Source: a bacterium (GTDB taxonomy: Bacteria > Lindowbacteria > 2-12-FULL-62-27). Taken from it: DNA of 43,044 nt. The translations under genes were made by a program, and so were the position numbers. The DNA lies in contig JACQOF010000119.1 of the NCBI GenBank assembly GCA_016202645.1, forward strand, positions 1-43,044, read 5' to 3'. Positions 1-43,044 of this stretch are shown piece by piece. Numbering within the stretch: the first letter of the stretch is position 1; each line of letters begins with the position of its first letter. A model generated the notes under the pieces. The model was given only the letters and a program-made list of their open reading frames with translations. It was not told where the DNA came from and did no database searches.

Positions 1-3000
1 GGGGACACGGCGGCGGTGGTGTACGTGGACAACAACGACGCGACGGACGTGGCGTTGGACACGGCGCTGTTCACGGACGCTCCAAGAACCGCGACGGTGA
101 CGTTCTATGAGAACCAGGGCTACACGGACGACGTGGACACGTATCTGCCGAGGAACGACGCGGTGTTCATCGAGGTGGTGGACTTTGACCAGAACATCAG
201 CCCGCTGATCCGTGACACGGTGACCGTGACGGTGTGGGTCGGGGACCACGCGACGGGCGTGGTGATTGACACGGAGGTATTCGTGTTGACGGAGTTTGGG
301 GAGACGACGGAGGTATTCCGGAGCGACACGATCGCGGTGGTGGACACAGAGTATCCGATTATCTCGAACAACGGCCGGATCACCGCGGGACTCGGGGACA
401 CCCTGCACGTGCATTACGCGGATCCGTCGAGTCCGGAGGACACGGTATATGACACAGCCCTGATCGTAGACGCGCCGACGGCGAGCGTGACGGCGATCTA
501 CGAGGACGCGAATTACACGAACAACGTGGACACCCTGCTCACGCGTGACGTGATGTACGTGCAGGTGACGGATGTGGACGAGAACCGCAATCCGCAGAGC
601 AGGGACACCGTCTGGGTGATGCTCTACGTCGCCAACGCCACCATCGGCGGTGGCGCCGCGGGACTCATCGTCGACACCGAGCGTCTGACTCTGACCGAAT
701 CCGGCGAGACCACCGGGGTGTTCCGGCAGGACAATATCATGCTCACCGACACGAAGTTCCCCGGTGTGAATGACGGGATCGTGAGCTGGGGCATGGAGGA
801 CACCATCCATGTGGTCTACGAGGACGTGAACAGTGTCGACACGACCAGCGACACCGCCCTGGCGATTGAGATCAAAACCACCGGCACAGTCCAGTTCTTC
901 GAGGACGCCGCGTTCTCTGACGACGTGGACACGTTCGTGCCGAGAAACGATGTCGTTTATATCGAAGTGGCCGACACCGACGAGAACCGGAACCCGCAGA
1001 CCGTCGAAACCGTGGTGGTGACAGTCTGGGTCGGCAACGATCTGACCGGCGTGACGCTCGATACGGAAGTCTTTATCCTGACCGAGCTGGGAGAAACGAC
1101 CGGCCGGTTCCGGAGCGCCGCGATCGCGCTGGTCGACACCGAGTATCCGATCATTTCCCAAAACGGCCGCCTGACCCTGGGGCTGGATGATACGCTCCAC
1201 GTCGCGTACACCGACTCCAACGAGGTCACGAGCACCGCGTTGGACACGGCCCTGATCGTGGACGCGCCCACCGTCAGCGTCCCGCAATTCTATGAGGACG
1301 CAGCCTTCCAGGATGCCGTCGATACGTTTATTCCAAGGAACGATGTGATTTTTGTACAGGTGCAGGACACGGACGAAAACCGGAATCCCCAGAGCATCGA
1401 CACCGTCCGAGCCACCTTGTACGTCGGCAACGGCGCCGGCGAGGGCGGCGGAATCGGGCTGGTTCTCGACACGGAGGTTCTGATTCTGACCGAGGCGGGA
1501 GAGACGAGCGCCATGTTCCGCAGTGCCGCCATCGCTCTCATCGACACGGAATACCCGATTGTTTCGCAGAACGGCCGCCTGACCGTCGGCCTGGACGACA
1601 CGCTTGCCCTGGTCTACGGCGACGTCAACAGCGCCGACACCACGCAGGACACGGCGCTCATCGTTGACGCTCCGACTGTCTCCGTCATCCAGCTCTATGA
1701 GGACGCCGCCCACACCAACCAGGTGGACACCTATCAAACCCGCGACGTTCTCCGGATCCAGGTGACCGACACGGACGAAAACCGGAATCCGCAGGCCACG
1801 GACACGATCCGCGTGACTGTCTATGTCGGGAACGGCACGACGGAGGGAGAAGCGGCGTCCCTCGTTCTGGATACAGCGACGCTGATCCTGACGGAGGCCG
1901 GCGAGACGAGCGCGATGTTCCGAAGCGGGGACGTGATGCTGACCGACACGAAAGTTCCGAGCGTGACCGACGGCATCATCAGCTGGGGCCGGGGGGACAC
2001 CCTCCACGTTGTCTACGGCGACGTCAATTCGGCCGATACAGTCTCGGATACCGCCTTGGCAGTCGAAATCCCGTCCGTAGCCAGCATCGTCATCTATGAG
2101 GATGCGGGCTATCTCGATGAGACCGACACGCTCCTGACCCGGGACAATCTCTACATTCAGGTCACCGACACGGATGAAAATCGAAATCCCCAGCGCGCCG
2201 ACACGGCCGCCGTCACGCTTTATGTCGCCAACGCGACCTTCGGCGGCGGCGCGATCGGCCTGGTTCTGGACACCGAAATTCTCATTCTGACCGAAGCCGG
2301 GGAAACGAGCGGCGTTCTTCGCAGCGGCGTGGTGACGGCCACCGACACGGCCGTTCCGGCGGTAAACGACGGCGTCGTGACGTGGGGCCTCTCGGACACG
2401 CTTCACGTCGTCTACACCGACGTGACGGGCTCGGCCGAAAGCGTCTTCGACACGGCCCTGGCCATCGAGATTCCGACCGTCTCGGCCGTGACGCTCTACG
2501 AGGACGTGACGTTCGCGGACGCCGTTGACACCTTCCTCGTTCGAAATGACGTCATCCACATCGAGCTGGTTGATCTGGACGAAAACGCGAATCCCCAGAG
2601 CGTCGATACAGTGCAGGTGACGCTCTACGTCGGCGATCACTACACCTCCCTGATCCTTGATACGGAAACCATCGTCCTCACCGAGATCAGCTCCGCGTCG
2701 GGCCGGTTCCGGAGCGACACCATCGCGGTGGTCGACACGGAATTTCCGCTCGTCTCCCTGAACGCGCGCCTGGCGGCCGGACTCGGCGACACCCTGCACG
2801 TCGCCTACGTCGACGCCACGAACCCCGCCGACAGCGCCGTCGACACGGCGCTCTTCGTGGACGCGCCGACGCCCAGCATCACGCGCATTTTCGAGGACCG
2901 GTTCTTTACGGACGAAACGGACACCCTGCTCACCCGCGACGTCGTCTATCTCGAACTTCAGGACACCGACGAGAACCGGAACCCGCAGAGCCGCGACACG

Positions 3001-6000
3001 GTGATCGTGACCGTCTACGTCGGCGACCATGCGACGGGTCTTCTGGTCGATACCGACGTCTTCACGCTGACCGAGGCTGGCGAAACGAGCGGCGTCTTCC
3101 GGAGCGACACGGTGCAGCTCACCGACACGAAGTTCCCATCCGTCAATGACGGGATCATCAGCTGGGGCCGGGCCGACACGATCCACGTCGTCTATGGGGA
3201 TGTCAACAGCGTCGACACGACGAGTGACACGGCGCTGGCGATCGAGATTCCGACAGCCGTCCGGGTCCAGCTCTACGACGACGCCAATTACAGCGACGAC
3301 GTCGACACATTCCTGACGCGGGACGCGATGTACATCCAGGTCCAGGACACGGACGAAAACCTGAATCCCCAGACAAAAGACACGGTGGCCGTGACGATCT
3401 ATGTGGCCAACGCCACCTCCGGCGGCGGCGCGGCCGGCCTGGTCGACGACACCGAGGTTCTGACCCTGACCGAGACCGGCGAGACCACGGGTATTTTCCG
3501 CGTCGGCAATGTCATGCTGACTGACACCGTCGTCCCGACCGTGAACGACGGCATCGTCAGCTGGGGCCGGGACGACACGATGCACGTGGTCTACACCGAC
3601 CCGACCGGCGTCACGACCGATATGGGCTTTGACACGGCTTTGGCGGTTGAAATCCGGAGCGCCTCGACCGTCCAATTTTACGAGAACGCAGCCTTCACCG
3701 ACCCGGTTGACACGTTCAGCGCGCGAACCGACGTTGTCTACATCGAAGTAGCCGACACGGACGAAAACCGGAACCCCCAGGCCATCGAAACGGTGACCGT
3801 CACGATCTGGATCGGCGACGATGCAACGGGCACGGCGCTGGACACCGAGGTCATGATTCTGACCGAGACCGGCGAGACGACCGGCATCTTCCGTAGTTCC
3901 GCGATTGCGATCATCGACACGGAATTCCCGCTGACGTCCCAGAACGGCCGTCTGGCGCTGGGTCTTGGGGACACCCTCCATGTCGCGTACACTGATTCGA
4001 ACGACGCGACGGACGTCTCCGTCGACACCGCCCTCGTCGTGGACGTTCCGTCGGCGAGCGTCGCCGAATTCTACGAGGATGCCGCCTTCCAGGACGCGCC
4101 GGACACCTTCCTGCCGCGAAATGACGTCGTGTATATCCAGATTCACGACACGGACGAGAACCGCAACCCGCAGAGTCGGGATACCGTCACCGTCACGGTC
4201 TTTGTGGGGAACGGCCTGGCGGAGGCCGGCGGGCTGGGTCTGGTCATCGACACCGAAGTCTTCATCCTGACCGAAGCCGGCGAGACCAGCGCCATGTTCC
4301 GGAGCGCCGCGATTCTCCTGGCGGACACGGAATATCCGATCCAGGTCCAGAACGGACGACTGACGGTGGGTCTGGATGACACGATCCACCTGGCCTACAC
4401 CGACTCCAATTTCGCCGCCGACGCCGACTTCGACACCATCCATATTGTCGACGCGCCGGTCGCGAGCGTCACGCAGATATTTGAGGACGCCGGCTACTCG
4501 GACGAGGTTGACACGCTTTCGACGCGCGACGTTCTCTACGCGCAGGTCATGGACACGGACGAGAACCGAAACCCGCAGGCGAAGGACACCGTGCGGGTGA
4601 CCGTTTTCGTGGCTGACCACGCGGCGGGTCTGATCATCGACACGGAAGTCCTCATCCTGACCGAGGGCGGGGAGACGACGGGAACGTTCCGGAGCGGAGA
4701 AGTGGTTGTGACCGACACAACGGTTCCCTCTGTGAACGACGGCGTGGTGAGTTGGGGCCGGAGCGACACGATCCACGTGCGCTACGAGGACGTCAACAGT
4801 CCCGACACCACGAGCGACACGGCCCTGGCCGTCGAGATCGTCACCGTCGCCCAGGTCCTCTTCTATGAGGACGCTCTCATCACCGACCCGGTTGACACTT
4901 ATCTCACGCGGGATGTGATGTACCTGGCTGTTCACGACACGGACGAAAACCTGAACCCGCAGGCGCGCGATACCGTCACCGTGACGATTTACGCCGGCAA
5001 CGGCGTCTCCGAGGGAGTGAATGCCGGGGGTCTTGTCCTCGACACGCAGACCCTGGTCCTGACCGAAAGCGGGGAAACGACGGGCGTCTTTTTGAGCGAC
5101 ACGATCACCCTGACCGACACGGAGTTCCCGGTCGTCGAGAACGGCCGGATCTCCTGGGGCCGCGGGGACACGATGCACGTAGTTTATGTGGACCAGACCG
5201 GCGTGACCGAAAGCGTGTTCGACACGGCCCTGGCGATCGAGATTCCCACCAAGACCTTTGTCCAGTTCTACGAGGATTCGGGGTTCATCGACGACGTCGA
5301 CACCTACCTGACGCGGGACGAAATGTATATCGAAGTCCGGGACACCGACGAGAACCGGAACCCCCAACTGCGCGACACGGTTCTGGTGACCGTCACCGTC
5401 GGAAACGACACGGACGGCCAGGTGATCGACGTTGACACCTTCGTTTTGACCGAGACCTCCGAGACGAGCGGGGTCTTCCGGAGCGCCCGGATCGTTCTGA
5501 CGGACACCGTGACGCCCGTATTCGGCGACGGCATCGTCACATGGGGCGAAAGCGACACGACCCTGGTGCTGTACGTGGACGTGACGGACGGCAGCGACAG
5601 CGCGACCGACTCTGCCCTGGCGATCGTGATCAAAACCTTCGCGACCGTTCAGATCTACGAAAACCGCTTCTTCACGGACGACGTCGACACCCTCTTTACC
5701 CGGGACGTGATGTACGTCGAAGTCGTCGACACGGACGAAAACCGGAATCCCCAGGTGATCGAGACCGTGACCCTCCGCCTCCACGTCGGCAACGCCGGGG
5801 ACGGCCTGGTCATCGACACCGAAATTCTGATCCTGACCGAGGCGGGCGAGACCGCCGGCATTTTCCGCAGCGACACCATCGTGGTCACCGACACGAAGTT
5901 CCCGGTGTCCGGCGACGGCTGGGTGAGCTGGGGCCTTGGGGACACAATTCACCTATCCTACGTCGACGCGAACGATCCGAACGACACGGCCTCGGACACG

Positions 6001-8690
6001 GCCCTGGCCATCGAGATATCGACTTCCGAAACCGTCGCCTTCTTCGCGTTTGCCTCGACCGACACGTATCTTCTGCCGGACACGATCGGCATCGAAGTCG
6101 TGGACCTCGACGCGAACCAGAACCCGCAGATTCGGGACACCGTCATCGTCTACATTTCCAGCTGGAACGCGAACGGGACGAACAAGATATTGATCGACAC
6201 CGAAATGCAGGTGCTGACGGAAGACTCGGAGACCTCCGGCGTGTTCCGGAATTCCCCGGCTGGCCTCCTCCTTTCCGACACGATCATCGCGGCCAGGTTC
6301 GGGAACGGATTCCTGCTGGCGGGCAGGGGGGACACGCTTCTCGTCGAGTACTTCGACATGACCGGAATCGCCATCGGCGCCGAAGCGGAGGACACGGCGT
6401 TTGTCTCGGAGGACTCGAAACCCTCGCGCGTCCGGTTCCTCAAGAGCGGCCTGGACACGGACATCTACGGCACGTCTCACGACAGCGCCCTGATCGAGGT
6501 TGTGGACGAGGACCGGAACATCGAGCCCCAGGACACGGAAGTTCTTCTGGTGCTGGTGCAGGTGGCCCAGACCGGGGACAGCGAGTACGTCCAGCTCACG
6601 CAGGTGGGTGCAGACAGCGAAGTCTGGCGCGCCATGATCTGGATTTCAGACACGCTTCCGCTGACCAAGGGCGACGGCATGCTGTCGGCTGCGAATTTCG
6701 ACACCATCTGGGTGCTCTATCAGGACACGGAATACGCGCCGGATTTCTCAACCGATACCGCGCTCATCCACCGCCGGACGCCGTCGAGCATCCAGTTTTA
6801 CGACAGCACGTACGAATCGACCACCGAGACCTACCTGCCGAAGGATTACGTGAACATCGAAGTGGTCGACACGGACGAAAACGAGAATCCCTTCGGGCGG
6901 GACACGATCACGGTCGTCATCTACGCGTCCGACGTCAGCAGCAAGAACATCCGGGACACCGAGACGATCGTTCTGACGGAGACGACCGACACGAGCGGTA
7001 TTTTCCGGAGCGCCGCCATCACCGGCCAGGACACGTTCTTCACCCGGACGCCCAACAACGGGCTGCTCGAATGGGCGGAGGGCGATTCCCTCCACGTCGT
7101 CTACGTGGACGACGATGACGCGGCGGACGGGAGTTTTGACACCGCCAACGTCAAGGCGCCTGGGCGCGTCGTTTTTGACGACACGATCTATCTCTCCATC
7201 GACACCGTCACGATCACCGTCCGGGACTTTTTCCTGAACGTGAACCCTCTCGTCCAGGAGGTGGTGTCCTGCACGGTGTTTTCGCCGTCCCTCGGCGATA
7301 CCGAGGTCATCTTCCTGACCGAAATTGGCGTGGACAGCGGCATCTTCAGCAACGACCCCGCCCGAGTCCACAACGGTTTGGGCATGTTCCTCCGGATATC
7401 CGAAACGGCGCCGGTCGTGGCCAACGACGGCATCCTGACCGTCCGTCCCGGCGATTCGATCGTCGTCCAGTATTTCTCCTTCAGCGACTCTCTCACGTCC
7501 GGGGACACCGCCCGGATAGACTTCGCGCCGACCGCATCGAAGGTTTTCTTCGACCGCACCAATTACAATTCCAACCGGACCCTGTACCTCACGCTGATCG
7601 ACTCCGACCAGCGCGGCTACTACTTAAATGAGGACACCCTCTATGTCGACGTCTACACCGGCGGCCTCGGCGGCATCCCCGCGGACAGCGAGCGGGTTCT
7701 TCTGACGGAGCTGGCCGACGCGACCGGCTTCTTCTCGGGCATCTTCACGAATCTCGCCACGCTCGGATTCCCTCTCTCAAGCGCCCCCGGCGCGAACCAG
7801 GACGGGGTGCTGAATGTGGGCCTTCTCGATACGATTTTCGTCCAGTGGCGGGACCCCAAGTTTGTGCTGGACGTGTCTCAAGACACCGCCATTTTCCTGC
7901 CGGACAGCAGTGTTGCAAGCGTCCGCCTCGTGCGGTTCCCGGGCGGCCTGGGGGCCGAAGACGCGAAAATATTCGCGGTGGGGGACTCCGTCTTCGTCGA
8001 AGTGACCGACACGGACCAGAACCTCGATCCGAACATACCGGACACCATCACCGTCGTCATCAACAGCAACAAGCTTGACGGGGTCTACCGCGACACGAAG
8101 ACCCTTGTCCTCATCGAAACGGCGCGAAGTTCCTTCCGTTTCGTTTCGCCCGGAGGCCTGATCCTGGAGACGGGCGTGGGCGCAAGCACGATCGAGGATT
8201 CCGTCCTGACCACATTCGGTCTGGACGTGATCCTCGTCTCGTTCCTCGACACCTTCACGAACACGACCGAAATCGACACCGCCGAGGTCGTCCAGCCGTC
8301 TGTCCAGTCGACCGGCCGGTTCACCGACAGCACAAACGTGTCGGTCTTCAGTTATGACGTGTCCGTCCATGACCGGCTGTACCTCGAGATCACGGACACG
8401 AACCAGAACAAGATCCTGGCCCTGTCCGAAACCGTCGCCGTGAATCTCTTCATCCACGGCGCCGGCGGTATTCAGGATTCCGCGGTCGTCCTTTTGACCG
8501 AGATCGACAACAACGACGGCATCTTCCGTATCCCGGCCGGCGTGCTCCTGCGCTATAAGGAGGACACCAATACCAATCCGGACACGTTCAACGACGGCAT
8601 CCTTTCTTTCCGGAACGGCGACACCGTCGAGTTCGTCTACGTCGACCCGGACACGGGCCTCGACACCGTCAGCGATTTCGTCCCGCTCTA
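1..8690 (+). repeat. About 22 tandem coding repeats of 390-405 nt
   Basis: The VDT..TRD landmark occurs at 136, 526, 925, 1318 and 1723, giving periods of 390, 399, 393 and 405 nt. Two subtypes alternate irregularly. Subtype A ends N-GRL..GL.DTL..Y then DTALIVDAPT. Subtype B ends NDGIVSWG..DT.HVVY then DTALAIEIPT. Units after about nt 6,100 drift strongly, and the DxDxN motif decays (for example RDFFLNVNP, TDTNQN). Confidence 0.9.
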
Positions 8691-9807
8691 CAACCTCCAG
8701 AGCGTCATTTACAGTTTCATGGCGTTTGTCGAGCCAGGCAATGGCACGGCGGCCGTGGTTGTGCGGATGCTCAACTCCACGGGAGATTCCATCCCGAACC
8801 TGAACCAGATCATCGCGAGGATCGAGATTCTGCCAAACGGGATCAGCCCCTCGACCTTTGACAAGGACACGGCGTTCTTCTCAAATGGAGACGCGCGGTT
8901 CACCTACAACAGTTCCGCCGACGCCGACTTCAACGCCAAAATCACGATCAGCAGCGTGACCTTCATGCCCTTCATCCGGATCCGCGCCGGCCAGAAGCTG
9001 TGGATTTATTCGAGCGAGCTTTACGATCCGCCGGCGAGTGACACGAGGGTATCGGCGCGCTCGACCGTGATTTTCAGGGACGGCGTCGCGTCCGGCGCCG
9101 AGCGGGTCATTTTGAGCAACTACAACCGCCTGCAGAACATCGATCCGGCAAAGGCCCAGCTTCTCGACGCGGCCAGCGCCGACTTCGTGGCCCAGGTGCC
9201 GGGCCGGACGGCTTTGGGGATCGCCACGGAGAACGGCGTGCGCAGTGACGTTGACATCCGGGTCATCGACCCGGTGACGAACACCGACCGGACGAACTTC
9301 AAGCCGAACACCTTCAGCGTCATCATGCAGTATCCGGACGACGACAACGACGGGATCGTAGACGGCACCGACATCCGGGAAAACAACATGTCGGTCTACT
9401 TCCTGAAGGAATCGATCAACCGCTTCGTGATCGAGCCGACGCAGACCGTGAACGCGACGGCCAATTATGTCGAGGCCATCGTCGACCACCTGACGCTCTT
9501 TGGGCTCTTCGGCGGCCGGATTTCCAACAACGTCGGCGATGCGATCGTGTATCCGAATCCCTTCAAGCCCAACAGCGGTCTGGGTCATACGCAGGTCATC
9601 TTTGACAATATTCCGGAGAACTCGCATCTCCGGATCTACGACATCTCCGGCCAGCAGGTGGACGATTTCTACGTCCCGGTCGGATTCAACCGCGTCGGCT
9701 GGAACGCGACGAACGCCCACGGCCTGAGCGTCGCCAGCGGCGTGTACATTTACGTGATCGAAGGCCCGGGCGGGCGGATGGTCGGGAAGGTTATGGTGGT
9801 CAAATAG
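1..9807 (+). CDS. Giant tandem-repeat surface protein with C-terminal sorting domain (5' partial)
   Basis: The reading frame is open at base 1, so the gene starts upstream; the GTG at 16 is not a credible start because repeat-like sequence (GDT..VVYVD) already precedes it. About 22 repeats of 130-135 residues fill roughly 2,900 residues. Each has a DTDENRNP-type acidic motif, an LTE.GETTG.FRS motif and a GDT.HV.Y.D strand, a pattern expected of beta-sandwich domains that bind calcium. Asp and Thr dominate, Lys is scarce, and I see a single Cys (near nt 7270). The last repeats are degenerate. A non-repeat part (about 8,700-9,530) carries DDDNDGIVDG, a calcium-loop-like motif. The end (YPNPFKP, RIYDISGQ, ASGVYIY, GK..VVK) matches the FlgD-Ig-like/type IX type A sorting domain. 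Known for the family: such domains direct outer-membrane export. Inferred: a very large adhesin or stalk-like surface protein, with the PorV-like gene next door. Confidence 0.9.
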   Translation, partial: GDTAAVVYVDNNDATDVALDTALFTDAPRTATVTFYENQGYTDDVDTYLPRNDAVFIEVVDFDQNISPLIRDTVTVTVWVGDHATGVVIDTEVFVLTEFGETTEVFRSDTIAVVDTEYPIISNNGRITAGLGDTLHVHYADPSSPEDTVYDTALIVDAPTASVTAIYEDANYTNNVDTLLTRDVMYVQVTDVDENRNPQSRDTVWVMLYVANATIGGGAAGLIVDTERLTLTESGETTGVFRQDNIMLTDTKFPGVNDGIVSWGMEDTIHVVYEDVNSVDTTSDTALAIEIKTTGTVQFFEDAAFSDDVDTFVPRNDVVYIEVADTDENRNPQTVETVVVTVWVGNDLTGVTLDTEVFILTELGETTGRFRSAAIALVDTEYPIISQNGRLTLGLDDTLHVAYTDSNEVTSTALDTALIVDAPTVSVPQFYEDAAFQDAVDTFIPRNDVIFVQVQDTDENRNPQSIDTVRATLYVGNGAGEGGGIGLVLDTEVLILTEAGETSAMFRSAAIALIDTEYPIVSQNGRLTVGLDDTLALVYGDVNSADTTQDTALIVDAPTVSVIQLYEDAAHTNQVDTYQTRDVLRIQVTDTDENRNPQATDTIRVTVYVGNGTTEGEAASLVLDTATLILTEAGETSAMFRSGDVMLTDTKVPSVTDGIISWGRGDTLHVVYGDVNSADTVSDTALAVEIPSVASIVIYEDAGYLDETDTLLTRDNLYIQVTDTDENRNPQRADTAAVTLYVANATFGGGAIGLVLDTEILILTEAGETSGVLRSGVVTATDTAVPAVNDGVVTWGLSDTLHVVYTDVTGSAESVFDTALAIEIPTVSAVTLYEDVTFADAVDTFLVRNDVIHIELVDLDENANPQSVDTVQVTLYVGDHYTSLILDTETIVLTEISSASGRFRSDTIAVVDTEFPLVSLNARLAAGLGDTLHVAYVDATNPADSAVDTALFVDAPTPSITRIFEDRFFTDETDTLLTRDVVYLELQDTDENRNPQSRDTVIVTVYVGDHATGLLVDTDVFTLTEAGETSGVFRSDTVQLTDTKFPSVNDGIISWGRADTIHVVYGDVNSVDTTSDTALAIEIPTAVRVQLYDDANYSDDVDTFLTRDAMYIQVQDTDENLNPQTKDTVAVTIYVANATSGGGAAGLVDDTEVLTLTETGETTGIFRVGNVMLTDTVVPTVNDGIVSWGRDDTMHVVYTDPTGVTTDMGFDTALAVEIRSASTVQFYENAAFTDPVDTFSARTDVVYIEVADTDENRNPQAIETVTVTIWIGDDATGTALDTEVMILTETGETTGIFRSSAIAIIDTEFPLTSQNGRLALGLGDTLHVAYTDSNDATDVSVDTALVVDVPSASVAEFYEDAAFQDAPDTFLPRNDVVYIQIHDTDENRNPQSRDTVTVTVFVGNGLAEAGGLGLVIDTEVFILTEAGETSAMFRSAAILLADTEYPIQVQNGRLTVGLDDTIHLAYTDSNFAADADFDTIHIVDAPVASVTQIFEDAGYSDEVDTLSTRDVLYAQVMDTDENRNPQAKDTVRVTVFVADHAAGLIIDTEVLILTEGGETTGTFRSGEVVVTDTTVPSVNDGVVSWGRSDTIHVRYEDVNSPDTTSDTALAVEIVTVAQVLFYEDALITDPVDTYLTRDVMYLAVHDTDENLNPQARDTVTVTIYAGNGVSEGVNAGGLVLDTQTLVLTESGETTGVFLSDTITLTDTEFPVVENGRISWGRGDTMHVVYVDQTGVTESVFDTALAIEIPTKTFVQFYEDSGFIDDVDTYLTRDEMYIEVRDTDENRNPQLRDTVLVTVTVGNDTDGQVIDVDTFVLTETSETSGVFRSARIVLTDTVTPVFGDGIVTWGESDTTLVLYVDVTDGSDSATDSALAIVIKTFATVQIYENRFFTDDVDTLFTRDVMYVEVVDTDENRNPQVIETVTLRLHVGNAGDGLVIDTEILILTEAGETAGIFRSDTIVVTDTKFPVSGDGWVSWGLGDTIHLSYVDANDPNDTASDTALAIEISTSETVAFFAFASTDTYLLPDTIGIEVVDLDANQNPQIRDTVIVYISSWNANGTNKILIDTEMQVLTEDSETSGVFRNSPAGLLLSDTIIAARFGNGFLLAGRGDTLLVEYFDMTGIAIGAEAEDTAFVSEDSKPSRVRFLKSGLDTDIYGTSHDSALIEVVDEDRNIEPQDTEVLLVLVQVAQTGDSEYVQLTQVGADSEVWRAMIWISDTLPLTKGDGMLSAANFDTIWVLYQDTEYAPDFSTDTALIHRRTPSSIQFYDSTYESTTETYLPKDYVNIEVVDTDENENPFGRDTITVVIYASDVSSKNIRDTETIVLTETTDTSGIFRSAAITGQDTFFTRTPNNGLLEWAEGDSLHVVYVDDDDAADGSFDTANVKAPGRVVFDDTIYLSIDTVTITVRDFFLNVNPLVQEVVSCTVFSPSLGDTEVIFLTEIGVDSGIFSNDPARVHNGLGMFLRISETAPVVANDGILTVRPGDSIVVQYFSFSDSLTSGDTARIDFAPTASKVFFDRTNYNSNRTLYLTLIDSDQRGYYLNEDTLYVDVYTGGLGGIPADSERVLLTELADATGFFSGIFTNLATLGFPLSSAPGANQDGVLNVGLLDTIFVQWRDPKFVLDVSQDTAIFLPDSSVASVRLVRFPGGLGAEDAKIFAVGDSVFVEVTDTDQNLDPNIPDTITVVINSNKLDGVYRDTKTLVLIETARSSFRFVSPGGLILETGVGASTIEDSVLTTFGLDVILVSFLDTFTNTTEIDTAEVVQPSVQSTGRFTDSTNVSVFSYDVSVHDRLYLEITDTNQNKILALSETVAVNLFIHGAGGIQDSAVVLLTEIDNNDGIFRIPAGVLLRYKEDTNTNPDTFNDGILSFRNGDTVEFVYVDPDTGLDTVSDFVPLYNLQSVIYSFMAFVEPGNGTAAVVVRMLNSTGDSIPNLNQIIARIEILPNGISPSTFDKDTAFFSNGDARFTYNSSADADFNAKITISSVTFMPFIRIRAGQKLWIYSSELYDPPASDTRVSARSTVIFRDGVASGAERVILSNYNRLQNIDPAKAQLLDAASADFVAQVPGRTALGIATENGVRSDVDIRVIDPVTNTDRTNFKPNTFSVIMQYPDDDNDGIVDGTDIRENNMSVYFLKESINRFVIEPTQTVNATANYVEAIVDHLTLFGLFGGRISNNVGDAIVYPNPFKPNSGLGHTQVIFDNIPENSHLRIYDISGQQVDDFYVPVGFNRVGWNATNAHGLSVASGVYIYVIEGPGGRMVGKVMVVK
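9538..9804 (+). other. C-terminal sorting-type domain of the giant protein
   Basis: About 89 residues with the landmarks YPNPFKP (codons from 9550), RIYDISGQQV, a Trp-x-Ala-x-Asn turn, ASGVYIY and a terminal GKVMVVK. This is the FlgD-Ig-like/type IX type A pattern. It follows directly on a linker after the last beta-rich segment, as expected for a cleavable or retained secretion signal. Calling it type IX is inference, because no core type IX gene other than a PorV-like protein is in the window. Confidence 0.75.
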
Positions 9808-9810
9808 CTG

Positions 9811-9875
9811 ATAGCTAATTGCTAATTGCTAATGGCTAATTGCTAATAGCCAATAGCAAATAGCCATTAGCAAAT
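9811..9875. repeat. AT-rich GCTAAT repeat folding into a long hairpin
   Basis: The gap after the giant gene is built from repeated GCTAATT/GCTAATGG words. TTGCTAATGGCTA (9826-9838) is the exact reverse complement of 9861-9873. An inner TTGCTA/TAGCAA pair (9840-9845/9854-9859) extends the stem to about 19 pairs with one A-A mismatch and an 8-nt loop. There is no T-run after it, so a classic intrinsic terminator is not supported. It may be a 3'-end stabiliser or a simple-sequence insertion. Confidence 0.7.
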
Positions 9876-9934
9876 GACCTATAGATGGCAAGGACATGAG
9901 GCAAATGGTCGATACATTAAAAGGAGGTGGCCCT

Positions 9935-10861
9935 ATGGGCGACCGATGGATCAGATGGTATTGGGTGCTGGTGGCGCTGCTTGCGGCCGCGACGCCGGCG
10001 ATGGCCGGGGGGATCAACCGGAAGGCGGGTACGAACGGCCTGGCGTTTCTTAAGATTGACGTCGGCACGCGCGCTGTGGCGATGGGCCGTACGATGACGG
10101 CGATCCCGGACGGCATAGGCGCCGTGTACGGAAATCCGGCCGGGCTGCTCAAGATTCACGACAAGGAGTTGTCCTTCACCCACAACGAGTGGCTGGCGGA
10201 CATCAACTACAGCCACATCGGATACGGTCTACCGCTCACGGACCGCACGGCGATTGCGCTGTCGGCCTCACTGCTGGATTTCGGCAAGATCGAGGGGCGG
10301 GATTTGACGGGGTTTCGGACCGGAACCGTCCGCGGATTTGATCAGCTGGTGGGATTTACGCTGGCGTACCGCCGGAGCCCCAAAATGGGAATTGGGATGA
10401 CGGGAAAGGCGATGCGTGAGAAGCTGGACGAGGACAAGGCGAAGGCCGTGGCGTTCGATTTCGGGATGATTTATCAGACAGATCTTCCCGGGTTGTTTAT
10501 CGGCGCGACGGTTCAGAATCTGGGCAGCCGGATCAAGTTCGTCCAGCAGGTCGATCCTCTGCCGTTCACATACCGTTTGGGCGCGGCCTGGAACCTGCAG
10601 GAATGGCGGCTACAGCTCGGCGCGGACCTGCTGCGCCGCCGGGACAGCCAGACCGAGTACAACGTGGGTCTGGAATACCGCCCCATCCGGCTTCTGGGTC
10701 TGCGGGCGGGCTACAGTTCCGAAAACGATCTCGACAACGGCCTGACTGCCGGATTCGGGGTTGATTTTCGCGCTCTGCATTTTGATTATGCCTATGTTCC
10801 CTACGGGGTCCTGGGCAACACCCACCGGATGACGTTGACGTTCCGGTACGGGCGAAACTGA
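9935..10861 (+). CDS. PorV/PorQ-family outer-membrane beta-barrel protein
   Basis: 308 residues. The start is the ATG at 9935, preceded by a strong AAGGAGGTGG at 9921-9930; a longer upstream reading has no such site. The N-terminus has a signal peptide (about 1-25, cleaving near PAMA-GGINR). It is followed by the family signature GTNGLAFLKIDVGTRAVAMG and YGNPAGL, then alternating amphipathic strands ending in an aromatic-rich tail (LTFRYGRN). In Bacteroidota, PorV is an outer-membrane component that shuttles type IX cargo to the attachment machinery. Its position right after a cargo-like protein supports that role here by inference. It could also be a generic PorV/PorQ or UPF0164 barrel with another job. 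It begins a run of short-spaced genes (ExbB follows after 30 nt). Confidence 0.85.
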   Translation: MGDRWIRWYWVLVALLAAATPAMAGGINRKAGTNGLAFLKIDVGTRAVAMGRTMTAIPDGIGAVYGNPAGLLKIHDKELSFTHNEWLADINYSHIGYGLPLTDRTAIALSASLLDFGKIEGRDLTGFRTGTVRGFDQLVGFTLAYRRSPKMGIGMTGKAMREKLDEDKAKAVAFDFGMIYQTDLPGLFIGATVQNLGSRIKFVQQVDPLPFTYRLGAAWNLQEWRLQLGADLLRRRDSQTEYNVGLEYRPIRLLGLRAGYSSENDLDNGLTAGFGVDFRALHFDYAYVPYGVLGNTHRMTLTFRYGRN

Positions 10862-10891
10862 GAATTCACGGACGAAGGAGGGTTGACAGGC

Positions 10892-11596
10892 ATGTTTGAG
10901 ATTGCGGCAAGTTGGACATGGCTCGTGGAAGCTGCGCCCAAGAGCCCGCTTCCCGAAAACTGGTTGACGCTCATTTTCTCGAAGAGCGGTTTTTTTCTCT
11001 ACCCCATCCTGCTCTGCTCGATCGTGGGGCTGGCGATCGCCCTCATGAAGGCGATGGCGCTCAGGTCCGGGAAAATTCTTCCGGCCCCGCTGGGCAAGCA
11101 GTTTCTGGACATGGCCCGCCAGCGGGACATGCAGGGCATTGTGGATCTGTGCGGAAGATTCAATCACATGCCGATTGCCCGGGTGACCTATTCGGGCATC
11201 GAGCTGACGTCAGCCGGAGCGGATGTCATGGAAAAGGAGATGATCATCACTGCGGGCTTCGAACTTCAGGAACGCTCCCGCTATCTGCCCGCCCTCGGTG
11301 TCCTTTCCAACGTCGCGACCCTGCTCGGGCTTCTCGGCACCGTCACCGGCATGATCAAGGCATTCCGAAACATCTCCATTCAGGGGACGACGTCGACTGA
11401 CATCGTCGCCGCCGGCGTTTACGAGGCGCTGTTGACGACAGCCGAGGGGCTCTGCGTCGGCATCCCTCTGTTTCTGGCCTACCATTATTTCCGCGGCCGC
11501 CTGAACGAATTCGGCAACCAGTTTGAGGAGTACAGCACGCGGTTTGTGAAGGCGCTTTACTACGGCAGTCCGGCGGGCGGGGCGGCATCCAAATGA
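10892..11596 (+). CDS. exbB: ExbB/TolQ/MotA-family proton-channel protein
   Basis: 234 residues. The ATG at 10892 is chosen because AAGGAGGG (10875-10882) lies 9 nt upstream; an in-frame TTG at 10883 abuts that site. Membrane segments are visible at about 28-50 (FFLYPILLCSIVGLAIAL), 135-160 (PALGVLSNVATLLGLLGTVTGM) and 175-200. The GLLGTVTGM segment is the ExbB/TolQ signature lining the proton path. With ExbD it forms an inner-membrane motor using proton-motive force to move a TonB-like rod. It overlaps exbD by ATGA, implying translational coupling. Whether it powers TonB-dependent uptake, Tol-Pal-like envelope work or surface-protein export cannot be told from sequence; its neighbours suggest the envelope system of this cluster. 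Confidence 0.93.
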   Translation: MFEIAASWTWLVEAAPKSPLPENWLTLIFSKSGFFLYPILLCSIVGLAIALMKAMALRSGKILPAPLGKQFLDMARQRDMQGIVDLCGRFNHMPIARVTYSGIELTSAGADVMEKEMIITAGFELQERSRYLPALGVLSNVATLLGLLGTVTGMIKAFRNISIQGTTSTDIVAAGVYEALLTTAEGLCVGIPLFLAYHYFRGRLNEFGNQFEEYSTRFVKALYYGSPAGGAASK

Positions 11597-12018
11597 AAAC
11601 GGATGTGCGGAGGATCCGGATCCTGGAGGACGAGGACTTCACGTTCAACATGACCCCCATGATCGACGTGGTCCTCCAACTCATCATTTTCTTCATGCTC
11701 TCCGCCAGTTTCGGCGCTCCCTCCGCGCAGTTCGGCATACAGCTTCCGCCGAGCGCGAGCGTCGAGGAGGTCCCGACGCGGGAGATCATCATCGCCCTGG
11801 ACGAAGACCAGAGGATTTTTATCGACCGCGAGGAAGTCACCCTCAATCAGCTCTACGCGCGGCTGCGGGGGATGCCCTCGAAGACCCGCACGATCTCGGT
11901 CCAAGCCGACCGCCGGGTGCCTTACGGGATGGTGATGAAAGTCATCTCCGTGTCGCGCAAATCCGGTTTCTTTGATTTCGCGTTTGACGTGATCTACGAG
12001 GAGAACCTCGTCCAGTGA
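11593..12018 (+). CDS. exbD: ExbD/TolR-family motor protein
   Basis: 141 residues, normal for the family. A short cytoplasmic head is followed by the membrane helix NMTPMIDVVLQLIIFFML, with the conserved proton-carrying Asp at residue 25. The rest is a periplasmic domain (about 50-141) of TolR type. The start overlaps exbB by ATGA and the end overlaps the TonB-like gene by GTGA, so the three are one translational unit, as expected for a stoichiometric ExbB-ExbD-TonB complex. Confidence 0.93.
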   Translation: MKTDVRRIRILEDEDFTFNMTPMIDVVLQLIIFFMLSASFGAPSAQFGIQLPPSASVEEVPTREIIIALDEDQRIFIDREEVTLNQLYARLRGMPSKTRTISVQADRRVPYGMVMKVISVSRKSGFFDFAFDVIYEENLVQ

Positions 12019-12905
12019 GTCTCTTCTATTTTCCAGGGTACCGGCCGGAACTCAGGCGCTTCGTCGGCCTGTCGACGGTCTTTCACCTGGTCCTCCTTCT
12101 CTGTTTCTGGTCCATCCTTCAGTCCGAAATCCAGGTGATCAAGACCACGGGAGTCGGCGTGGAGATCCGCACGATGCCGACCACCCGCCGCGCCCTCCCC
12201 AAACCCTCCCCGAGCCTTCCCATGCCGGCCCTGCCGACGCCGCGCCGGAAAATCGGCCGGATCGTGGAGAAGAAATATCAGGTAGACATCCCGAAATTAC
12301 AGCCGCAGGCCGCCCGCCGCCGGCAGGGCGTGGAGGACGACGTCCAGCTCCTGAAGGACCGGAAGCTTTCGAAACTGATCCGGAGCGAAAGCGTCGAAAT
12401 GGTCGACGTCGAAAAGCCGACCGCCTACAAGCCTCCGGTCCCGACCCCGTCCCCGGAGGCGGCGTCGATGCCGGAGGGAGATTACGTCCCCTCCCTGCCG
12501 GCGCCCGCCGTGGACGTGATGATGCAGTACGTCGACATTGCGTTCGAAGCGTCCAAGATCGATCTCGATTCGGTCAAGTGGACTCCGGCCGCGCCGCAAA
12601 CGGCGCCCCCTGGCGCGGTGACCTCCTCACAGCCGGCCGCGTCGTCCGGCGCCGCGCCGAAGCGCCGTCCCCTCAAAATTGTAAAGCCGGAGGCGCCGGA
12701 AAACATGGGCATCCAGGAGTCGAAAGTCCAGGCCATCGTCAGGATCCACATCGCCGAGAGCGGATTTGTCACGCTGGCCGAGATCTATAAATCGACCGGA
12801 TATCTCGAGCTGGACAACCGCGCGCTTGCCGCGGTCCGTCAGTGGATATTCGAATCTTCCGCCCGAGCGGACCCGATGTTGGTGCAGATCAATTATGTCC
12901 ACTAG
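12015..12905 (+). CDS. TonB-like energy transducer
   Basis: 296 residues from a GTG start that overlaps the exbD stop (GTGA). One N-terminal membrane helix (about 16-36, VFHLVLLLCFWSIL) is followed by a long Pro/Ala/Lys-rich region (about 55-225) able to span the periplasm. The end (about 232-296) resembles a TonB C-terminal domain (VRIHIAESGFV, LDNRALAAVRQWIF). Known role: transmits ExbB/ExbD movement to outer-membrane partners. No TonB-dependent receptor lies in the window, so the partner may be the PorV-like or TPR proteins beside it (inference). The final codons read into the 5' flank of a palindromic repeat. Confidence 0.85.
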   Translation: MSLFYFPGYRPELRRFVGLSTVFHLVLLLCFWSILQSEIQVIKTTGVGVEIRTMPTTRRALPKPSPSLPMPALPTPRRKIGRIVEKKYQVDIPKLQPQAARRRQGVEDDVQLLKDRKLSKLIRSESVEMVDVEKPTAYKPPVPTPSPEAASMPEGDYVPSLPAPAVDVMMQYVDIAFEASKIDLDSVKWTPAAPQTAPPGAVTSSQPAASSGAAPKRRPLKIVKPEAPENMGIQESKVQAIVRIHIAESGFVTLAEIYKSTGYLELDNRALAAVRQWIFESSARADPMLVQINYVH

Positions 12906-12920
12906 AATTCACCTGGGATC

Positions 12921-12992
12921 GTCATTCCCGCGAAAGCGGGAATCCAGAATCTGTCGCGGCTGTTCCTGGATCCCCGCTTTCGCGGGGATGAC
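12921..12992. repeat. dRS3-like palindromic repeat (family 1), covers the start of the TPR gene
   Basis: Two 27-nt arms (12921-12947 and 12966-12992) are imperfect reverse complements (25 of 27 positions). Each arm contains a smaller hairpin of the form ATTCCCGCGAAAGCGGGAAT. Its translation gives the FPRKRES and WIPAFAGMT strings often seen where this repeat is annotated as protein. The right end (GGGGATGAC) contains the ATG at 12988 used by the next gene. Related copies lie at 18434-18535 and 31950-32096. Confidence 0.92.
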
Positions 12993-15900
12993 GACTGCGG
13001 CGCGGCCCTGCCTGGCCTTGCTGCTGTTCTTTTCGCTGATCTCGCATCCCGCGACCGCGGCGGTGTCTGACGACATGCAGTTCGCGGCGGCGCTTTACAA
13101 CGACGGACGCTACCAGGAGGCCCTCGAGGAATTCCGGCGGATTCGGGGGGGCGTTTCCGGCGGGGAATGGGAGGATGACGTTCTTTTTTGGATGTCGGAA
13201 TGCCTGTTTTACCTGAAGGATTACGACGGCGCGCTCGAACTTCACCGCACGTTGATGACCGACCATTCCCTGTTCCCCAAACTGGATGAGGTCTACGTCA
13301 AAGCCATCGCCGCGCATTACAATGCCGGCCGGCATGACCGGGTGATGGAATTGGCGGATCTTCACGCCAGAAAATTTCCCGGAGCCGAGCCCAACGACCA
13401 GGTCTATCTTTTCCGGATCCAGTCGGGCCTCAAACTCAAGGAATTCCGCCAGGTGGAGGATCTTCTGAAAACCTACCAGCGCGCGCGCCCGGGCAGTCCG
13501 TATCTCATGAGCTTGAAATCGATCCTCGCCCGGTCGTATCTCGATGCGCGGCGCCTCGCGGAGGCGCTTCCGTATTTCGAGGAACTCTACCAGTACCAGA
13601 AGGACGTCAATCTTCTGCTCTGGGTCGGAGAGTGCCGGTACCAGACGGGCGCCTTGGCCGGCGCGAAGGAGGCCTTCTCGGGATTTCTGGCGGAACAGCC
13701 CGGAAATGACGTGGCCCGGTTCAAGCTGGGCCTCTGCGAATTCCAGCTCAACCAGTACGCCCTCGCCGCCGAGACCTTCCGGCCCCTCTCCGAAAAGGCC
13801 GGAGGATTTCAGCAGGACGCGCTTTACTTCGTCGCCCAGTCTCTTCTCCATCTCGGCCGGGCCGACGCGGCCAAACAGAGCCTCGAGAATCTGTTGAAGT
13901 TGAGCCCGAAAAAAGAGCTGAGCCAGAGGGCCGTGTCCCAGCTCATATCGCTTGAGTCGAAGGGCAAGGACATCGACCAGATGATCCGGACGTACGAGAA
14001 ATATTCAGCGGAGCCGGGCAAGCAGGAGGAGATCCGTCAGTTCCGGATTTTTTCCGCCTATCAAAAACGCGATTTCACATCGGTCCTGCAATTGATCGGT
14101 TCGCCCGGGGACCGCCGCGAACAGCTGATGCTGGCCGAAAGTCTCTACGCCCTCGGCAAATACGCGGACGCCGCCCGCTCCTACGGAGAGCTTCTCGCGG
14201 CCGCCACTCAAAATTCCGAAAAACGGACGGCCTACGCGGGCCTCGCCTGGACCGCCTACGCCCAGGAGGACTATCGCCGCGCGTTCCCATATTTCCAGTC
14301 CTATCTATCCCTATCGCCGGCATCGGAAGTCACGGCGGAAGACCACCTGGCCCTGGCGCAGAGCGCGCTCGCGTCCGGCAAGGCCTCCGAAGCCATCGCC
14401 GCATACGAGCACGCGAGGAAATCATCCGAAGATCCCAAAGCCATCGCCCGGAATCTCGGGATTCTTTATTTCAACAGCGCGAACTACAAACAGGCGGTGG
14501 ACGTCCTCCAGGGATTCGAGGACGACCAGGTCCTGTCCATTGTCGGGCGTTCCTATCTCTATCTCAAACAGCCCGCCCGCGCCCTGACCTATCTTCGCAA
14601 ATTGAAACATCCGGAACGCTACGCTCTCGAAATCGGCGCCATCCATTACGAGATGGGCCAGTTCGAGGAAGCCAAAACCTATTTCGAGCAGGCCGCCGCG
14701 TCGCCGGGCGCGCCGGGCGGGGTGAACGTCGACGAATTTCTGGGGATCATCGCCTACAATCAGGGAAATTTTGTAGAAGCGGCGGCGCGCCTCCGCAAAG
14801 CCCAGCTGAAGGACCCTAACAATCCGGAAGTCCGTTTTGAGCTGGCCGCGTCGCTGATGCGGATCGAGGGCGCGCCGGAGCGGGAGCTGGTGGACATCCT
14901 GACCCAGCTCGCATCGAGTCCCGGGACACCGGAGTCCTACCGGAGCAAGGCCCGGATGTGGCTGGCTCAGCGGATGGCGTCGACCGACTTGAACAAGGCG
15001 ATGGATGAGGTCCAGCGCATGACGAGCGCATCGGACCGGACGACGACCCTGGAGGCGATGGCGACGCGTTTTTTCTCGGAACAGCGCTACGACACTGCCG
15101 TCAGCCTCTATCAACAGCTCCTGGCATCGCCCGGGCTTTCGCCGGAAAGCCGCCTGCAGGCGCTCTACGGACTCGGATGGTCGTATTACAAGATGGATCA
15201 GAAACCCAAAGCGCGCGAAACCTTCAACCGCCTGATCGCCGCATATCCCAAATCCTCCTACGCCGCCGATGCCGTGGTGCTCCTCGTCGAGGATGCCTAT
15301 GCATCGAAGCGTTATGAGGAGGCGGCGGACCTGGCCGTCCGGCATCTCGGATCCATTTCCAAGAACCAGGACCGCCTGCGATTCCTGGCCGCCGAGGCGC
15401 TCTATGAGCTCAAGAAATACGATCAGGCCCTGACGCACTACGGGGCGTATCTGCCGAAAGCGGACCAGCTCGCGGACTACGTCCGCTACCGGTCCGGCCT
15501 GTCCGCTTATCATCTCCGCCGGTATCAGCAATCCATCTCGAATTTTTCCCTCATCCGGGATACGACCCTTCTGGAACGAAAGCATTACTATCTCGGCATG
15601 TCCTACACCCACGCCGGCCGAAAGGCGGAGGCCGTGAAGGCGTTCGAGACGGTCCTGGATTTCCCGAACGGAGAATTCCGCGACGAAGCCTGGAACAACC
15701 TCGTGCTCCTCATGGAGGCGCTGGGGCAGTGGCAGAAGGCCCTGCGCTACGAGTTCCGGCTGGCGGAGAGCGAATCGGAACTTGAACGGCTGGTTTTCGC
15801 CAAGGCCCTCTATTACACAAACGACGCGCGCGCGGCGCGCTACGCGGAAAAACTGGGCTACATCGCGCGGGATCCGGCAATCGCCTCGGAGGCGCTCCTG

Positions 15901-16029
15901 ATCGCGGGCCTGGCTTACGGAAAACCCGACCCGGCGAAATCGAAAATGTTGCTGGAAAAAGTCATCATCAAATTCCCGAAGTCGGCGTCGGCGCCGGAAG
16001 CGAAAAAGGCTCTGGACAAACTACAGTGA
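12988..16029 (+). CDS. Large periplasmic TPR-repeat protein
   Basis: 1,013 residues. An open frame reaches further upstream, but it would overlap the TonB-like gene and translate the palindromic repeat. From ATG 12988 the product begins with a clear signal peptide (TTAARPCLALLLFFSLIS, cleaving near ATA-AVSDD). The rest is all alpha-helical with many tetratricopeptide motifs, such as ALYNDGRYQEALEEF, ALYGLGWSYYKMDQKPKA and LGMSYTHAGRKAEAVKAF. Known role of such arrays: scaffolds for protein complexes, frequently with Exb/Tol or gliding-type machines. Its place after ExbB-ExbD-TonB suggests a periplasmic partner of that motor (inference). The start codon and the poor GGGG upstream signal are both part of the repeat, so translation may have been reset by its insertion. 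Confidence 0.88.
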   Translation: MTTAARPCLALLLFFSLISHPATAAVSDDMQFAAALYNDGRYQEALEEFRRIRGGVSGGEWEDDVLFWMSECLFYLKDYDGALELHRTLMTDHSLFPKLDEVYVKAIAAHYNAGRHDRVMELADLHARKFPGAEPNDQVYLFRIQSGLKLKEFRQVEDLLKTYQRARPGSPYLMSLKSILARSYLDARRLAEALPYFEELYQYQKDVNLLLWVGECRYQTGALAGAKEAFSGFLAEQPGNDVARFKLGLCEFQLNQYALAAETFRPLSEKAGGFQQDALYFVAQSLLHLGRADAAKQSLENLLKLSPKKELSQRAVSQLISLESKGKDIDQMIRTYEKYSAEPGKQEEIRQFRIFSAYQKRDFTSVLQLIGSPGDRREQLMLAESLYALGKYADAARSYGELLAAATQNSEKRTAYAGLAWTAYAQEDYRRAFPYFQSYLSLSPASEVTAEDHLALAQSALASGKASEAIAAYEHARKSSEDPKAIARNLGILYFNSANYKQAVDVLQGFEDDQVLSIVGRSYLYLKQPARALTYLRKLKHPERYALEIGAIHYEMGQFEEAKTYFEQAAASPGAPGGVNVDEFLGIIAYNQGNFVEAAARLRKAQLKDPNNPEVRFELAASLMRIEGAPERELVDILTQLASSPGTPESYRSKARMWLAQRMASTDLNKAMDEVQRMTSASDRTTTLEAMATRFFSEQRYDTAVSLYQQLLASPGLSPESRLQALYGLGWSYYKMDQKPKARETFNRLIAAYPKSSYAADAVVLLVEDAYASKRYEEAADLAVRHLGSISKNQDRLRFLAAEALYELKKYDQALTHYGAYLPKADQLADYVRYRSGLSAYHLRRYQQSISNFSLIRDTTLLERKHYYLGMSYTHAGRKAEAVKAFETVLDFPNGEFRDEAWNNLVLLMEALGQWQKALRYEFRLAESESELERLVFAKALYYTNDARAARYAEKLGYIARDPAIASEALLIAGLAYGKPDPAKSKMLLEKVIIKFPKSASAPEAKKALDKLQ

Positions 16030-16044
16030 AAAGCCGCCGTTGGC

Positions 16045-16113
16045 GCCGTTGGGGCCGGGTATTTAAATTATTGAAATTTCAAATGTAATATTGTCAATAC
16101 CCGGCCCCACGGC
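16045..16113. repeat. Long GC-rich inverted repeat with AT-rich loop
   Basis: GGGGCCGGGTATT (16051-16063) is the exact reverse complement of 16096-16108. Allowing one bulged T, the arms extend to GCCGT/ACGGC (16045-16113). The 32-nt loop is AT-rich. It fills the gap between the large TPR gene and the next gene. It could act as a factor-dependent terminator or mRNA stabiliser, or be a small palindromic insertion; there is no T-run. Confidence 0.8.
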
Positions 16114-16144
16114 ACCCATCCCCGCTTCCGCCGAAGAACTCGAG

Positions 16145-17308
16145 ATGATGGTCATCACCGTTTACGGCAAGGAGACCTACAAGATTCACCGCGAGATATT
16201 CGAGCTTCTGGCGCCCGCGCGGAAAGAGGAGCTCTCGATGCTCAAACTCGGAAAAAAGCCTCCCCTTGCCGTCTCTGAGCCGGAGACCCGCGCGGTTCCG
16301 GTCGCGGCCGTCGAGGAATTTATCGACACCGAATCCTACGCGCTGTTTCCTTCCGGAGAGGTTGCCGATCTGCGGGCGGCCCGGACGGGACTTTTGCTCT
16401 ATTTCGTCATGCCCGGGAGGGAGATCGAAAACGTCCACCTGGAATTCTCGGCGGCGGATGGCGGTCTTCAGGATTTTTACCTCAAGCGCGTTTTCAAAGA
16501 TCAATACGTCGAGGTCAATCTCACGCCCGGCCTGTACCGGCTTGCGTTTTCGGCGGAGGGTATGGAACCCGGCCGGGCCGACACCCTGGTCGTCCGTGCC
16601 GATCAGGTTTCCCTGGGCATTGTTCCGCTCGAAAAAAAGTCCGAGCCGCCTCCGCCTCCGGCCGTGGCGGTCGATACCACTCCCCCGCCGCCTCCGCCGG
16701 CTGTCGAAGTCCGATTATTCCCCTTGAAGAAGGCCTTCCAGGCCCCGGGCGTCCGGCCGACCATGGTGGCGCGCGGACGGCTGAAGATGAAGGAGGAGGG
16801 GATGCCGAACGTGCAGATGCGGTTGTATGAACGGGAAGTCGGATTTTTCGATCCCTACAATCCCGGAGTTGAAGCCGCGCTCCTGGCCGTGACGGTCACC
16901 GATGACGAAGGGGACTTTGAATTTCCTCCAATCGACAACGACGACGGTTACCTGGAGGGAACTCGAGATCCGGTCATCGTCCTCGAACTTGAAAATCGCC
17001 ACCTCTCGGTCCTGAAACCCTTTACCCTGACCCGCCCGGTACCCTACCGATTTGTCATTTACGAAAGAGAGAACGTCCAGCCCAAAGCCGGACTTCTCGA
17101 AATCGGCACGATCGACGTGCGCATTCGAAAAGAATTCCCGGTCCTGCTTTTCCAGTCGGCCCTCCCAAAGGTCATACGGATGAATGTGCCCATTCAGATT
17201 CTCTATCCGGAAGGTTCCACACTGAGGCTCTCCAAGCGCCAGCTTCGGGTGCCCTCAAACACGCCGGTGGAAGAAGTGCTCAATTATCTTGACTACCTCA
17301 CCCAATAA
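16145..17308 (+). CDS. Proline-rich protein with transthyretin-like domain, function unknown
   Basis: 387 residues from ATG 16145. The frame is open back to a TTG at 16091, but that lies inside the inverted repeat and has no ribosome site, so the start is uncertain. I see no signal peptide. Landmarks are an N-terminal helical part, a beta-rich part (about 70-175), two poly-proline blocks (EPPPPPAV, TPPPPPPAV), then a sandwich-like region (GRLKMKEEGMPNVQMRLYE, TDDEGDFEFPPIDNDDGY) that resembles transthyretin-like or carboxypeptidase-regulatory domains. It ends LDYLTQ. It sits between two TPR genes and 1 nt before the second, so it is likely part of the same envelope cluster. A truncated copy of its 3' end lies at 17812-17854. 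Confidence 0.75.
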   Translation: MMVITVYGKETYKIHREIFELLAPARKEELSMLKLGKKPPLAVSEPETRAVPVAAVEEFIDTESYALFPSGEVADLRAARTGLLLYFVMPGREIENVHLEFSAADGGLQDFYLKRVFKDQYVEVNLTPGLYRLAFSAEGMEPGRADTLVVRADQVSLGIVPLEKKSEPPPPPAVAVDTTPPPPPPAVEVRLFPLKKAFQAPGVRPTMVARGRLKMKEEGMPNVQMRLYEREVGFFDPYNPGVEAALLAVTVTDDEGDFEFPPIDNDDGYLEGTRDPVIVLELENRHLSVLKPFTLTRPVPYRFVIYERENVQPKAGLLEIGTIDVRIRKEFPVLLFQSALPKVIRMNVPIQILYPEGSTLRLSKRQLRVPSNTPVEEVLNYLDYLTQ

Positions 17309-17309
17309 A

Positions 17310-17804
17310 ATGTCGGAAAAGAAGGAGACTGACCCGGAAGAGCTTTCAAAAGAATATTTCGACAAGGCTTATCAGTACCAGGTGGCGGGAAAATTAAAGC
17401 ACGCCATCCGGTGCTACTTACGGTCAATTGAACTTCGCCCGACGGCGGAGGCGCACACCTTTCTGGGATGGACCTACTCCTTCATGGGAAAATATGGCGA
17501 GGCGATCGCCGAATGCAAGAAGGCGATCGAGGTCGATCCGGCGTTCGGAAATCCCTACAACGACATCGGGGCTTATCTGATCGAAATCGGAAACGTCGAA
17601 GAGGCGATCCCCTGGTTCAAACGGGCCATGGAGGCCGAACGGTACGAGCCCCGCCATTACCCGCACTTCAACCTCGGCCGGGTGCTTGAAACGCAGGGCA
17701 AATGGGTCGAAGCCATGGAGGAATACAAAAGGGCCGTCGAATTTTTCCCGCAATATACCCTCGCGCAGGAGGCACTCCAGCGCCTGCAGTCCAGGTTAAA
17801 TTAA
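17310..17804 (+). CDS. Small TPR-repeat protein
   Basis: 164 residues; the ATG at 17310 is 1 nt past the preceding stop. Four TPR units are visible: DKAYQYQVAGKLKHAIRCY, AHTFLGWTYSFMGKYGEAI, GNPYNDIGAYLIEIGNVEEA and FNLGRVLETQGKWVEAMEEY. There is no signal peptide, so it is probably cytoplasmic. TPR proteins of this kind mediate protein-protein contacts; partner unknown. An in-frame TTG at 17289 would overlap the upstream gene and is not preferred. Confidence 0.85.
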   Translation: MSEKKETDPEELSKEYFDKAYQYQVAGKLKHAIRCYLRSIELRPTAEAHTFLGWTYSFMGKYGEAIAECKKAIEVDPAFGNPYNDIGAYLIEIGNVEEAIPWFKRAMEAERYEPRHYPHFNLGRVLETQGKWVEAMEEYKRAVEFFPQYTLAQEALQRLQSRLN

Positions 17805-17811
17805 AAGCTCC

Positions 17812-17854
17812 GATCTTTCAGTCGGCTCTCCCACTTGACTATCTCACCCAATAG
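17812..17854 (+). pseudogene. Remnant of the 3' end of the transthyretin-like gene
   Basis: Read in frame, this 43-nt stretch gives FQSALP joined to LDYLTQ and a stop. Those two peptides occur in the gene ending at 17308, where about 45 residues separate them. The DNA CTTGACTATCTCACCCAATA matches the true gene end with one mismatch. It therefore looks like a duplicated, internally deleted gene tail left after the small TPR gene. Confidence 0.75.
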
Positions 17855-17863
17855 CCATATATA
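17835..17863 (+). promoter_or_regulatory. Candidate sigma-70 promoter for tmRNA
   Basis: TTGACT (17835-17840), a 17-nt spacer and TATATA (17858-17863), with an overlapping TATAAT at 17862-17867. Initiation would fall near 17870, leaving a leader of about 35 nt before the mature tmRNA 5' end, which RNase P would remove. The -35 lies inside the gene remnant at 17812-17854. Confidence 0.6.
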
Positions 17864-17905
17864 TAATAAATAAGGTAAGCAAAAACTGTGCCAGTTTGTG
17901 AATTG

Positions 17906-18258
17906 GGGGGCGAAATGGCTTCGACGTGCTTCCTGAGGGCATGGCGGGCGCGCCGGGTCCTGTCGGGACGACCCGTTCAAACCTTCCGACACCATTCACA
18001 AACGCCAACGAACCACTGGCTCTGGCAGCCTAACTAGGCTCCGGGATCAGGATCGGCGGGCTGGACCGTCAGCGCCGCCTGATCCCACTGAACTGACGGG
18101 CTCCTGATTCGGCGGCCTTCGGCCGAATCTTGTAACCTGAAGGCTGGATCGTCGGGGCCGCCTGCGGCCTTTCGACGGTTAAGACCCATACGCGGGATAC
18201 GCGCGTAGATCGCTGTGTCCGGGATTCCCGGACGGGGGTTCGATTCCCCCCGCCTCCA
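17906..18258 (+). ncRNA. ssrA: Transfer-messenger RNA (tmRNA)
   Basis: The 5' end GGGGGCG...GGCTTCGACG is the typical tmRNA start. It pairs with CGCCTCC at 18251-18257, with one G-U pair, to form the 7-bp acceptor stem. The T arm is GGGGG-TTCGATT-CCCCC, followed by discriminator A at 18258. CCA is not encoded and must be added. The internal tag frame ends at TAA 18031-18033 and reads (T)NANEPLALAA, keeping the ALAA protease signal. GGGTC (17955-17959) can pair with GACCC (18183-18187) as part of the long P2 helix, and several further hairpins between fit the pseudoknot region. Function: frees stalled ribosomes with SmpB and tags the product for proteolysis. One-piece, not permuted. Confidence 0.93.
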
Positions 18259-18306
18259 TTCTGCTTCGCCGGAGTACGCTTACGCTTTTGGGGGCTTCGC
18301 AGAATG
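18257..18306 (-). repeat. Family 2 palindromic element, reverse copy at the tmRNA 3' end
   Basis: CATTCTGC ... GCAGAATG termini enclose the core AGTACGCTTACGCTT, which is the reverse complement of the core seen at 24582, 27296 and 28200. The left end overlaps the last two bases of tmRNA (C, A), so the element abuts the RNA gene exactly. Confidence 0.85.
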
Positions 18307-18364
18307 GACCGACGCAAGGACGTATGAGGAATCGAAAAGCGAGGCAACGGAGGCGAAGCAGAAT

Positions 18365-18413
18365 GCCCTCCGTAGCCCCCGGGAGCGTAAGCGTACTCCC
18401 GGCGAAGGAGGGC
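18365..18413 (+). repeat. Family 2 core with different termini
   Basis: The core GTAGCCCCCGGGAGCGTAAG and CGTACTCCCGGCGAA match family 2, but the ends are GCCCTCC/GGAGGGC rather than CATTCTGC/GCAGAATG, with the inverted pairing preserved. Just before it (18349-18365), GGAGGCGAAGCAGAATG resembles the right end of a standard copy, so 18257-18413 may hold the remains of two or three insertions. Confidence 0.75.
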
Positions 18414-18433
18414 GGTCTGTTTTGAAGACTGGT

Positions 18434-18535
18434 AACTATTCAGGTCGTCATGCCCGCGAAAGCGGGCATCCAGACCAATCGCAAAGCAGACTGGATTCCC
18501 GCTTTCGCGGGAATGACGGCGAGAGCTGAATAGTT
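18434..18535. repeat. dRS3-like palindromic repeat (family 1), full-length copy
   Basis: The outer ends AACTATTCAG (18434-18443) and CTGAATAGTT (18526-18535) are exact inverted repeats. Inside are two small hairpins, ATGCCCGCGAAAGCGGGCAT and ATTCCCGCTTTCGCGGGAAT. This defines a 102-bp unit and gives the best view of the intact element. It lies between tmRNA and the amidase gene. Confidence 0.9.
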
Positions 18536-18577
18536 CCGGACACGCTTTTGCGGAAAATCATCCATGGTAGGTGCGAC

Positions 18578-19756
18578 ATGAGAATTTATCTTTTGTTTTT
18601 ATCAACCTTCATATGGGTTTCTCCAATCCTCCCCGCTTCCGCCTGGGTCGTCGTTGAAAACGGCGCGCGGCGACCGGTTCCGGTCACAGATGGCGACGTG
18701 AGCAGTCAGGACCTTCCGGCCGCCGTTCGATCAGCCATGCGCGTGGATGCCGTCTCCCGAACCGTCGAATGGACGGGGGACCGGGGGCGGCTGAAGGCCG
18801 CGCGCGGAGAACGGATCGTCGTGAAAAACGGCCATGCCCGGATGCTCTCAAGGCCGGTGCGGTTCGAAGAAGTCGCCGTCAAATTTCCCGCGGAACTTCT
18901 GACCGACCTGCTTGATCTTTTCTCATTCGTGGATGTGGCGGGCGGCGAGGAGATTCGAATCGCCGATCCCTCCATGGCTCCGCCCCCGCCGGCGGCCATC
19001 CACCGGGTTCAGACCGTCGTCATGGATCCGGGCCACGGCGGCAGCGATCCCGGCGCCAGGGGCAAGGCCGGCGCGGTCGAGAAGGACATTGCGCTGGCCA
19101 TCGGCATTGAGGCGGCCCAGGCGCTCCGCGGGATGGATCCCTCACTGAACATCGTCCTCACCCGTTCCACGGACGAGTTTGTTTCCCTGCAGGACCGCGC
19201 GCGCATCGCCAATACCCGACGCGGGGATCTCTTCGTGTCGATCCACGCCAACAGCGTCAAACGGAATTCCGACGCCGGGGGGTTCGAGGTCTACCATCTG
19301 GACATTGAAGGCGCGAACGATGACGCGCGCGCCCTGGCCGCCATCGAAAATGCCGTGCCTCATCAGAACGCCGCGACGAGCCGGCCGAACGGCGCGCTCC
19401 AGCAGATTCTGGGCGACGTCATGCAGGTGCAGTACCTGAACGGCAGCATCGAGCTATCCCGTCACATCTCCGACGCCCTCACGGCGGCCCTCGAGGGCGC
19501 GTCCAAATTTCGCGGAAGCAAGGGCGCATTTTTTTATGTGCTCAAGGACGTCATGGCCCCGGCGGTTTTGGTTGAAGTCGGGTTTGTCACGAATGAATGG
19601 GAGGCATCCTTTTTGCAGAAGCCCTGGTATCAGCGCAAGATCGCCGGAGGCATCGCCAATGGCATTCTGAATTTCAAGCGGCTTGAGCTGCAGCGTCTCG
19701 GCCAATCCACCGTTCCAAGTCCGGATGAAGCTCCGTCGCCCGCGACAGGACCGTGA
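18578..19756 (+). CDS. N-acetylmuramoyl-L-alanine amidase (Amidase_3)
   Basis: 392 residues from ATG 18578, chosen because it opens directly into a signal peptide (RIYLLFLSTFIWVSPILP, cleaving near ASA-W); a TTG at 18548 has no such logic. Residues about 75-130 resemble a copper-amine-oxidase-like or AMIN-type envelope-binding domain. The catalytic zinc domain spans about 145-370: PGHGG (His153), VEKD (Glu168), SIHAN (His223) and VEVGF (catalytic Glu333). The enzyme cuts the amide between MurNAc and the peptide stem during cell separation or wall turnover in the periplasm. It overlaps the GerMN gene by GTGA; AmiC-type amidases and GerMN proteins are often adjacent. Confidence 0.93.
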   Translation: MRIYLLFLSTFIWVSPILPASAWVVVENGARRPVPVTDGDVSSQDLPAAVRSAMRVDAVSRTVEWTGDRGRLKAARGERIVVKNGHARMLSRPVRFEEVAVKFPAELLTDLLDLFSFVDVAGGEEIRIADPSMAPPPPAAIHRVQTVVMDPGHGGSDPGARGKAGAVEKDIALAIGIEAAQALRGMDPSLNIVLTRSTDEFVSLQDRARIANTRRGDLFVSIHANSVKRNSDAGGFEVYHLDIEGANDDARALAAIENAVPHQNAATSRPNGALQQILGDVMQVQYLNGSIELSRHISDALTAALEGASKFRGSKGAFFYVLKDVMAPAVLVEVGFVTNEWEASFLQKPWYQRKIAGGIANGILNFKRLELQRLGQSTVPSPDEAPSPATGP

Positions 19757-20283
19757 GACGAATCCTATGGATCGCCGCTATCATGGCCCTCTTGACGGCG
19801 TTCCTCCTCGTTTTCAAGAGCCGCCGGGCCGGGCGGACTATCCGGCAGACGGCGCCCGACGCCCTTGTCCTGTCCTACCCTCATCGCCAGGGCGGCTGGC
19901 GGGAAGTTCGCCGCATGCGGGCGGATTATCCGGGGACCCTCGAAGAGAAGACGCGGTGGATTGTGGCGGAACTGACGCGGCCGGATTCCGACCCCGCCGT
20001 CTTCACGCCCCTTCCGGAAACCTTCCCGCTCCGGTCTGTTTTCAGCGACGGGTCGCGCCTCTATCTGGACATTTCGGCTGCCGCCCTGGGGGATCTGTCG
20101 GGAGGGAGCATGGAGGAAATCGTCCTGTTGGAAAGTCTCAAGCGGAGCTTCGCCGTCAACCTCCCGGAAATCGATCAAGTGCAGATTCTGGTGGAAGGAT
20201 CGCCCCGAAGGACGCTCGGGGGCGGCGGGGAGGACGCCGGCCATATCAACATCCTCGATCCGCTCCCGCTCCGGCCGAGATGA
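19753..20283 (+). CDS. GerMN-domain membrane-anchored protein
   Basis: 176 residues from a GTG overlapping the amidase stop. One N-terminal helix (about 4-21, ILWIAAIMALLTAFLLVF) anchors it, then the GerMN domain (about 75-170: FSDGSRLYLDIS, EEIVLLESLKRSFAVNLPEI, VQILVEG, GHINILDPL). GerMN proteins act in spore germination in Firmicutes, and in other bacteria sit beside amidases as probable wall-associated factors. Coupling to the amidase supports that role. The end overlaps lptC by ATGA. Confidence 0.85.
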   Translation: MRRILWIAAIMALLTAFLLVFKSRRAGRTIRQTAPDALVLSYPHRQGGWREVRRMRADYPGTLEEKTRWIVAELTRPDSDPAVFTPLPETFPLRSVFSDGSRLYLDISAAALGDLSGGSMEEIVLLESLKRSFAVNLPEIDQVQILVEGSPRRTLGGGGEDAGHINILDPLPLRPR

Positions 20284-20831
20284 TCCCCGGGCGCGTGATG
20301 GCGGTCTTCGCCGCTCTGGTCTGGTCGGGTTGTTCCGCTCAGGACTCGGCGCCTCCCCCAGCTCCCCTGTCCATCTCGGGATTCAGCAGCCGGCAGACCG
20401 CGGGCGAAGACCCGCAGTTCGACGTGACCGCCGGCCGCGCCTGGATGATGGCCTCTTCCGAGGACATGGTCATCCAGAACGTCCGCTTCAGACTCTTCCG
20501 GGACGGTCGCCCGGTCGGCCGGGCGTCCGCGGACACCGGTTTTTTTTATCCGGAACTGAAAAATGTTGAACTTTACGGCGGCGTCACTTACGATGCCGAT
20601 GATGACAGTCTTCACATCAGATCGGAACGGATGGCCTGGGATTCCAAAACCTCGATCCTTCGCTGCGACACCGCCGTCCGGGGAACCCTCGGAGCGTTTT
20701 CCTTTTCGGCCGACCAGCTCGACATTTCCCGGATCAGCCGCCCCGCGGCCTCAAGTGCCGGCGTCTCCGACGCCGACCGGACCCGGAGCGTGATGCTCCT
20801 CCGGAATGCCACCTTCATGGGGCCCGGTTAA
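20280..20831 (+). CDS. lptC: LptC-like LPS export lipoprotein
   Basis: 183 residues. ATG 20280 overlaps the previous stop (ATGA); a later ATG at 20298 is possible. The N-terminus has a lipobox, LVWSGC, so it is predicted to be a lipoprotein rather than helix-anchored as in E. coli. The rest is beta-rich with jelly-roll spacing (LSISGFSSRQ, AGRAWMMASSEDMVIQNV, GVTYDADDDSLHIRSERM). Assignment rests on fold pattern plus position before lptA and lptB. It would link the inner-membrane LptBFG pump to the periplasmic LptA bridge. lptF and lptG are not in the window. Confidence 0.75.
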   Translation: MIPGRVMAVFAALVWSGCSAQDSAPPPAPLSISGFSSRQTAGEDPQFDVTAGRAWMMASSEDMVIQNVRFRLFRDGRPVGRASADTGFFYPELKNVELYGGVTYDADDDSLHIRSERMAWDSKTSILRCDTAVRGTLGAFSFSADQLDISRISRPAASSAGVSDADRTRSVMLLRNATFMGPG

Positions 20832-20834
20832 ATC

Positions 20835-21305
20835 ATGAAACGATTCCTTCCGGCGCTCGTCTTCATCTGTCTCATGGTTTCGCCGCACCCCGTCGAATCC
20901 GCGGAACCCATTCCGGTCCGTCTGCGCGTCACAGCCGATCTTCTGGCGGTCTACCCGGACAAGAACTACACCGAATTCACGGGCCACGTGGAGGCGCTCT
21001 ACCAGGGGCGGATTCTGCGCTGCGCGCGGCTCAAGGCTTTTTTCTCGAAGGACGGCAAAGAGCTTCAGAGGATCGAGGCGGAGGAGAAGGTGGTGTTGAT
21101 CGACAAGGAGATCGAGGCCGAGTGCGCCCGCGCTATTTTTTACAGGGACCGGGACGTGGTGATTCTGAGCGGTGAGCCGCGCCTCATGTCCGGGGAGAGC
21201 GTCTTTCGCGGGGAAATCATCACCGTGAATCTCACGACGCGCCGGCTCACCATTGAAGGCGGCGTCGAGGCCGACATCGTGCCGCCGGGATCGAAATCCA
21301 AATGA
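20835..21305 (+). CDS. lptA: LptA-like periplasmic LPS bridge protein
   Basis: 156 residues with a signal peptide ([14 protein letters not shown], cleaving near VESA-EP). The OstA-like core has the expected repeating strands ([74 protein letters not shown]). LptA monomers form the bridge carrying LPS across the periplasm. It overlaps lptB by ATGA. Confidence 0.9.
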
Positions 21306-22033
21306 CGCCTCCAGCCCTCCGCGTGGAGGGTCTGACGAAACGCTATCAGCGGCGGTACGTCGTCCGGGATGTCGCTTTGGCCGTATCAACCTCGCAGATC
21401 GTCGGCCTCCTCGGGCCCAACGGCGCGGGCAAAACAACCACGTTCAAAATGCTCGTCGGCCTCATCCGCCCGACCTCCGGCCGCGTGCTCTTCGGCGACG
21501 CCGACATTACCCGCCTGCCGATCTACCGCCGCGCCCGCAGCGGCATCGGATATTTGCCGCAGGAGGCCTCGGTTTTCCGGGGCCTGACGGTCGAGGATAA
21601 TCTGACGGCCATCCTCGAACTCTTGGATCTCTCTAAAGCCGAACGGGTCGAGCGCCTGGATCGGCTCATCGAACGCTTCGATCTCAATACGGTCCGCCGG
21701 ACCCTCGGCGAAAATCTTTCCGGCGGCGAGCGGCGCCGTGTTGAGATCGCCCGCGCCCTGATTCCTCATCCCAAAGTCCTTTTGCTCGACGAGCCTTTCG
21801 CCGGGATCGACCCGATCGCCGTGTCCACCATCCAGGACATCATCCTGGAACTTCGGGAGGAGGGCTACGGGATTCTGATCACGGACCACAACGTCCGGGA
21901 GACGCTCTCGATCACCCAGTATGCCTACATCGTTTACGACGGCCGGATTCTGACAGCCGGCAGTTCCGCGGACCTGATCGAAGACGAGCGAGTTCGCGGC
22001 GTCTATCTCGGAGACCGCTTCACCCTGGACTGA
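21302..22033 (+). CDS. lptB: LPS export ABC transporter ATPase
   Basis: 243 residues. Walker A GPNGAGKT (38-45), Q-loop [17 protein letters not shown], signature LSGGE (139-143), Walker B VLLLDEP (159-165) and the switch His in [10 protein letters not shown] are all intact. The sequence [10 protein letters not shown] and the DHNVRETL ending are typical of LptB. It drives LPS extraction from the inner membrane. The order lptC-lptA-lptB-rpoN-hpf-ptsN is conserved in many Gram-negative bacteria. Confidence 0.96.
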
Positions 22034-22035
22034 CC

Positions 22036-23538
22036 ATGGCCAATTTGCGGCTCGACACATCTCTCAAGCTCAAACAGGGCCTTTTTCTCTCTCCGGAGCA
22101 CCGCCAGGCCATCGAACTCATGATCAAGCCCGTCGTGGACGTCGCGCTGTGGGTCCAGCAGGAAATCAATGAGAATCCGTTTCTGGAGGACGTCGAGGTC
22201 ATGGAGGAGCCGGACACGGAGCCTGAGCAGATCGACGAGGACGGAAAGCCCAAGCCCGACGAGGAACTCGACTGGCTCCGTTTTTACCACGACGGCAGCG
22301 ATCTCGGCTACGTCTCCTCCCGGCACGTTCCCCACGAGGATATCCAGGGCATCGAGCACATCAAAGTGGATACTCCGTCCCTGGCCGAACATCTGCTCTG
22401 GCAGCTCCGGCAGATTGCCGCCCCGGATCAGATCCCGGTCGGAGAATTTCTGATCCACAGCCTGGACCCGCGCGGGTTTTTCACGGGCAGTTTCGAGGAA
22501 ACCGCACAGCTCCTCGGAACCTCCGTCGAGTCCATCCAACATGCGCTCACTCTCATCCAGAGCCTCGACCCTCCGGGCGTCGGCGCCCGGGACCTCCGCG
22601 AATCCCTCCTCATTCAGCTTGACCACCTCGACGAAAGCAGTCTCACCTATGTCCGGCCGGTCATCGAGCGCCACCTTGACGATCTGACCCGAAGAAACTA
22701 TAAAAAAATTTCGTCGAGCCTGAAGATCAAGTTGGAAAAGGTGATGGAGGCGGTTGATCTGATCGGATCCCTCAATCCCCATCCGGCGCGGGATTTCGGC
22801 GGGCCGGAGACTCGTTACATCGTGCCGGACGTTTTTGTACGAGAGGTGGGTGGAAAATTGGAAGTCATCGTGAATGAAAATCCGATCCCGCGCATGGGAA
22901 TGAATTCCCGGTATGTGTCCATGCTCCGTTCCGGTAATTTGACTCCGGAGGAACGGCAGTACCTGAAGGAAAAGGTGACCAACGCCCGGTGGATCCTGAA
23001 CGCGGTTTATCAGCGGAGTCTCTCTCTCTATCTGGTCGCCCGGTACGTCGTTGACTTCCAATCTGATTTTTTCCGCGGTCAGTTCGACCGCCTCCGTCCC
23101 CTGACCCTCAAACCCGTGGCGGACGCCCTCCATCTTTCCATTTCCACCATCAGCCGCCTCACCAGCAGTAAATACGCGGACACGCCGGTGGGGCTGTACG
23201 AATTGAAGTATTTCTTCTCCAACCGCGTCCCGACCGCCGAGGGGAAATCCCTCTCCGGTCAGGCGGTGAAACAGAAATTGAGGGCCATGATCGAGGCCGA
23301 GGATCCGGCGGAGCCGCTTTCCGACGTCGAGATTCTCGAACGCCTGACCCGGGAGGGTATCCAGCTCCAGCGGCGGACGGTGGCCAAGTACCGCGAGGGC
23401 CTCGGCATTCTGCCGCGCAGGCTCAGGCGCGGGGCGGGGCATCCGCATTCCGCGCCGGCCGGCTCATCGAGCGACGAGAGTGACCCGGACGAGCATTCCG
23501 GGGAGACAACAGCTGACGAACGAAGGGAGCCAGTTTAG
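22036..23538 (+). CDS. rpoN: RNA polymerase sigma-54 factor
   Basis: 500 residues. Region I (about 8-50) is Leu/Gln-rich (LKLKQGLFLSPEHRQAIELM, NENPFLE), then an acidic region II, the core-binding domain, a helix-turn-helix (about 350-385, KPVADALHLSISTISRL) and the RpoN box (RRTVAKYRE near 446-454) that reads the -24 promoter element. Function: enhancer-dependent transcription with AAA+ activators. About 46 Ser/Asp/Glu-rich residues follow the box, where most homologues stop within some 15. The tail's last codons contain the ribosome site for hpf. Confidence 0.96.
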   Translation: MANLRLDTSLKLKQGLFLSPEHRQAIELMIKPVVDVALWVQQEINENPFLEDVEVMEEPDTEPEQIDEDGKPKPDEELDWLRFYHDGSDLGYVSSRHVPHEDIQGIEHIKVDTPSLAEHLLWQLRQIAAPDQIPVGEFLIHSLDPRGFFTGSFEETAQLLGTSVESIQHALTLIQSLDPPGVGARDLRESLLIQLDHLDESSLTYVRPVIERHLDDLTRRNYKKISSSLKIKLEKVMEAVDLIGSLNPHPARDFGGPETRYIVPDVFVREVGGKLEVIVNENPIPRMGMNSRYVSMLRSGNLTPEERQYLKEKVTNARWILNAVYQRSLSLYLVARYVVDFQSDFFRGQFDRLRPLTLKPVADALHLSISTISRLTSSKYADTPVGLYELKYFFSNRVPTAEGKSLSGQAVKQKLRAMIEAEDPAEPLSDVEILERLTREGIQLQRRTVAKYREGLGILPRRLRRGAGHPHSAPAGSSSDESDPDEHSGETTADERREPV

Positions 23539-24081
23539 ATGCAATTAACCGTTACGGGGCGGGATATGCCGCTGACGCCGTCATTGAAGGATTATGTGGA
23601 AAAGCGTTTGGAGCGTGTTGAGCGGCACATCCCGCGGATCATTCGCGTTGCCGCGGTGCTCAGCAAGGAACGCCAGGACCACGTCGCATCCATCCGGCTG
23701 ACCGCCGCGAATTTGAAACTCGCCGTCACGGCGCGTTCACCGGACATGTACGCGTCCATAGACGCCGCCGTCGGAAAACTCGAGCGATCCGCGCTGCGCG
23801 CCAAGGAGCGCAAGATCCAGGAACCCCGGGTGCGCGCCAGCCGCGCCAAGCAAAACCACCCGGACGAGTCCAGGCCTTCCGGATCGACGGCCGTGGGGGA
23901 CGAGGAACTCAAAGTGACGCGGCTGTGGGTCAAGCCGATGAGTGCGGAGGAGGCTCTGTTGCAGATCAAGACTCTGAGCTATTCTTTTTTTGTGTTTCGA
24001 GACGCTGACGATAATCAGGTCAAAGTGATGTACCGGCGAAACGATCGGGCCTTCGGGCTCATCGAACCGGATCTGGAGTAG
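23539..24081 (+). CDS. hpf: Long-form ribosome hibernation promoting factor
   Basis: 180 residues; the ATG directly follows the rpoN stop. The N-terminal S30AE/YfiA domain (1-95: VTGRDMPLTPSLKDYVEKRL) blocks the ribosomal decoding centre. A charged linker follows, then the C-terminal dimerisation domain (about 125-175: VTRLWVKPMSAEEALLQI, SYSFFVFRDADDNQVKVMYR) that makes it the long form, able to pair ribosomes into 100S particles on its own. Position after rpoN is conserved widely. Confidence 0.95.
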   Translation: MQLTVTGRDMPLTPSLKDYVEKRLERVERHIPRIIRVAAVLSKERQDHVASIRLTAANLKLAVTARSPDMYASIDAAVGKLERSALRAKERKIQEPRVRASRAKQNHPDESRPSGSTAVGDEELKVTRLWVKPMSAEEALLQIKTLSYSFFVFRDADDNQVKVMYRRNDRAFGLIEPDLE

Positions 24082-24092
24082 GAGAGGCGACC

Positions 24093-24551
24093 ATGAGACT
24101 GTTGGACATTCTTTCGAAAGACTGCATCAAGGCGGATCTGAAGGGCAAGAGCCGCCGGGAAGTCATTCAGGAAATGGTGGATCTGCTGGTCAAGGCCGGC
24201 CGGGTCAAGGACAAGCCGAAGGTGATGGAAGCGGTGATGGAGCGTGAGAAGCTCATGAGCACCGGCATCGGCAACGGGGTTGCCATTCCCCACGCCAAGA
24301 CCAACGCCTGCGACCGGCTCTGCGCGGCGTTCGGCCGGTCGGCCGGCGTGCCGTTTGACGCGCTGGACGAGAAGCCGGTCCGTCTGATTTTTCTCTTGAT
24401 CACCCCGGAGGCCGAGACCGGCCCGCACATCAGCGCCCTGGCGAGAATCTCGCGGCTGCTCAAGCACAAGGTCTTCAAGGACGCTTTGCTCGGCGCCAAG
24501 GACGACAGCGAGATTTACCGCATCATCGAGGAGGAGGAGCGGAGGCGTTGA
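24093..24551 (+). CDS. ptsN: PTS IIA-like nitrogen regulatory protein
   Basis: 152 residues with AGGAGAGG just upstream. EIIA fold; the phosphoryl-accepting His67 lies in GVAIPHAKT, and the family motif PHISALARISRLLK is present. It belongs to the nitrogen-related PTS and signals phosphorylation state rather than moving sugar. No nitrogen-specific EI (PtsP) or NPr is seen here, so the general EI and HPr at 29.9-31.9 kb may phosphorylate it (inference). Confidence 0.94.
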   Translation: MRLLDILSKDCIKADLKGKSRREVIQEMVDLLVKAGRVKDKPKVMEAVMEREKLMSTGIGNGVAIPHAKTNACDRLCAAFGRSAGVPFDALDEKPVRLIFLLITPEAETGPHISALARISRLLKHKVFKDALLGAKDDSEIYRIIEEEERRR

Positions 24552-24581
24552 TGTTCCGCGAAGACGCAGTCCCGGCGGGTC

Positions 24582-24632
24582 CATTCTGCGAAGCCCCCAG
24601 AAGCGTAAGCGCACTCCCGGCGTAGCAGAATG
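24582..24632 (+). repeat. Family 2 palindromic element supplying the hprK start
   Basis: 51 bp, CATTCTGC to GCAGAATG, core AGCGTAAGCGCACTCCCGGC. The terminal ATG (24630-24632) is the hprK start codon. It sits 30 nt after the ptsN stop. This copy has CGTAGCAGA before the ATG, lacking the GGAG found in the 27296 and 28200 copies. Confidence 0.92.
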
Positions 24633-25628
24633 CCCCTTCCCGTTCGGGAATTCTTCAACAACGAAAAAAACCTTCATCTGCAGTTCGTCTCCGGCGATGG
24701 GGGACTTGGCCGCATCATCCGGTCTCCCGAGATCGTCCGGCCCGCCGCGGCATTCGCCGAAGGCGTCTGGCCGGCGGGATTAAAAAAATCCGGCCGGAGG
24801 CCGCCTCCAAAAGTCCGCCGGGCCGTCGAGGGGTCCGTTTGGATTTTCGGATCGTTTGAAATCGGAGCGATTCGGGCAGTGCCCGCCGCCGTCCGGGGGC
24901 GCTTCATGGATTTTTTTCGGACCTGCCGACCCTCAGCCGCCATATTTGTCGAAGGCCAGTCCCCGGCCAAACTGGATGCGTCTCTCGTCCGGCAGACGTC
25001 CATACCCATCTTCACGTCACGCCTGCCCTACACCCGGTTCCTCTCCGCCTTTCACGCCTTTTTGCAGAACCGCCTCGCCCCCCGGACCAACGTCCACGGA
25101 ACCCTCCTCAGCATCTTCAATCACGGCGTCCTTCTTCAGGGCCCGAGCGGCGTCGGCAAATCGGAAATCGCCCTCTCGCTTATCGAACGGGGTCATCAGC
25201 TCGTCGCCGACGACACCGTTCAGATCCGGCTGGAACAAAATCGCGATTTGGTCGGCTCGGCGCCGGAACTGGGCCGCCACCACATGGAAATCCGCGGCAT
25301 CGGCATTCTCAACGTCCGGCAGCTCTTCGGCATCTCGGCCGTCGCGGAGGAACATAACATCCACCTCATCGTCGACCTTCTGTCCCCGTCAGCCATGGGC
25401 CGCCGCGAAGAGAGGCTCGGCGGGTACCACCTGAAGCGAATCCTCGGGGTTGAAGTTCCCCGCGTCGTGGTCCAGGTCCGGACGGGCCGGCATATGGCGG
25501 TGATTATCGAGGCCGCCACGCGGAACCAGCAGCTCAGAAATCTCGGGTATGACGCCGCGCGCTCTTTCCACAAAAGCCTCGACCGACTCCTCGGCGCCCC
25601 GCGCCCAACCGCCAAACCCGGCCGATAA
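24630..25628 (+). CDS. hprK: HPr kinase/phosphorylase
   Basis: 332 residues. N-terminal substrate-related domain (about 1-145) and C-terminal kinase domain with His156 in NVHG, Walker A GPSGVGKS (171-178), VADD, and the family signature MEIRGIGILNVRQLFG (219-234). It phosphorylates a serine of HPr using ATP or PPi and reverses it by phosphorolysis. Its target motif is intact in the HPr encoded at 29861 (Ser51). The start codon is contributed by the repeat at 24582-24632. The N-terminus MPLPVREFFN agrees with family starts, so the true start is probably right. Confidence 0.95.
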   Translation: MPLPVREFFNNEKNLHLQFVSGDGGLGRIIRSPEIVRPAAAFAEGVWPAGLKKSGRRPPPKVRRAVEGSVWIFGSFEIGAIRAVPAAVRGRFMDFFRTCRPSAAIFVEGQSPAKLDASLVRQTSIPIFTSRLPYTRFLSAFHAFLQNRLAPRTNVHGTLLSIFNHGVLLQGPSGVGKSEIALSLIERGHQLVADDTVQIRLEQNRDLVGSAPELGRHHMEIRGIGILNVRQLFGISAVAEEHNIHLIVDLLSPSAMGRREERLGGYHLKRILGVEVPRVVVQVRTGRHMAVIIEAATRNQQLRNLGYDAARSFHKSLDRLLGAPRPTAKPGR

Positions 25629-25635
25629 CGATCCC

Positions 25636-26028
25636 TTGCCGGCCCTCGAAGTCGCCGTCATGTCCTTCGGATACAAGTTCGGCCTGCCCGGCCACGCCGA
25701 CATTGTGCTGGACGTGCGATTTTTGCCGAATCCCTTTTACGTCCCCGCCCTCTCCACGCTCACAGGCCTGGACCCGAATGTCCGGGAGTATGTGGAAAAG
25801 GAGGAGGACACGCGCGTCTTTCTGGAAAAGACGGAGGACTGGCTGACATTTCTGATCCCGAAATACATCGGGGGCGGCAAATCGCTTCTGAATCTCGCCA
25901 TCGGCTGCACCGGCGGCCGGCACCGGTCCGTCTGTGTGGCGGAACGCCTCCGAGAATTTCTGGAACAGCGCTTCATCCGCAAGGACGCCCTTCAAGTCTC
26001 CATCCTCCACAGGGACATCGGTAAATGA
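25636..26028 (+). CDS. RapZ C-terminal-domain protein lacking the kinase half
   Basis: About 130 residues. The pattern SFGYKFGLP.HADIVLDVRFLPNP, LTGLDPNVREYV and IGCTGGRHRSVCVAERL is that of the RapZ C-terminal domain, the part that binds small RNA and glucosamine-6-phosphate in E. coli. The N-terminal P-loop domain (about 150 residues) is absent; hprK occupies the upstream DNA. The start is uncertain: TTG 25636 keeps the first strand (LEVAV) and lies 7 nt after hprK; ATG 25549 would overlap hprK by 80 nt; ATG 25660 would lose the strand. It overlaps the YvcK gene by ATGA. Stand-alone RapZ-C proteins probably exist elsewhere, but I cannot check. Confidence 0.82.
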   Translation: MPALEVAVMSFGYKFGLPGHADIVLDVRFLPNPFYVPALSTLTGLDPNVREYVEKEEDTRVFLEKTEDWLTFLIPKYIGGGKSLLNLAIGCTGGRHRSVCVAERLREFLEQRFIRKDALQVSILHRDIGK

Positions 26029-27347
26029 ATCGCCGGCTCATCGCCGTCCTTCTCCGGCCCGGCCTCTATCTCAAGCGCTGGCTGTTTCTCGGGGGCTTCG
26101 GCGTCTTCATCGCGTTCTGGGGCATGCGCCGGATCCAGGACGAAGTCCACAAATTTCCGGTGAAGTTGAATCTTCAGCTCATGCTCATCATCGTCGGCGC
26201 CGGCCTCTTTCTCTTTGCCGTTTACAAATTCGTCTCATCCGCCCTCAAGTATGCCGGATTCACACGACAGGCCTTTTACCGAAGCCTCATTGACCAGAGG
26301 TACCTGGCCCGGGGCCCGCGGATCGTTGCCATCGGCGGCGGGACCGGTCTGGCCACGATCCTGTCGGGACTCAAGGAAATTACGTCCAACATCACGGCCT
26401 GCGTGACCGTCACGGACGAGGGCGGCAGTTCCGGCAAACTCCGGGACACCTTCGGCATGATTGCTCCCGGCGACATCCGCAACTGCATCGTCGCGCTTTC
26501 CGCCGAACCGGGCCTGCTCGCGGAACTCTTCACCTACAGGTTTCAGGAAGGGGACGGTCTCAAGGGCCACAGCGTCGGCAATCTGCTGATAGCGGCCCTG
26601 ACCCAGATCACCGGAAGTTTTGAAAGCGCCATCCGGGAATCTTCCCGGGTCCTTTCCATCCGCGGGCGCGTCTGCCCCCTCTCTCAAGACGACATCCGCC
26701 TTGCGGCCACCATGGCGGACGGTACGACGCTCCGGGGCGAGGCGGAAATCGGCAGGGCGTCCCAGCCGATTGCGCGGCTTAGAATTGAACCGGAAAATTT
26801 TGCCGTTACGCCCGAAGTTCTCGCCGCGATCCGCGAGGCCGATCTGGTCGTTGTGGGTCCCGGCAGCTTGTACACGAGTATTCTGCCCAACCTCCTGCAT
26901 CCCGAATGCCGGAAAGCTCTTCTGGAAACTCCCGCGCCCGTGGTGTACATTTGTAATGTCATGACCCAGATTGGAGAAACGGCCCGGTTCACCGCCTCAG
27001 ACCATGTCCGCGTCGTCTACGAGCATACCGCGCCGGGGCTGTTCGACTGGATCCTCCTCAACAGCGCCGCGCCCGATCCCGCCGCCATCGAGCGGTACGC
27101 GCTCGAAGGCGCGGTGCCGGTCAAGGCCGACATCGACGCCCTCCGCCATCTCGGCCTCCGGATCATGGCGGGTGATTTCCTCATCGGCGATGTCGAAGTC
27201 GAGACCGCCGAAGGCCGCAAGCACGTGCTCCGGCATGACGCGACCGCGATCGCGCTCAAGCTCCTCCCGCTGTGCCTGCCGGAAGGTTCGCCGTCCATTC
27301 TGCGAAGCCCCCCGAAGCGCAAGCGTACTCCCGGCGGAGCAGAATGA
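26025..27347 (+). CDS. Membrane-anchored YvcK/GlmR (CofD-like) protein
   Basis: 440 residues. Two N-terminal membrane helices (about 18-34, WLFLGGFGVFIAFWG, and 49-70) precede the CofD-like domain (about 95-415): IVAIGGGTGLATILSGLKE, TDEGGSSGKLRDTFGMIAPG, GHSVGNLLIAALTQ, VVGPGSLYTSILPNLL. In Bacillus, YvcK/GlmR controls carbon flow into wall precursors and binds UDP-GlcNAc. RapZ family proteins also sense the amino-sugar pathway, so the pairing makes sense. The last 17 residues (SILRSPPKRKRTPGGAE) are encoded by the family 2 repeat and are not family sequence. The stop overlaps the next ATG inside the repeat end. Confidence 0.9.
   Translation: MNRRLIAVLLRPGLYLKRWLFLGGFGVFIAFWGMRRIQDEVHKFPVKLNLQLMLIIVGAGLFLFAVYKFVSSALKYAGFTRQAFYRSLIDQRYLARGPRIVAIGGGTGLATILSGLKEITSNITACVTVTDEGGSSGKLRDTFGMIAPGDIRNCIVALSAEPGLLAELFTYRFQEGDGLKGHSVGNLLIAALTQITGSFESAIRESSRVLSIRGRVCPLSQDDIRLAATMADGTTLRGEAEIGRASQPIARLRIEPENFAVTPEVLAAIREADLVVVGPGSLYTSILPNLLHPECRKALLETPAPVVYICNVMTQIGETARFTASDHVRVVYEHTAPGLFDWILLNSAAPDPAAIERYALEGAVPVKADIDALRHLGLRIMAGDFLIGDVEVETAEGRKHVLRHDATAIALKLLPLCLPEGSPSILRSPPKRKRTPGGAE
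27296..27346 (+). repeat. Family 2 element: yvcK tail plus EIIA start codon
   Basis: 51 bp, CATTCTGC to GCAGAATG, core AGCGCAAGCGTACTCCCGGC. In the yvcK frame it encodes ILRSPPKRKRTPGGAE and ends at TGA (27345-27347), which overlaps the EIIA start ATG (27344-27346). GGAG lies 4 nt before that ATG, so the element carries a weak ribosome site as well. Confidence 0.93.
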
Positions 27348-27727
27348 AGCGCCGCGTCCTCGTGGTTACCCATGGCCGGGTCGGGGAGGAGCTGGTCGCC
27401 ATTGCGCGCGACCTGCTCGGCGAAGTTAAGGACCTCGACGCCCTCCACATTGATTCCAACGACTCGATGCAGGCCATCTCATCCCGGATGCAGAAGTGGG
27501 CCGCCCGAATCGAGTCCGGCGACCGCGGTCTTGTTCTGACTGACCTGAAAAATTCCAGCGCCACCGTCTCGGCCCTCGCGCTCTCAAAAAAATATCCGCT
27601 CGACTGCGTCTGCGGCGTCAATCTGCCGCTCCTCCTGAAGGCCCTCTCGGCCTCCGTGCCTGGCGTCCCGGAAATCCTGGACGCGGGCCGAAGGGGCATC
27701 GACGCCGTGTCACCCAAATCAAGATGA
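27344..27727 (+). CDS. PTS EIIA, mannose/fructose family
   Basis: 127 residues. His10 in VLVVTHGRVGEEL is the phosphorylation site. The fold pattern (VTDLKNSSATVSAL, VCGVNLPLLLKAL) is that of the ManX-type IIA domain. It takes phosphate from HPr and passes it to the EIIB encoded next (4-nt overlap). The start ATG is the end of the repeat; ATG at this point gives a family-typical N-terminus. It is a stand-alone IIA rather than a IIAB fusion. Confidence 0.93.
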   Translation: MKRRVLVVTHGRVGEELVAIARDLLGEVKDLDALHIDSNDSMQAISSRMQKWAARIESGDRGLVLTDLKNSSATVSALALSKKYPLDCVCGVNLPLLLKALSASVPGVPEILDAGRRGIDAVSPKSR

Positions 27728-28263
27728 TTAGTTTGGTCCGCATCGACGACCGGCTCGTTCACGCCCAGGTGGTTGTCGGGTGGCTCGAATATTTGAGGTG
27801 CCGTCATATCCTCGTCGCCGACGACCGCGTCGCTCAGGATGAGGAACAACTGGACCTGCTTCGGATGGTCATTCCGGAGGACGTCCGGATCGACGCGGTC
27901 GAGGTTGCGTCGATCGTGGATCAATCCGGGGATATCGACGCGGCCGACCGCCCGGTCCTCGTCCTGTTTGCTGATCCGATGAGCCTCCGGGCGGCTGTCG
28001 ACGCCGGATTCAAACCCCGGCTTGTCAATCTCGGCGGCATGCACGACGCGCCGGGGCGCCACTCGTGGATCCATGGACTTTTTGCGTCCGACTCGGAAAT
28101 CGCCGCGATCCGGGACATGATCGGGATGGGCATCGAATTCGAAATCAGATCAGTCCCGGCCGCCCGCCGCCGCGAGGTGGAAGGCGCCCCGGCGGCTTCC
28201 ATTCTGCGTAGCCCCCCGAAGCGCAAGCGCACTCCCGGCGGAGCAGAAGGCGGAGCAGAATGA
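27724..28263 (+). CDS. PTS EIIB, mannose/sorbose family
   Basis: 179 residues. The active His13 lies in RIDDRLVHAQVVVGWLE, the family signature. The body (VADDRVAQDEEQLDLLRM, LVLFADPMSLRAAVDAG, LVNLGGMHDAPGR) fits IIB of the mannose class, which phosphorylates the sugar on the inner face of the IIC-IID channel. The final residues (SILRSPPKRKRTPGGAEGGAE) come from the family 2 repeat and match the YvcK tail; the natural protein probably ended before residue 157. Confidence 0.93.
   Translation: MISLVRIDDRLVHAQVVVGWLEYLRCRHILVADDRVAQDEEQLDLLRMVIPEDVRIDAVEVASIVDQSGDIDAADRPVLVLFADPMSLRAAVDAGFKPRLVNLGGMHDAPGRHSWIHGLFASDSEIAAIRDMIGMGIEFEIRSVPAARRREVEGAPAASILRSPPKRKRTPGGAEGGAE
28200..28262 (+). repeat. 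Family 2 element: EIIB tail plus EIIC-D start, with internal duplication
   Basis: 63 bp. Same ends and core as the 27296 copy, plus one extra 12-bp unit: GGCGGAGCAGAA occurs twice in tandem before TG. In the EIIB frame it gives the shared basic tail plus an extra GGAE. The terminal ATG (28260-28262) starts the EIIC-D gene, and TGA 28261-28263 stops EIIB. Confidence 0.93.
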
Positions 28264-29870
28264 CCCTCCCCGACACGATCCTCTTCTCGGCCCTGGCCGC
28301 GCTCATCTCCATGGATCAGATGGCCTGTTTTCAGATGCTCCTGTCCAGACCCATCCTCACGGCGCTGGTCCTCGGGAGCCTCTTCGGAAATCTCGGCGAC
28401 GCTCTCTTCGTCGGCGTTACCTTCGAGTTTCTCTTTGTCCGGTCTATCTCCCTCAAGGAACGCGCGGCGGCCGATCCCGCCCTCGCCACCGCCGCCACCC
28501 TCGGCGGCATGTGGGGAACTCCACCCATCTCGGGCATGCCGGACGGCTTCGTGCTCGCGCCCTTTGCGGCCGGTCTGGCGCTCCTCGCGTCGTTTCTGTC
28601 CAAGTGGTTTGACGTGAGGCTTCGCACCGTGAACGTCTCCATCTCGCACCGTCTGCACCGCCCCGGATTCATTCAGCTCTCGGCGGCCTCGGCGCTCCTC
28701 GCCAAATCTTTCGGATTTTATCTGCTCGCCATTCTCGCCGTTCAGGGCGCCCTGCCTCACATTTGGCATCTTCTGGGTGACGCCGTATACCCGGCCGGCG
28801 TTTTGTGCTGGGGCACGCTCCTCTCCATCTGCATGGCCTTCTCGGGCACGACACTGCTTCAGAATCGAGTCTCCGCCTTTCTGTGGCTGGGAGCACTGAT
28901 GCTGGGCCTCATCCTCGTGATCCTCCCTCACCGGGTGGGGGCCGGCTTGGAGGTGACGGTGCTCGGCGTCTACGCGGCTTTTTTGACGCTGGTCAGTGTG
29001 GAAATCGCGGTGCGTTGGGGGCGCCGCGGAAATCTGGAGGACAAGGCCTCCGTGATTTCTCCGGCGCGGCCGGAAGGGGTTTCCCCGTGGGATATTTTTT
29101 TCAAGTCTTTTTTCGTCCAGGCGGCATGGAATGACGAGCGCATGCAGAACATCGGCTTTTTGTTTGCCGTGAGGAAAAGTCTCAGCCGAATCTGGCGGGA
29201 GGAACCCCGGCAGTTTGATGAGGCCTGCGCCCGGTCGTCCACGTTCTTCAATACCCACCCCTATTTCTCGCCGGCTCTCATGGGTATGGTGGTCCACATC
29301 GAGGAAAAAATAGCGGAGGGCCTTGCCCTGCCGGAGGATGTCGAGTCCGCCAAGGGCCGGATCGGCCCGCCGTTGAACGCATTGGGCAGTCTCTGGTTCT
29401 GGGACCATTTAAAAGTGCTCTGCTTCCTGATGGCTCTGCCCCTCCTCATGCTCCCGCATCCCCGGGCGGTTGCCTTCGGCGCCATCGCCATGTTCGTGTG
29501 CTTCAACATCTCGCATCTTCGCACCCGCTGGCTCGGGCTTGACCTGGGCCTTCGGTTTGGGGAAGGCATGGTCAAGGACCTGATCGAGCGGTTTCCAAGC
29601 CGGAGACTTGCGGCCTACCGTCGGGCGTCCGCTTTCCTGCTGGGGCTTGCCACTCCCCTCGTGATGTCCAGCCTCTATCTCCACGCGCAGTCCCGGTTTC
29701 CGCCCTTGTCCGATGCGCTTTTTCTGCCCGATCTTTTTCTGTTCCGGATTCTGGCCGGCCTGTCGATTGTCTGCGCGGCCATGATCATCCTCTACTACCG
29801 GTGGCTGTCGGTCTATCAATGCATTGCCGTGGCCGGCGCCGTCCTGGTCGGAGCGGTCCGATGGGCCTAG
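28260..29870 (+). CDS. Fused PTS EIIC-EIID sugar channel, mannose family
   Basis: 536 residues. Residues 1 to about 245 are a IIC domain (hydrophobic helices; MACFQMLLSRPILTALVLGS, LGDALFVGVTFEFLFV). Residues about 275-536 are a IID domain, with FFKSFFVQAAWNDERMQNIG, FFNTHPYFSPALMGMVVHIE and several C-terminal helices. In the usual mannose-class PTS these are two proteins; here one frame joins them through a short linker (RRGNLEDKASVISPARPEG) with no stop. It would import and present a sugar to EIIB. Substrate unknown. HPr overlaps its end by 10 nt. Confidence 0.9.
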   Translation: MTLPDTILFSALAALISMDQMACFQMLLSRPILTALVLGSLFGNLGDALFVGVTFEFLFVRSISLKERAAADPALATAATLGGMWGTPPISGMPDGFVLAPFAAGLALLASFLSKWFDVRLRTVNVSISHRLHRPGFIQLSAASALLAKSFGFYLLAILAVQGALPHIWHLLGDAVYPAGVLCWGTLLSICMAFSGTTLLQNRVSAFLWLGALMLGLILVILPHRVGAGLEVTVLGVYAAFLTLVSVEIAVRWGRRGNLEDKASVISPARPEGVSPWDIFFKSFFVQAAWNDERMQNIGFLFAVRKSLSRIWREEPRQFDEACARSSTFFNTHPYFSPALMGMVVHIEEKIAEGLALPEDVESAKGRIGPPLNALGSLWFWDHLKVLCFLMALPLLMLPHPRAVAFGAIAMFVCFNISHLRTRWLGLDLGLRFGEGMVKDLIERFPSRRLAAYRRASAFLLGLATPLVMSSLYLHAQSRFPPLSDALFLPDLFLFRILAGLSIVCAAMIILYYRWLSVYQCIAVAGAVLVGAVRWA

Positions 29871-30145
29871 CCCGGACCGCGCGGCGGACGATCAAAATCG
29901 GCAACGCGGCCGGTCTCCACGCCCGTGCGGCCGCCAAACTTGTCCAGCTTGCGGCCCGGTTTAAATCCGAACTCAAAATCTCCCATGGCCGCTGCACCGC
30001 AAACGCCAAGAGCATCATGGGCGTCATGATGCTGGCCGCGGCCAACGGCGCGCCTCTGACCATCCGCGCGCGCGGCCCGGACGCGCGCAAGGCCGTGGAC
30101 GCGGTCGTGCGGCTGATCCAGGGCAAGTTCGGCGAGGGTAAATGA
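29861..30145 (+). CDS. ptsH: PTS phosphocarrier HPr
   Basis: 94 residues. His20 in NAAGLHARAAAKLVQLA accepts phosphate from enzyme I. Ser51 in KSIMGVMMLAA, exactly 31 residues later as in classical HPr (15 to 46), is the HprK site. A tail of about 7 extra residues precedes the usual start. The ATG at 29861 overlaps the EIIC-D end; GGAG lies 8 nt upstream. It overlaps ptsI by ATGA. The Ser motif is the Gram-positive-like KSIMGVM form, pairing with the HprK in this window. Confidence 0.95.
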   Translation: MGLARTARRTIKIGNAAGLHARAAAKLVQLAARFKSELKISHGRCTANAKSIMGVMMLAAANGAPLTIRARGPDARKAVDAVVRLIQGKFGEGK

Positions 30146-31944
30146 CCTCCAGAACCATCCTCCGCGGACATTCCGCATCTCCAGGACTTGCGGCGGGGAT
30201 CGCCTTCTGGGTGGTTGAAAATTCCCACGCCACGCCCCGCCGGCGGATTTCCAGGGCCGAGGTCTCATCCGAGATGGGCCGGCTTCGCGCCGCCGCCCGG
30301 AGCGCTTCCGAAGAACTGAATGCGTTGTCCGGTAAACTCTCCTCGCGGCAGACCGCCGGATTCCGGGACATTTTTTCCGCCTACACGCTGATCTTGCATG
30401 ACCCGGCCGTTCTCTCCCGCATCGAGGAGCGAATCCGCCGGGACCGGATTTGCGCGGACTGGGCGGCGGAGGATATCTATAACAATGTCGCTGCGGCCTT
30501 CAGCCGGATGAAAAACCGGCATCTCGCCGCGCGCCGGGAGGACGTCGAGGACGTAAAACGATTCCTCCTCGATCATCTTTCTCCCGAATCCCGCCGCGGA
30601 CCCGGGAGCGGCGTCGCGCAGGGCCTTCCCCGCAGTCCCTTTATCGCCGTCGCCCATGAACTCACGCCGGCCCAGACCGCCGCGCTCCTGCCCAGCCGCG
30701 TCGTCGGCATGGTCACCCGCCTCGGCGGGCGGACCTCCCACGTCGCCATCATGGCGAGGGAAATCGGCATTCCGCACGTGTTTGGCCTCAAGGCGGAACA
30801 ACTCGGCATGATCCGAAATGAGGACCGGCTTCTGGTTGACGGCGCCGCCGGAAAACTCTTCGTCAATCCCGCCGCCGGTTACGCCCGGAAATTCGAGCGC
30901 CGCGTGACGGCGGTGAAGCGGATGCAGAAAGAGGAACGGAAAGACGACTCACTGCCGGTCAGGACGCGGGACGGCGCTGAAATCAGTCTCCGCGCCAACA
31001 TCGAAACCGACCAGGACGTCCATCTCAGCAAATCCTTCGGCGCTTGCGGGGTCGGCCTCTTCAGGACCGAGTACCTCTACCTCCGGGACACTTTTCCGGA
31101 CGAGGAGGCCCTCTACCGGGCCTACCGCGGCGCCGCCCGGCAGGCCGCGCCGCATCCCCTCCACCTTCGGACCATGGACCTCGGCGGGGACAAATTTTTG
31201 TCGGCGATTGAATTTCCGCCCGATCTCAATCCCATGCTGGGCATGCGCGCCATCCGTCTCTGCCTCGCGCGCCCCAAACTCCTGCTCCCACAGCTTCGCG
31301 CCGCCTGCCGCGCCAACACCCTCGGCAACGTCCGCCTTTGTCTTCCCCTCGTCACGGCGGTGGAGGAAGTTCTCGAGGTCAGAAAACATCTGGACCGCGC
31401 CGCCCGGAATCTGGCTCAGCGGAAAATTCCCCACCGCGTTCCACCCCTGGGGATCATGGTCGAAGTGCCTTCCGTCGCAATTCGGATAGATCGCTTTCTG
31501 CCTCACGCCGATTTTTTTTCCATCGGCACGAACGACCTCGTGCAGTACACCCTCGCCGTGAGCCGCACCCAGGAAAGCCTGGCGCATCTCTACCAGCCTT
31601 TCAATCCCAGCATCCTCTGGCTTCTGGCTCGTGTCGCCAAATTCTGTTCGGACGCCCGGAAACCCGTGTCCCTCTGCGGCGAGGAGGCCCACAACCCCCT
31701 CTATATTCCGTTTCTGCTCGGGATCGGCATCCACGACCTCTCCATGGCGCCGCCGGCCCTGCCGGACATCAAAAAATTGATCCGCGGACTGGACCTCCCC
31801 CGCTGTTACGCGATCTCGCGGACCATGCTTGAACTTCCGACCACATTCGATGTAGAACGCTACATACGGACGGAGGTTTATCCCATGGTCAAGACCATTA
31901 TTCCGAAGCACTACAGCTACATTCCGCTGGAGAGTGAACTATGA
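30142..31944 (+). CDS. ptsI: PTS enzyme I
   Basis: 600 residues. N-terminal HPr-binding helical part (about 30-145), the phospho-His domain with His200 in GGRTSHVAIMAREIGIPHV, and a C-terminal PEP-binding barrel (about 260-575: GVGLFRTEYLYL, NPMLGMRAIRLCL, LGIMVEVPSV, FFSIGTNDLVQYTLA). The catalytic Cys is in SLCGEEA; homologues usually read CGEMA, so Met is replaced by Glu here. It moves phosphate from PEP to HPr. Last gene of the PTS run; a composite repeat follows 5 nt later. Confidence 0.95.
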   Translation: MTSRTILRGHSASPGLAAGIAFWVVENSHATPRRRISRAEVSSEMGRLRAAARSASEELNALSGKLSSRQTAGFRDIFSAYTLILHDPAVLSRIEERIRRDRICADWAAEDIYNNVAAAFSRMKNRHLAARREDVEDVKRFLLDHLSPESRRGPGSGVAQGLPRSPFIAVAHELTPAQTAALLPSRVVGMVTRLGGRTSHVAIMAREIGIPHVFGLKAEQLGMIRNEDRLLVDGAAGKLFVNPAAGYARKFERRVTAVKRMQKEERKDDSLPVRTRDGAEISLRANIETDQDVHLSKSFGACGVGLFRTEYLYLRDTFPDEEALYRAYRGAARQAAPHPLHLRTMDLGGDKFLSAIEFPPDLNPMLGMRAIRLCLARPKLLLPQLRAACRANTLGNVRLCLPLVTAVEEVLEVRKHLDRAARNLAQRKIPHRVPPLGIMVEVPSVAIRIDRFLPHADFFSIGTNDLVQYTLAVSRTQESLAHLYQPFNPSILWLLARVAKFCSDARKPVSLCGEEAHNPLYIPFLLGIGIHDLSMAPPALPDIKKLIRGLDLPRCYAISRTMLELPTTFDVERYIRTEVYPMVKTIIPKHYSYIPLESEL

Positions 31945-31949
31945 TTTGT

Positions 31950-32096
31950 AACTGTTCAGGTCGTCATGCCCGCCCCGTGTCTGTCATTCCCGCGAAAGCG
32001 GGAATCCAGCGCGGGGTAAACTCCAGCGGGCATCCAGACAATGGCGAAGCAGACTGGATTCCCGCTTTCGCGGGAATGACGGAGAGGGCTGAATAC
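31950..32096. repeat. Composite dRS3-like repeat with another repeat inserted in its hairpin tip
   Basis: The outer unit matches the intact copy at 18434-18535: AACTGTTCAGGTCGTCATGC at the left and GCAGACTGGATTCCCGC to GGCTGAATA at the right. Where the intact copy has the loop GAAA between CATGCCCGC and GCGGGCATCCAG, this one has 52 nt (31974-32025) containing a further ATTCCCGCGAAAGCGGGAAT hairpin flanked by CCCCG/CGGGG. The right end falls 5 nt before the next reading frame. Confidence 0.85.
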
Positions 32097-32101
32097 CAAC
32101 G

Positions 32102-32464
32102 GTGATTCCGCTCATACCAGGGCGATTCCACCAGAAGCGGGGCGCCGGAGATAGCCTCGTCTTTCGCAGACGCGAAGGCGAGACCCATCGGACCAGACAG
32201 TTTCCCAATCACCTCGTCTATATCGGCCCGCATCCCGACCTGCCGCACCTGGCGCTGTTCAAGAGCACCGAGGATCCGAATTGGTTCTACTGGGACATCC
32301 CGGAGAATTTTATTCCGCTCGACACCCTGCCCCAAAAAAGTCTCGTCGGAGGCTTCCGCGCCGTCCGTCCGGCGGAAACGCTCTGGGGAAGAAAAGGTGA
32401 CCGGCGGGATGAAGGGAATCCCGCGAAGGCCATGGATGGCCGGGAGCGGGACGAACTCCCGTGA
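32102..32464 (+). CDS. Hypothetical protein, possibly 5'-altered by the repeat
   Basis: 120 residues from a GTG at 32102, just outside the composite repeat. A stop (32090-32092) lies in the repeat in this frame, so an older start may have been lost. The middle is protein-like (NHLVYIGPHPDLPHLALFKS, PNWFYWDIPENFIPLDTL). The end (KGDRRDEGNPAKAMDGRERDE) is low in complexity. The stop overlaps the next gene's GTG by 4 nt, which supports it being real. I do not recognise a family. A minus-strand frame covers the same DNA but is less convincing. Confidence 0.5.
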   Translation: MIPLIPGRFHQKRGAGDSLVFRRREGETHRTRQFPNHLVYIGPHPDLPHLALFKSTEDPNWFYWDIPENFIPLDTLPQKSLVGGFRAVRPAETLWGRKGDRRDEGNPAKAMDGRERDELP

Positions 32465-33732
32465 AGACCGCCGAAGAGGACCTGAGCGCATGGATCGAGG
32501 ACGTCGACGGCGCCGCGACCGAAGAAGGCGCGCGCTGGTCGGAGAATTTCATCAAGCTGGTCCCGCGGTCCCAGCTCGACCTGAAGATCCTCGAAGTCGG
32601 CGACTCCGTGCGCGTCATGACCGGGGTGAAAGACAAATTGGGCAACGACCTCGTCCACAAGTACACGCTTCTGGACCGCCAGATCTGGCAGCGCCTCAAG
32701 CTCCGGGCCGACGCCCCCCATATATATTTCATCTGCGAAAAGCCGATCCCGGTCGTCGAGGGATTCAATCTCGAGTTCTTCAACTATGAGGACTACCAAT
32801 TCCTCGGCGCCCATCTGGCCGAGTCCGGCCGGCAAAAATCCGCCCGATGGCTGTTCAACGAGGCCCTGAAGTGCGAGACCGCGGACGCGTTCATCAACAA
32901 GGGCGTTTTTCATTTTCGTTCCGAGTCCTCCGGAATCTTTGACAGCGCCCGGCTTGCCCAAAAACATTTCGAACGGGGGCTCGGCCTCGTCCACAAGATG
33001 CATCTCCCGCCCGCCGAGGAGAAGACCCGCAGGAGGATCTGCCAGGAGGCTCTCTACGAGATCGAGTACCGGACGGTGAGCGGGTTCATCCGGTTTTTCA
33101 AAAGCATCCTCCGGATACTTACGCTGCACACGCCCTACGATATTTTTTATGTCGGCGCCGCCGACCGCAAGGCCCTGAAAAGCGGCGAGACCCTCCAGCT
33201 CATGACCGGGGACATTCAAAAATACGAACTGCAGATGATGAAGGAGGCAGCGGAGAGTTTTATCTACAGCCTCAAGGTCGATCTGCCCGCCGGCCTCGGC
33301 GATGCCGATCTGACGCTCGACGGACTGGCCGCGCAGTTCGGGCGGGCCTCAACCGAAGAACAGATCGTCGATTGCACGGACGCCCTCGGGAGCCTCTATG
33401 CCCGCGTCATGGAGGGCCGGAAGGACCGGGAGAAGGCCAGGGACGCCGTCCGGAAAGCGGAGGCGGTCTCCATTCTCGACGGATTGTCCGTCGAGGAGAA
33501 GGCCGAACTCAAGCGGATGGACACCCTTTACTCCCTCAAATCCCCGAGGGAACTGGCCGACATGGCCGAGCAGAAGGACATCAAGAGGCCGGTCATGCTC
33601 TGGCTCTACAAGGAGCGGGCCCACGTCAAAATCATTCTTGAAACGCTCTACCAGAACAAGGCGGTTCCGGAGGAACTGAAAAAGGAAATCGAAAGGCGGT
33701 TTGGCCTGGGATCCAAGCCCCAGCATTCCTGA
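32461..33732 (+). CDS. Hypothetical helical protein, function unknown
   Basis: 423 residues from a GTG that overlaps the preceding stop (GTGA). There is no signal peptide or membrane segment. A beta-rich N-terminal part (about 25-110: ILEVGDSVRVMTGVKDKLGN) is followed by mostly charged helices, including a TPR-like stretch (ARWLFNEALKCETADAFINK). The region from about 330 to the end is rich in Lys/Glu/Arg and probably coiled coil. I do not recognise the family. It ends 5 nt before pyruvate carboxylase, so it shares a transcript with it. Confidence 0.75.
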   Translation: MKTAEEDLSAWIEDVDGAATEEGARWSENFIKLVPRSQLDLKILEVGDSVRVMTGVKDKLGNDLVHKYTLLDRQIWQRLKLRADAPHIYFICEKPIPVVEGFNLEFFNYEDYQFLGAHLAESGRQKSARWLFNEALKCETADAFINKGVFHFRSESSGIFDSARLAQKHFERGLGLVHKMHLPPAEEKTRRRICQEALYEIEYRTVSGFIRFFKSILRILTLHTPYDIFYVGAADRKALKSGETLQLMTGDIQKYELQMMKEAAESFIYSLKVDLPAGLGDADLTLDGLAAQFGRASTEEQIVDCTDALGSLYARVMEGRKDREKARDAVRKAEAVSILDGLSVEEKAELKRMDTLYSLKSPRELADMAEQKDIKRPVMLWLYKERAHVKIILETLYQNKAVPEELKKEIERRFGLGSKPQHS

Positions 33733-33737
33733 CCGTC

Positions 33738-36700
33738 ATGCAAGCCCTCAGGATCCAAAAACTCCTGGTGGCCAATCGCGGCGAGATCGCCATCCGGATC
33801 TGCCGCGCGGCCAACGAACTCGGCATACACACCGTCGCGATTTACTCCCACGAAGACCGCATGAGCATGCACCGGCAGAAGGCCGACGAGGCCTATCTGG
33901 TCGGCCGGGGCCGCGAGCCGGTGAAGGCTTATCTCGATATCGAGGACATCATCCGCATCGCGCATGACTCCGGGGCGGATGCCGTTCATCCCGGGTACGG
34001 GTTTCTATCGGAGAACCCCGATTTCGCCGGCGCCGTCCGCGAATCCGGTCTCATTTTTGTCGGCCCGCCGACCGATGTCCTGCGGACCATGGGCGACAAG
34101 ACCCTGGCCCGGAAGGCCGCGCAGGACATCGGCATTCCCGTGATCCCAGGGACCCGCCGGCCAACCCAGTCCCACGAGGCGGCCCGGCGGGAGGCCCGGC
34201 GCATCGGGTTTCCGCTGATGCTCAAGGCCGCCATGGGCGGCGGCGGGCGCGGCATGCGGATCGTCCGGCGCGCCGCTGAATTTGACCAGGCGTTCAAGGA
34301 GGCCTCCCGGGAGGCCGCGGCGGCGTTCGGGAGCGGTCTCATCTTCATGGAGCGTCTCATCGAGACGGCCAAACACATCGAAGTCCAGATTCTTGCGGAC
34401 GATCGTGGAAACTGCGTCCATCTCTTCGACCGTGACTGCTCCATCCAGCGCCGCCATCAGAAAATGGTGGAAATCGCGCCGTCCCTCACGCTTCCGGAAC
34501 CGCTCCGCGAAAAACTTTTTGAAGACGCCGTGCGGCTTGCCCGGAGCGTTGGATACGAGAACGCCGGGACCGTGGAGTTTCTCGTGGAGGGCCGGGATAT
34601 CTGGGGCGGCGCAGATAAGAGGTCCGCGGCCGACGGGCGGTATTATTTCATCGAGATGAACCCGCGCCTCCAGGTCGAGCACACCGTCACCGAAACCGTG
34701 ACGGGCGTCGACATCGTCGCCTCGCAGATCCGCCTCGCGGCGGGCGTGTCGCTCGAGGATATCGGACTTGCGTCGCAGTCCGGCGTCACCGCCCGGGGAT
34801 TTGCCCTTCAATGCCGGATCACAACGGAGGATCCCTACAACAATTTCATTCCGGACCACGGACGCCTCGCCGCCTACCGCACGGCCGCCGGGTTCGGCAT
34901 CCGCTTGGACGGCGGAAACGCCTATCATGGAGCGATCGTCACGCCCTATTACGATTCGCTTCTTGTGAAAGTCACCTCGCATGCAAACGATTTCCAGGCC
35001 GCCGTCGCCAAAATGCGCCGCGCCCTCGCGGAATTCCGCATCCGCGGCCTGCGGACCAACATCCCCTTTCTGCTCACCCTTCTGGCGCATCCTGCCTTTC
35101 AGTCCGGGGGATTTTCGACACGGTACGTCGAGCAGACGCCGGAACTGTTCAAGTTCTCGCCGCCGAAAGACCGTGCCAACCGGCTCCTTCGCTGTATCGC
35201 CGATATCATCGTGAACGGCAACCCCCAGATCAAGCCGGATCGCGGACCGCCGGCGAGGGTCGAGCCGGTCATCCCAGGGGTTCGGCAGGCCGACCCGCCC
35301 GACGGGATGCGGCAGAAGTGGCGGAAGATGGGGACGGCGAAATTCTGCGGCTGGATCCGGGAACAGCGCCGCCTCCTCGTCACCGACACCACCTTTCGCG
35401 ACGCGCATCAGTCTCTGCTCGCCACGCGCGTCCGGACCCATGATCTCATCCGGATCGCCCCGGCCTACGCCCGGAACGTCCCGGAACTTTTTTCGATCGA
35501 AATGTGGGGCGGCGCGACCTTCGACGTCGCCATGCGGTTTCTCGGCGAGGATCCCTGGGAACGCTTGGAACGCCTCCGCGAGGCCATTCCCAATATTCTC
35601 TTTCAAATGCTCCTCCGCGGCGCCAACGCCGTCGGATACACCGCCTATCCCGACAACGTCGTCCGAGCTTTCATCCGGCAGGCGGCAAAATCGGGCATCG
35701 ACCTCTTCCGGATTTTCGATTCCCTCAACAATGTTTCCCAGATGCGCAAGGCCATCGACGCGGCGCGGTCGGCCGGCGGCATCGCCGAGGCCGCCCTCTG
35801 CTACACGGGCGACATCGACGACCCGGCGCGGGCCAAATTTGATCTCCGCTATTACGCGCGTCTCGCCCGCGAACTCAAAAAAGCCGGCGCGGACATGCTC
35901 GCCATCAAGGACATGGCGGGCCTCCTCAAGCCCTACGCCGCCTACCGTCTGGTCCGGGCCCTTCGGGATTCCGTGGACCTCCCGATCCATCTGCACACCC
36001 ACGACACGAGCGGCATCCAAGCTTCGACGATCCTGCGGGCGGCCGACGCGGGCGTCGACATCGCCGACGCCGCCATGGCCGCCTTCTCCGGGCTCACCAG
36101 CCAGCCGAATTTGAACTCCCTCGTCGCCGCCCTCGCGCGGCAGACCCGCGATACCGGCATTCCCCTCGAGCCGCTGAACGAAATTTCGAGGTACTTCGAG
36201 GACGTCCGCGGTTACTACACGCCGTTCGAGTCGGGCCTGCAGGCCGGCACCGCCGAAGTTTACGAGCACGAGATTCCCGGCGGGCAATATTCGAACCTGA
36301 GGCCCCAGGCCGAGGCGATGGGGCTGGGCGGCCGGATCACCGAACTTAAAAAAATGTACGCGACCGTGAACCGGATGTTCGGCGACATCGTCAAGGTCAC
36401 CCCCAGTTCGAAAGTCGTCGGCGACATGGCCTGTTTCATGCTGGCGAACAATCTGACGGAAGAGGACGTCCTCGACCGCGGCGCGTCCCTGGCGTTTCCG
36501 GAATCGGTCGTGGGATTTTTCAGGGGCGAACTCGGCCGGCCCGCCGGCGGCTTTCCGAAAAAACTTCAGCGCATCGTCCTCCGGGGCAAAGCCCCCCTCC
36601 GAAGCCCGCGTCTGCCGCCCGCGAATTTCGCCGGAACCCGGGCGGAGGTCGAAAAAAAGGTCCGAAGAAAAATCCGCGACACGGAACTTCTGTCCTATTT

Positions 36701-37208
36701 CATGTACCCTCAAATCTTCGTCGAGTGGGCCCGCATGCAGGCCGAATACGGAGAACCATCGGTCCTGCCCACCCCGGTCTTTTTCCACGGCCTCGCTTCC
36801 GGCGAGGAAATACAGATCGACATCGAAAAAGGCAAGACCCTCATCGTGAAATATCTCGCGGTGTCGGACCCGGACCACGAAGGCCGCCGCACGCTGTTTT
36901 TCGAGCTGAACGGACAGCCCCGCGAAGTCGTCGTGATCGACAAGTCCCTCGGCCGCGAGGTCAAGCGCAACCGGAAAGCGGAACTCGACAACCCCGCCCA
37001 CGTCGCCGCCCCGATGCCCGGCCTCGTCGTCTCCATCGCCGTTTCCCCGGGCCAGTCCGTCTCCAAGGACAGCCCCCTCGCCTCCATCCAGGCCATGAAA
37101 ATGGAAACGACTCTATACGCCCCCCAGGACGGCAAAATCGCCGCTCTCCACGTCCGCACCGGCAGCCGCGTCGAATCTGGCGATCTCATCATGGAGTACG
37201 AACAGTGA
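33738..37208 (+). CDS. pyc: Pyruvate carboxylase, single-chain
   Basis: 1,156 residues, normal for the one-chain enzyme. Biotin carboxylase domain about 5-455 (VANRGEIAIRICRA, HPGYGFLSENPDFA, ATP-grasp loop KAAMGGGGRGMRIV, EMNPRLQVEHTVTE). Carboxyl transferase barrel about 530-1,030 (TDTTFRDAHQSLLATR, FSIEMWGGATFDVAMRF, DSLNNVSQM, LHTHDTSG). The biotinyl domain has Lys1121 in QAMKMETT. Biotin carboxylation uses ATP and bicarbonate, then carboxylates pyruvate to oxaloacetate, refilling the TCA cycle and feeding gluconeogenesis. FRDAHQS and the full domain order favour pyruvate over oxaloacetate decarboxylase or propionyl-CoA enzymes. Confidence 0.96.
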   Translation: MQALRIQKLLVANRGEIAIRICRAANELGIHTVAIYSHEDRMSMHRQKADEAYLVGRGREPVKAYLDIEDIIRIAHDSGADAVHPGYGFLSENPDFAGAVRESGLIFVGPPTDVLRTMGDKTLARKAAQDIGIPVIPGTRRPTQSHEAARREARRIGFPLMLKAAMGGGGRGMRIVRRAAEFDQAFKEASREAAAAFGSGLIFMERLIETAKHIEVQILADDRGNCVHLFDRDCSIQRRHQKMVEIAPSLTLPEPLREKLFEDAVRLARSVGYENAGTVEFLVEGRDIWGGADKRSAADGRYYFIEMNPRLQVEHTVTETVTGVDIVASQIRLAAGVSLEDIGLASQSGVTARGFALQCRITTEDPYNNFIPDHGRLAAYRTAAGFGIRLDGGNAYHGAIVTPYYDSLLVKVTSHANDFQAAVAKMRRALAEFRIRGLRTNIPFLLTLLAHPAFQSGGFSTRYVEQTPELFKFSPPKDRANRLLRCIADIIVNGNPQIKPDRGPPARVEPVIPGVRQADPPDGMRQKWRKMGTAKFCGWIREQRRLLVTDTTFRDAHQSLLATRVRTHDLIRIAPAYARNVPELFSIEMWGGATFDVAMRFLGEDPWERLERLREAIPNILFQMLLRGANAVGYTAYPDNVVRAFIRQAAKSGIDLFRIFDSLNNVSQMRKAIDAARSAGGIAEAALCYTGDIDDPARAKFDLRYYARLARELKKAGADMLAIKDMAGLLKPYAAYRLVRALRDSVDLPIHLHTHDTSGIQASTILRAADAGVDIADAAMAAFSGLTSQPNLNSLVAALARQTRDTGIPLEPLNEISRYFEDVRGYYTPFESGLQAGTAEVYEHEIPGGQYSNLRPQAEAMGLGGRITELKKMYATVNRMFGDIVKVTPSSKVVGDMACFMLANNLTEEDVLDRGASLAFPESVVGFFRGELGRPAGGFPKKLQRIVLRGKAPLRSPRLPPANFAGTRAEVEKKVRRKIRDTELLSYFMYPQIFVEWARMQAEYGEPSVLPTPVFFHGLASGEEIQIDIEKGKTLIVKYLAVSDPDHEGRRTLFFELNGQPREVVVIDKSLGREVKRNRKAELDNPAHVAAPMPGLVVSIAVSPGQSVSKDSPLASIQAMKMETTLYAPQDGKIAALHVRTGSRVESGDLIMEYEQ

Positions 37209-37209
37209 G

Positions 37210-38916
37210 ATGGGAGCGATGACCAAAGCGGAGATCGCGGTTGTTCAGGAGGACCAGACGGCGAGGGGCGTCATTGAGCGGCTGATCAGGGAACGCGGTC
37301 ACCGCGCGCATGGCGCGAATTCGGCGGCGCGCGCCCTGCAACTCATCGAGGACCGGGAGATCGACCTGGTGGTTTTGGATATGAACCTGGGCGCGTCCCG
37401 GCCGGCCGACCCTCGAAACGGCCTGTGGCTTTGCCGGATCCTCAAGAGAAGCCCGCGGCGAATCCGGGTCATCCTCCTGGGGGCAAAACCGTCCCCCGAG
37501 GCCGAAGCCGAGGCCATGAACGCGGGCGCGGATGTGTTTCTGCCCCGGTCGGACGTGAGAACCGGCCTCCCCGCTCTCGTTTCAAAACTTCTGGCCACGC
37601 CCGCGCCGACCGCGGTGCCCGGCGGGGCCGGCCTTCATGAGGAACAATTCGACAAATTTGTTGAAATGGTCCGTCGGAAAAAACTGATGAAGGACGCCGA
37701 GATCAACCGTGTCGTGCGCCTGTCCGGCCGCTTCGACCGTCGCATGGGCCAACTGGCCGTCTTTCTCGGCTATATCCGGCCCGCCGATATTTACAGTGTC
37801 CTGCTCGATCAATCCGAGAACGGTGGATCCTTCGGAGAGGCTGCCTGCCGGATGCGCCTCCTGACCGCCGCGCAGACAGAATACCTGCTCAGACACCAGC
37901 GCGACCGCCGCCTGCTGTTTGCCCGGGCCGCGGCGGCGCTGGGCGTCATGAGTTTCGACCAGGTCCTCGGGAACATGGACGAATCCATCGCGGCCCAACA
38001 AACGGCGACTCTGAACTTCGACGAAATTCCCGATCTCACCTCCTACGAACCCGACCTGGAAGTCCAGCGGACGATCAAACATATCCGGGAGCTGGCGTCG
38101 ATTTCCAAAAGCACCCACCAGGCCCTTGCCCTCCTGCAGGACGATTCCGCTGATTTCGACCGCATCGCCGACATCCTGGAGATGGATCCGCCTGTCGCCG
38201 CGACGCTCCTGCGCGCGGTCAATTCCGCCTATTACGGCCTCAAACACCGCATCGACACGGTCAAACATGCTCTCGTGGTCATGGGCATCGACCGTCTGCG
38301 CTCCCTGCTCATCGCGGTCCTCGGCCTGTCGAAATTCAAGTCATTGCCCGCGGACCGAAGCCGCGAGTACTGGCAGGAGGCGGTCCGCACGGCCGAGTGG
38401 TGCAAGCGGCTCGGCGTGAGACTCCGCTACGACGCCCCGGAGTCGCTCTTCGTCCGGGGGCTTCTCCAGAACGTCGGCGAAATGGTTCTGTGGCAGTATT
38501 TCCAGCCCCAGAAGAAACAGATCGAGAACGGGATGCTGGAAGGCCTGACGGAAGCCGATGCCGAAAAATCGGCGCTGGGCATGACGCAGGCCGACCTCGG
38601 CGGTCTCCTCTTCCATCTCTGGAATCTCCCGGCCTCCATCGTCCAGGCCGCCATGTTCCACCGGCATGACGTGACCCTCCTCGCCGCGACCCCCAACGTC
38701 CTCGCCGAAACCCTCGTCGTCCGCATGGCCTGCCGCCTCGAGGAACTTCCCGTAGACGCAACCGGCCGCCCCGAGCCCGACGCACTCGCCGAGTCCGAAC
38801 GCCTCTTCAAATCCCTCCGGATCATCCCCTGGCACCTCTCGCTCAATGAGATTTCAAAGGAAGTCGAAGAAAACCTCCGGCCCATCCTCAAGGAAATGAC
38901 CGGAAACTCCACTTGA
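37210..38916 (+). CDS. Receiver-HDOD domain regulatory protein
   Basis: 568 residues; ATG 37210 is 1 nt after pyc, with a second ATG at 37219. The N-terminal receiver (about 5-125) keeps the acidic pair (QED) and phospho-Asp in LVVLDMNLG, but the usual Lys near the end is Arg (FLPRSD), so phosphorylation competence is uncertain. A middle region (about 140-265: MGQLAVFLGYIRPADIYSVL, GSFGEAACRMRLLTAAQTEY) resembles GspE-N/MshEN-like modules. The HDOD domain (about 285-500) has LLRAVNSAYYGLKHRIDTV and VMGIDRLRSLLIAV. HDOD proteins act in signalling, often with cyclic-di-GMP or chemotaxis; target unknown. Confidence 0.88.
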   Translation: MGAMTKAEIAVVQEDQTARGVIERLIRERGHRAHGANSAARALQLIEDREIDLVVLDMNLGASRPADPRNGLWLCRILKRSPRRIRVILLGAKPSPEAEAEAMNAGADVFLPRSDVRTGLPALVSKLLATPAPTAVPGGAGLHEEQFDKFVEMVRRKKLMKDAEINRVVRLSGRFDRRMGQLAVFLGYIRPADIYSVLLDQSENGGSFGEAACRMRLLTAAQTEYLLRHQRDRRLLFARAAAALGVMSFDQVLGNMDESIAAQQTATLNFDEIPDLTSYEPDLEVQRTIKHIRELASISKSTHQALALLQDDSADFDRIADILEMDPPVAATLLRAVNSAYYGLKHRIDTVKHALVVMGIDRLRSLLIAVLGLSKFKSLPADRSREYWQEAVRTAEWCKRLGVRLRYDAPESLFVRGLLQNVGEMVLWQYFQPQKKQIENGMLEGLTEADAEKSALGMTQADLGGLLFHLWNLPASIVQAAMFHRHDVTLLAATPNVLAETLVVRMACRLEELPVDATGRPEPDALAESERLFKSLRIIPWHLSLNEISKEVEENLRPILKEMTGNST

Positions 38917-38941
38917 CAACGGCCGGTTCACGCGGTACATA
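38913..38941 (+). promoter_or_regulatory. Sigma-70-type promoter before fdxA
   Basis: TTGACA (38913-38918), 17-nt spacer, TACATA (38936-38941). The -35 overlaps the stop codon of the receiver-HDOD gene (TGA 38914-38916). It gives a leader of roughly 65 nt before the ferredoxin start at 39016. Confidence 0.7.
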
Positions 38942-39015
38942 AGCAATGTTGTGCTGATGACGGCAAATCCCTCCGGCCTGTCGGGGCTGGGGGAAGGACT
39001 TGAAGGAGGCCCTAC

Positions 39016-39342
39016 ATGGCGTATATTGTGACGGAAGCATGCATCAACTGCAAGTATACGGACTGCGCGATCGTGTGTCCGGTGGACTGTTTTCATGAGG
39101 GGCCGAATTTTCTGGCCATCGATCCGGATGAATGCATCAACTGCGGTCTTTGCGAGCCCGAGTGCCCGACGAAGGCCATTTATTCCGAGGACAACCTGCC
39201 GGATGACATGAAGGAGTACGTCGAACTCAACGCGCGCCTGTCGAAGGGCTGGCCGGTGATCAAGGAGAAGAAGGATCCGTTGCCGACGGCGGAGGAGAGC
39301 AAGGACAAGAAGGGCAAGCGCGGGGATTTGAAAGAGTCCTGA
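39016..39342 (+). CDS. fdxA: FdxA-type 7Fe (3Fe-4S/4Fe-4S) ferredoxin
   Basis: 108 residues, strong GAAGGAGG 7-14 nt upstream of the ATG. Eight Cys lie in [18 protein letters not shown] and [11 protein letters not shown]. The spacing CxxC(x4)DCxxxCPVDCF and [16 protein letters not shown] is that of FdxA-type seven-iron ferredoxins, which carry electrons at low potential in the cytoplasm. A Lys/Glu-rich tail (about 78-108) is longer than usual and may be disordered. Expressed from its own promoter. Confidence 0.93.
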
Positions 39343-39350
39343 GACGGGGG

Positions 39351-39412
39351 AACACGAATGGCACGAAATGGTGATATTCGTGACATTCGAACCCATTCGT
39401 GACATTCGTGTT
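39351..39412. repeat. Inverted CACGAATG repeat after fdxA
   Basis: AACACGAATGGCACGAA (39351-39367) and TTCGTGACATTCGTGTT (39396-39412) are reverse complements at 16 of 17 positions. A third word, TTCGTGACATTCG (39377-39389), repeats directly within the loop. Starting 8 nt after fdxA, it could slow or end transcription, but no T-run follows directly (a T8 run at 39443-39450 lies 30 nt away). Confidence 0.8.
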
Positions 39413-39461
39413 AAAGGGTTCCGCTCTTGACTGCCCGGTCACTTTTTTTTAGAAAAACCTC

Positions 39462-39489
39462 TTGACATAATCCCAAACCGAACTAGACT
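39462..39489 (+). promoter_or_regulatory. Candidate promoter for the MerR gene
   Basis: TTGACA (39462-39467), 16-nt spacer, TAGACT (39484-39489), 64 nt before the MerR start. MerR regulators often work on promoters with a long (19-20 nt) spacer; this one is normal, so self-activation of that kind is not evident. Confidence 0.5.
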
Positions 39490-39553
39490 GCCGCCTGATT
39501 CAAAGAGGATGGAACAAAAAGCTTGAGAAAGCGAGGGTTTTTGTTTCATTGAC

Positions 39554-40030
39554 ATGAGTGGAAAGACGCGCAAGACGGAGTATCTGACACGGGGAGAATT
39601 GCTCAAGCTCACGAACCTCAGTCCCAGGCAGATTCAGTACTGGGACGAGACGGGGCTGGTATCTCCCGCACGCAAGACCAAGCGACGCCGCTATTATGAT
39701 TTCGCCAACCTGGTCGAACTGCGGGTCGTCGAGTCCCTCCTTCGGGAGGGGTTTTCGACCCAGAAAGTCCGCGACTTTGTCCGGAGTTTGAGGCGCATGC
39801 TCCCGAAAGATCGGTCGGTCCTGTCGAGGCTGAGGATTCACACCGACGGCCGGACCATCATCCTTCAGGAAAAGGGCGCCTACTTCGAAATGAACGGCCA
39901 GGGACTTCTGAAGCTCGATCTCCAGAAACTCTACCACCAGGTCTCGCTCCGCACCGATGCGTCTTCCCGCCCAATGGGCACCCGTGAGAGGGGGGCCAGA
40001 GGCGTTCAGCGACTGAAGGCGTCCGCCTAG
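39554..40030 (+). CDS. MerR-family transcriptional regulator
   Basis: 158 residues. N-terminal winged helix-turn-helix (about 9-80: YLTRGELLKLTNLSPRQIQY, WDETGLVSPARKTKRRRYY, LVELRVVESLLREGFSTQKV) is typical of MerR. The C-terminal part (about 80-140) is not the long dimer coil or metal/drug-binding domain of classic members, and the ligand is unknown. I see no good ribosome site near the ATG. The last codons and stop fall in a perfect palindrome, so the C-terminus may be remodelled. It leads the spoVG-containing group and might control it (inference). Confidence 0.85.
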   Translation: MSGKTRKTEYLTRGELLKLTNLSPRQIQYWDETGLVSPARKTKRRRYYDFANLVELRVVESLLREGFSTQKVRDFVRSLRRMLPKDRSVLSRLRIHTDGRTIILQEKGAYFEMNGQGLLKLDLQKLYHQVSLRTDASSRPMGTRERGARGVQRLKASA

Positions 40031-40039
40031 GCGGACGCC
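40018..40039. repeat. Perfect 22-nt palindrome over the merR-type gene stop
   Basis: GGCGTCCGCC-TA-GGCGGACGCC, the stop TAG (40028-40030) being at its centre. No T-run follows, so it is not a standard intrinsic terminator. Stem of 10 GC-rich pairs with no loop to spare in RNA; it may be a DNA-binding site or a repeat insertion. Confidence 0.75.
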
Positions 40040-40068
40040 GAACCGCCGGCCGGGATATGGGCCTGACC

Positions 40069-40092
40069 GGCGGACAGGGATGTCCAGTCCCC
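40069..40092 (+). repeat. Family 3 repeat, short copy
   Basis: 24 nt starting GGCGGACAGGGA and ending GTCCAGTCCCC, with one mismatch to 41447-41470. It contains the small inverted pair GGAC/GTCC. Only the left half of the unit seen at 41447 is present. Confidence 0.75.
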
Positions 40093-40107
40093 GAAGCTCC
40101 AGACTCG

Positions 40108-40130
40108 GGAAATCCCAGGATGGGATTTCC
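40108..40130 (+). terminator. Hairpin, possible weak terminator or regulatory stem
   Basis: GGAAATCCCA-GGA-TGGGATTTCC, a perfect 10-bp stem with a 3-nt loop, followed by TTC rather than a long T-run. Lies 52 nt before the next start at 40182. Could attenuate readthrough from merR. Confidence 0.45.
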
Positions 40131-40181
40131 TTCAATCTGCGAAGGGGGCGGGAGATCGTTGGACGCGTGAAGGGGGGAAAT

Positions 40182-40604
40182 ATGGAAGTGGATGGTGTGT
40201 CCAGTGGCGGTCTTGGGGGACTGCCGGTGGAAGAGACTGCGCTTTTGACCGGGATCATCCGGAAGTTCGAATCCGGCATCCCGGAGGGTCATCTTCACAC
40301 GTTGATCTACGTCTGCCAGTGCGCGGGTCTGATCACCCGCCGGTATGTCTTTCAAGTCCGGGCCGATGTTCCCTATTCCGAGGAATTGGATTTGTCCATC
40401 GCGATGCTCCTGTGGCACAACGCAATTCAAATCCGCCGGAACCGGATCTTTACCGACCTCCATGCGCCGGCTTTCCCGGCTTTATCCGGAGGCTCACTTG
40501 ACAAGCTCTTGTCCCTTTCATACGATGACCTGAAGGGTTTGGCGGTCGGCCATCATTCGGGCCGGGACGCCGTGGCGCAGGAGGTGCGACAGGATGGCCA
40601 GTGA
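40182..40604 (+). CDS. Hypothetical protein, weakly like YwgA/SocA-type helical domains
   Basis: 140 residues from ATG 40182, which has AAGGGGGGAA upstream (40170-40179); an ATG at 40080 would read through the hairpin and repeat and is less likely. The core (LLTGIIRKFESGIPEGHLHT, LIYVCQCAGLITRRYVFQ, YSEELDLSIAMLLWHNAIQI) has the order of helices and the Y.F...YSEEL pattern seen in YwgA/SocA-like proteins, but similarity by eye is weak. No function can be assigned. It overlaps the next gene by 11 nt. Confidence 0.65.
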   Translation: MEVDGVSSGGLGGLPVEETALLTGIIRKFESGIPEGHLHTLIYVCQCAGLITRRYVFQVRADVPYSEELDLSIAMLLWHNAIQIRRNRIFTDLHAPAFPALSGGSLDKLLSLSYDDLKGLAVGHHSGRDAVAQEVRQDGQ

Positions 40605-41070
40605 GGGTTTGAAGTTGAAGGAAAAGGACAAGGAAGCGCTGAATCTGAGCGCATTTCAGCAGGAGGAGAAGCAGCGCCGCCGGATTCAGATCCGTCAGCG
40701 GCGGGTTCGCCGGGAGGCGCGCCAGGTGGAAGTTTACATCCGGCTGTACGAGACCAACCGCTATAACCGGGTCTACCAGCTTCTGGCATTCGACAAGATC
40801 ATCAAGGAAGTCGCTCTCGCCGGTTCCGTCGGCACGGTGGCCTTTGAGCTCCTCGACCGGCCTGGCGGCGAGAAAGCGGTCAAGATGATCGTGGAGCATC
40901 CGGAACTGAACACGGTCGGGATCCATGAAAAAGTGGAGACCGAATCAAAAGCCGACACACACGAGTTCACGCTCTTCAAGGCTCTGACGTTGATGGATGA
41001 CATCAAAATATCCTCCGGAGAAATCGGGGGTATCCGGCTGGAAGTCGTCAAGAACCTCCGCATTCGCTGA
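40594..41070 (+). CDS. Hypothetical protein with charged N-terminal coil
   Basis: 158 residues; GGAGGTG lies about 10 nt before the ATG, inside the preceding gene, so the two are coupled. Residues about 5-45 are very rich in Lys/Glu/Gln/Arg (KQRRRIQIRQRRVRREARQ), suggesting a coiled coil or nucleic-acid contact. The rest (about 45-158) is mixed alpha/beta (VYQLLAFDKIIKEVALAG, GGEKAVKMIVEHPELNTV). I do not recognise the family. Position before spoVG suggests it is part of that unit. Confidence 0.7.
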   Translation: MASEGLKLKEKDKEALNLSAFQQEEKQRRRIQIRQRRVRREARQVEVYIRLYETNRYNRVYQLLAFDKIIKEVALAGSVGTVAFELLDRPGGEKAVKMIVEHPELNTVGIHEKVETESKADTHEFTLFKALTLMDDIKISSGEIGGIRLEVVKNLRIR

Positions 41071-41090
41071 GCGGCGGGAACCTTGCCGGT

Positions 41091-41393
41091 ATGGATGTCA
41101 CGGAAGTCCGTATCAAGCGTTTTGAAACGCCCCAGGGGAAACTCCTCGGATTTGCATCCATAACCTTCGATGGATGTTTTGTCGTCCACAATCTCCGTGT
41201 CGTCGACGGTGAGAAAGGCACTTTCGTCGCCATGCCGTCCCGTCAGCTTCCCAACAACAAATTTGTTGATGTCGCCCATCCGGTCACCAACGAGATGCGT
41301 GAAAAAATCCAACAGACCGTTCTCCAGGAATTTTCCAAGACCTCACCGACTTCCGCCGGCGGCGGGCCGCCGCCTTTGCCGCCCGCGGCCTGA
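41091..41393 (+). CDS. spoVG: SpoVG-family nucleic-acid-binding regulator
   Basis: 100 residues. VTEVRIKRFETPQGKLLGFA, ITFDGCFVVHNLRVVDGEKG and FVAMPSRQLPNN match SpoVG closely; the usual length is 85-100. SpoVG proteins bind DNA or RNA and affect sporulation, septation and virulence genes in Firmicutes and spirochaetes. A Gly/Pro-rich tail (GGGPPPLPPAA) follows the core. The next gene starts at the first base after its stop. Confidence 0.94.
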   Translation: MDVTEVRIKRFETPQGKLLGFASITFDGCFVVHNLRVVDGEKGTFVAMPSRQLPNNKFVDVAHPVTNEMREKIQQTVLQEFSKTSPTSAGGGPPPLPPAA

Positions 41394-42851
41394 ATGCGGG
41401 CCGCGACCGCGGTCTTGGCCGTCGTCCTCGCCGTTCCGGTTTTCGCGGCGGACAGGGAAGTCCAGTCCCCAACGCCCCATTCCGCGTTGGGGGCGCGCCC
41501 GGCCAAGCCGGGCGACATCTCGGTTATCCTGATCGAGGACAATTTCATCTACATCCGCGCCGGCAAGGACGTCGGGGTCCAGGTCGGCGATCTGTTTTCG
41601 GTCACGCGGCCCGGCCGGGCCATCGTTGATCCATCGACCGGCGACACCCTCGGCTATGAACCGGTCGCCATCGCCAAGCTCCGGGTCTATTACGCCGCCC
41701 CGCACTACTCGCGCGCGGCGGCCCTGGAGGTCGTGAAGGACATGCCGGTCCAGATCGGGGATCGAGTGGTTCGCTGGGATGGAGAAGTCGTCGGCCGGAT
41801 CCCCGCGCCGGTCGTGGTGGACTTGGAGGACGAGGAGCCTGCCCGTTCGAAAACCCAGGCCGGGGACCGCATTTTCATCGACAAAAAAAGGCGGACCGGC
41901 GAAGTGGTCGGCGACTTCGAACTCGACGCCGAAATTATCGATTACGACTTCGGCGATATCGACGGCGACGGCGTGCCGGAATTGGCGGCGCTGGAGGAGC
42001 ACAAGGTCAGCCTCTACCGGACCATCGGCGGAGCCCTGGAGTCTTTCTGGTCCGAGACCCTCGATGGATTCCGATACATCAACCTCGAACTCTTCGACGC
42101 CGACGGCGATGGCTCCGTGGAACTTTTCGTCAGCCGGAAGGAAGGCAACGTTTCCCGCACGGCCGTGTTTTCGTATCAGAACGGACAGGTCACCAAGTCC
42201 GGCGAGATCAAGAATTATTTCGTCCGCCAGTCCGGCGACGCCCTCTACGCCCAGCGCTTCGGGTTCGCCAAGCCGTTTGTCGGGCCGACCGTGGAGGTCA
42301 CCTACAGCCCGGCCGACAACCGGCTCACGAAAGTCCGGGACGTCTATGAAGGCTCGCCGCAGGCCAATTGTCTCGGCATGGGCATCGGCAAAAATCGTCT
42401 GGCCTATCTCGACCACAACGACCGCCTGAACATCACCGACCGCTCCGGCAGTCCCGTCTGGCGCGGCACCAAGGCTCTGGGCGGATCGACCCAGAACCTG
42501 GAATCGGGGAACGGGAAGGAAAAAATCAAGATTCAGAAAAAAATCATGTTCGACGATTTCGACGGCGACGGCACGGAGGATCTTCTCGTGGTCCAGAACG
42601 AGCTCAACCCGCTCTGGGGCATGACCGGGGTCTTCGGCGGACTCAGGTTCAAAAACGGCAAGTTCCTGATTTTTTCCGACCGCCCCGGCGGGTACGACGT
42701 CCTCAAGGAAACCCGCGAGTTTGAGGGCTATGTGTCCGACTACGAATATACGCGGGTCGGCGGCCCCGACAAACAGCTCAGCCTGTGCCTCGTCATCTCG
42801 GCCGGCCGGGAAAAATTCAAGAGCCGGATCATCGTGCTCCGGCAGTTATGA
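41394..42851 (+). CDS. Exported protein with FG-GAP/VCBS-like repeats
   Basis: 485 residues. Signal peptide [17 protein letters not shown], then about 25 residues of repeat-derived sequence ([20 protein letters not shown]). An N-terminal part (about 40-160) resembles a fold with paired GD.V.R motifs ([32 protein letters not shown]). Three calcium-loop strings follow: [12 protein letters not shown] (near 187), [11 protein letters not shown] (near 233) and [11 protein letters not shown] (near 386), typical of FG-GAP/VCBS beta-propeller blades. Probably periplasmic or surface-bound; ligand unknown. It overlaps pyrG by ATGA. Confidence 0.85.
41447..41492 (+). repeat. Family 3 repeat inside a coding region
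   Basis: Starts with the GGCGGACAGGGA word shared with 40069-40092, then CCCCAACGC (41467-41475), loop CCCATTCC, GCGTTGGGG (41484-41492), a perfect 9-bp stem. It lies just after the signal peptide of the FG-GAP-like protein and is translated in frame. Confidence 0.75.
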
Positions 42852-43044
42852 AAAAACCGGCCAAGTACGTTTTCATCACCGGCGGGGTCCTCTCGTCCCT
42901 CGGCAAAGGCATCACCACCGCGTCCCTCGGGGCGCTCTTCAAGTTCAACAATCTGAAAGTCACCGCCGTCAAGCTGGACCCCTACCTCAACGTCGACGCG
43001 GGGACGATGAACCCGTTCCAGCACGGCGAAGTTTTCGTCACGGA
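42848..43044 (+). CDS. pyrG: CTP synthase, N-terminal part (3' truncated by window)
   Basis: The first 65 codons are present. [20 protein letters not shown], the P-loop of the synthetase domain, and [20 protein letters not shown], with the metal/UTP-binding region, are diagnostic. The enzyme makes CTP from UTP, ATP and glutamine. The third residue of the usual GGVVSSLGKG loop is Leu here. The start overlaps the previous stop (ATGA). Confidence 0.97.

Follow-up and report, generated by a model that had tools for sequence, protein, structure and literature searches.

A palindromic repeat of 48 bases ends in an ATG that serves as start codon of the next gene in 15 of its 18 A-arm copies; at least 15 unrelated genes have a start codon occupied by this element. 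The repeat is probably a mobile hairpin resembling REP elements and MITEs, the right end of which brings an ATG to insertion sites of the form (TC)ATG(A). Two relatives with empty sites speak for insertion at an ATG, and so does the right border, which is ATG in 17 of 18 A-arm copies and ATT in one decayed copy.

Structure of the element and its copies in the window

A covariance model search (E<0.01) of the 2.9 Mb genome yielded 22 matches for both arm types together, 18 of them with A-type arms (CATTCTGC/GCAGAATG-type). The core pattern was present in 11 genomic copies, the reversed-pattern control in none. Copies measure 46-49 nt, or 60-63 nt with an end duplication. Between the arms TTCTGC/GCAGAA lie a 3x3 internal loop (GNA/GNA) and a GC-rich core, the loop of which may be of the GNRA type. 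As terminal inverted repeats the arms comprise 6-10 bp and covary: four pairs are altered on both sides, and none of 500 shuffles reached the score. The cores are near-identical between copies at unrelated genes. Composite arrangements occur at nuoH (B-A) and gspF (A-B-A). In a comparison with Rfam, tmRNA was the sole match.

The window, the whole analysed stretch of 43,044 nucleotides, holds five copies. The initial annotation had described three of them on the forward strand, all ending in GCAGAATG, with the last ATG opening hprK, a PTS EIIA and a PTS EIIC-D gene, and this description held. Copy 1 (24582..24632, +), with the A arms CATTCTGC/GCAGAATG and the GNA/GNA internal loop, provides at 24630 the start of hprK (HPr kinase/phosphorylase, 24630..25628, +). 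It is spanned by a mini-ORF (24551..24625, +), the ATG of which overlaps the stop of the upstream EIIA-2 gene (TGATG), while its TAG lies 7 nt before the hprK ATG. Copy 2 (27296..27346, +) provides at 27344 the start of the mannose-family EIIA gene (27344..27727, +), and copy 3 (28200..28262, +), with a 12-nt tandem duplication at its right end, provides at 28260 the start of the EIIC-EIID fusion (28260..29870, +). The genes upstream of copies 2 and 3 read across the element: for yvcK (CofD/YvcK family, 26025..27347, +) copy 2 encodes the tail ILRSPPKRKRTPGGAE and, completed by the base that follows, the TGA stop within ATGA, and for the sorbose/mannose-family EIIB gene (27724..28263, +) copy 3 likewise encodes the tail and, completed in the same manner, the TGA stop. 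The overlap of these two stops with the new ATG, in two of three copies, adds to the initial annotation, as do a fourth and a fifth copy. Copy 4 (18257..18306, -) is in reverse orientation, has 10-bp arms TCCATTCTGC/GCAGAATGGA, and its right end is fused to the tmRNA gene at the 3' end of the latter; no other A-arm copy lies away from both protein starts and tandems. Copy 5 (18364..18414, +) has the B arms CCCTCC/GGAGGG, and before it stands the remnant of an A-type right end, which ends in GGCGAAGCAGAATG (18365).

Coincidence with start codons

A genome-wide count of the right ends extended the pattern proposed from the window. Start codons are supplied to 15 operon-internal genes: to hprK, EIIA, EIIC-D, gatB, pyrG, nuoH, nuoJ and nuoK, further to atpG, rplQ, glgA, gspF, an epimerase and a CBS protein gene, among others. 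The three remaining A copies are an in-frame fusion with a CobS-like gene, the first tandem unit before gspF and the copy adjoining the tmRNA 3' end. Altogether 17 of the 18 A copies overlap the junction at the start of a gene, hence the element is not mainly extragenic; a B-type copy lies in frame within a coding gene. A second repeat of the same genome served as control: in a sample of 843 kb, 52 of its 55 copies were extragenic and none ended at a start, the nearest at a distance of 13 nt.

A chance landing on start codons had been called unlikely, and the counts agree. Outside genes about 21% of random ATGs are start codons (P ~7e-9 for 15 of 18), 28% of random ATGA (P 4e-7) and 54% of random TCATGA (P 0.003). 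That the ATGs are not true starts, and the coincidence arises from picking ATGs at repeat ends, is highly improbable. The starts are assigned from sequence, but no tool result spoke for a misassignment, and family models, orthologous starts and the genome-wide counts speak against it. In family-model alignments residue 1 of GatB, GlgA and AtpG falls on profile position 1 or 2, residue 5 of HprK (NCBIfam TIGR00679) and of PyrG on position 3, residue 5 of GspF on position 1 and residue 7 of L17 on position 2, and together with the orthologues these place the starts at or a few residues from the ATGs. Neither a majority of copies away from starts nor true starts located elsewhere was found.

Empty sites, borders and reading frames

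Two genomes of the same family (G001, G002) were compared. All start-site copies are absent from both, most orthologous genes start at the same position, and the orthologous junctions are usually ATGA stop/start overlaps. Judged from these alignments, the element-free junctions are empty sites; they do not represent polymorphisms within a species, since the relatives belong to other genera than the host. The hprK orthologues start without the element at ATGGGACTTCCC (G001) and ATGACTCTCGCG (G002), and the empty EIIC-D site of G002 reads CTCGTC before and ATGAATATC after the junction. At nuoH the empty site, GACCG followed by ATGAACGAA, compares with GACCGATGA, the B-A pair and ATGAATGAG in the occupied one; at gspF, TTTT followed by ATGAGTCCATTT compares with ATTATGA, the A-B-A array and ATGAGTCCATTC. 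Further empty sites were obtained for glgA, the CBS protein, EIIC and rplQ. Each of the two relatives has a single model match of the B-arm type. The element pattern had no copy in 97 other genomes, and genome and viral contigs contained none besides two unrelated single matches (Atopobiaceae L099 and viral L100), which lack arms and were taken as chance.

The left border is ambiguous on these comparisons. ATGA is repeated at nuoH and gspF and ATG at rplQ, a duplication at the left border; most copies show TC followed by CATTCTGC and no duplication of ATG(A), and in eight solo copies TC stands directly before the arm. The idea that the left ATG is always the duplicated original start fits nuoH, gspF and rplQ and was rejected, as the left ATG of atpG and hprK may equally be ancestral spacer when compared to the relatives. 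The element flanks none of 10 Y1 transposase genes in this genome (82% complete) and none of 14 in the two relatives, and no RAYT or REPtron was found next to it. Among the model matches in the stretches seen of this incomplete genome, no copy carries a transposase as an autonomous parent would.

An open frame spans the hairpin in all 15 start-site copies and stops between 7 nt before and 1 nt after the new A. In 12 of 15 copies the stop is the TGA of ATGA. Frame-2 entry occurs in three copies (hprK, epimerase, atpG), the very three that have a TAG, at -7, -7 and -4 respectively (chance 1 in 455); for the atpG one the left arm carries a compensating change. Where read-through up to ATGA is definite, in five cases, the implied insert length is 48, 60 or 63 nt and thus divisible by three, and the lengths 46, 47 and 49 nt occur outside these cases. 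An openness in all frames was considered and rejected, as frame 0 stops in many copies. According to the frame analysis, yvcK, EIIB, GatA, NuoJ and YbeY would have element-encoded tails and the CobS-like protein an element-encoded N-terminus; in the preferred frame the element reads ILRSPxKRKRTPGGAE. All 15 copies conserve a frame that passes through the hairpin and terminates at the new ATG, which points to a preserved translational coupling.

Of the two suggestions in the initial annotation, an insertion targeted at ATG gained support from the empty sites and the ATG border in 17 of 18 copies. The other, an end that works as ready-made initiation site, gained support only in part: GGAG lies 4 nt ahead of the ATG in two of three window copies, as had been noted, and occurs in only some copies overall, and the AUG is predicted to be buried, with a mean unpaired probability of 0.27 at the element vs 0.47 at other starts (P=0.004, predicted folding). 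Provision of a Shine-Dalgarno motif as main function was rejected, as GGAG is not conserved.

Explanations and relation to known repeats

A trans-acting transposase or recombinase would insert the mobile hairpin at ATG-containing sites, mostly ATGA preceded by TC. Where it enters exactly at a start codon, the start would be restored because the element ends in ATG; because no stop interrupts its body in the linking frame, the protein encoded upstream would gain a tail of 16-20 residues, or a mini-ORF of 15-36 codons would arise, and termination would be passed to the new ATG. At operon-internal junctions the upstream stop would thereby become linked to the restored start. With the start restored and the linking frame open, stop/start junctions of coupled genes would tolerate the element, while insertions elsewhere in genes would be lost. 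An AUG covered by the hairpin may render initiation dependent on a ribosome coming from upstream, and the coupling may be kept or tightened. Most of the precision is most likely explained by target preference and selection against harmful insertions. As a TCATGA target still leaves a small shortfall (P=0.003), target preference and purifying selection may not suffice, and an intrinsic recognition of starts or positive selection may contribute.

Positive selection instead of target choice would place the copies if the hairpin were a domesticated translational control, a riboregulator that sequesters the AUG, acts as thermometer or binds a protein and has spread to a regulon. The covarying arms, the predicted burial of the AUG beyond that of other starts, the frame that spans every start-site copy and ends at the ATG, and the predominance of essential and metabolic genes (nuo, atp, rplQ, gatB, pyrG) agree with this reading. 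However, two family members manage without copies at the same junctions, the host genes have no clear function in common, and the copy adjoining tmRNA, the CobS-like fusion and the in-frame B copy in a coding gene are as in a selfish element; we regard such a regulator as unlikely. We attach slightly less probability still to target specificity without any selection, with an extended start-site motif (Shine-Dalgarno or stop/start overlap plus ATGA) as target of the transposase. The TC before the arm in eight solo copies is in line with it, as are 15 of 18 copies at starts, above the expectations for ATG, ATGA or TCATGA, but a Shine-Dalgarno motif is missing from several of the pre-insertion sites (the gspF, glgA and CBS protein junctions of the relatives), the tmRNA copy sits at a non-start ATG, and the search for a candidate enzyme paired none of the 10 Y1 genes here with the element.

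Among known systems, REP elements are GTAG/CGTC-tagged, form REPINs or BIMEs and are associated with RAYTs (PMC3733652; TnpAREP study PMC8266576). Some are located within ORFs, and flanking ORFs often take their TAG stop codon from the end of a GTAG REP (Di Nocera et al. 2013, PMC3733652). The element is likewise a short imperfect palindrome, dispersed and potentially transcribed, its inverted B-A pairs resemble BIMEs, and with a 46-49 nt core and 22 matches it falls at the upper end of the REP size (20-50 nt, many copies) with a low copy number. A GTAG or GAAG, formed by the left internal loop and the next base, stands between the left outer arm and the inner stem, with GTAG in about half of the copies; it precedes the inner stem and lies inside the outer arms, and the GTAG or CGTC tag of REPs is immediately 5' of the palindrome. 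REPs are mostly intergenic, in contrast to an end that coincides base-precisely with a start codon in 15 of 18 cases, and no RAYT adjoins the element among the 10 Y1 genes of this 82% complete genome and 14 in the relatives. Rickettsia palindromic elements (RPE) comprise about 150 bp in frame within ORFs (review PMC10969869). The present palindrome, too, is presumably translated together with host genes in a preferred frame, giving the peptide above, but it differs in size and position: about 48 nt at gene junctions, yielding C-terminal tails or mini-ORFs plus the next start. It resembles MITEs, classically of 70-300 bp (PMC3733652), in being non-autonomous, in its terminal inverted repeats, and in occurring in several copies and in composite forms, but it is shorter, shows a duplication of ATG(A) at some copies and not at others, and has no parent transposon among the stretches seen. 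A start-codon-supplying repeat was not reported in the literature searched, and none was found at starts in the related genomes. The ends of IS200/IS605 elements form hairpins, a short target is fixed on one side, and transposition proceeds as single strands by a Y1 enzyme. Speculatively, such hairpin ends and a one-sided fixed target would yield a base-precise insertion of fixed orientation.

Short palindromic repeats are usually viewed as extragenic clutter. Here the start codons of core genes, for NADH dehydrogenase, ATP synthase, ribosomal protein L17, CTP synthase and GatB, were replaced with base precision and the products remained unaltered, a route for selfish DNA to live within dense operons. 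The element yields a testable set of C-terminal tails and mini-ORFs, and its copies are natural constructs for studies of termination and re-initiation with the start codon in a hairpin. Tentatively, it could be a mobile element specialised on start codons, the body being a portable coupling module (a hairpin over the AUG combined with an open frame that runs up to TGA/ATG) and the machinery recognising the stop/start overlaps of operons, so that it would spread in essential operons without breaking genes and add coupling each time. Should the recognition of the target be intrinsic, start codons would be the exact sites at which the enzyme inserts DNA.

Copies in the window and in the genome

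The three palindromic copies described in the initial annotation were found at 24582-24632, 27296-27346 and 28200-28262. Each has at its right end an ATG, taken by the initial annotation as a gene start, that opens a long reading frame: hprK, PTS EIIA-man and an EIIC-EIID fusion, respectively. Two more copies lie near the tmRNA gene (17906-18258), one on the reverse strand adjoining the tmRNA 3' end (18257-18306) and one with different arms (type B; 18364-18414). In the former copy the outer end of the hairpin arm coincides with the tmRNA 3'-end TCCA. An open reading frame of 3263 residues (16-9807), made up of many ~130-residue repeats (DTDENRNPQ motif), is also present in the window; its product is likely a surface or adhesin-like protein.

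Covariance-model matches at E<0.01 numbered 22 in the genome, a fragmented assembly of 82 % completeness, and comprised 18 type A and 4 type B copies. The proposed genome-wide comparison of right ends with starts bore out the observation: with gene starts inferred from homology, 15 of the 18 A copies supply a start codon, namely those of gatB, hprK, EIIA, EIIC-D, pyrG (at a contig edge), nuoJ, nuoK, nuoH, gspF, rplQ, glgA, atpG, a zinc-ribbon/CBS protein, a CNNM-type membrane protein and an NAD-dependent epimerase. The names CNNM and NuoH/NuoK were assigned from sequence inspection; for start positions family models were consulted. The exceptions are the first unit of an A-B-A tandem before gspF, the tmRNA copy and L039 (G000:C118:9787-9837), which ends in ATT, not ATG. 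The L039 hairpin is read in frame and encodes the N-terminal residues MTPILRSPQERKRTPGEAE of a CobS-like protein, whose gene probably begins at a TTG further upstream (TTGA overlap). Adding the gspF-tandem unit and the CobS-like junction places 17 of 18 A copies at a gene-start junction. Two right-half remnants lacking the left arm, GGCGAAGCAGAATGAC (L076) and GGCAAAGCAGAATGAG (L088), coincide with plausible gene starts and are possibly decayed copies.

The base precision at starts is surprising. Start codons make up 21 % of non-coding ATG, 28 % of ATGA and 54 % of TCATGA sites in an 843 kb sample, in which a simple method based on codon usage called 714 genes; the observed 15 of 17, omitting the first gspF-tandem unit, has P = 7e-9, 4e-7 and 0.003, respectively. 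The TCATGA figure is soft, since a 443 kb run with an overlap bonus in start choice gave 80 %.

Fold, reading frames and empty sites

Each copy folds into an outer stem CATTCTGC/GCAGAATG that includes the ATG; further inward come the 3x3 internal loop (GNA/GNA), the inner stem GCC/GGC and a small loop. Among ten copies 97.7 % of cells are paired and four pairs show both-sided changes, e.g., TTCTGC/GCAGAA versus TCCTGC/GCAGGA; the arm covariation score was reached by no shuffle. The atpG copy, outside the ten, has the arms TTCTAC/GTAGAA. Type B arms (CCCTCC/GGAGGG) enclose the same kind of core, and an inverted B copy is paired with A at nuoH, gspF and pyrG as well as near the tmRNA.

An open frame spans the hairpin in all 15 start copies, with its stop between -7 and +1 relative to the new ATG and in 12 cases at the TGA of ATGA. 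The upstream gene itself reads across at the gatB, EIIA, EIIC, nuoK, CNNM and epimerase junctions (at EIIA yvcK gains the tail ILRSPPKRKRTPGGAE), and a mini-ORF begins at or beside the upstream stop at nuoJ, nuoH, gspF, rplQ, the CBS gene, glgA, atpG and hprK. Frame-2 entries (hprK, epimerase, atpG) are the only copies with TAG just before the ATG, a match with a chance of 1 in 455. One B copy (L051, G000:C21:18005-18055) encodes PLRSPQERERTPGEGG as an in-frame part of a coding gene that, by inspection, resembles a sulfite/nitrite reductase.

Two relatives, of the same family and other genera, carry orthologues with 52-82 % identity over most stretches. As the initial annotation had suggested comparing, the orthologous start is usually at the same position and the element absent: GACCG^ATGAACGAACTT (nuoH; ^, insertion point), TTTT^ATGAGTCCATTT (gspF), GATCC^ATGAAAATC (glgA), GTGTC^ATGATC (CBS protein), CGTC^ATGAAT (EIIC) and GAAGC^ATGAAGCAT (rplQ), most with a 4-nt ATGA overlap in the relative. 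ATGA flanks the insert on both sides at nuoH and gspF in the present genome. At five read-throughs (EIIA, EIIC, gatB, CNNM, nuoK) the upstream frame requires an insert length divisible by three, which gives TC^[CATTCTGC...GCAGA]ATGA. Both relatives have a B-like palindrome, its arms being TCCTCC or CCCTCC (L180, G001:C30:156115-156165; L179, G002:C128:8112-8162); L180 ends in GGAGGAAAGGAGTGATC just before a gene and may supply a Shine-Dalgarno motif.

Known repeats and a possible mechanism

Like REPs and MITEs, the element is a dispersed hairpin; like Rickettsia palindromic elements, which are translated with host genes (review, PMC10969869), it is probably translated too. Ends of GTAG REPs often give flanking ORFs a TAG stop (Di Nocera et al., PMC3733652); a repeat supplying start codons was not reported in the literature searched. 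Assignment to the REPs was rejected, as the copies are not predominantly extragenic and no cognate RAYT was found; none of the ten Y1 transposases in the 82 % complete genome adjoins the element. A separate family in this genome (GTCATTCCCGCGAAAGCGGGAATCC; GTCATTCCCGCGAAAGCGGGAATCCAG) is of REP type and abundant: 52 of its 55 copies in the 843 kb sample are entirely intergenic by the sample's gene calls, and none ends at a start. Its copies often form inverted pairs, and in the window it is present at 12919-12994, 18446-18518 and 31975-32088. One copy of this family is ~100 nt from the Y1 transposase gene L155, a candidate REPtron.

The element was copied as sequence, precisely occupies start codons that the relatives mostly have without it, and preserves the reading-frame relay. 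Insertion would occur at ATG(A), preferentially TC^ATGA, the element's own ATG would restore the start codon, and insertions elsewhere would be removed by selection. Predicted burial of the AUG is greater at element starts (mean unpaired probability 0.27 versus 0.47 at other starts, P=0.004; relatives 0.58), hence initiation may depend on a ribosome arriving from upstream.

Follow-up and report, generated by a model that had tools for sequence, protein, structure and literature searches.

The yvcK–PTS locus and its shared tail

The window, by which we mean the whole 43,044-nucleotide stretch of DNA analysed here, carries on its forward strand a gene of the CofD/YvcK family (yvcK, 26025..27347) followed by genes of a mannose-type PTS. 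These encode a mannose-family EIIA (27344..27727), a sorbose/mannose-family EIIB (27724..28263) and an EIIC joined to EIID as a single protein (28260..29870), and the two neighbours of EIIB are named by Pfam as EIIA-man and as EII-Sor plus EIID. Reading the open reading frames directly, YvcK and EIIB both end in SILRSPPKRKRTPGGAE, the full C-termini being ...PEGSPSILRSPPKRKRTPGGAE for YvcK and ...APAASILRSPPKRKRTPGGAEGGAE for EIIB, each followed by the stop codon. The tails are encoded by two copies of one repeat, both on the + strand, at 27294..27347 in the yvcK/EIIA junction (covariance model R1, E 5.4e-18) and at 28198..28263 in the EIIB/EIIC junction (E 8.7e-17; tail SILRSPPKRKRTPGGAEGGAE). 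The extra GGAE on the EIIB tail derives from a tandem 12-nt duplication (GGCGGAGCAGAA twice) within its repeat copy, and the repeat copies that follow YbeY and NuoJ have duplications of the same kind.

The Pfam domains end well before these tails, at residue 386 of YvcK (CofD/YvcK, residues 100–386) and residue 147 of the 179 in EIIB (PTSIIB_sorb, residues 2–147), so the tails lie outside the family domains of both proteins; the native part of YvcK runs to near residue 423. The earlier note had claimed that one tail is shared by unrelated proteins, which is borne out for YvcK and EIIB. The span that it gave, 27296–28263, is the right locus, although its start falls 2 nt inside the first copy. 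The overlap of each tail's TGA with the downstream ATG, also claimed there, is present at both copies: TGA 27345–27347 lies over the EIIA ATG at 27344–27346, and TGA 28261–28263 over the EIIC ATG at 28260–28262. Both downstream genes take their start codon from the end of the repeat. The yvcK/EIIA copy includes a GGAG at 27336–27339 that is a possible Shine–Dalgarno sequence.

Another copy in the window (24580..24633, +; E 7.0e-18) lies between an EIIA gene (PTS_EIIA_2) and the HPr kinase gene hprK (24630..25628, +), which starts at the ATG of the repeat (24630). Here a TAG within the copy (24623–24625), 4 nt upstream of the hprK ATG, closes a 24-residue leader reading frame, MFREDAVPAGPFCEAPRSVSALPA (24551..24625, +), that begins at a TGATG over the EIIA stop codon. 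A further copy (18256..18308, −; E 1.4e-16) abuts the 3' end of the tmRNA gene in the opposite orientation, where no gene starts, and inverted relative to it is a copy of a second subfamily with the outer stem CCCTCC/GGAGGG (18362..18415, +; E 2.6e-12 with R1, and 7.6e-15).

A dispersed repeat with a covarying hairpin

We searched the single genome from which the window comes, a 2.9 Mb draft of an uncultured bacterium in 146 contigs that is 82% complete. A 70-nt query found 20 places at E <= 0.002, covariance model R1 gave 20 matches at E <= 1.3e-10, and covariance model R2 gave 22 confident copies at E <= 7.6e-11, while a pattern scan returned 16 real matches against 0 for a reversed control pattern. 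Because the DNA search, the covariance searches and the reversed control agree, the match between the YvcK and EIIB tails is not due to chance. An assembly artefact was rejected, as the copies are spread over many contigs, each with its own unique flanks, and their sequences differ.

The core of the repeat is ATTCTGC-G(A/T)A-GCC-...-GC(4)GC-...-GGC-G(G/A/T)A-GCAGAAT. It is usually 49 nt long, or 61 nt with the 12-nt duplication, and variants of 47 and 50 nt occur within the overall range of 47–61 nt. The outer stem differs in the second subfamily and again in the atpG copy, which has ATTCTAC/GTAGAAT. In a set of 13 diverse members, four pairs of the outer stem show changes in both partners, with 18 cells of double-sided change observed against 7.3 in shuffles; the stem covariation score was reached by 0 of 500 shuffles, and controls with a slid 3' partner scored far lower. 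Alignment A1 alone, with one covarying pair, makes a weak case for the hairpin, which becomes convincing once the second subfamily is included. As the outer stem covaries, the repeat is a hairpin at the DNA or RNA level. The G(A/T)AG and G(G/A/T)AG tetranucleotides sit in its internal loop and not at its foot, and the right arm places a GGAG, GAAG or GTAG four bases before an ATG whose first two bases lie within the stem.

An Rfam search gave no family matching the repeat copies themselves. We rejected a promoter or terminator role, as the hairpin is not followed by a T-run and the places occupied by the copies are between genes or within them. Few copies show a clean target-site duplication: at pilB/pilC, rplQ, nuoJ and atpG the element is flanked on both sides by ATG or ATGA, which elsewhere is lost or absent. 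The left border of the copies is ragged (TCC, CCC, ATG or CAT), and TCC precedes many of them.

Copies end in the start codons of downstream genes

With their terminal ATG, 15 of the 22 copies supply the start codon of a gene that can be identified, and all 15 are in the sense orientation. According to Pfam matches and orthologue alignment, these genes are gatB, EIIA-man, hprK, nuoJ, nuoH, a CBS-domain gene, a CNNM gene, EIIC-EIID, pyrG, nuoK, pilC, an epimerase gene, rplQ, glgA and atpG. For 13 of the 15 proteins encoded downstream, a sister genus offers an orthologue match, and most of these alignments begin at residue 1, which supports the starts in question.

The other seven confident copies comprise a second copy at pilB, one forming the N-terminus of CobS (with a TTG start at a TTGA overlap), an insertion in a sulfite/nitrite reductase, two inverted CCCTCC partners and the two beside tmRNA. 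The reductase insertion is of the CCCTCC type and in frame (G000:C21:18003-18056, L069), and it lies in a linker (SPLRSPQERERTPGEGG) that is different in the sister genera. Fragments of the repeat also form part of the Rpe N-terminus and the end of a 263-residue reading frame on contig C130. Among the 22 copies, all but the two at tmRNA touch a gene, a leader or a tail.

REPs are found between genes, mostly after stop codons and in either orientation. The repeat could be an ordinary extragenic palindrome of the REP or BIME kind, moved by a RAYT transposase, whose coding overlaps are incidental in a compact genome. It resembles REP, BIME and REPIN elements (e.g. PMC3116915) in being palindromic with G(T/A)AG beside the stem and in forming inverted pairs of the two subfamilies, which occur in four clusters (pilC, nuoH, pyrG and tmRNA); that at pilB-pilC, known from this single strain, has two direct copies around one inverted copy. 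The genome also holds 10 Y1_Tnp genes of RAYT-like size, about 290–330 residues (L207-L214, G000). However, the repeat is neither extragenic nor randomly oriented, given that for 15 of 22 copies the last bases are exactly a start codon, in sense in 15 of 15 cases. There was no real R1 match around the eight of the 10 Y1_Tnp loci that were fetched, nor was a linked transposase found beside the repeat copies examined. One RAYT-like gene (L213) adjoins an unrelated palindrome of the ATTCCCGCGAAAGCGGGAAT type. We consider a REP origin unlikely.

Reading frames through the repeat

At all 15 junctions an open reading frame traverses the element and stops within −4 to +4 nt of the downstream start, the stop being the TGA of ATGA in 12 cases and a TAG in three. 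At six of them the upstream protein gains a tail (GatA, YvcK, EIIB, YbeY, NuoJ and UDP-glucose dehydrogenase). At most of the remaining junctions the upstream gene has kept its stop codon, at or near which a leader reading frame begins, as in MILRSPQKRKRTPGGAE after pilB, MPILRSPQKRKRTPGEAE after nuoI, MSILRSTPEPKARSAK after atpA and MFCVAPKSDSGNRGEAE after rpoA. Leader start codons of the form DTG lie near the upstream stop of pilB, nuoI, nuoD, the TPP-enzyme gene, rpoA, atpA and EIIA; the leader before the CBS gene has a GTG start, and that which lies between nuoD and nuoH is longer. Behind pilB the frames form a daisy chain, in which a TGA/ATG overlap opens a 17-residue leader, a second opens a 37-residue leader and a third opens pilC. 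The glgA leader is weak, with a TTG start, and the start of the pyrG crossing frame lies off the contig.

Three of the downstream genes do not begin with ATGA, namely hprK and the epimerase gene (ATGC) and atpG (ATGG). A TAG beside the ATG is present in the copies of all three and in none of the 12 copies at ATGA genes (Fisher exact p = 1/455 = 0.0022); it takes the form GGCGTAGCAGA twice and GCGAAGTAGA once, with the stem partner altered to match. At glgA, rplQ and pilC the 47- and 50-nt variants return other entry frames to the same TGA. The match of TAG to these genes, together with the length variants, favours selection for a stop codon beside the start over selection for the peptide. Some agreement of frame would be expected simply if insertions whose frame runs on into the gene behind them are purged.

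The notion of a portable module of tail plus coupling, put forward in the earlier note, is supported: at every one of the 15 junctions the repeat lies upstream of, and in the same orientation as, a start codon that it supplies or abuts. The tail is not the point of the module, because where the upstream stop survives the same peptide is found as a free leader or an N-terminus, so that the tail looks like a by-product of a ribosome being kept in motion as far as the next start.

Another reading is that of a basic peptide kept by selection, in which SPPKRKRTP would be a portable C-terminal tag for RNA or membrane binding or for targeting. Differences among 11 aligned copies are distributed 174 : 80 : 38 over codon positions 3 : 2 : 1, so conservation is better in the peptide than in the DNA, which is a point for the tag, yet when variable columns are counted the bias is weak (8 of 15 at position 3). 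The same peptide is found as a free leader (pilB, nuoI, atpA, nuoD), at the N-terminus of CobS and Rpe and inside sulfite reductase, and it is carried by integral membrane, cytosolic and translation proteins alike. The rplQ, pilC, glgA and hprK copies are read in another frame, giving another peptide, and yet keep the stop–start junction, and homologues of YvcK and EIIB manage without the tail. A selected tag is in our view very unlikely, and nothing was found in support of the suggestion that its KRKR segment acts on RNA or membranes.

Absence from orthologous junctions

The two sister genomes, G001 and G002, represent other genera of the same family, and their orthologous junctions were located with one chimeric protein query. 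The repeat is absent from every readable orthologous junction in both, some of these repeat-free junctions being ATGA or GTGA overlaps. The sister EIIB proteins end in ...DGDFEA or ...VHRSS, each with a plain ATGA to EIIC, and YvcK of G001 ends in ...RLCRPT. The pilB/pilC junction reads TTTATGAGTCC in G002 against ATTATGA, the elements and then ATGAGTCC in this genome; at glgA, G002 has TGATCCATG, with TGATCC joined directly to ATG, where this genome has the element between TGATCC and ATG. As the readable orthologous junctions are empty in both sister genera, the insertions are specific to this lineage.

The tail motif occurs in 0 of 81 YvcK homologues, and EIIB is untailed in both sister genera, so the tailed homologues that by the earlier note would have refuted its reading were not found there. 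The best named relatives of YvcK are mostly from Omnitrophota, at 40–47% identity. Each sister genome has one good but diverged copy of the repeat, which in G001 lies at a GTGA overlap and is read in the same frame (...VLRSPQKPKAMSGEGGKE); a second match in G001 is inside a cobalamin riboswitch. CCCTCC-like hairpins are seen within cobalamin riboswitch aptamers (RF00174) in this genome (L231, G000:C106:13162-13218) and in G001 (L229, G001:C28:32834-32874).

A widespread conserved element was rejected, since the pattern scan covered 386 genomes and, beside the 16 matches in this one, gave only four, in three other genomes, so that the repeat is essentially limited to this genome. Three of the outside pattern matches were inspected and none starts a recognisable gene. 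In G038, G043, G044 and G050 there are weak R1 matches, for most of which other hairpins or chance account; one in G044 (L085) ends in the ATG of a 300-residue reading frame, with no reading frame through it.

That the repeat is a trans-responsive cis-regulatory RNA, co-regulating the 15 junctions as a leader-peptide or riboswitch-like regulon, is hardly credible despite the conserved hairpin over a Shine–Dalgarno sequence and start codon, the leader reading frames, the many core genes (nuo, atp, gatB, rplQ, pyrG) and the related hairpins inside riboswitch aptamers, for the copies lie mid-operon, neither sister genus has one at a readable orthologous junction, the loop is not conserved beyond the needs of coding and pairing, and no Rfam family matches the copies.

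Probable insertion with preserved coupling

We think it probable that the repeat has been transposed into coupled start codons in such a way that coupling is preserved, and that it is comparable to the MIRU of mycobacteria while being built as a hairpin in an unrelated host. It would be a dispersed, non-autonomous element of about 49 nt, presumably moved by transposition through a mobilising enzyme, that enters the start codons within operons in sense, in several cases at stop–start overlaps (ATGA, GTGA, TAATG). The left arm of the element would then be translated. Where the upstream stop has been lost, the ribosome would read through the element and add the tail SILRSPxKRKRTPGGAE; where the stop has been kept, it would restart at the start codon of the insertion point and make a leader of 16–37 residues. 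By either route the hairpin would be opened and termination would take place 0–4 nt from the downstream start, at which the same or a new ribosome would initiate. If the ribosome is carried through to the next start in this way, an essential operon would suffer no harm from the insertion, and the basic tail would be a by-product.

The start region is predicted to be less accessible than at the orthologous empty junctions, with a mean unpaired value of 0.37 against 0.48 (p 0.0013), and its predicted opening energy is 11.4 against 8.1 kcal/mol (p 0.017). This is a modest difference in accessibility, and in total local folding energy there is none (p 0.93). We infer that a ribosome on the left arm opens the stem and stops at the start codon. 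Two routes of coupling have been described, RNA unfolding and termination–reinitiation (PMC12548453; PMC6728339). Both could apply to the repeat junctions.

A further step would be that the element evolved independently as a MIRU-like mobile hairpin which packs a ribosome-binding site, a start codon and a leader frame into fewer than 50 nt and is thereby able to enter the starts of essential-operon genes without polarity, and that later selection adds stops and indels that keep a stop beside the start. To us the case for this fuller account is about evenly poised.

Comparison with known elements

Mycobacterial interspersed repetitive units (MIRU) were reportedly described by Supply et al. in 1997. 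They are repeats of 40–100 bp at tens of scattered sites in one genome (PMC2734929), are apparently mobile, and insert at start codons with a reading frame of their own that is coupled downstream at −4; insertion is likely to have minimal impact and to be nearly neutral (PMC12548453). The repeat described here is like MIRU in its insertion at the start codons of operon genes in the same orientation (15 of 22 copies, all sense) and in its coupling by −4 overlap, which here is achieved in 12 of 15 cases by the TGA of ATGA and in three by a TAG within 4 nt. It differs in having a covarying hairpin with a Shine–Dalgarno-like motif and start codon in the 3' arm, in its frequent fusion to the upstream protein, in the compensating TAG where the gene does not begin with ATGA, in having few direct tandem arrays, and in a host lineage unrelated to mycobacteria. 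We do not claim membership of MIRU, because the comparison was made by description and the host is unrelated.

Rickettsia palindromic elements (RPE) are said to have been described by Ogata et al. in 2000. They are about 150 bp long and nearly half of them are found inside genes (PMC10969869). As with RPE, palindromes inserted in frame give unrelated genes one peptide, here in CobS, Rpe, sulfite reductase and the tails. In contrast to RPE, the copies here are 47–61 nt long, few lie inside a protein (CobS, Rpe and sulfite reductase), and they form a stop–start junction for the next gene, which is not described for RPE (PMC10969869).

Within the open literature searched, this is apparently an independent second example of how a repeat can persist in gene-dense operons: it settles on start codons and leaves translation coupled. 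The roughly 15 junctions with the insertion, and their orthologues without it, amount to a natural experiment on what coupling requires. The element also accounts for identical tails on unrelated proteins without any shared function, which is relevant to annotation and to inference from domains. Should the independent origin of a MIRU-like hairpin hold, start-codon insertion with coupling would be a recurrent strategy of small repeats and not a mycobacterial oddity.

Other features of the window

At the tmRNA gene (window 18256–18415) the 3' end is the exact start of the ATTCTGC/GCAGAAT palindromes (...CTCCA followed by TTCTGC), and a palindrome takes the same position at the tmRNA end in an unrelated genome (L084, G050:C244, from 1466). 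Palindromes at tmRNA 3' ends may be a pointer to the target sequence. A second palindrome family, CGTCATTCCCGCGAAAGCGGGAATCCAG, often in inverted pairs, is found in the window at 12919–12994, 18444–18518 and 31975–32088. Between hprK and yvcK, a short reading frame (25549–26028) looks by eye like RapZ in its C-terminal half, the N-terminal ATPase half being apparently absent. The first part of the window (1–8500) is an array of some 20 copies of a unit of about 390–400 nt, 60–80% alike, which has the look of coding DNA for a repetitive protein, possibly one at the cell surface.
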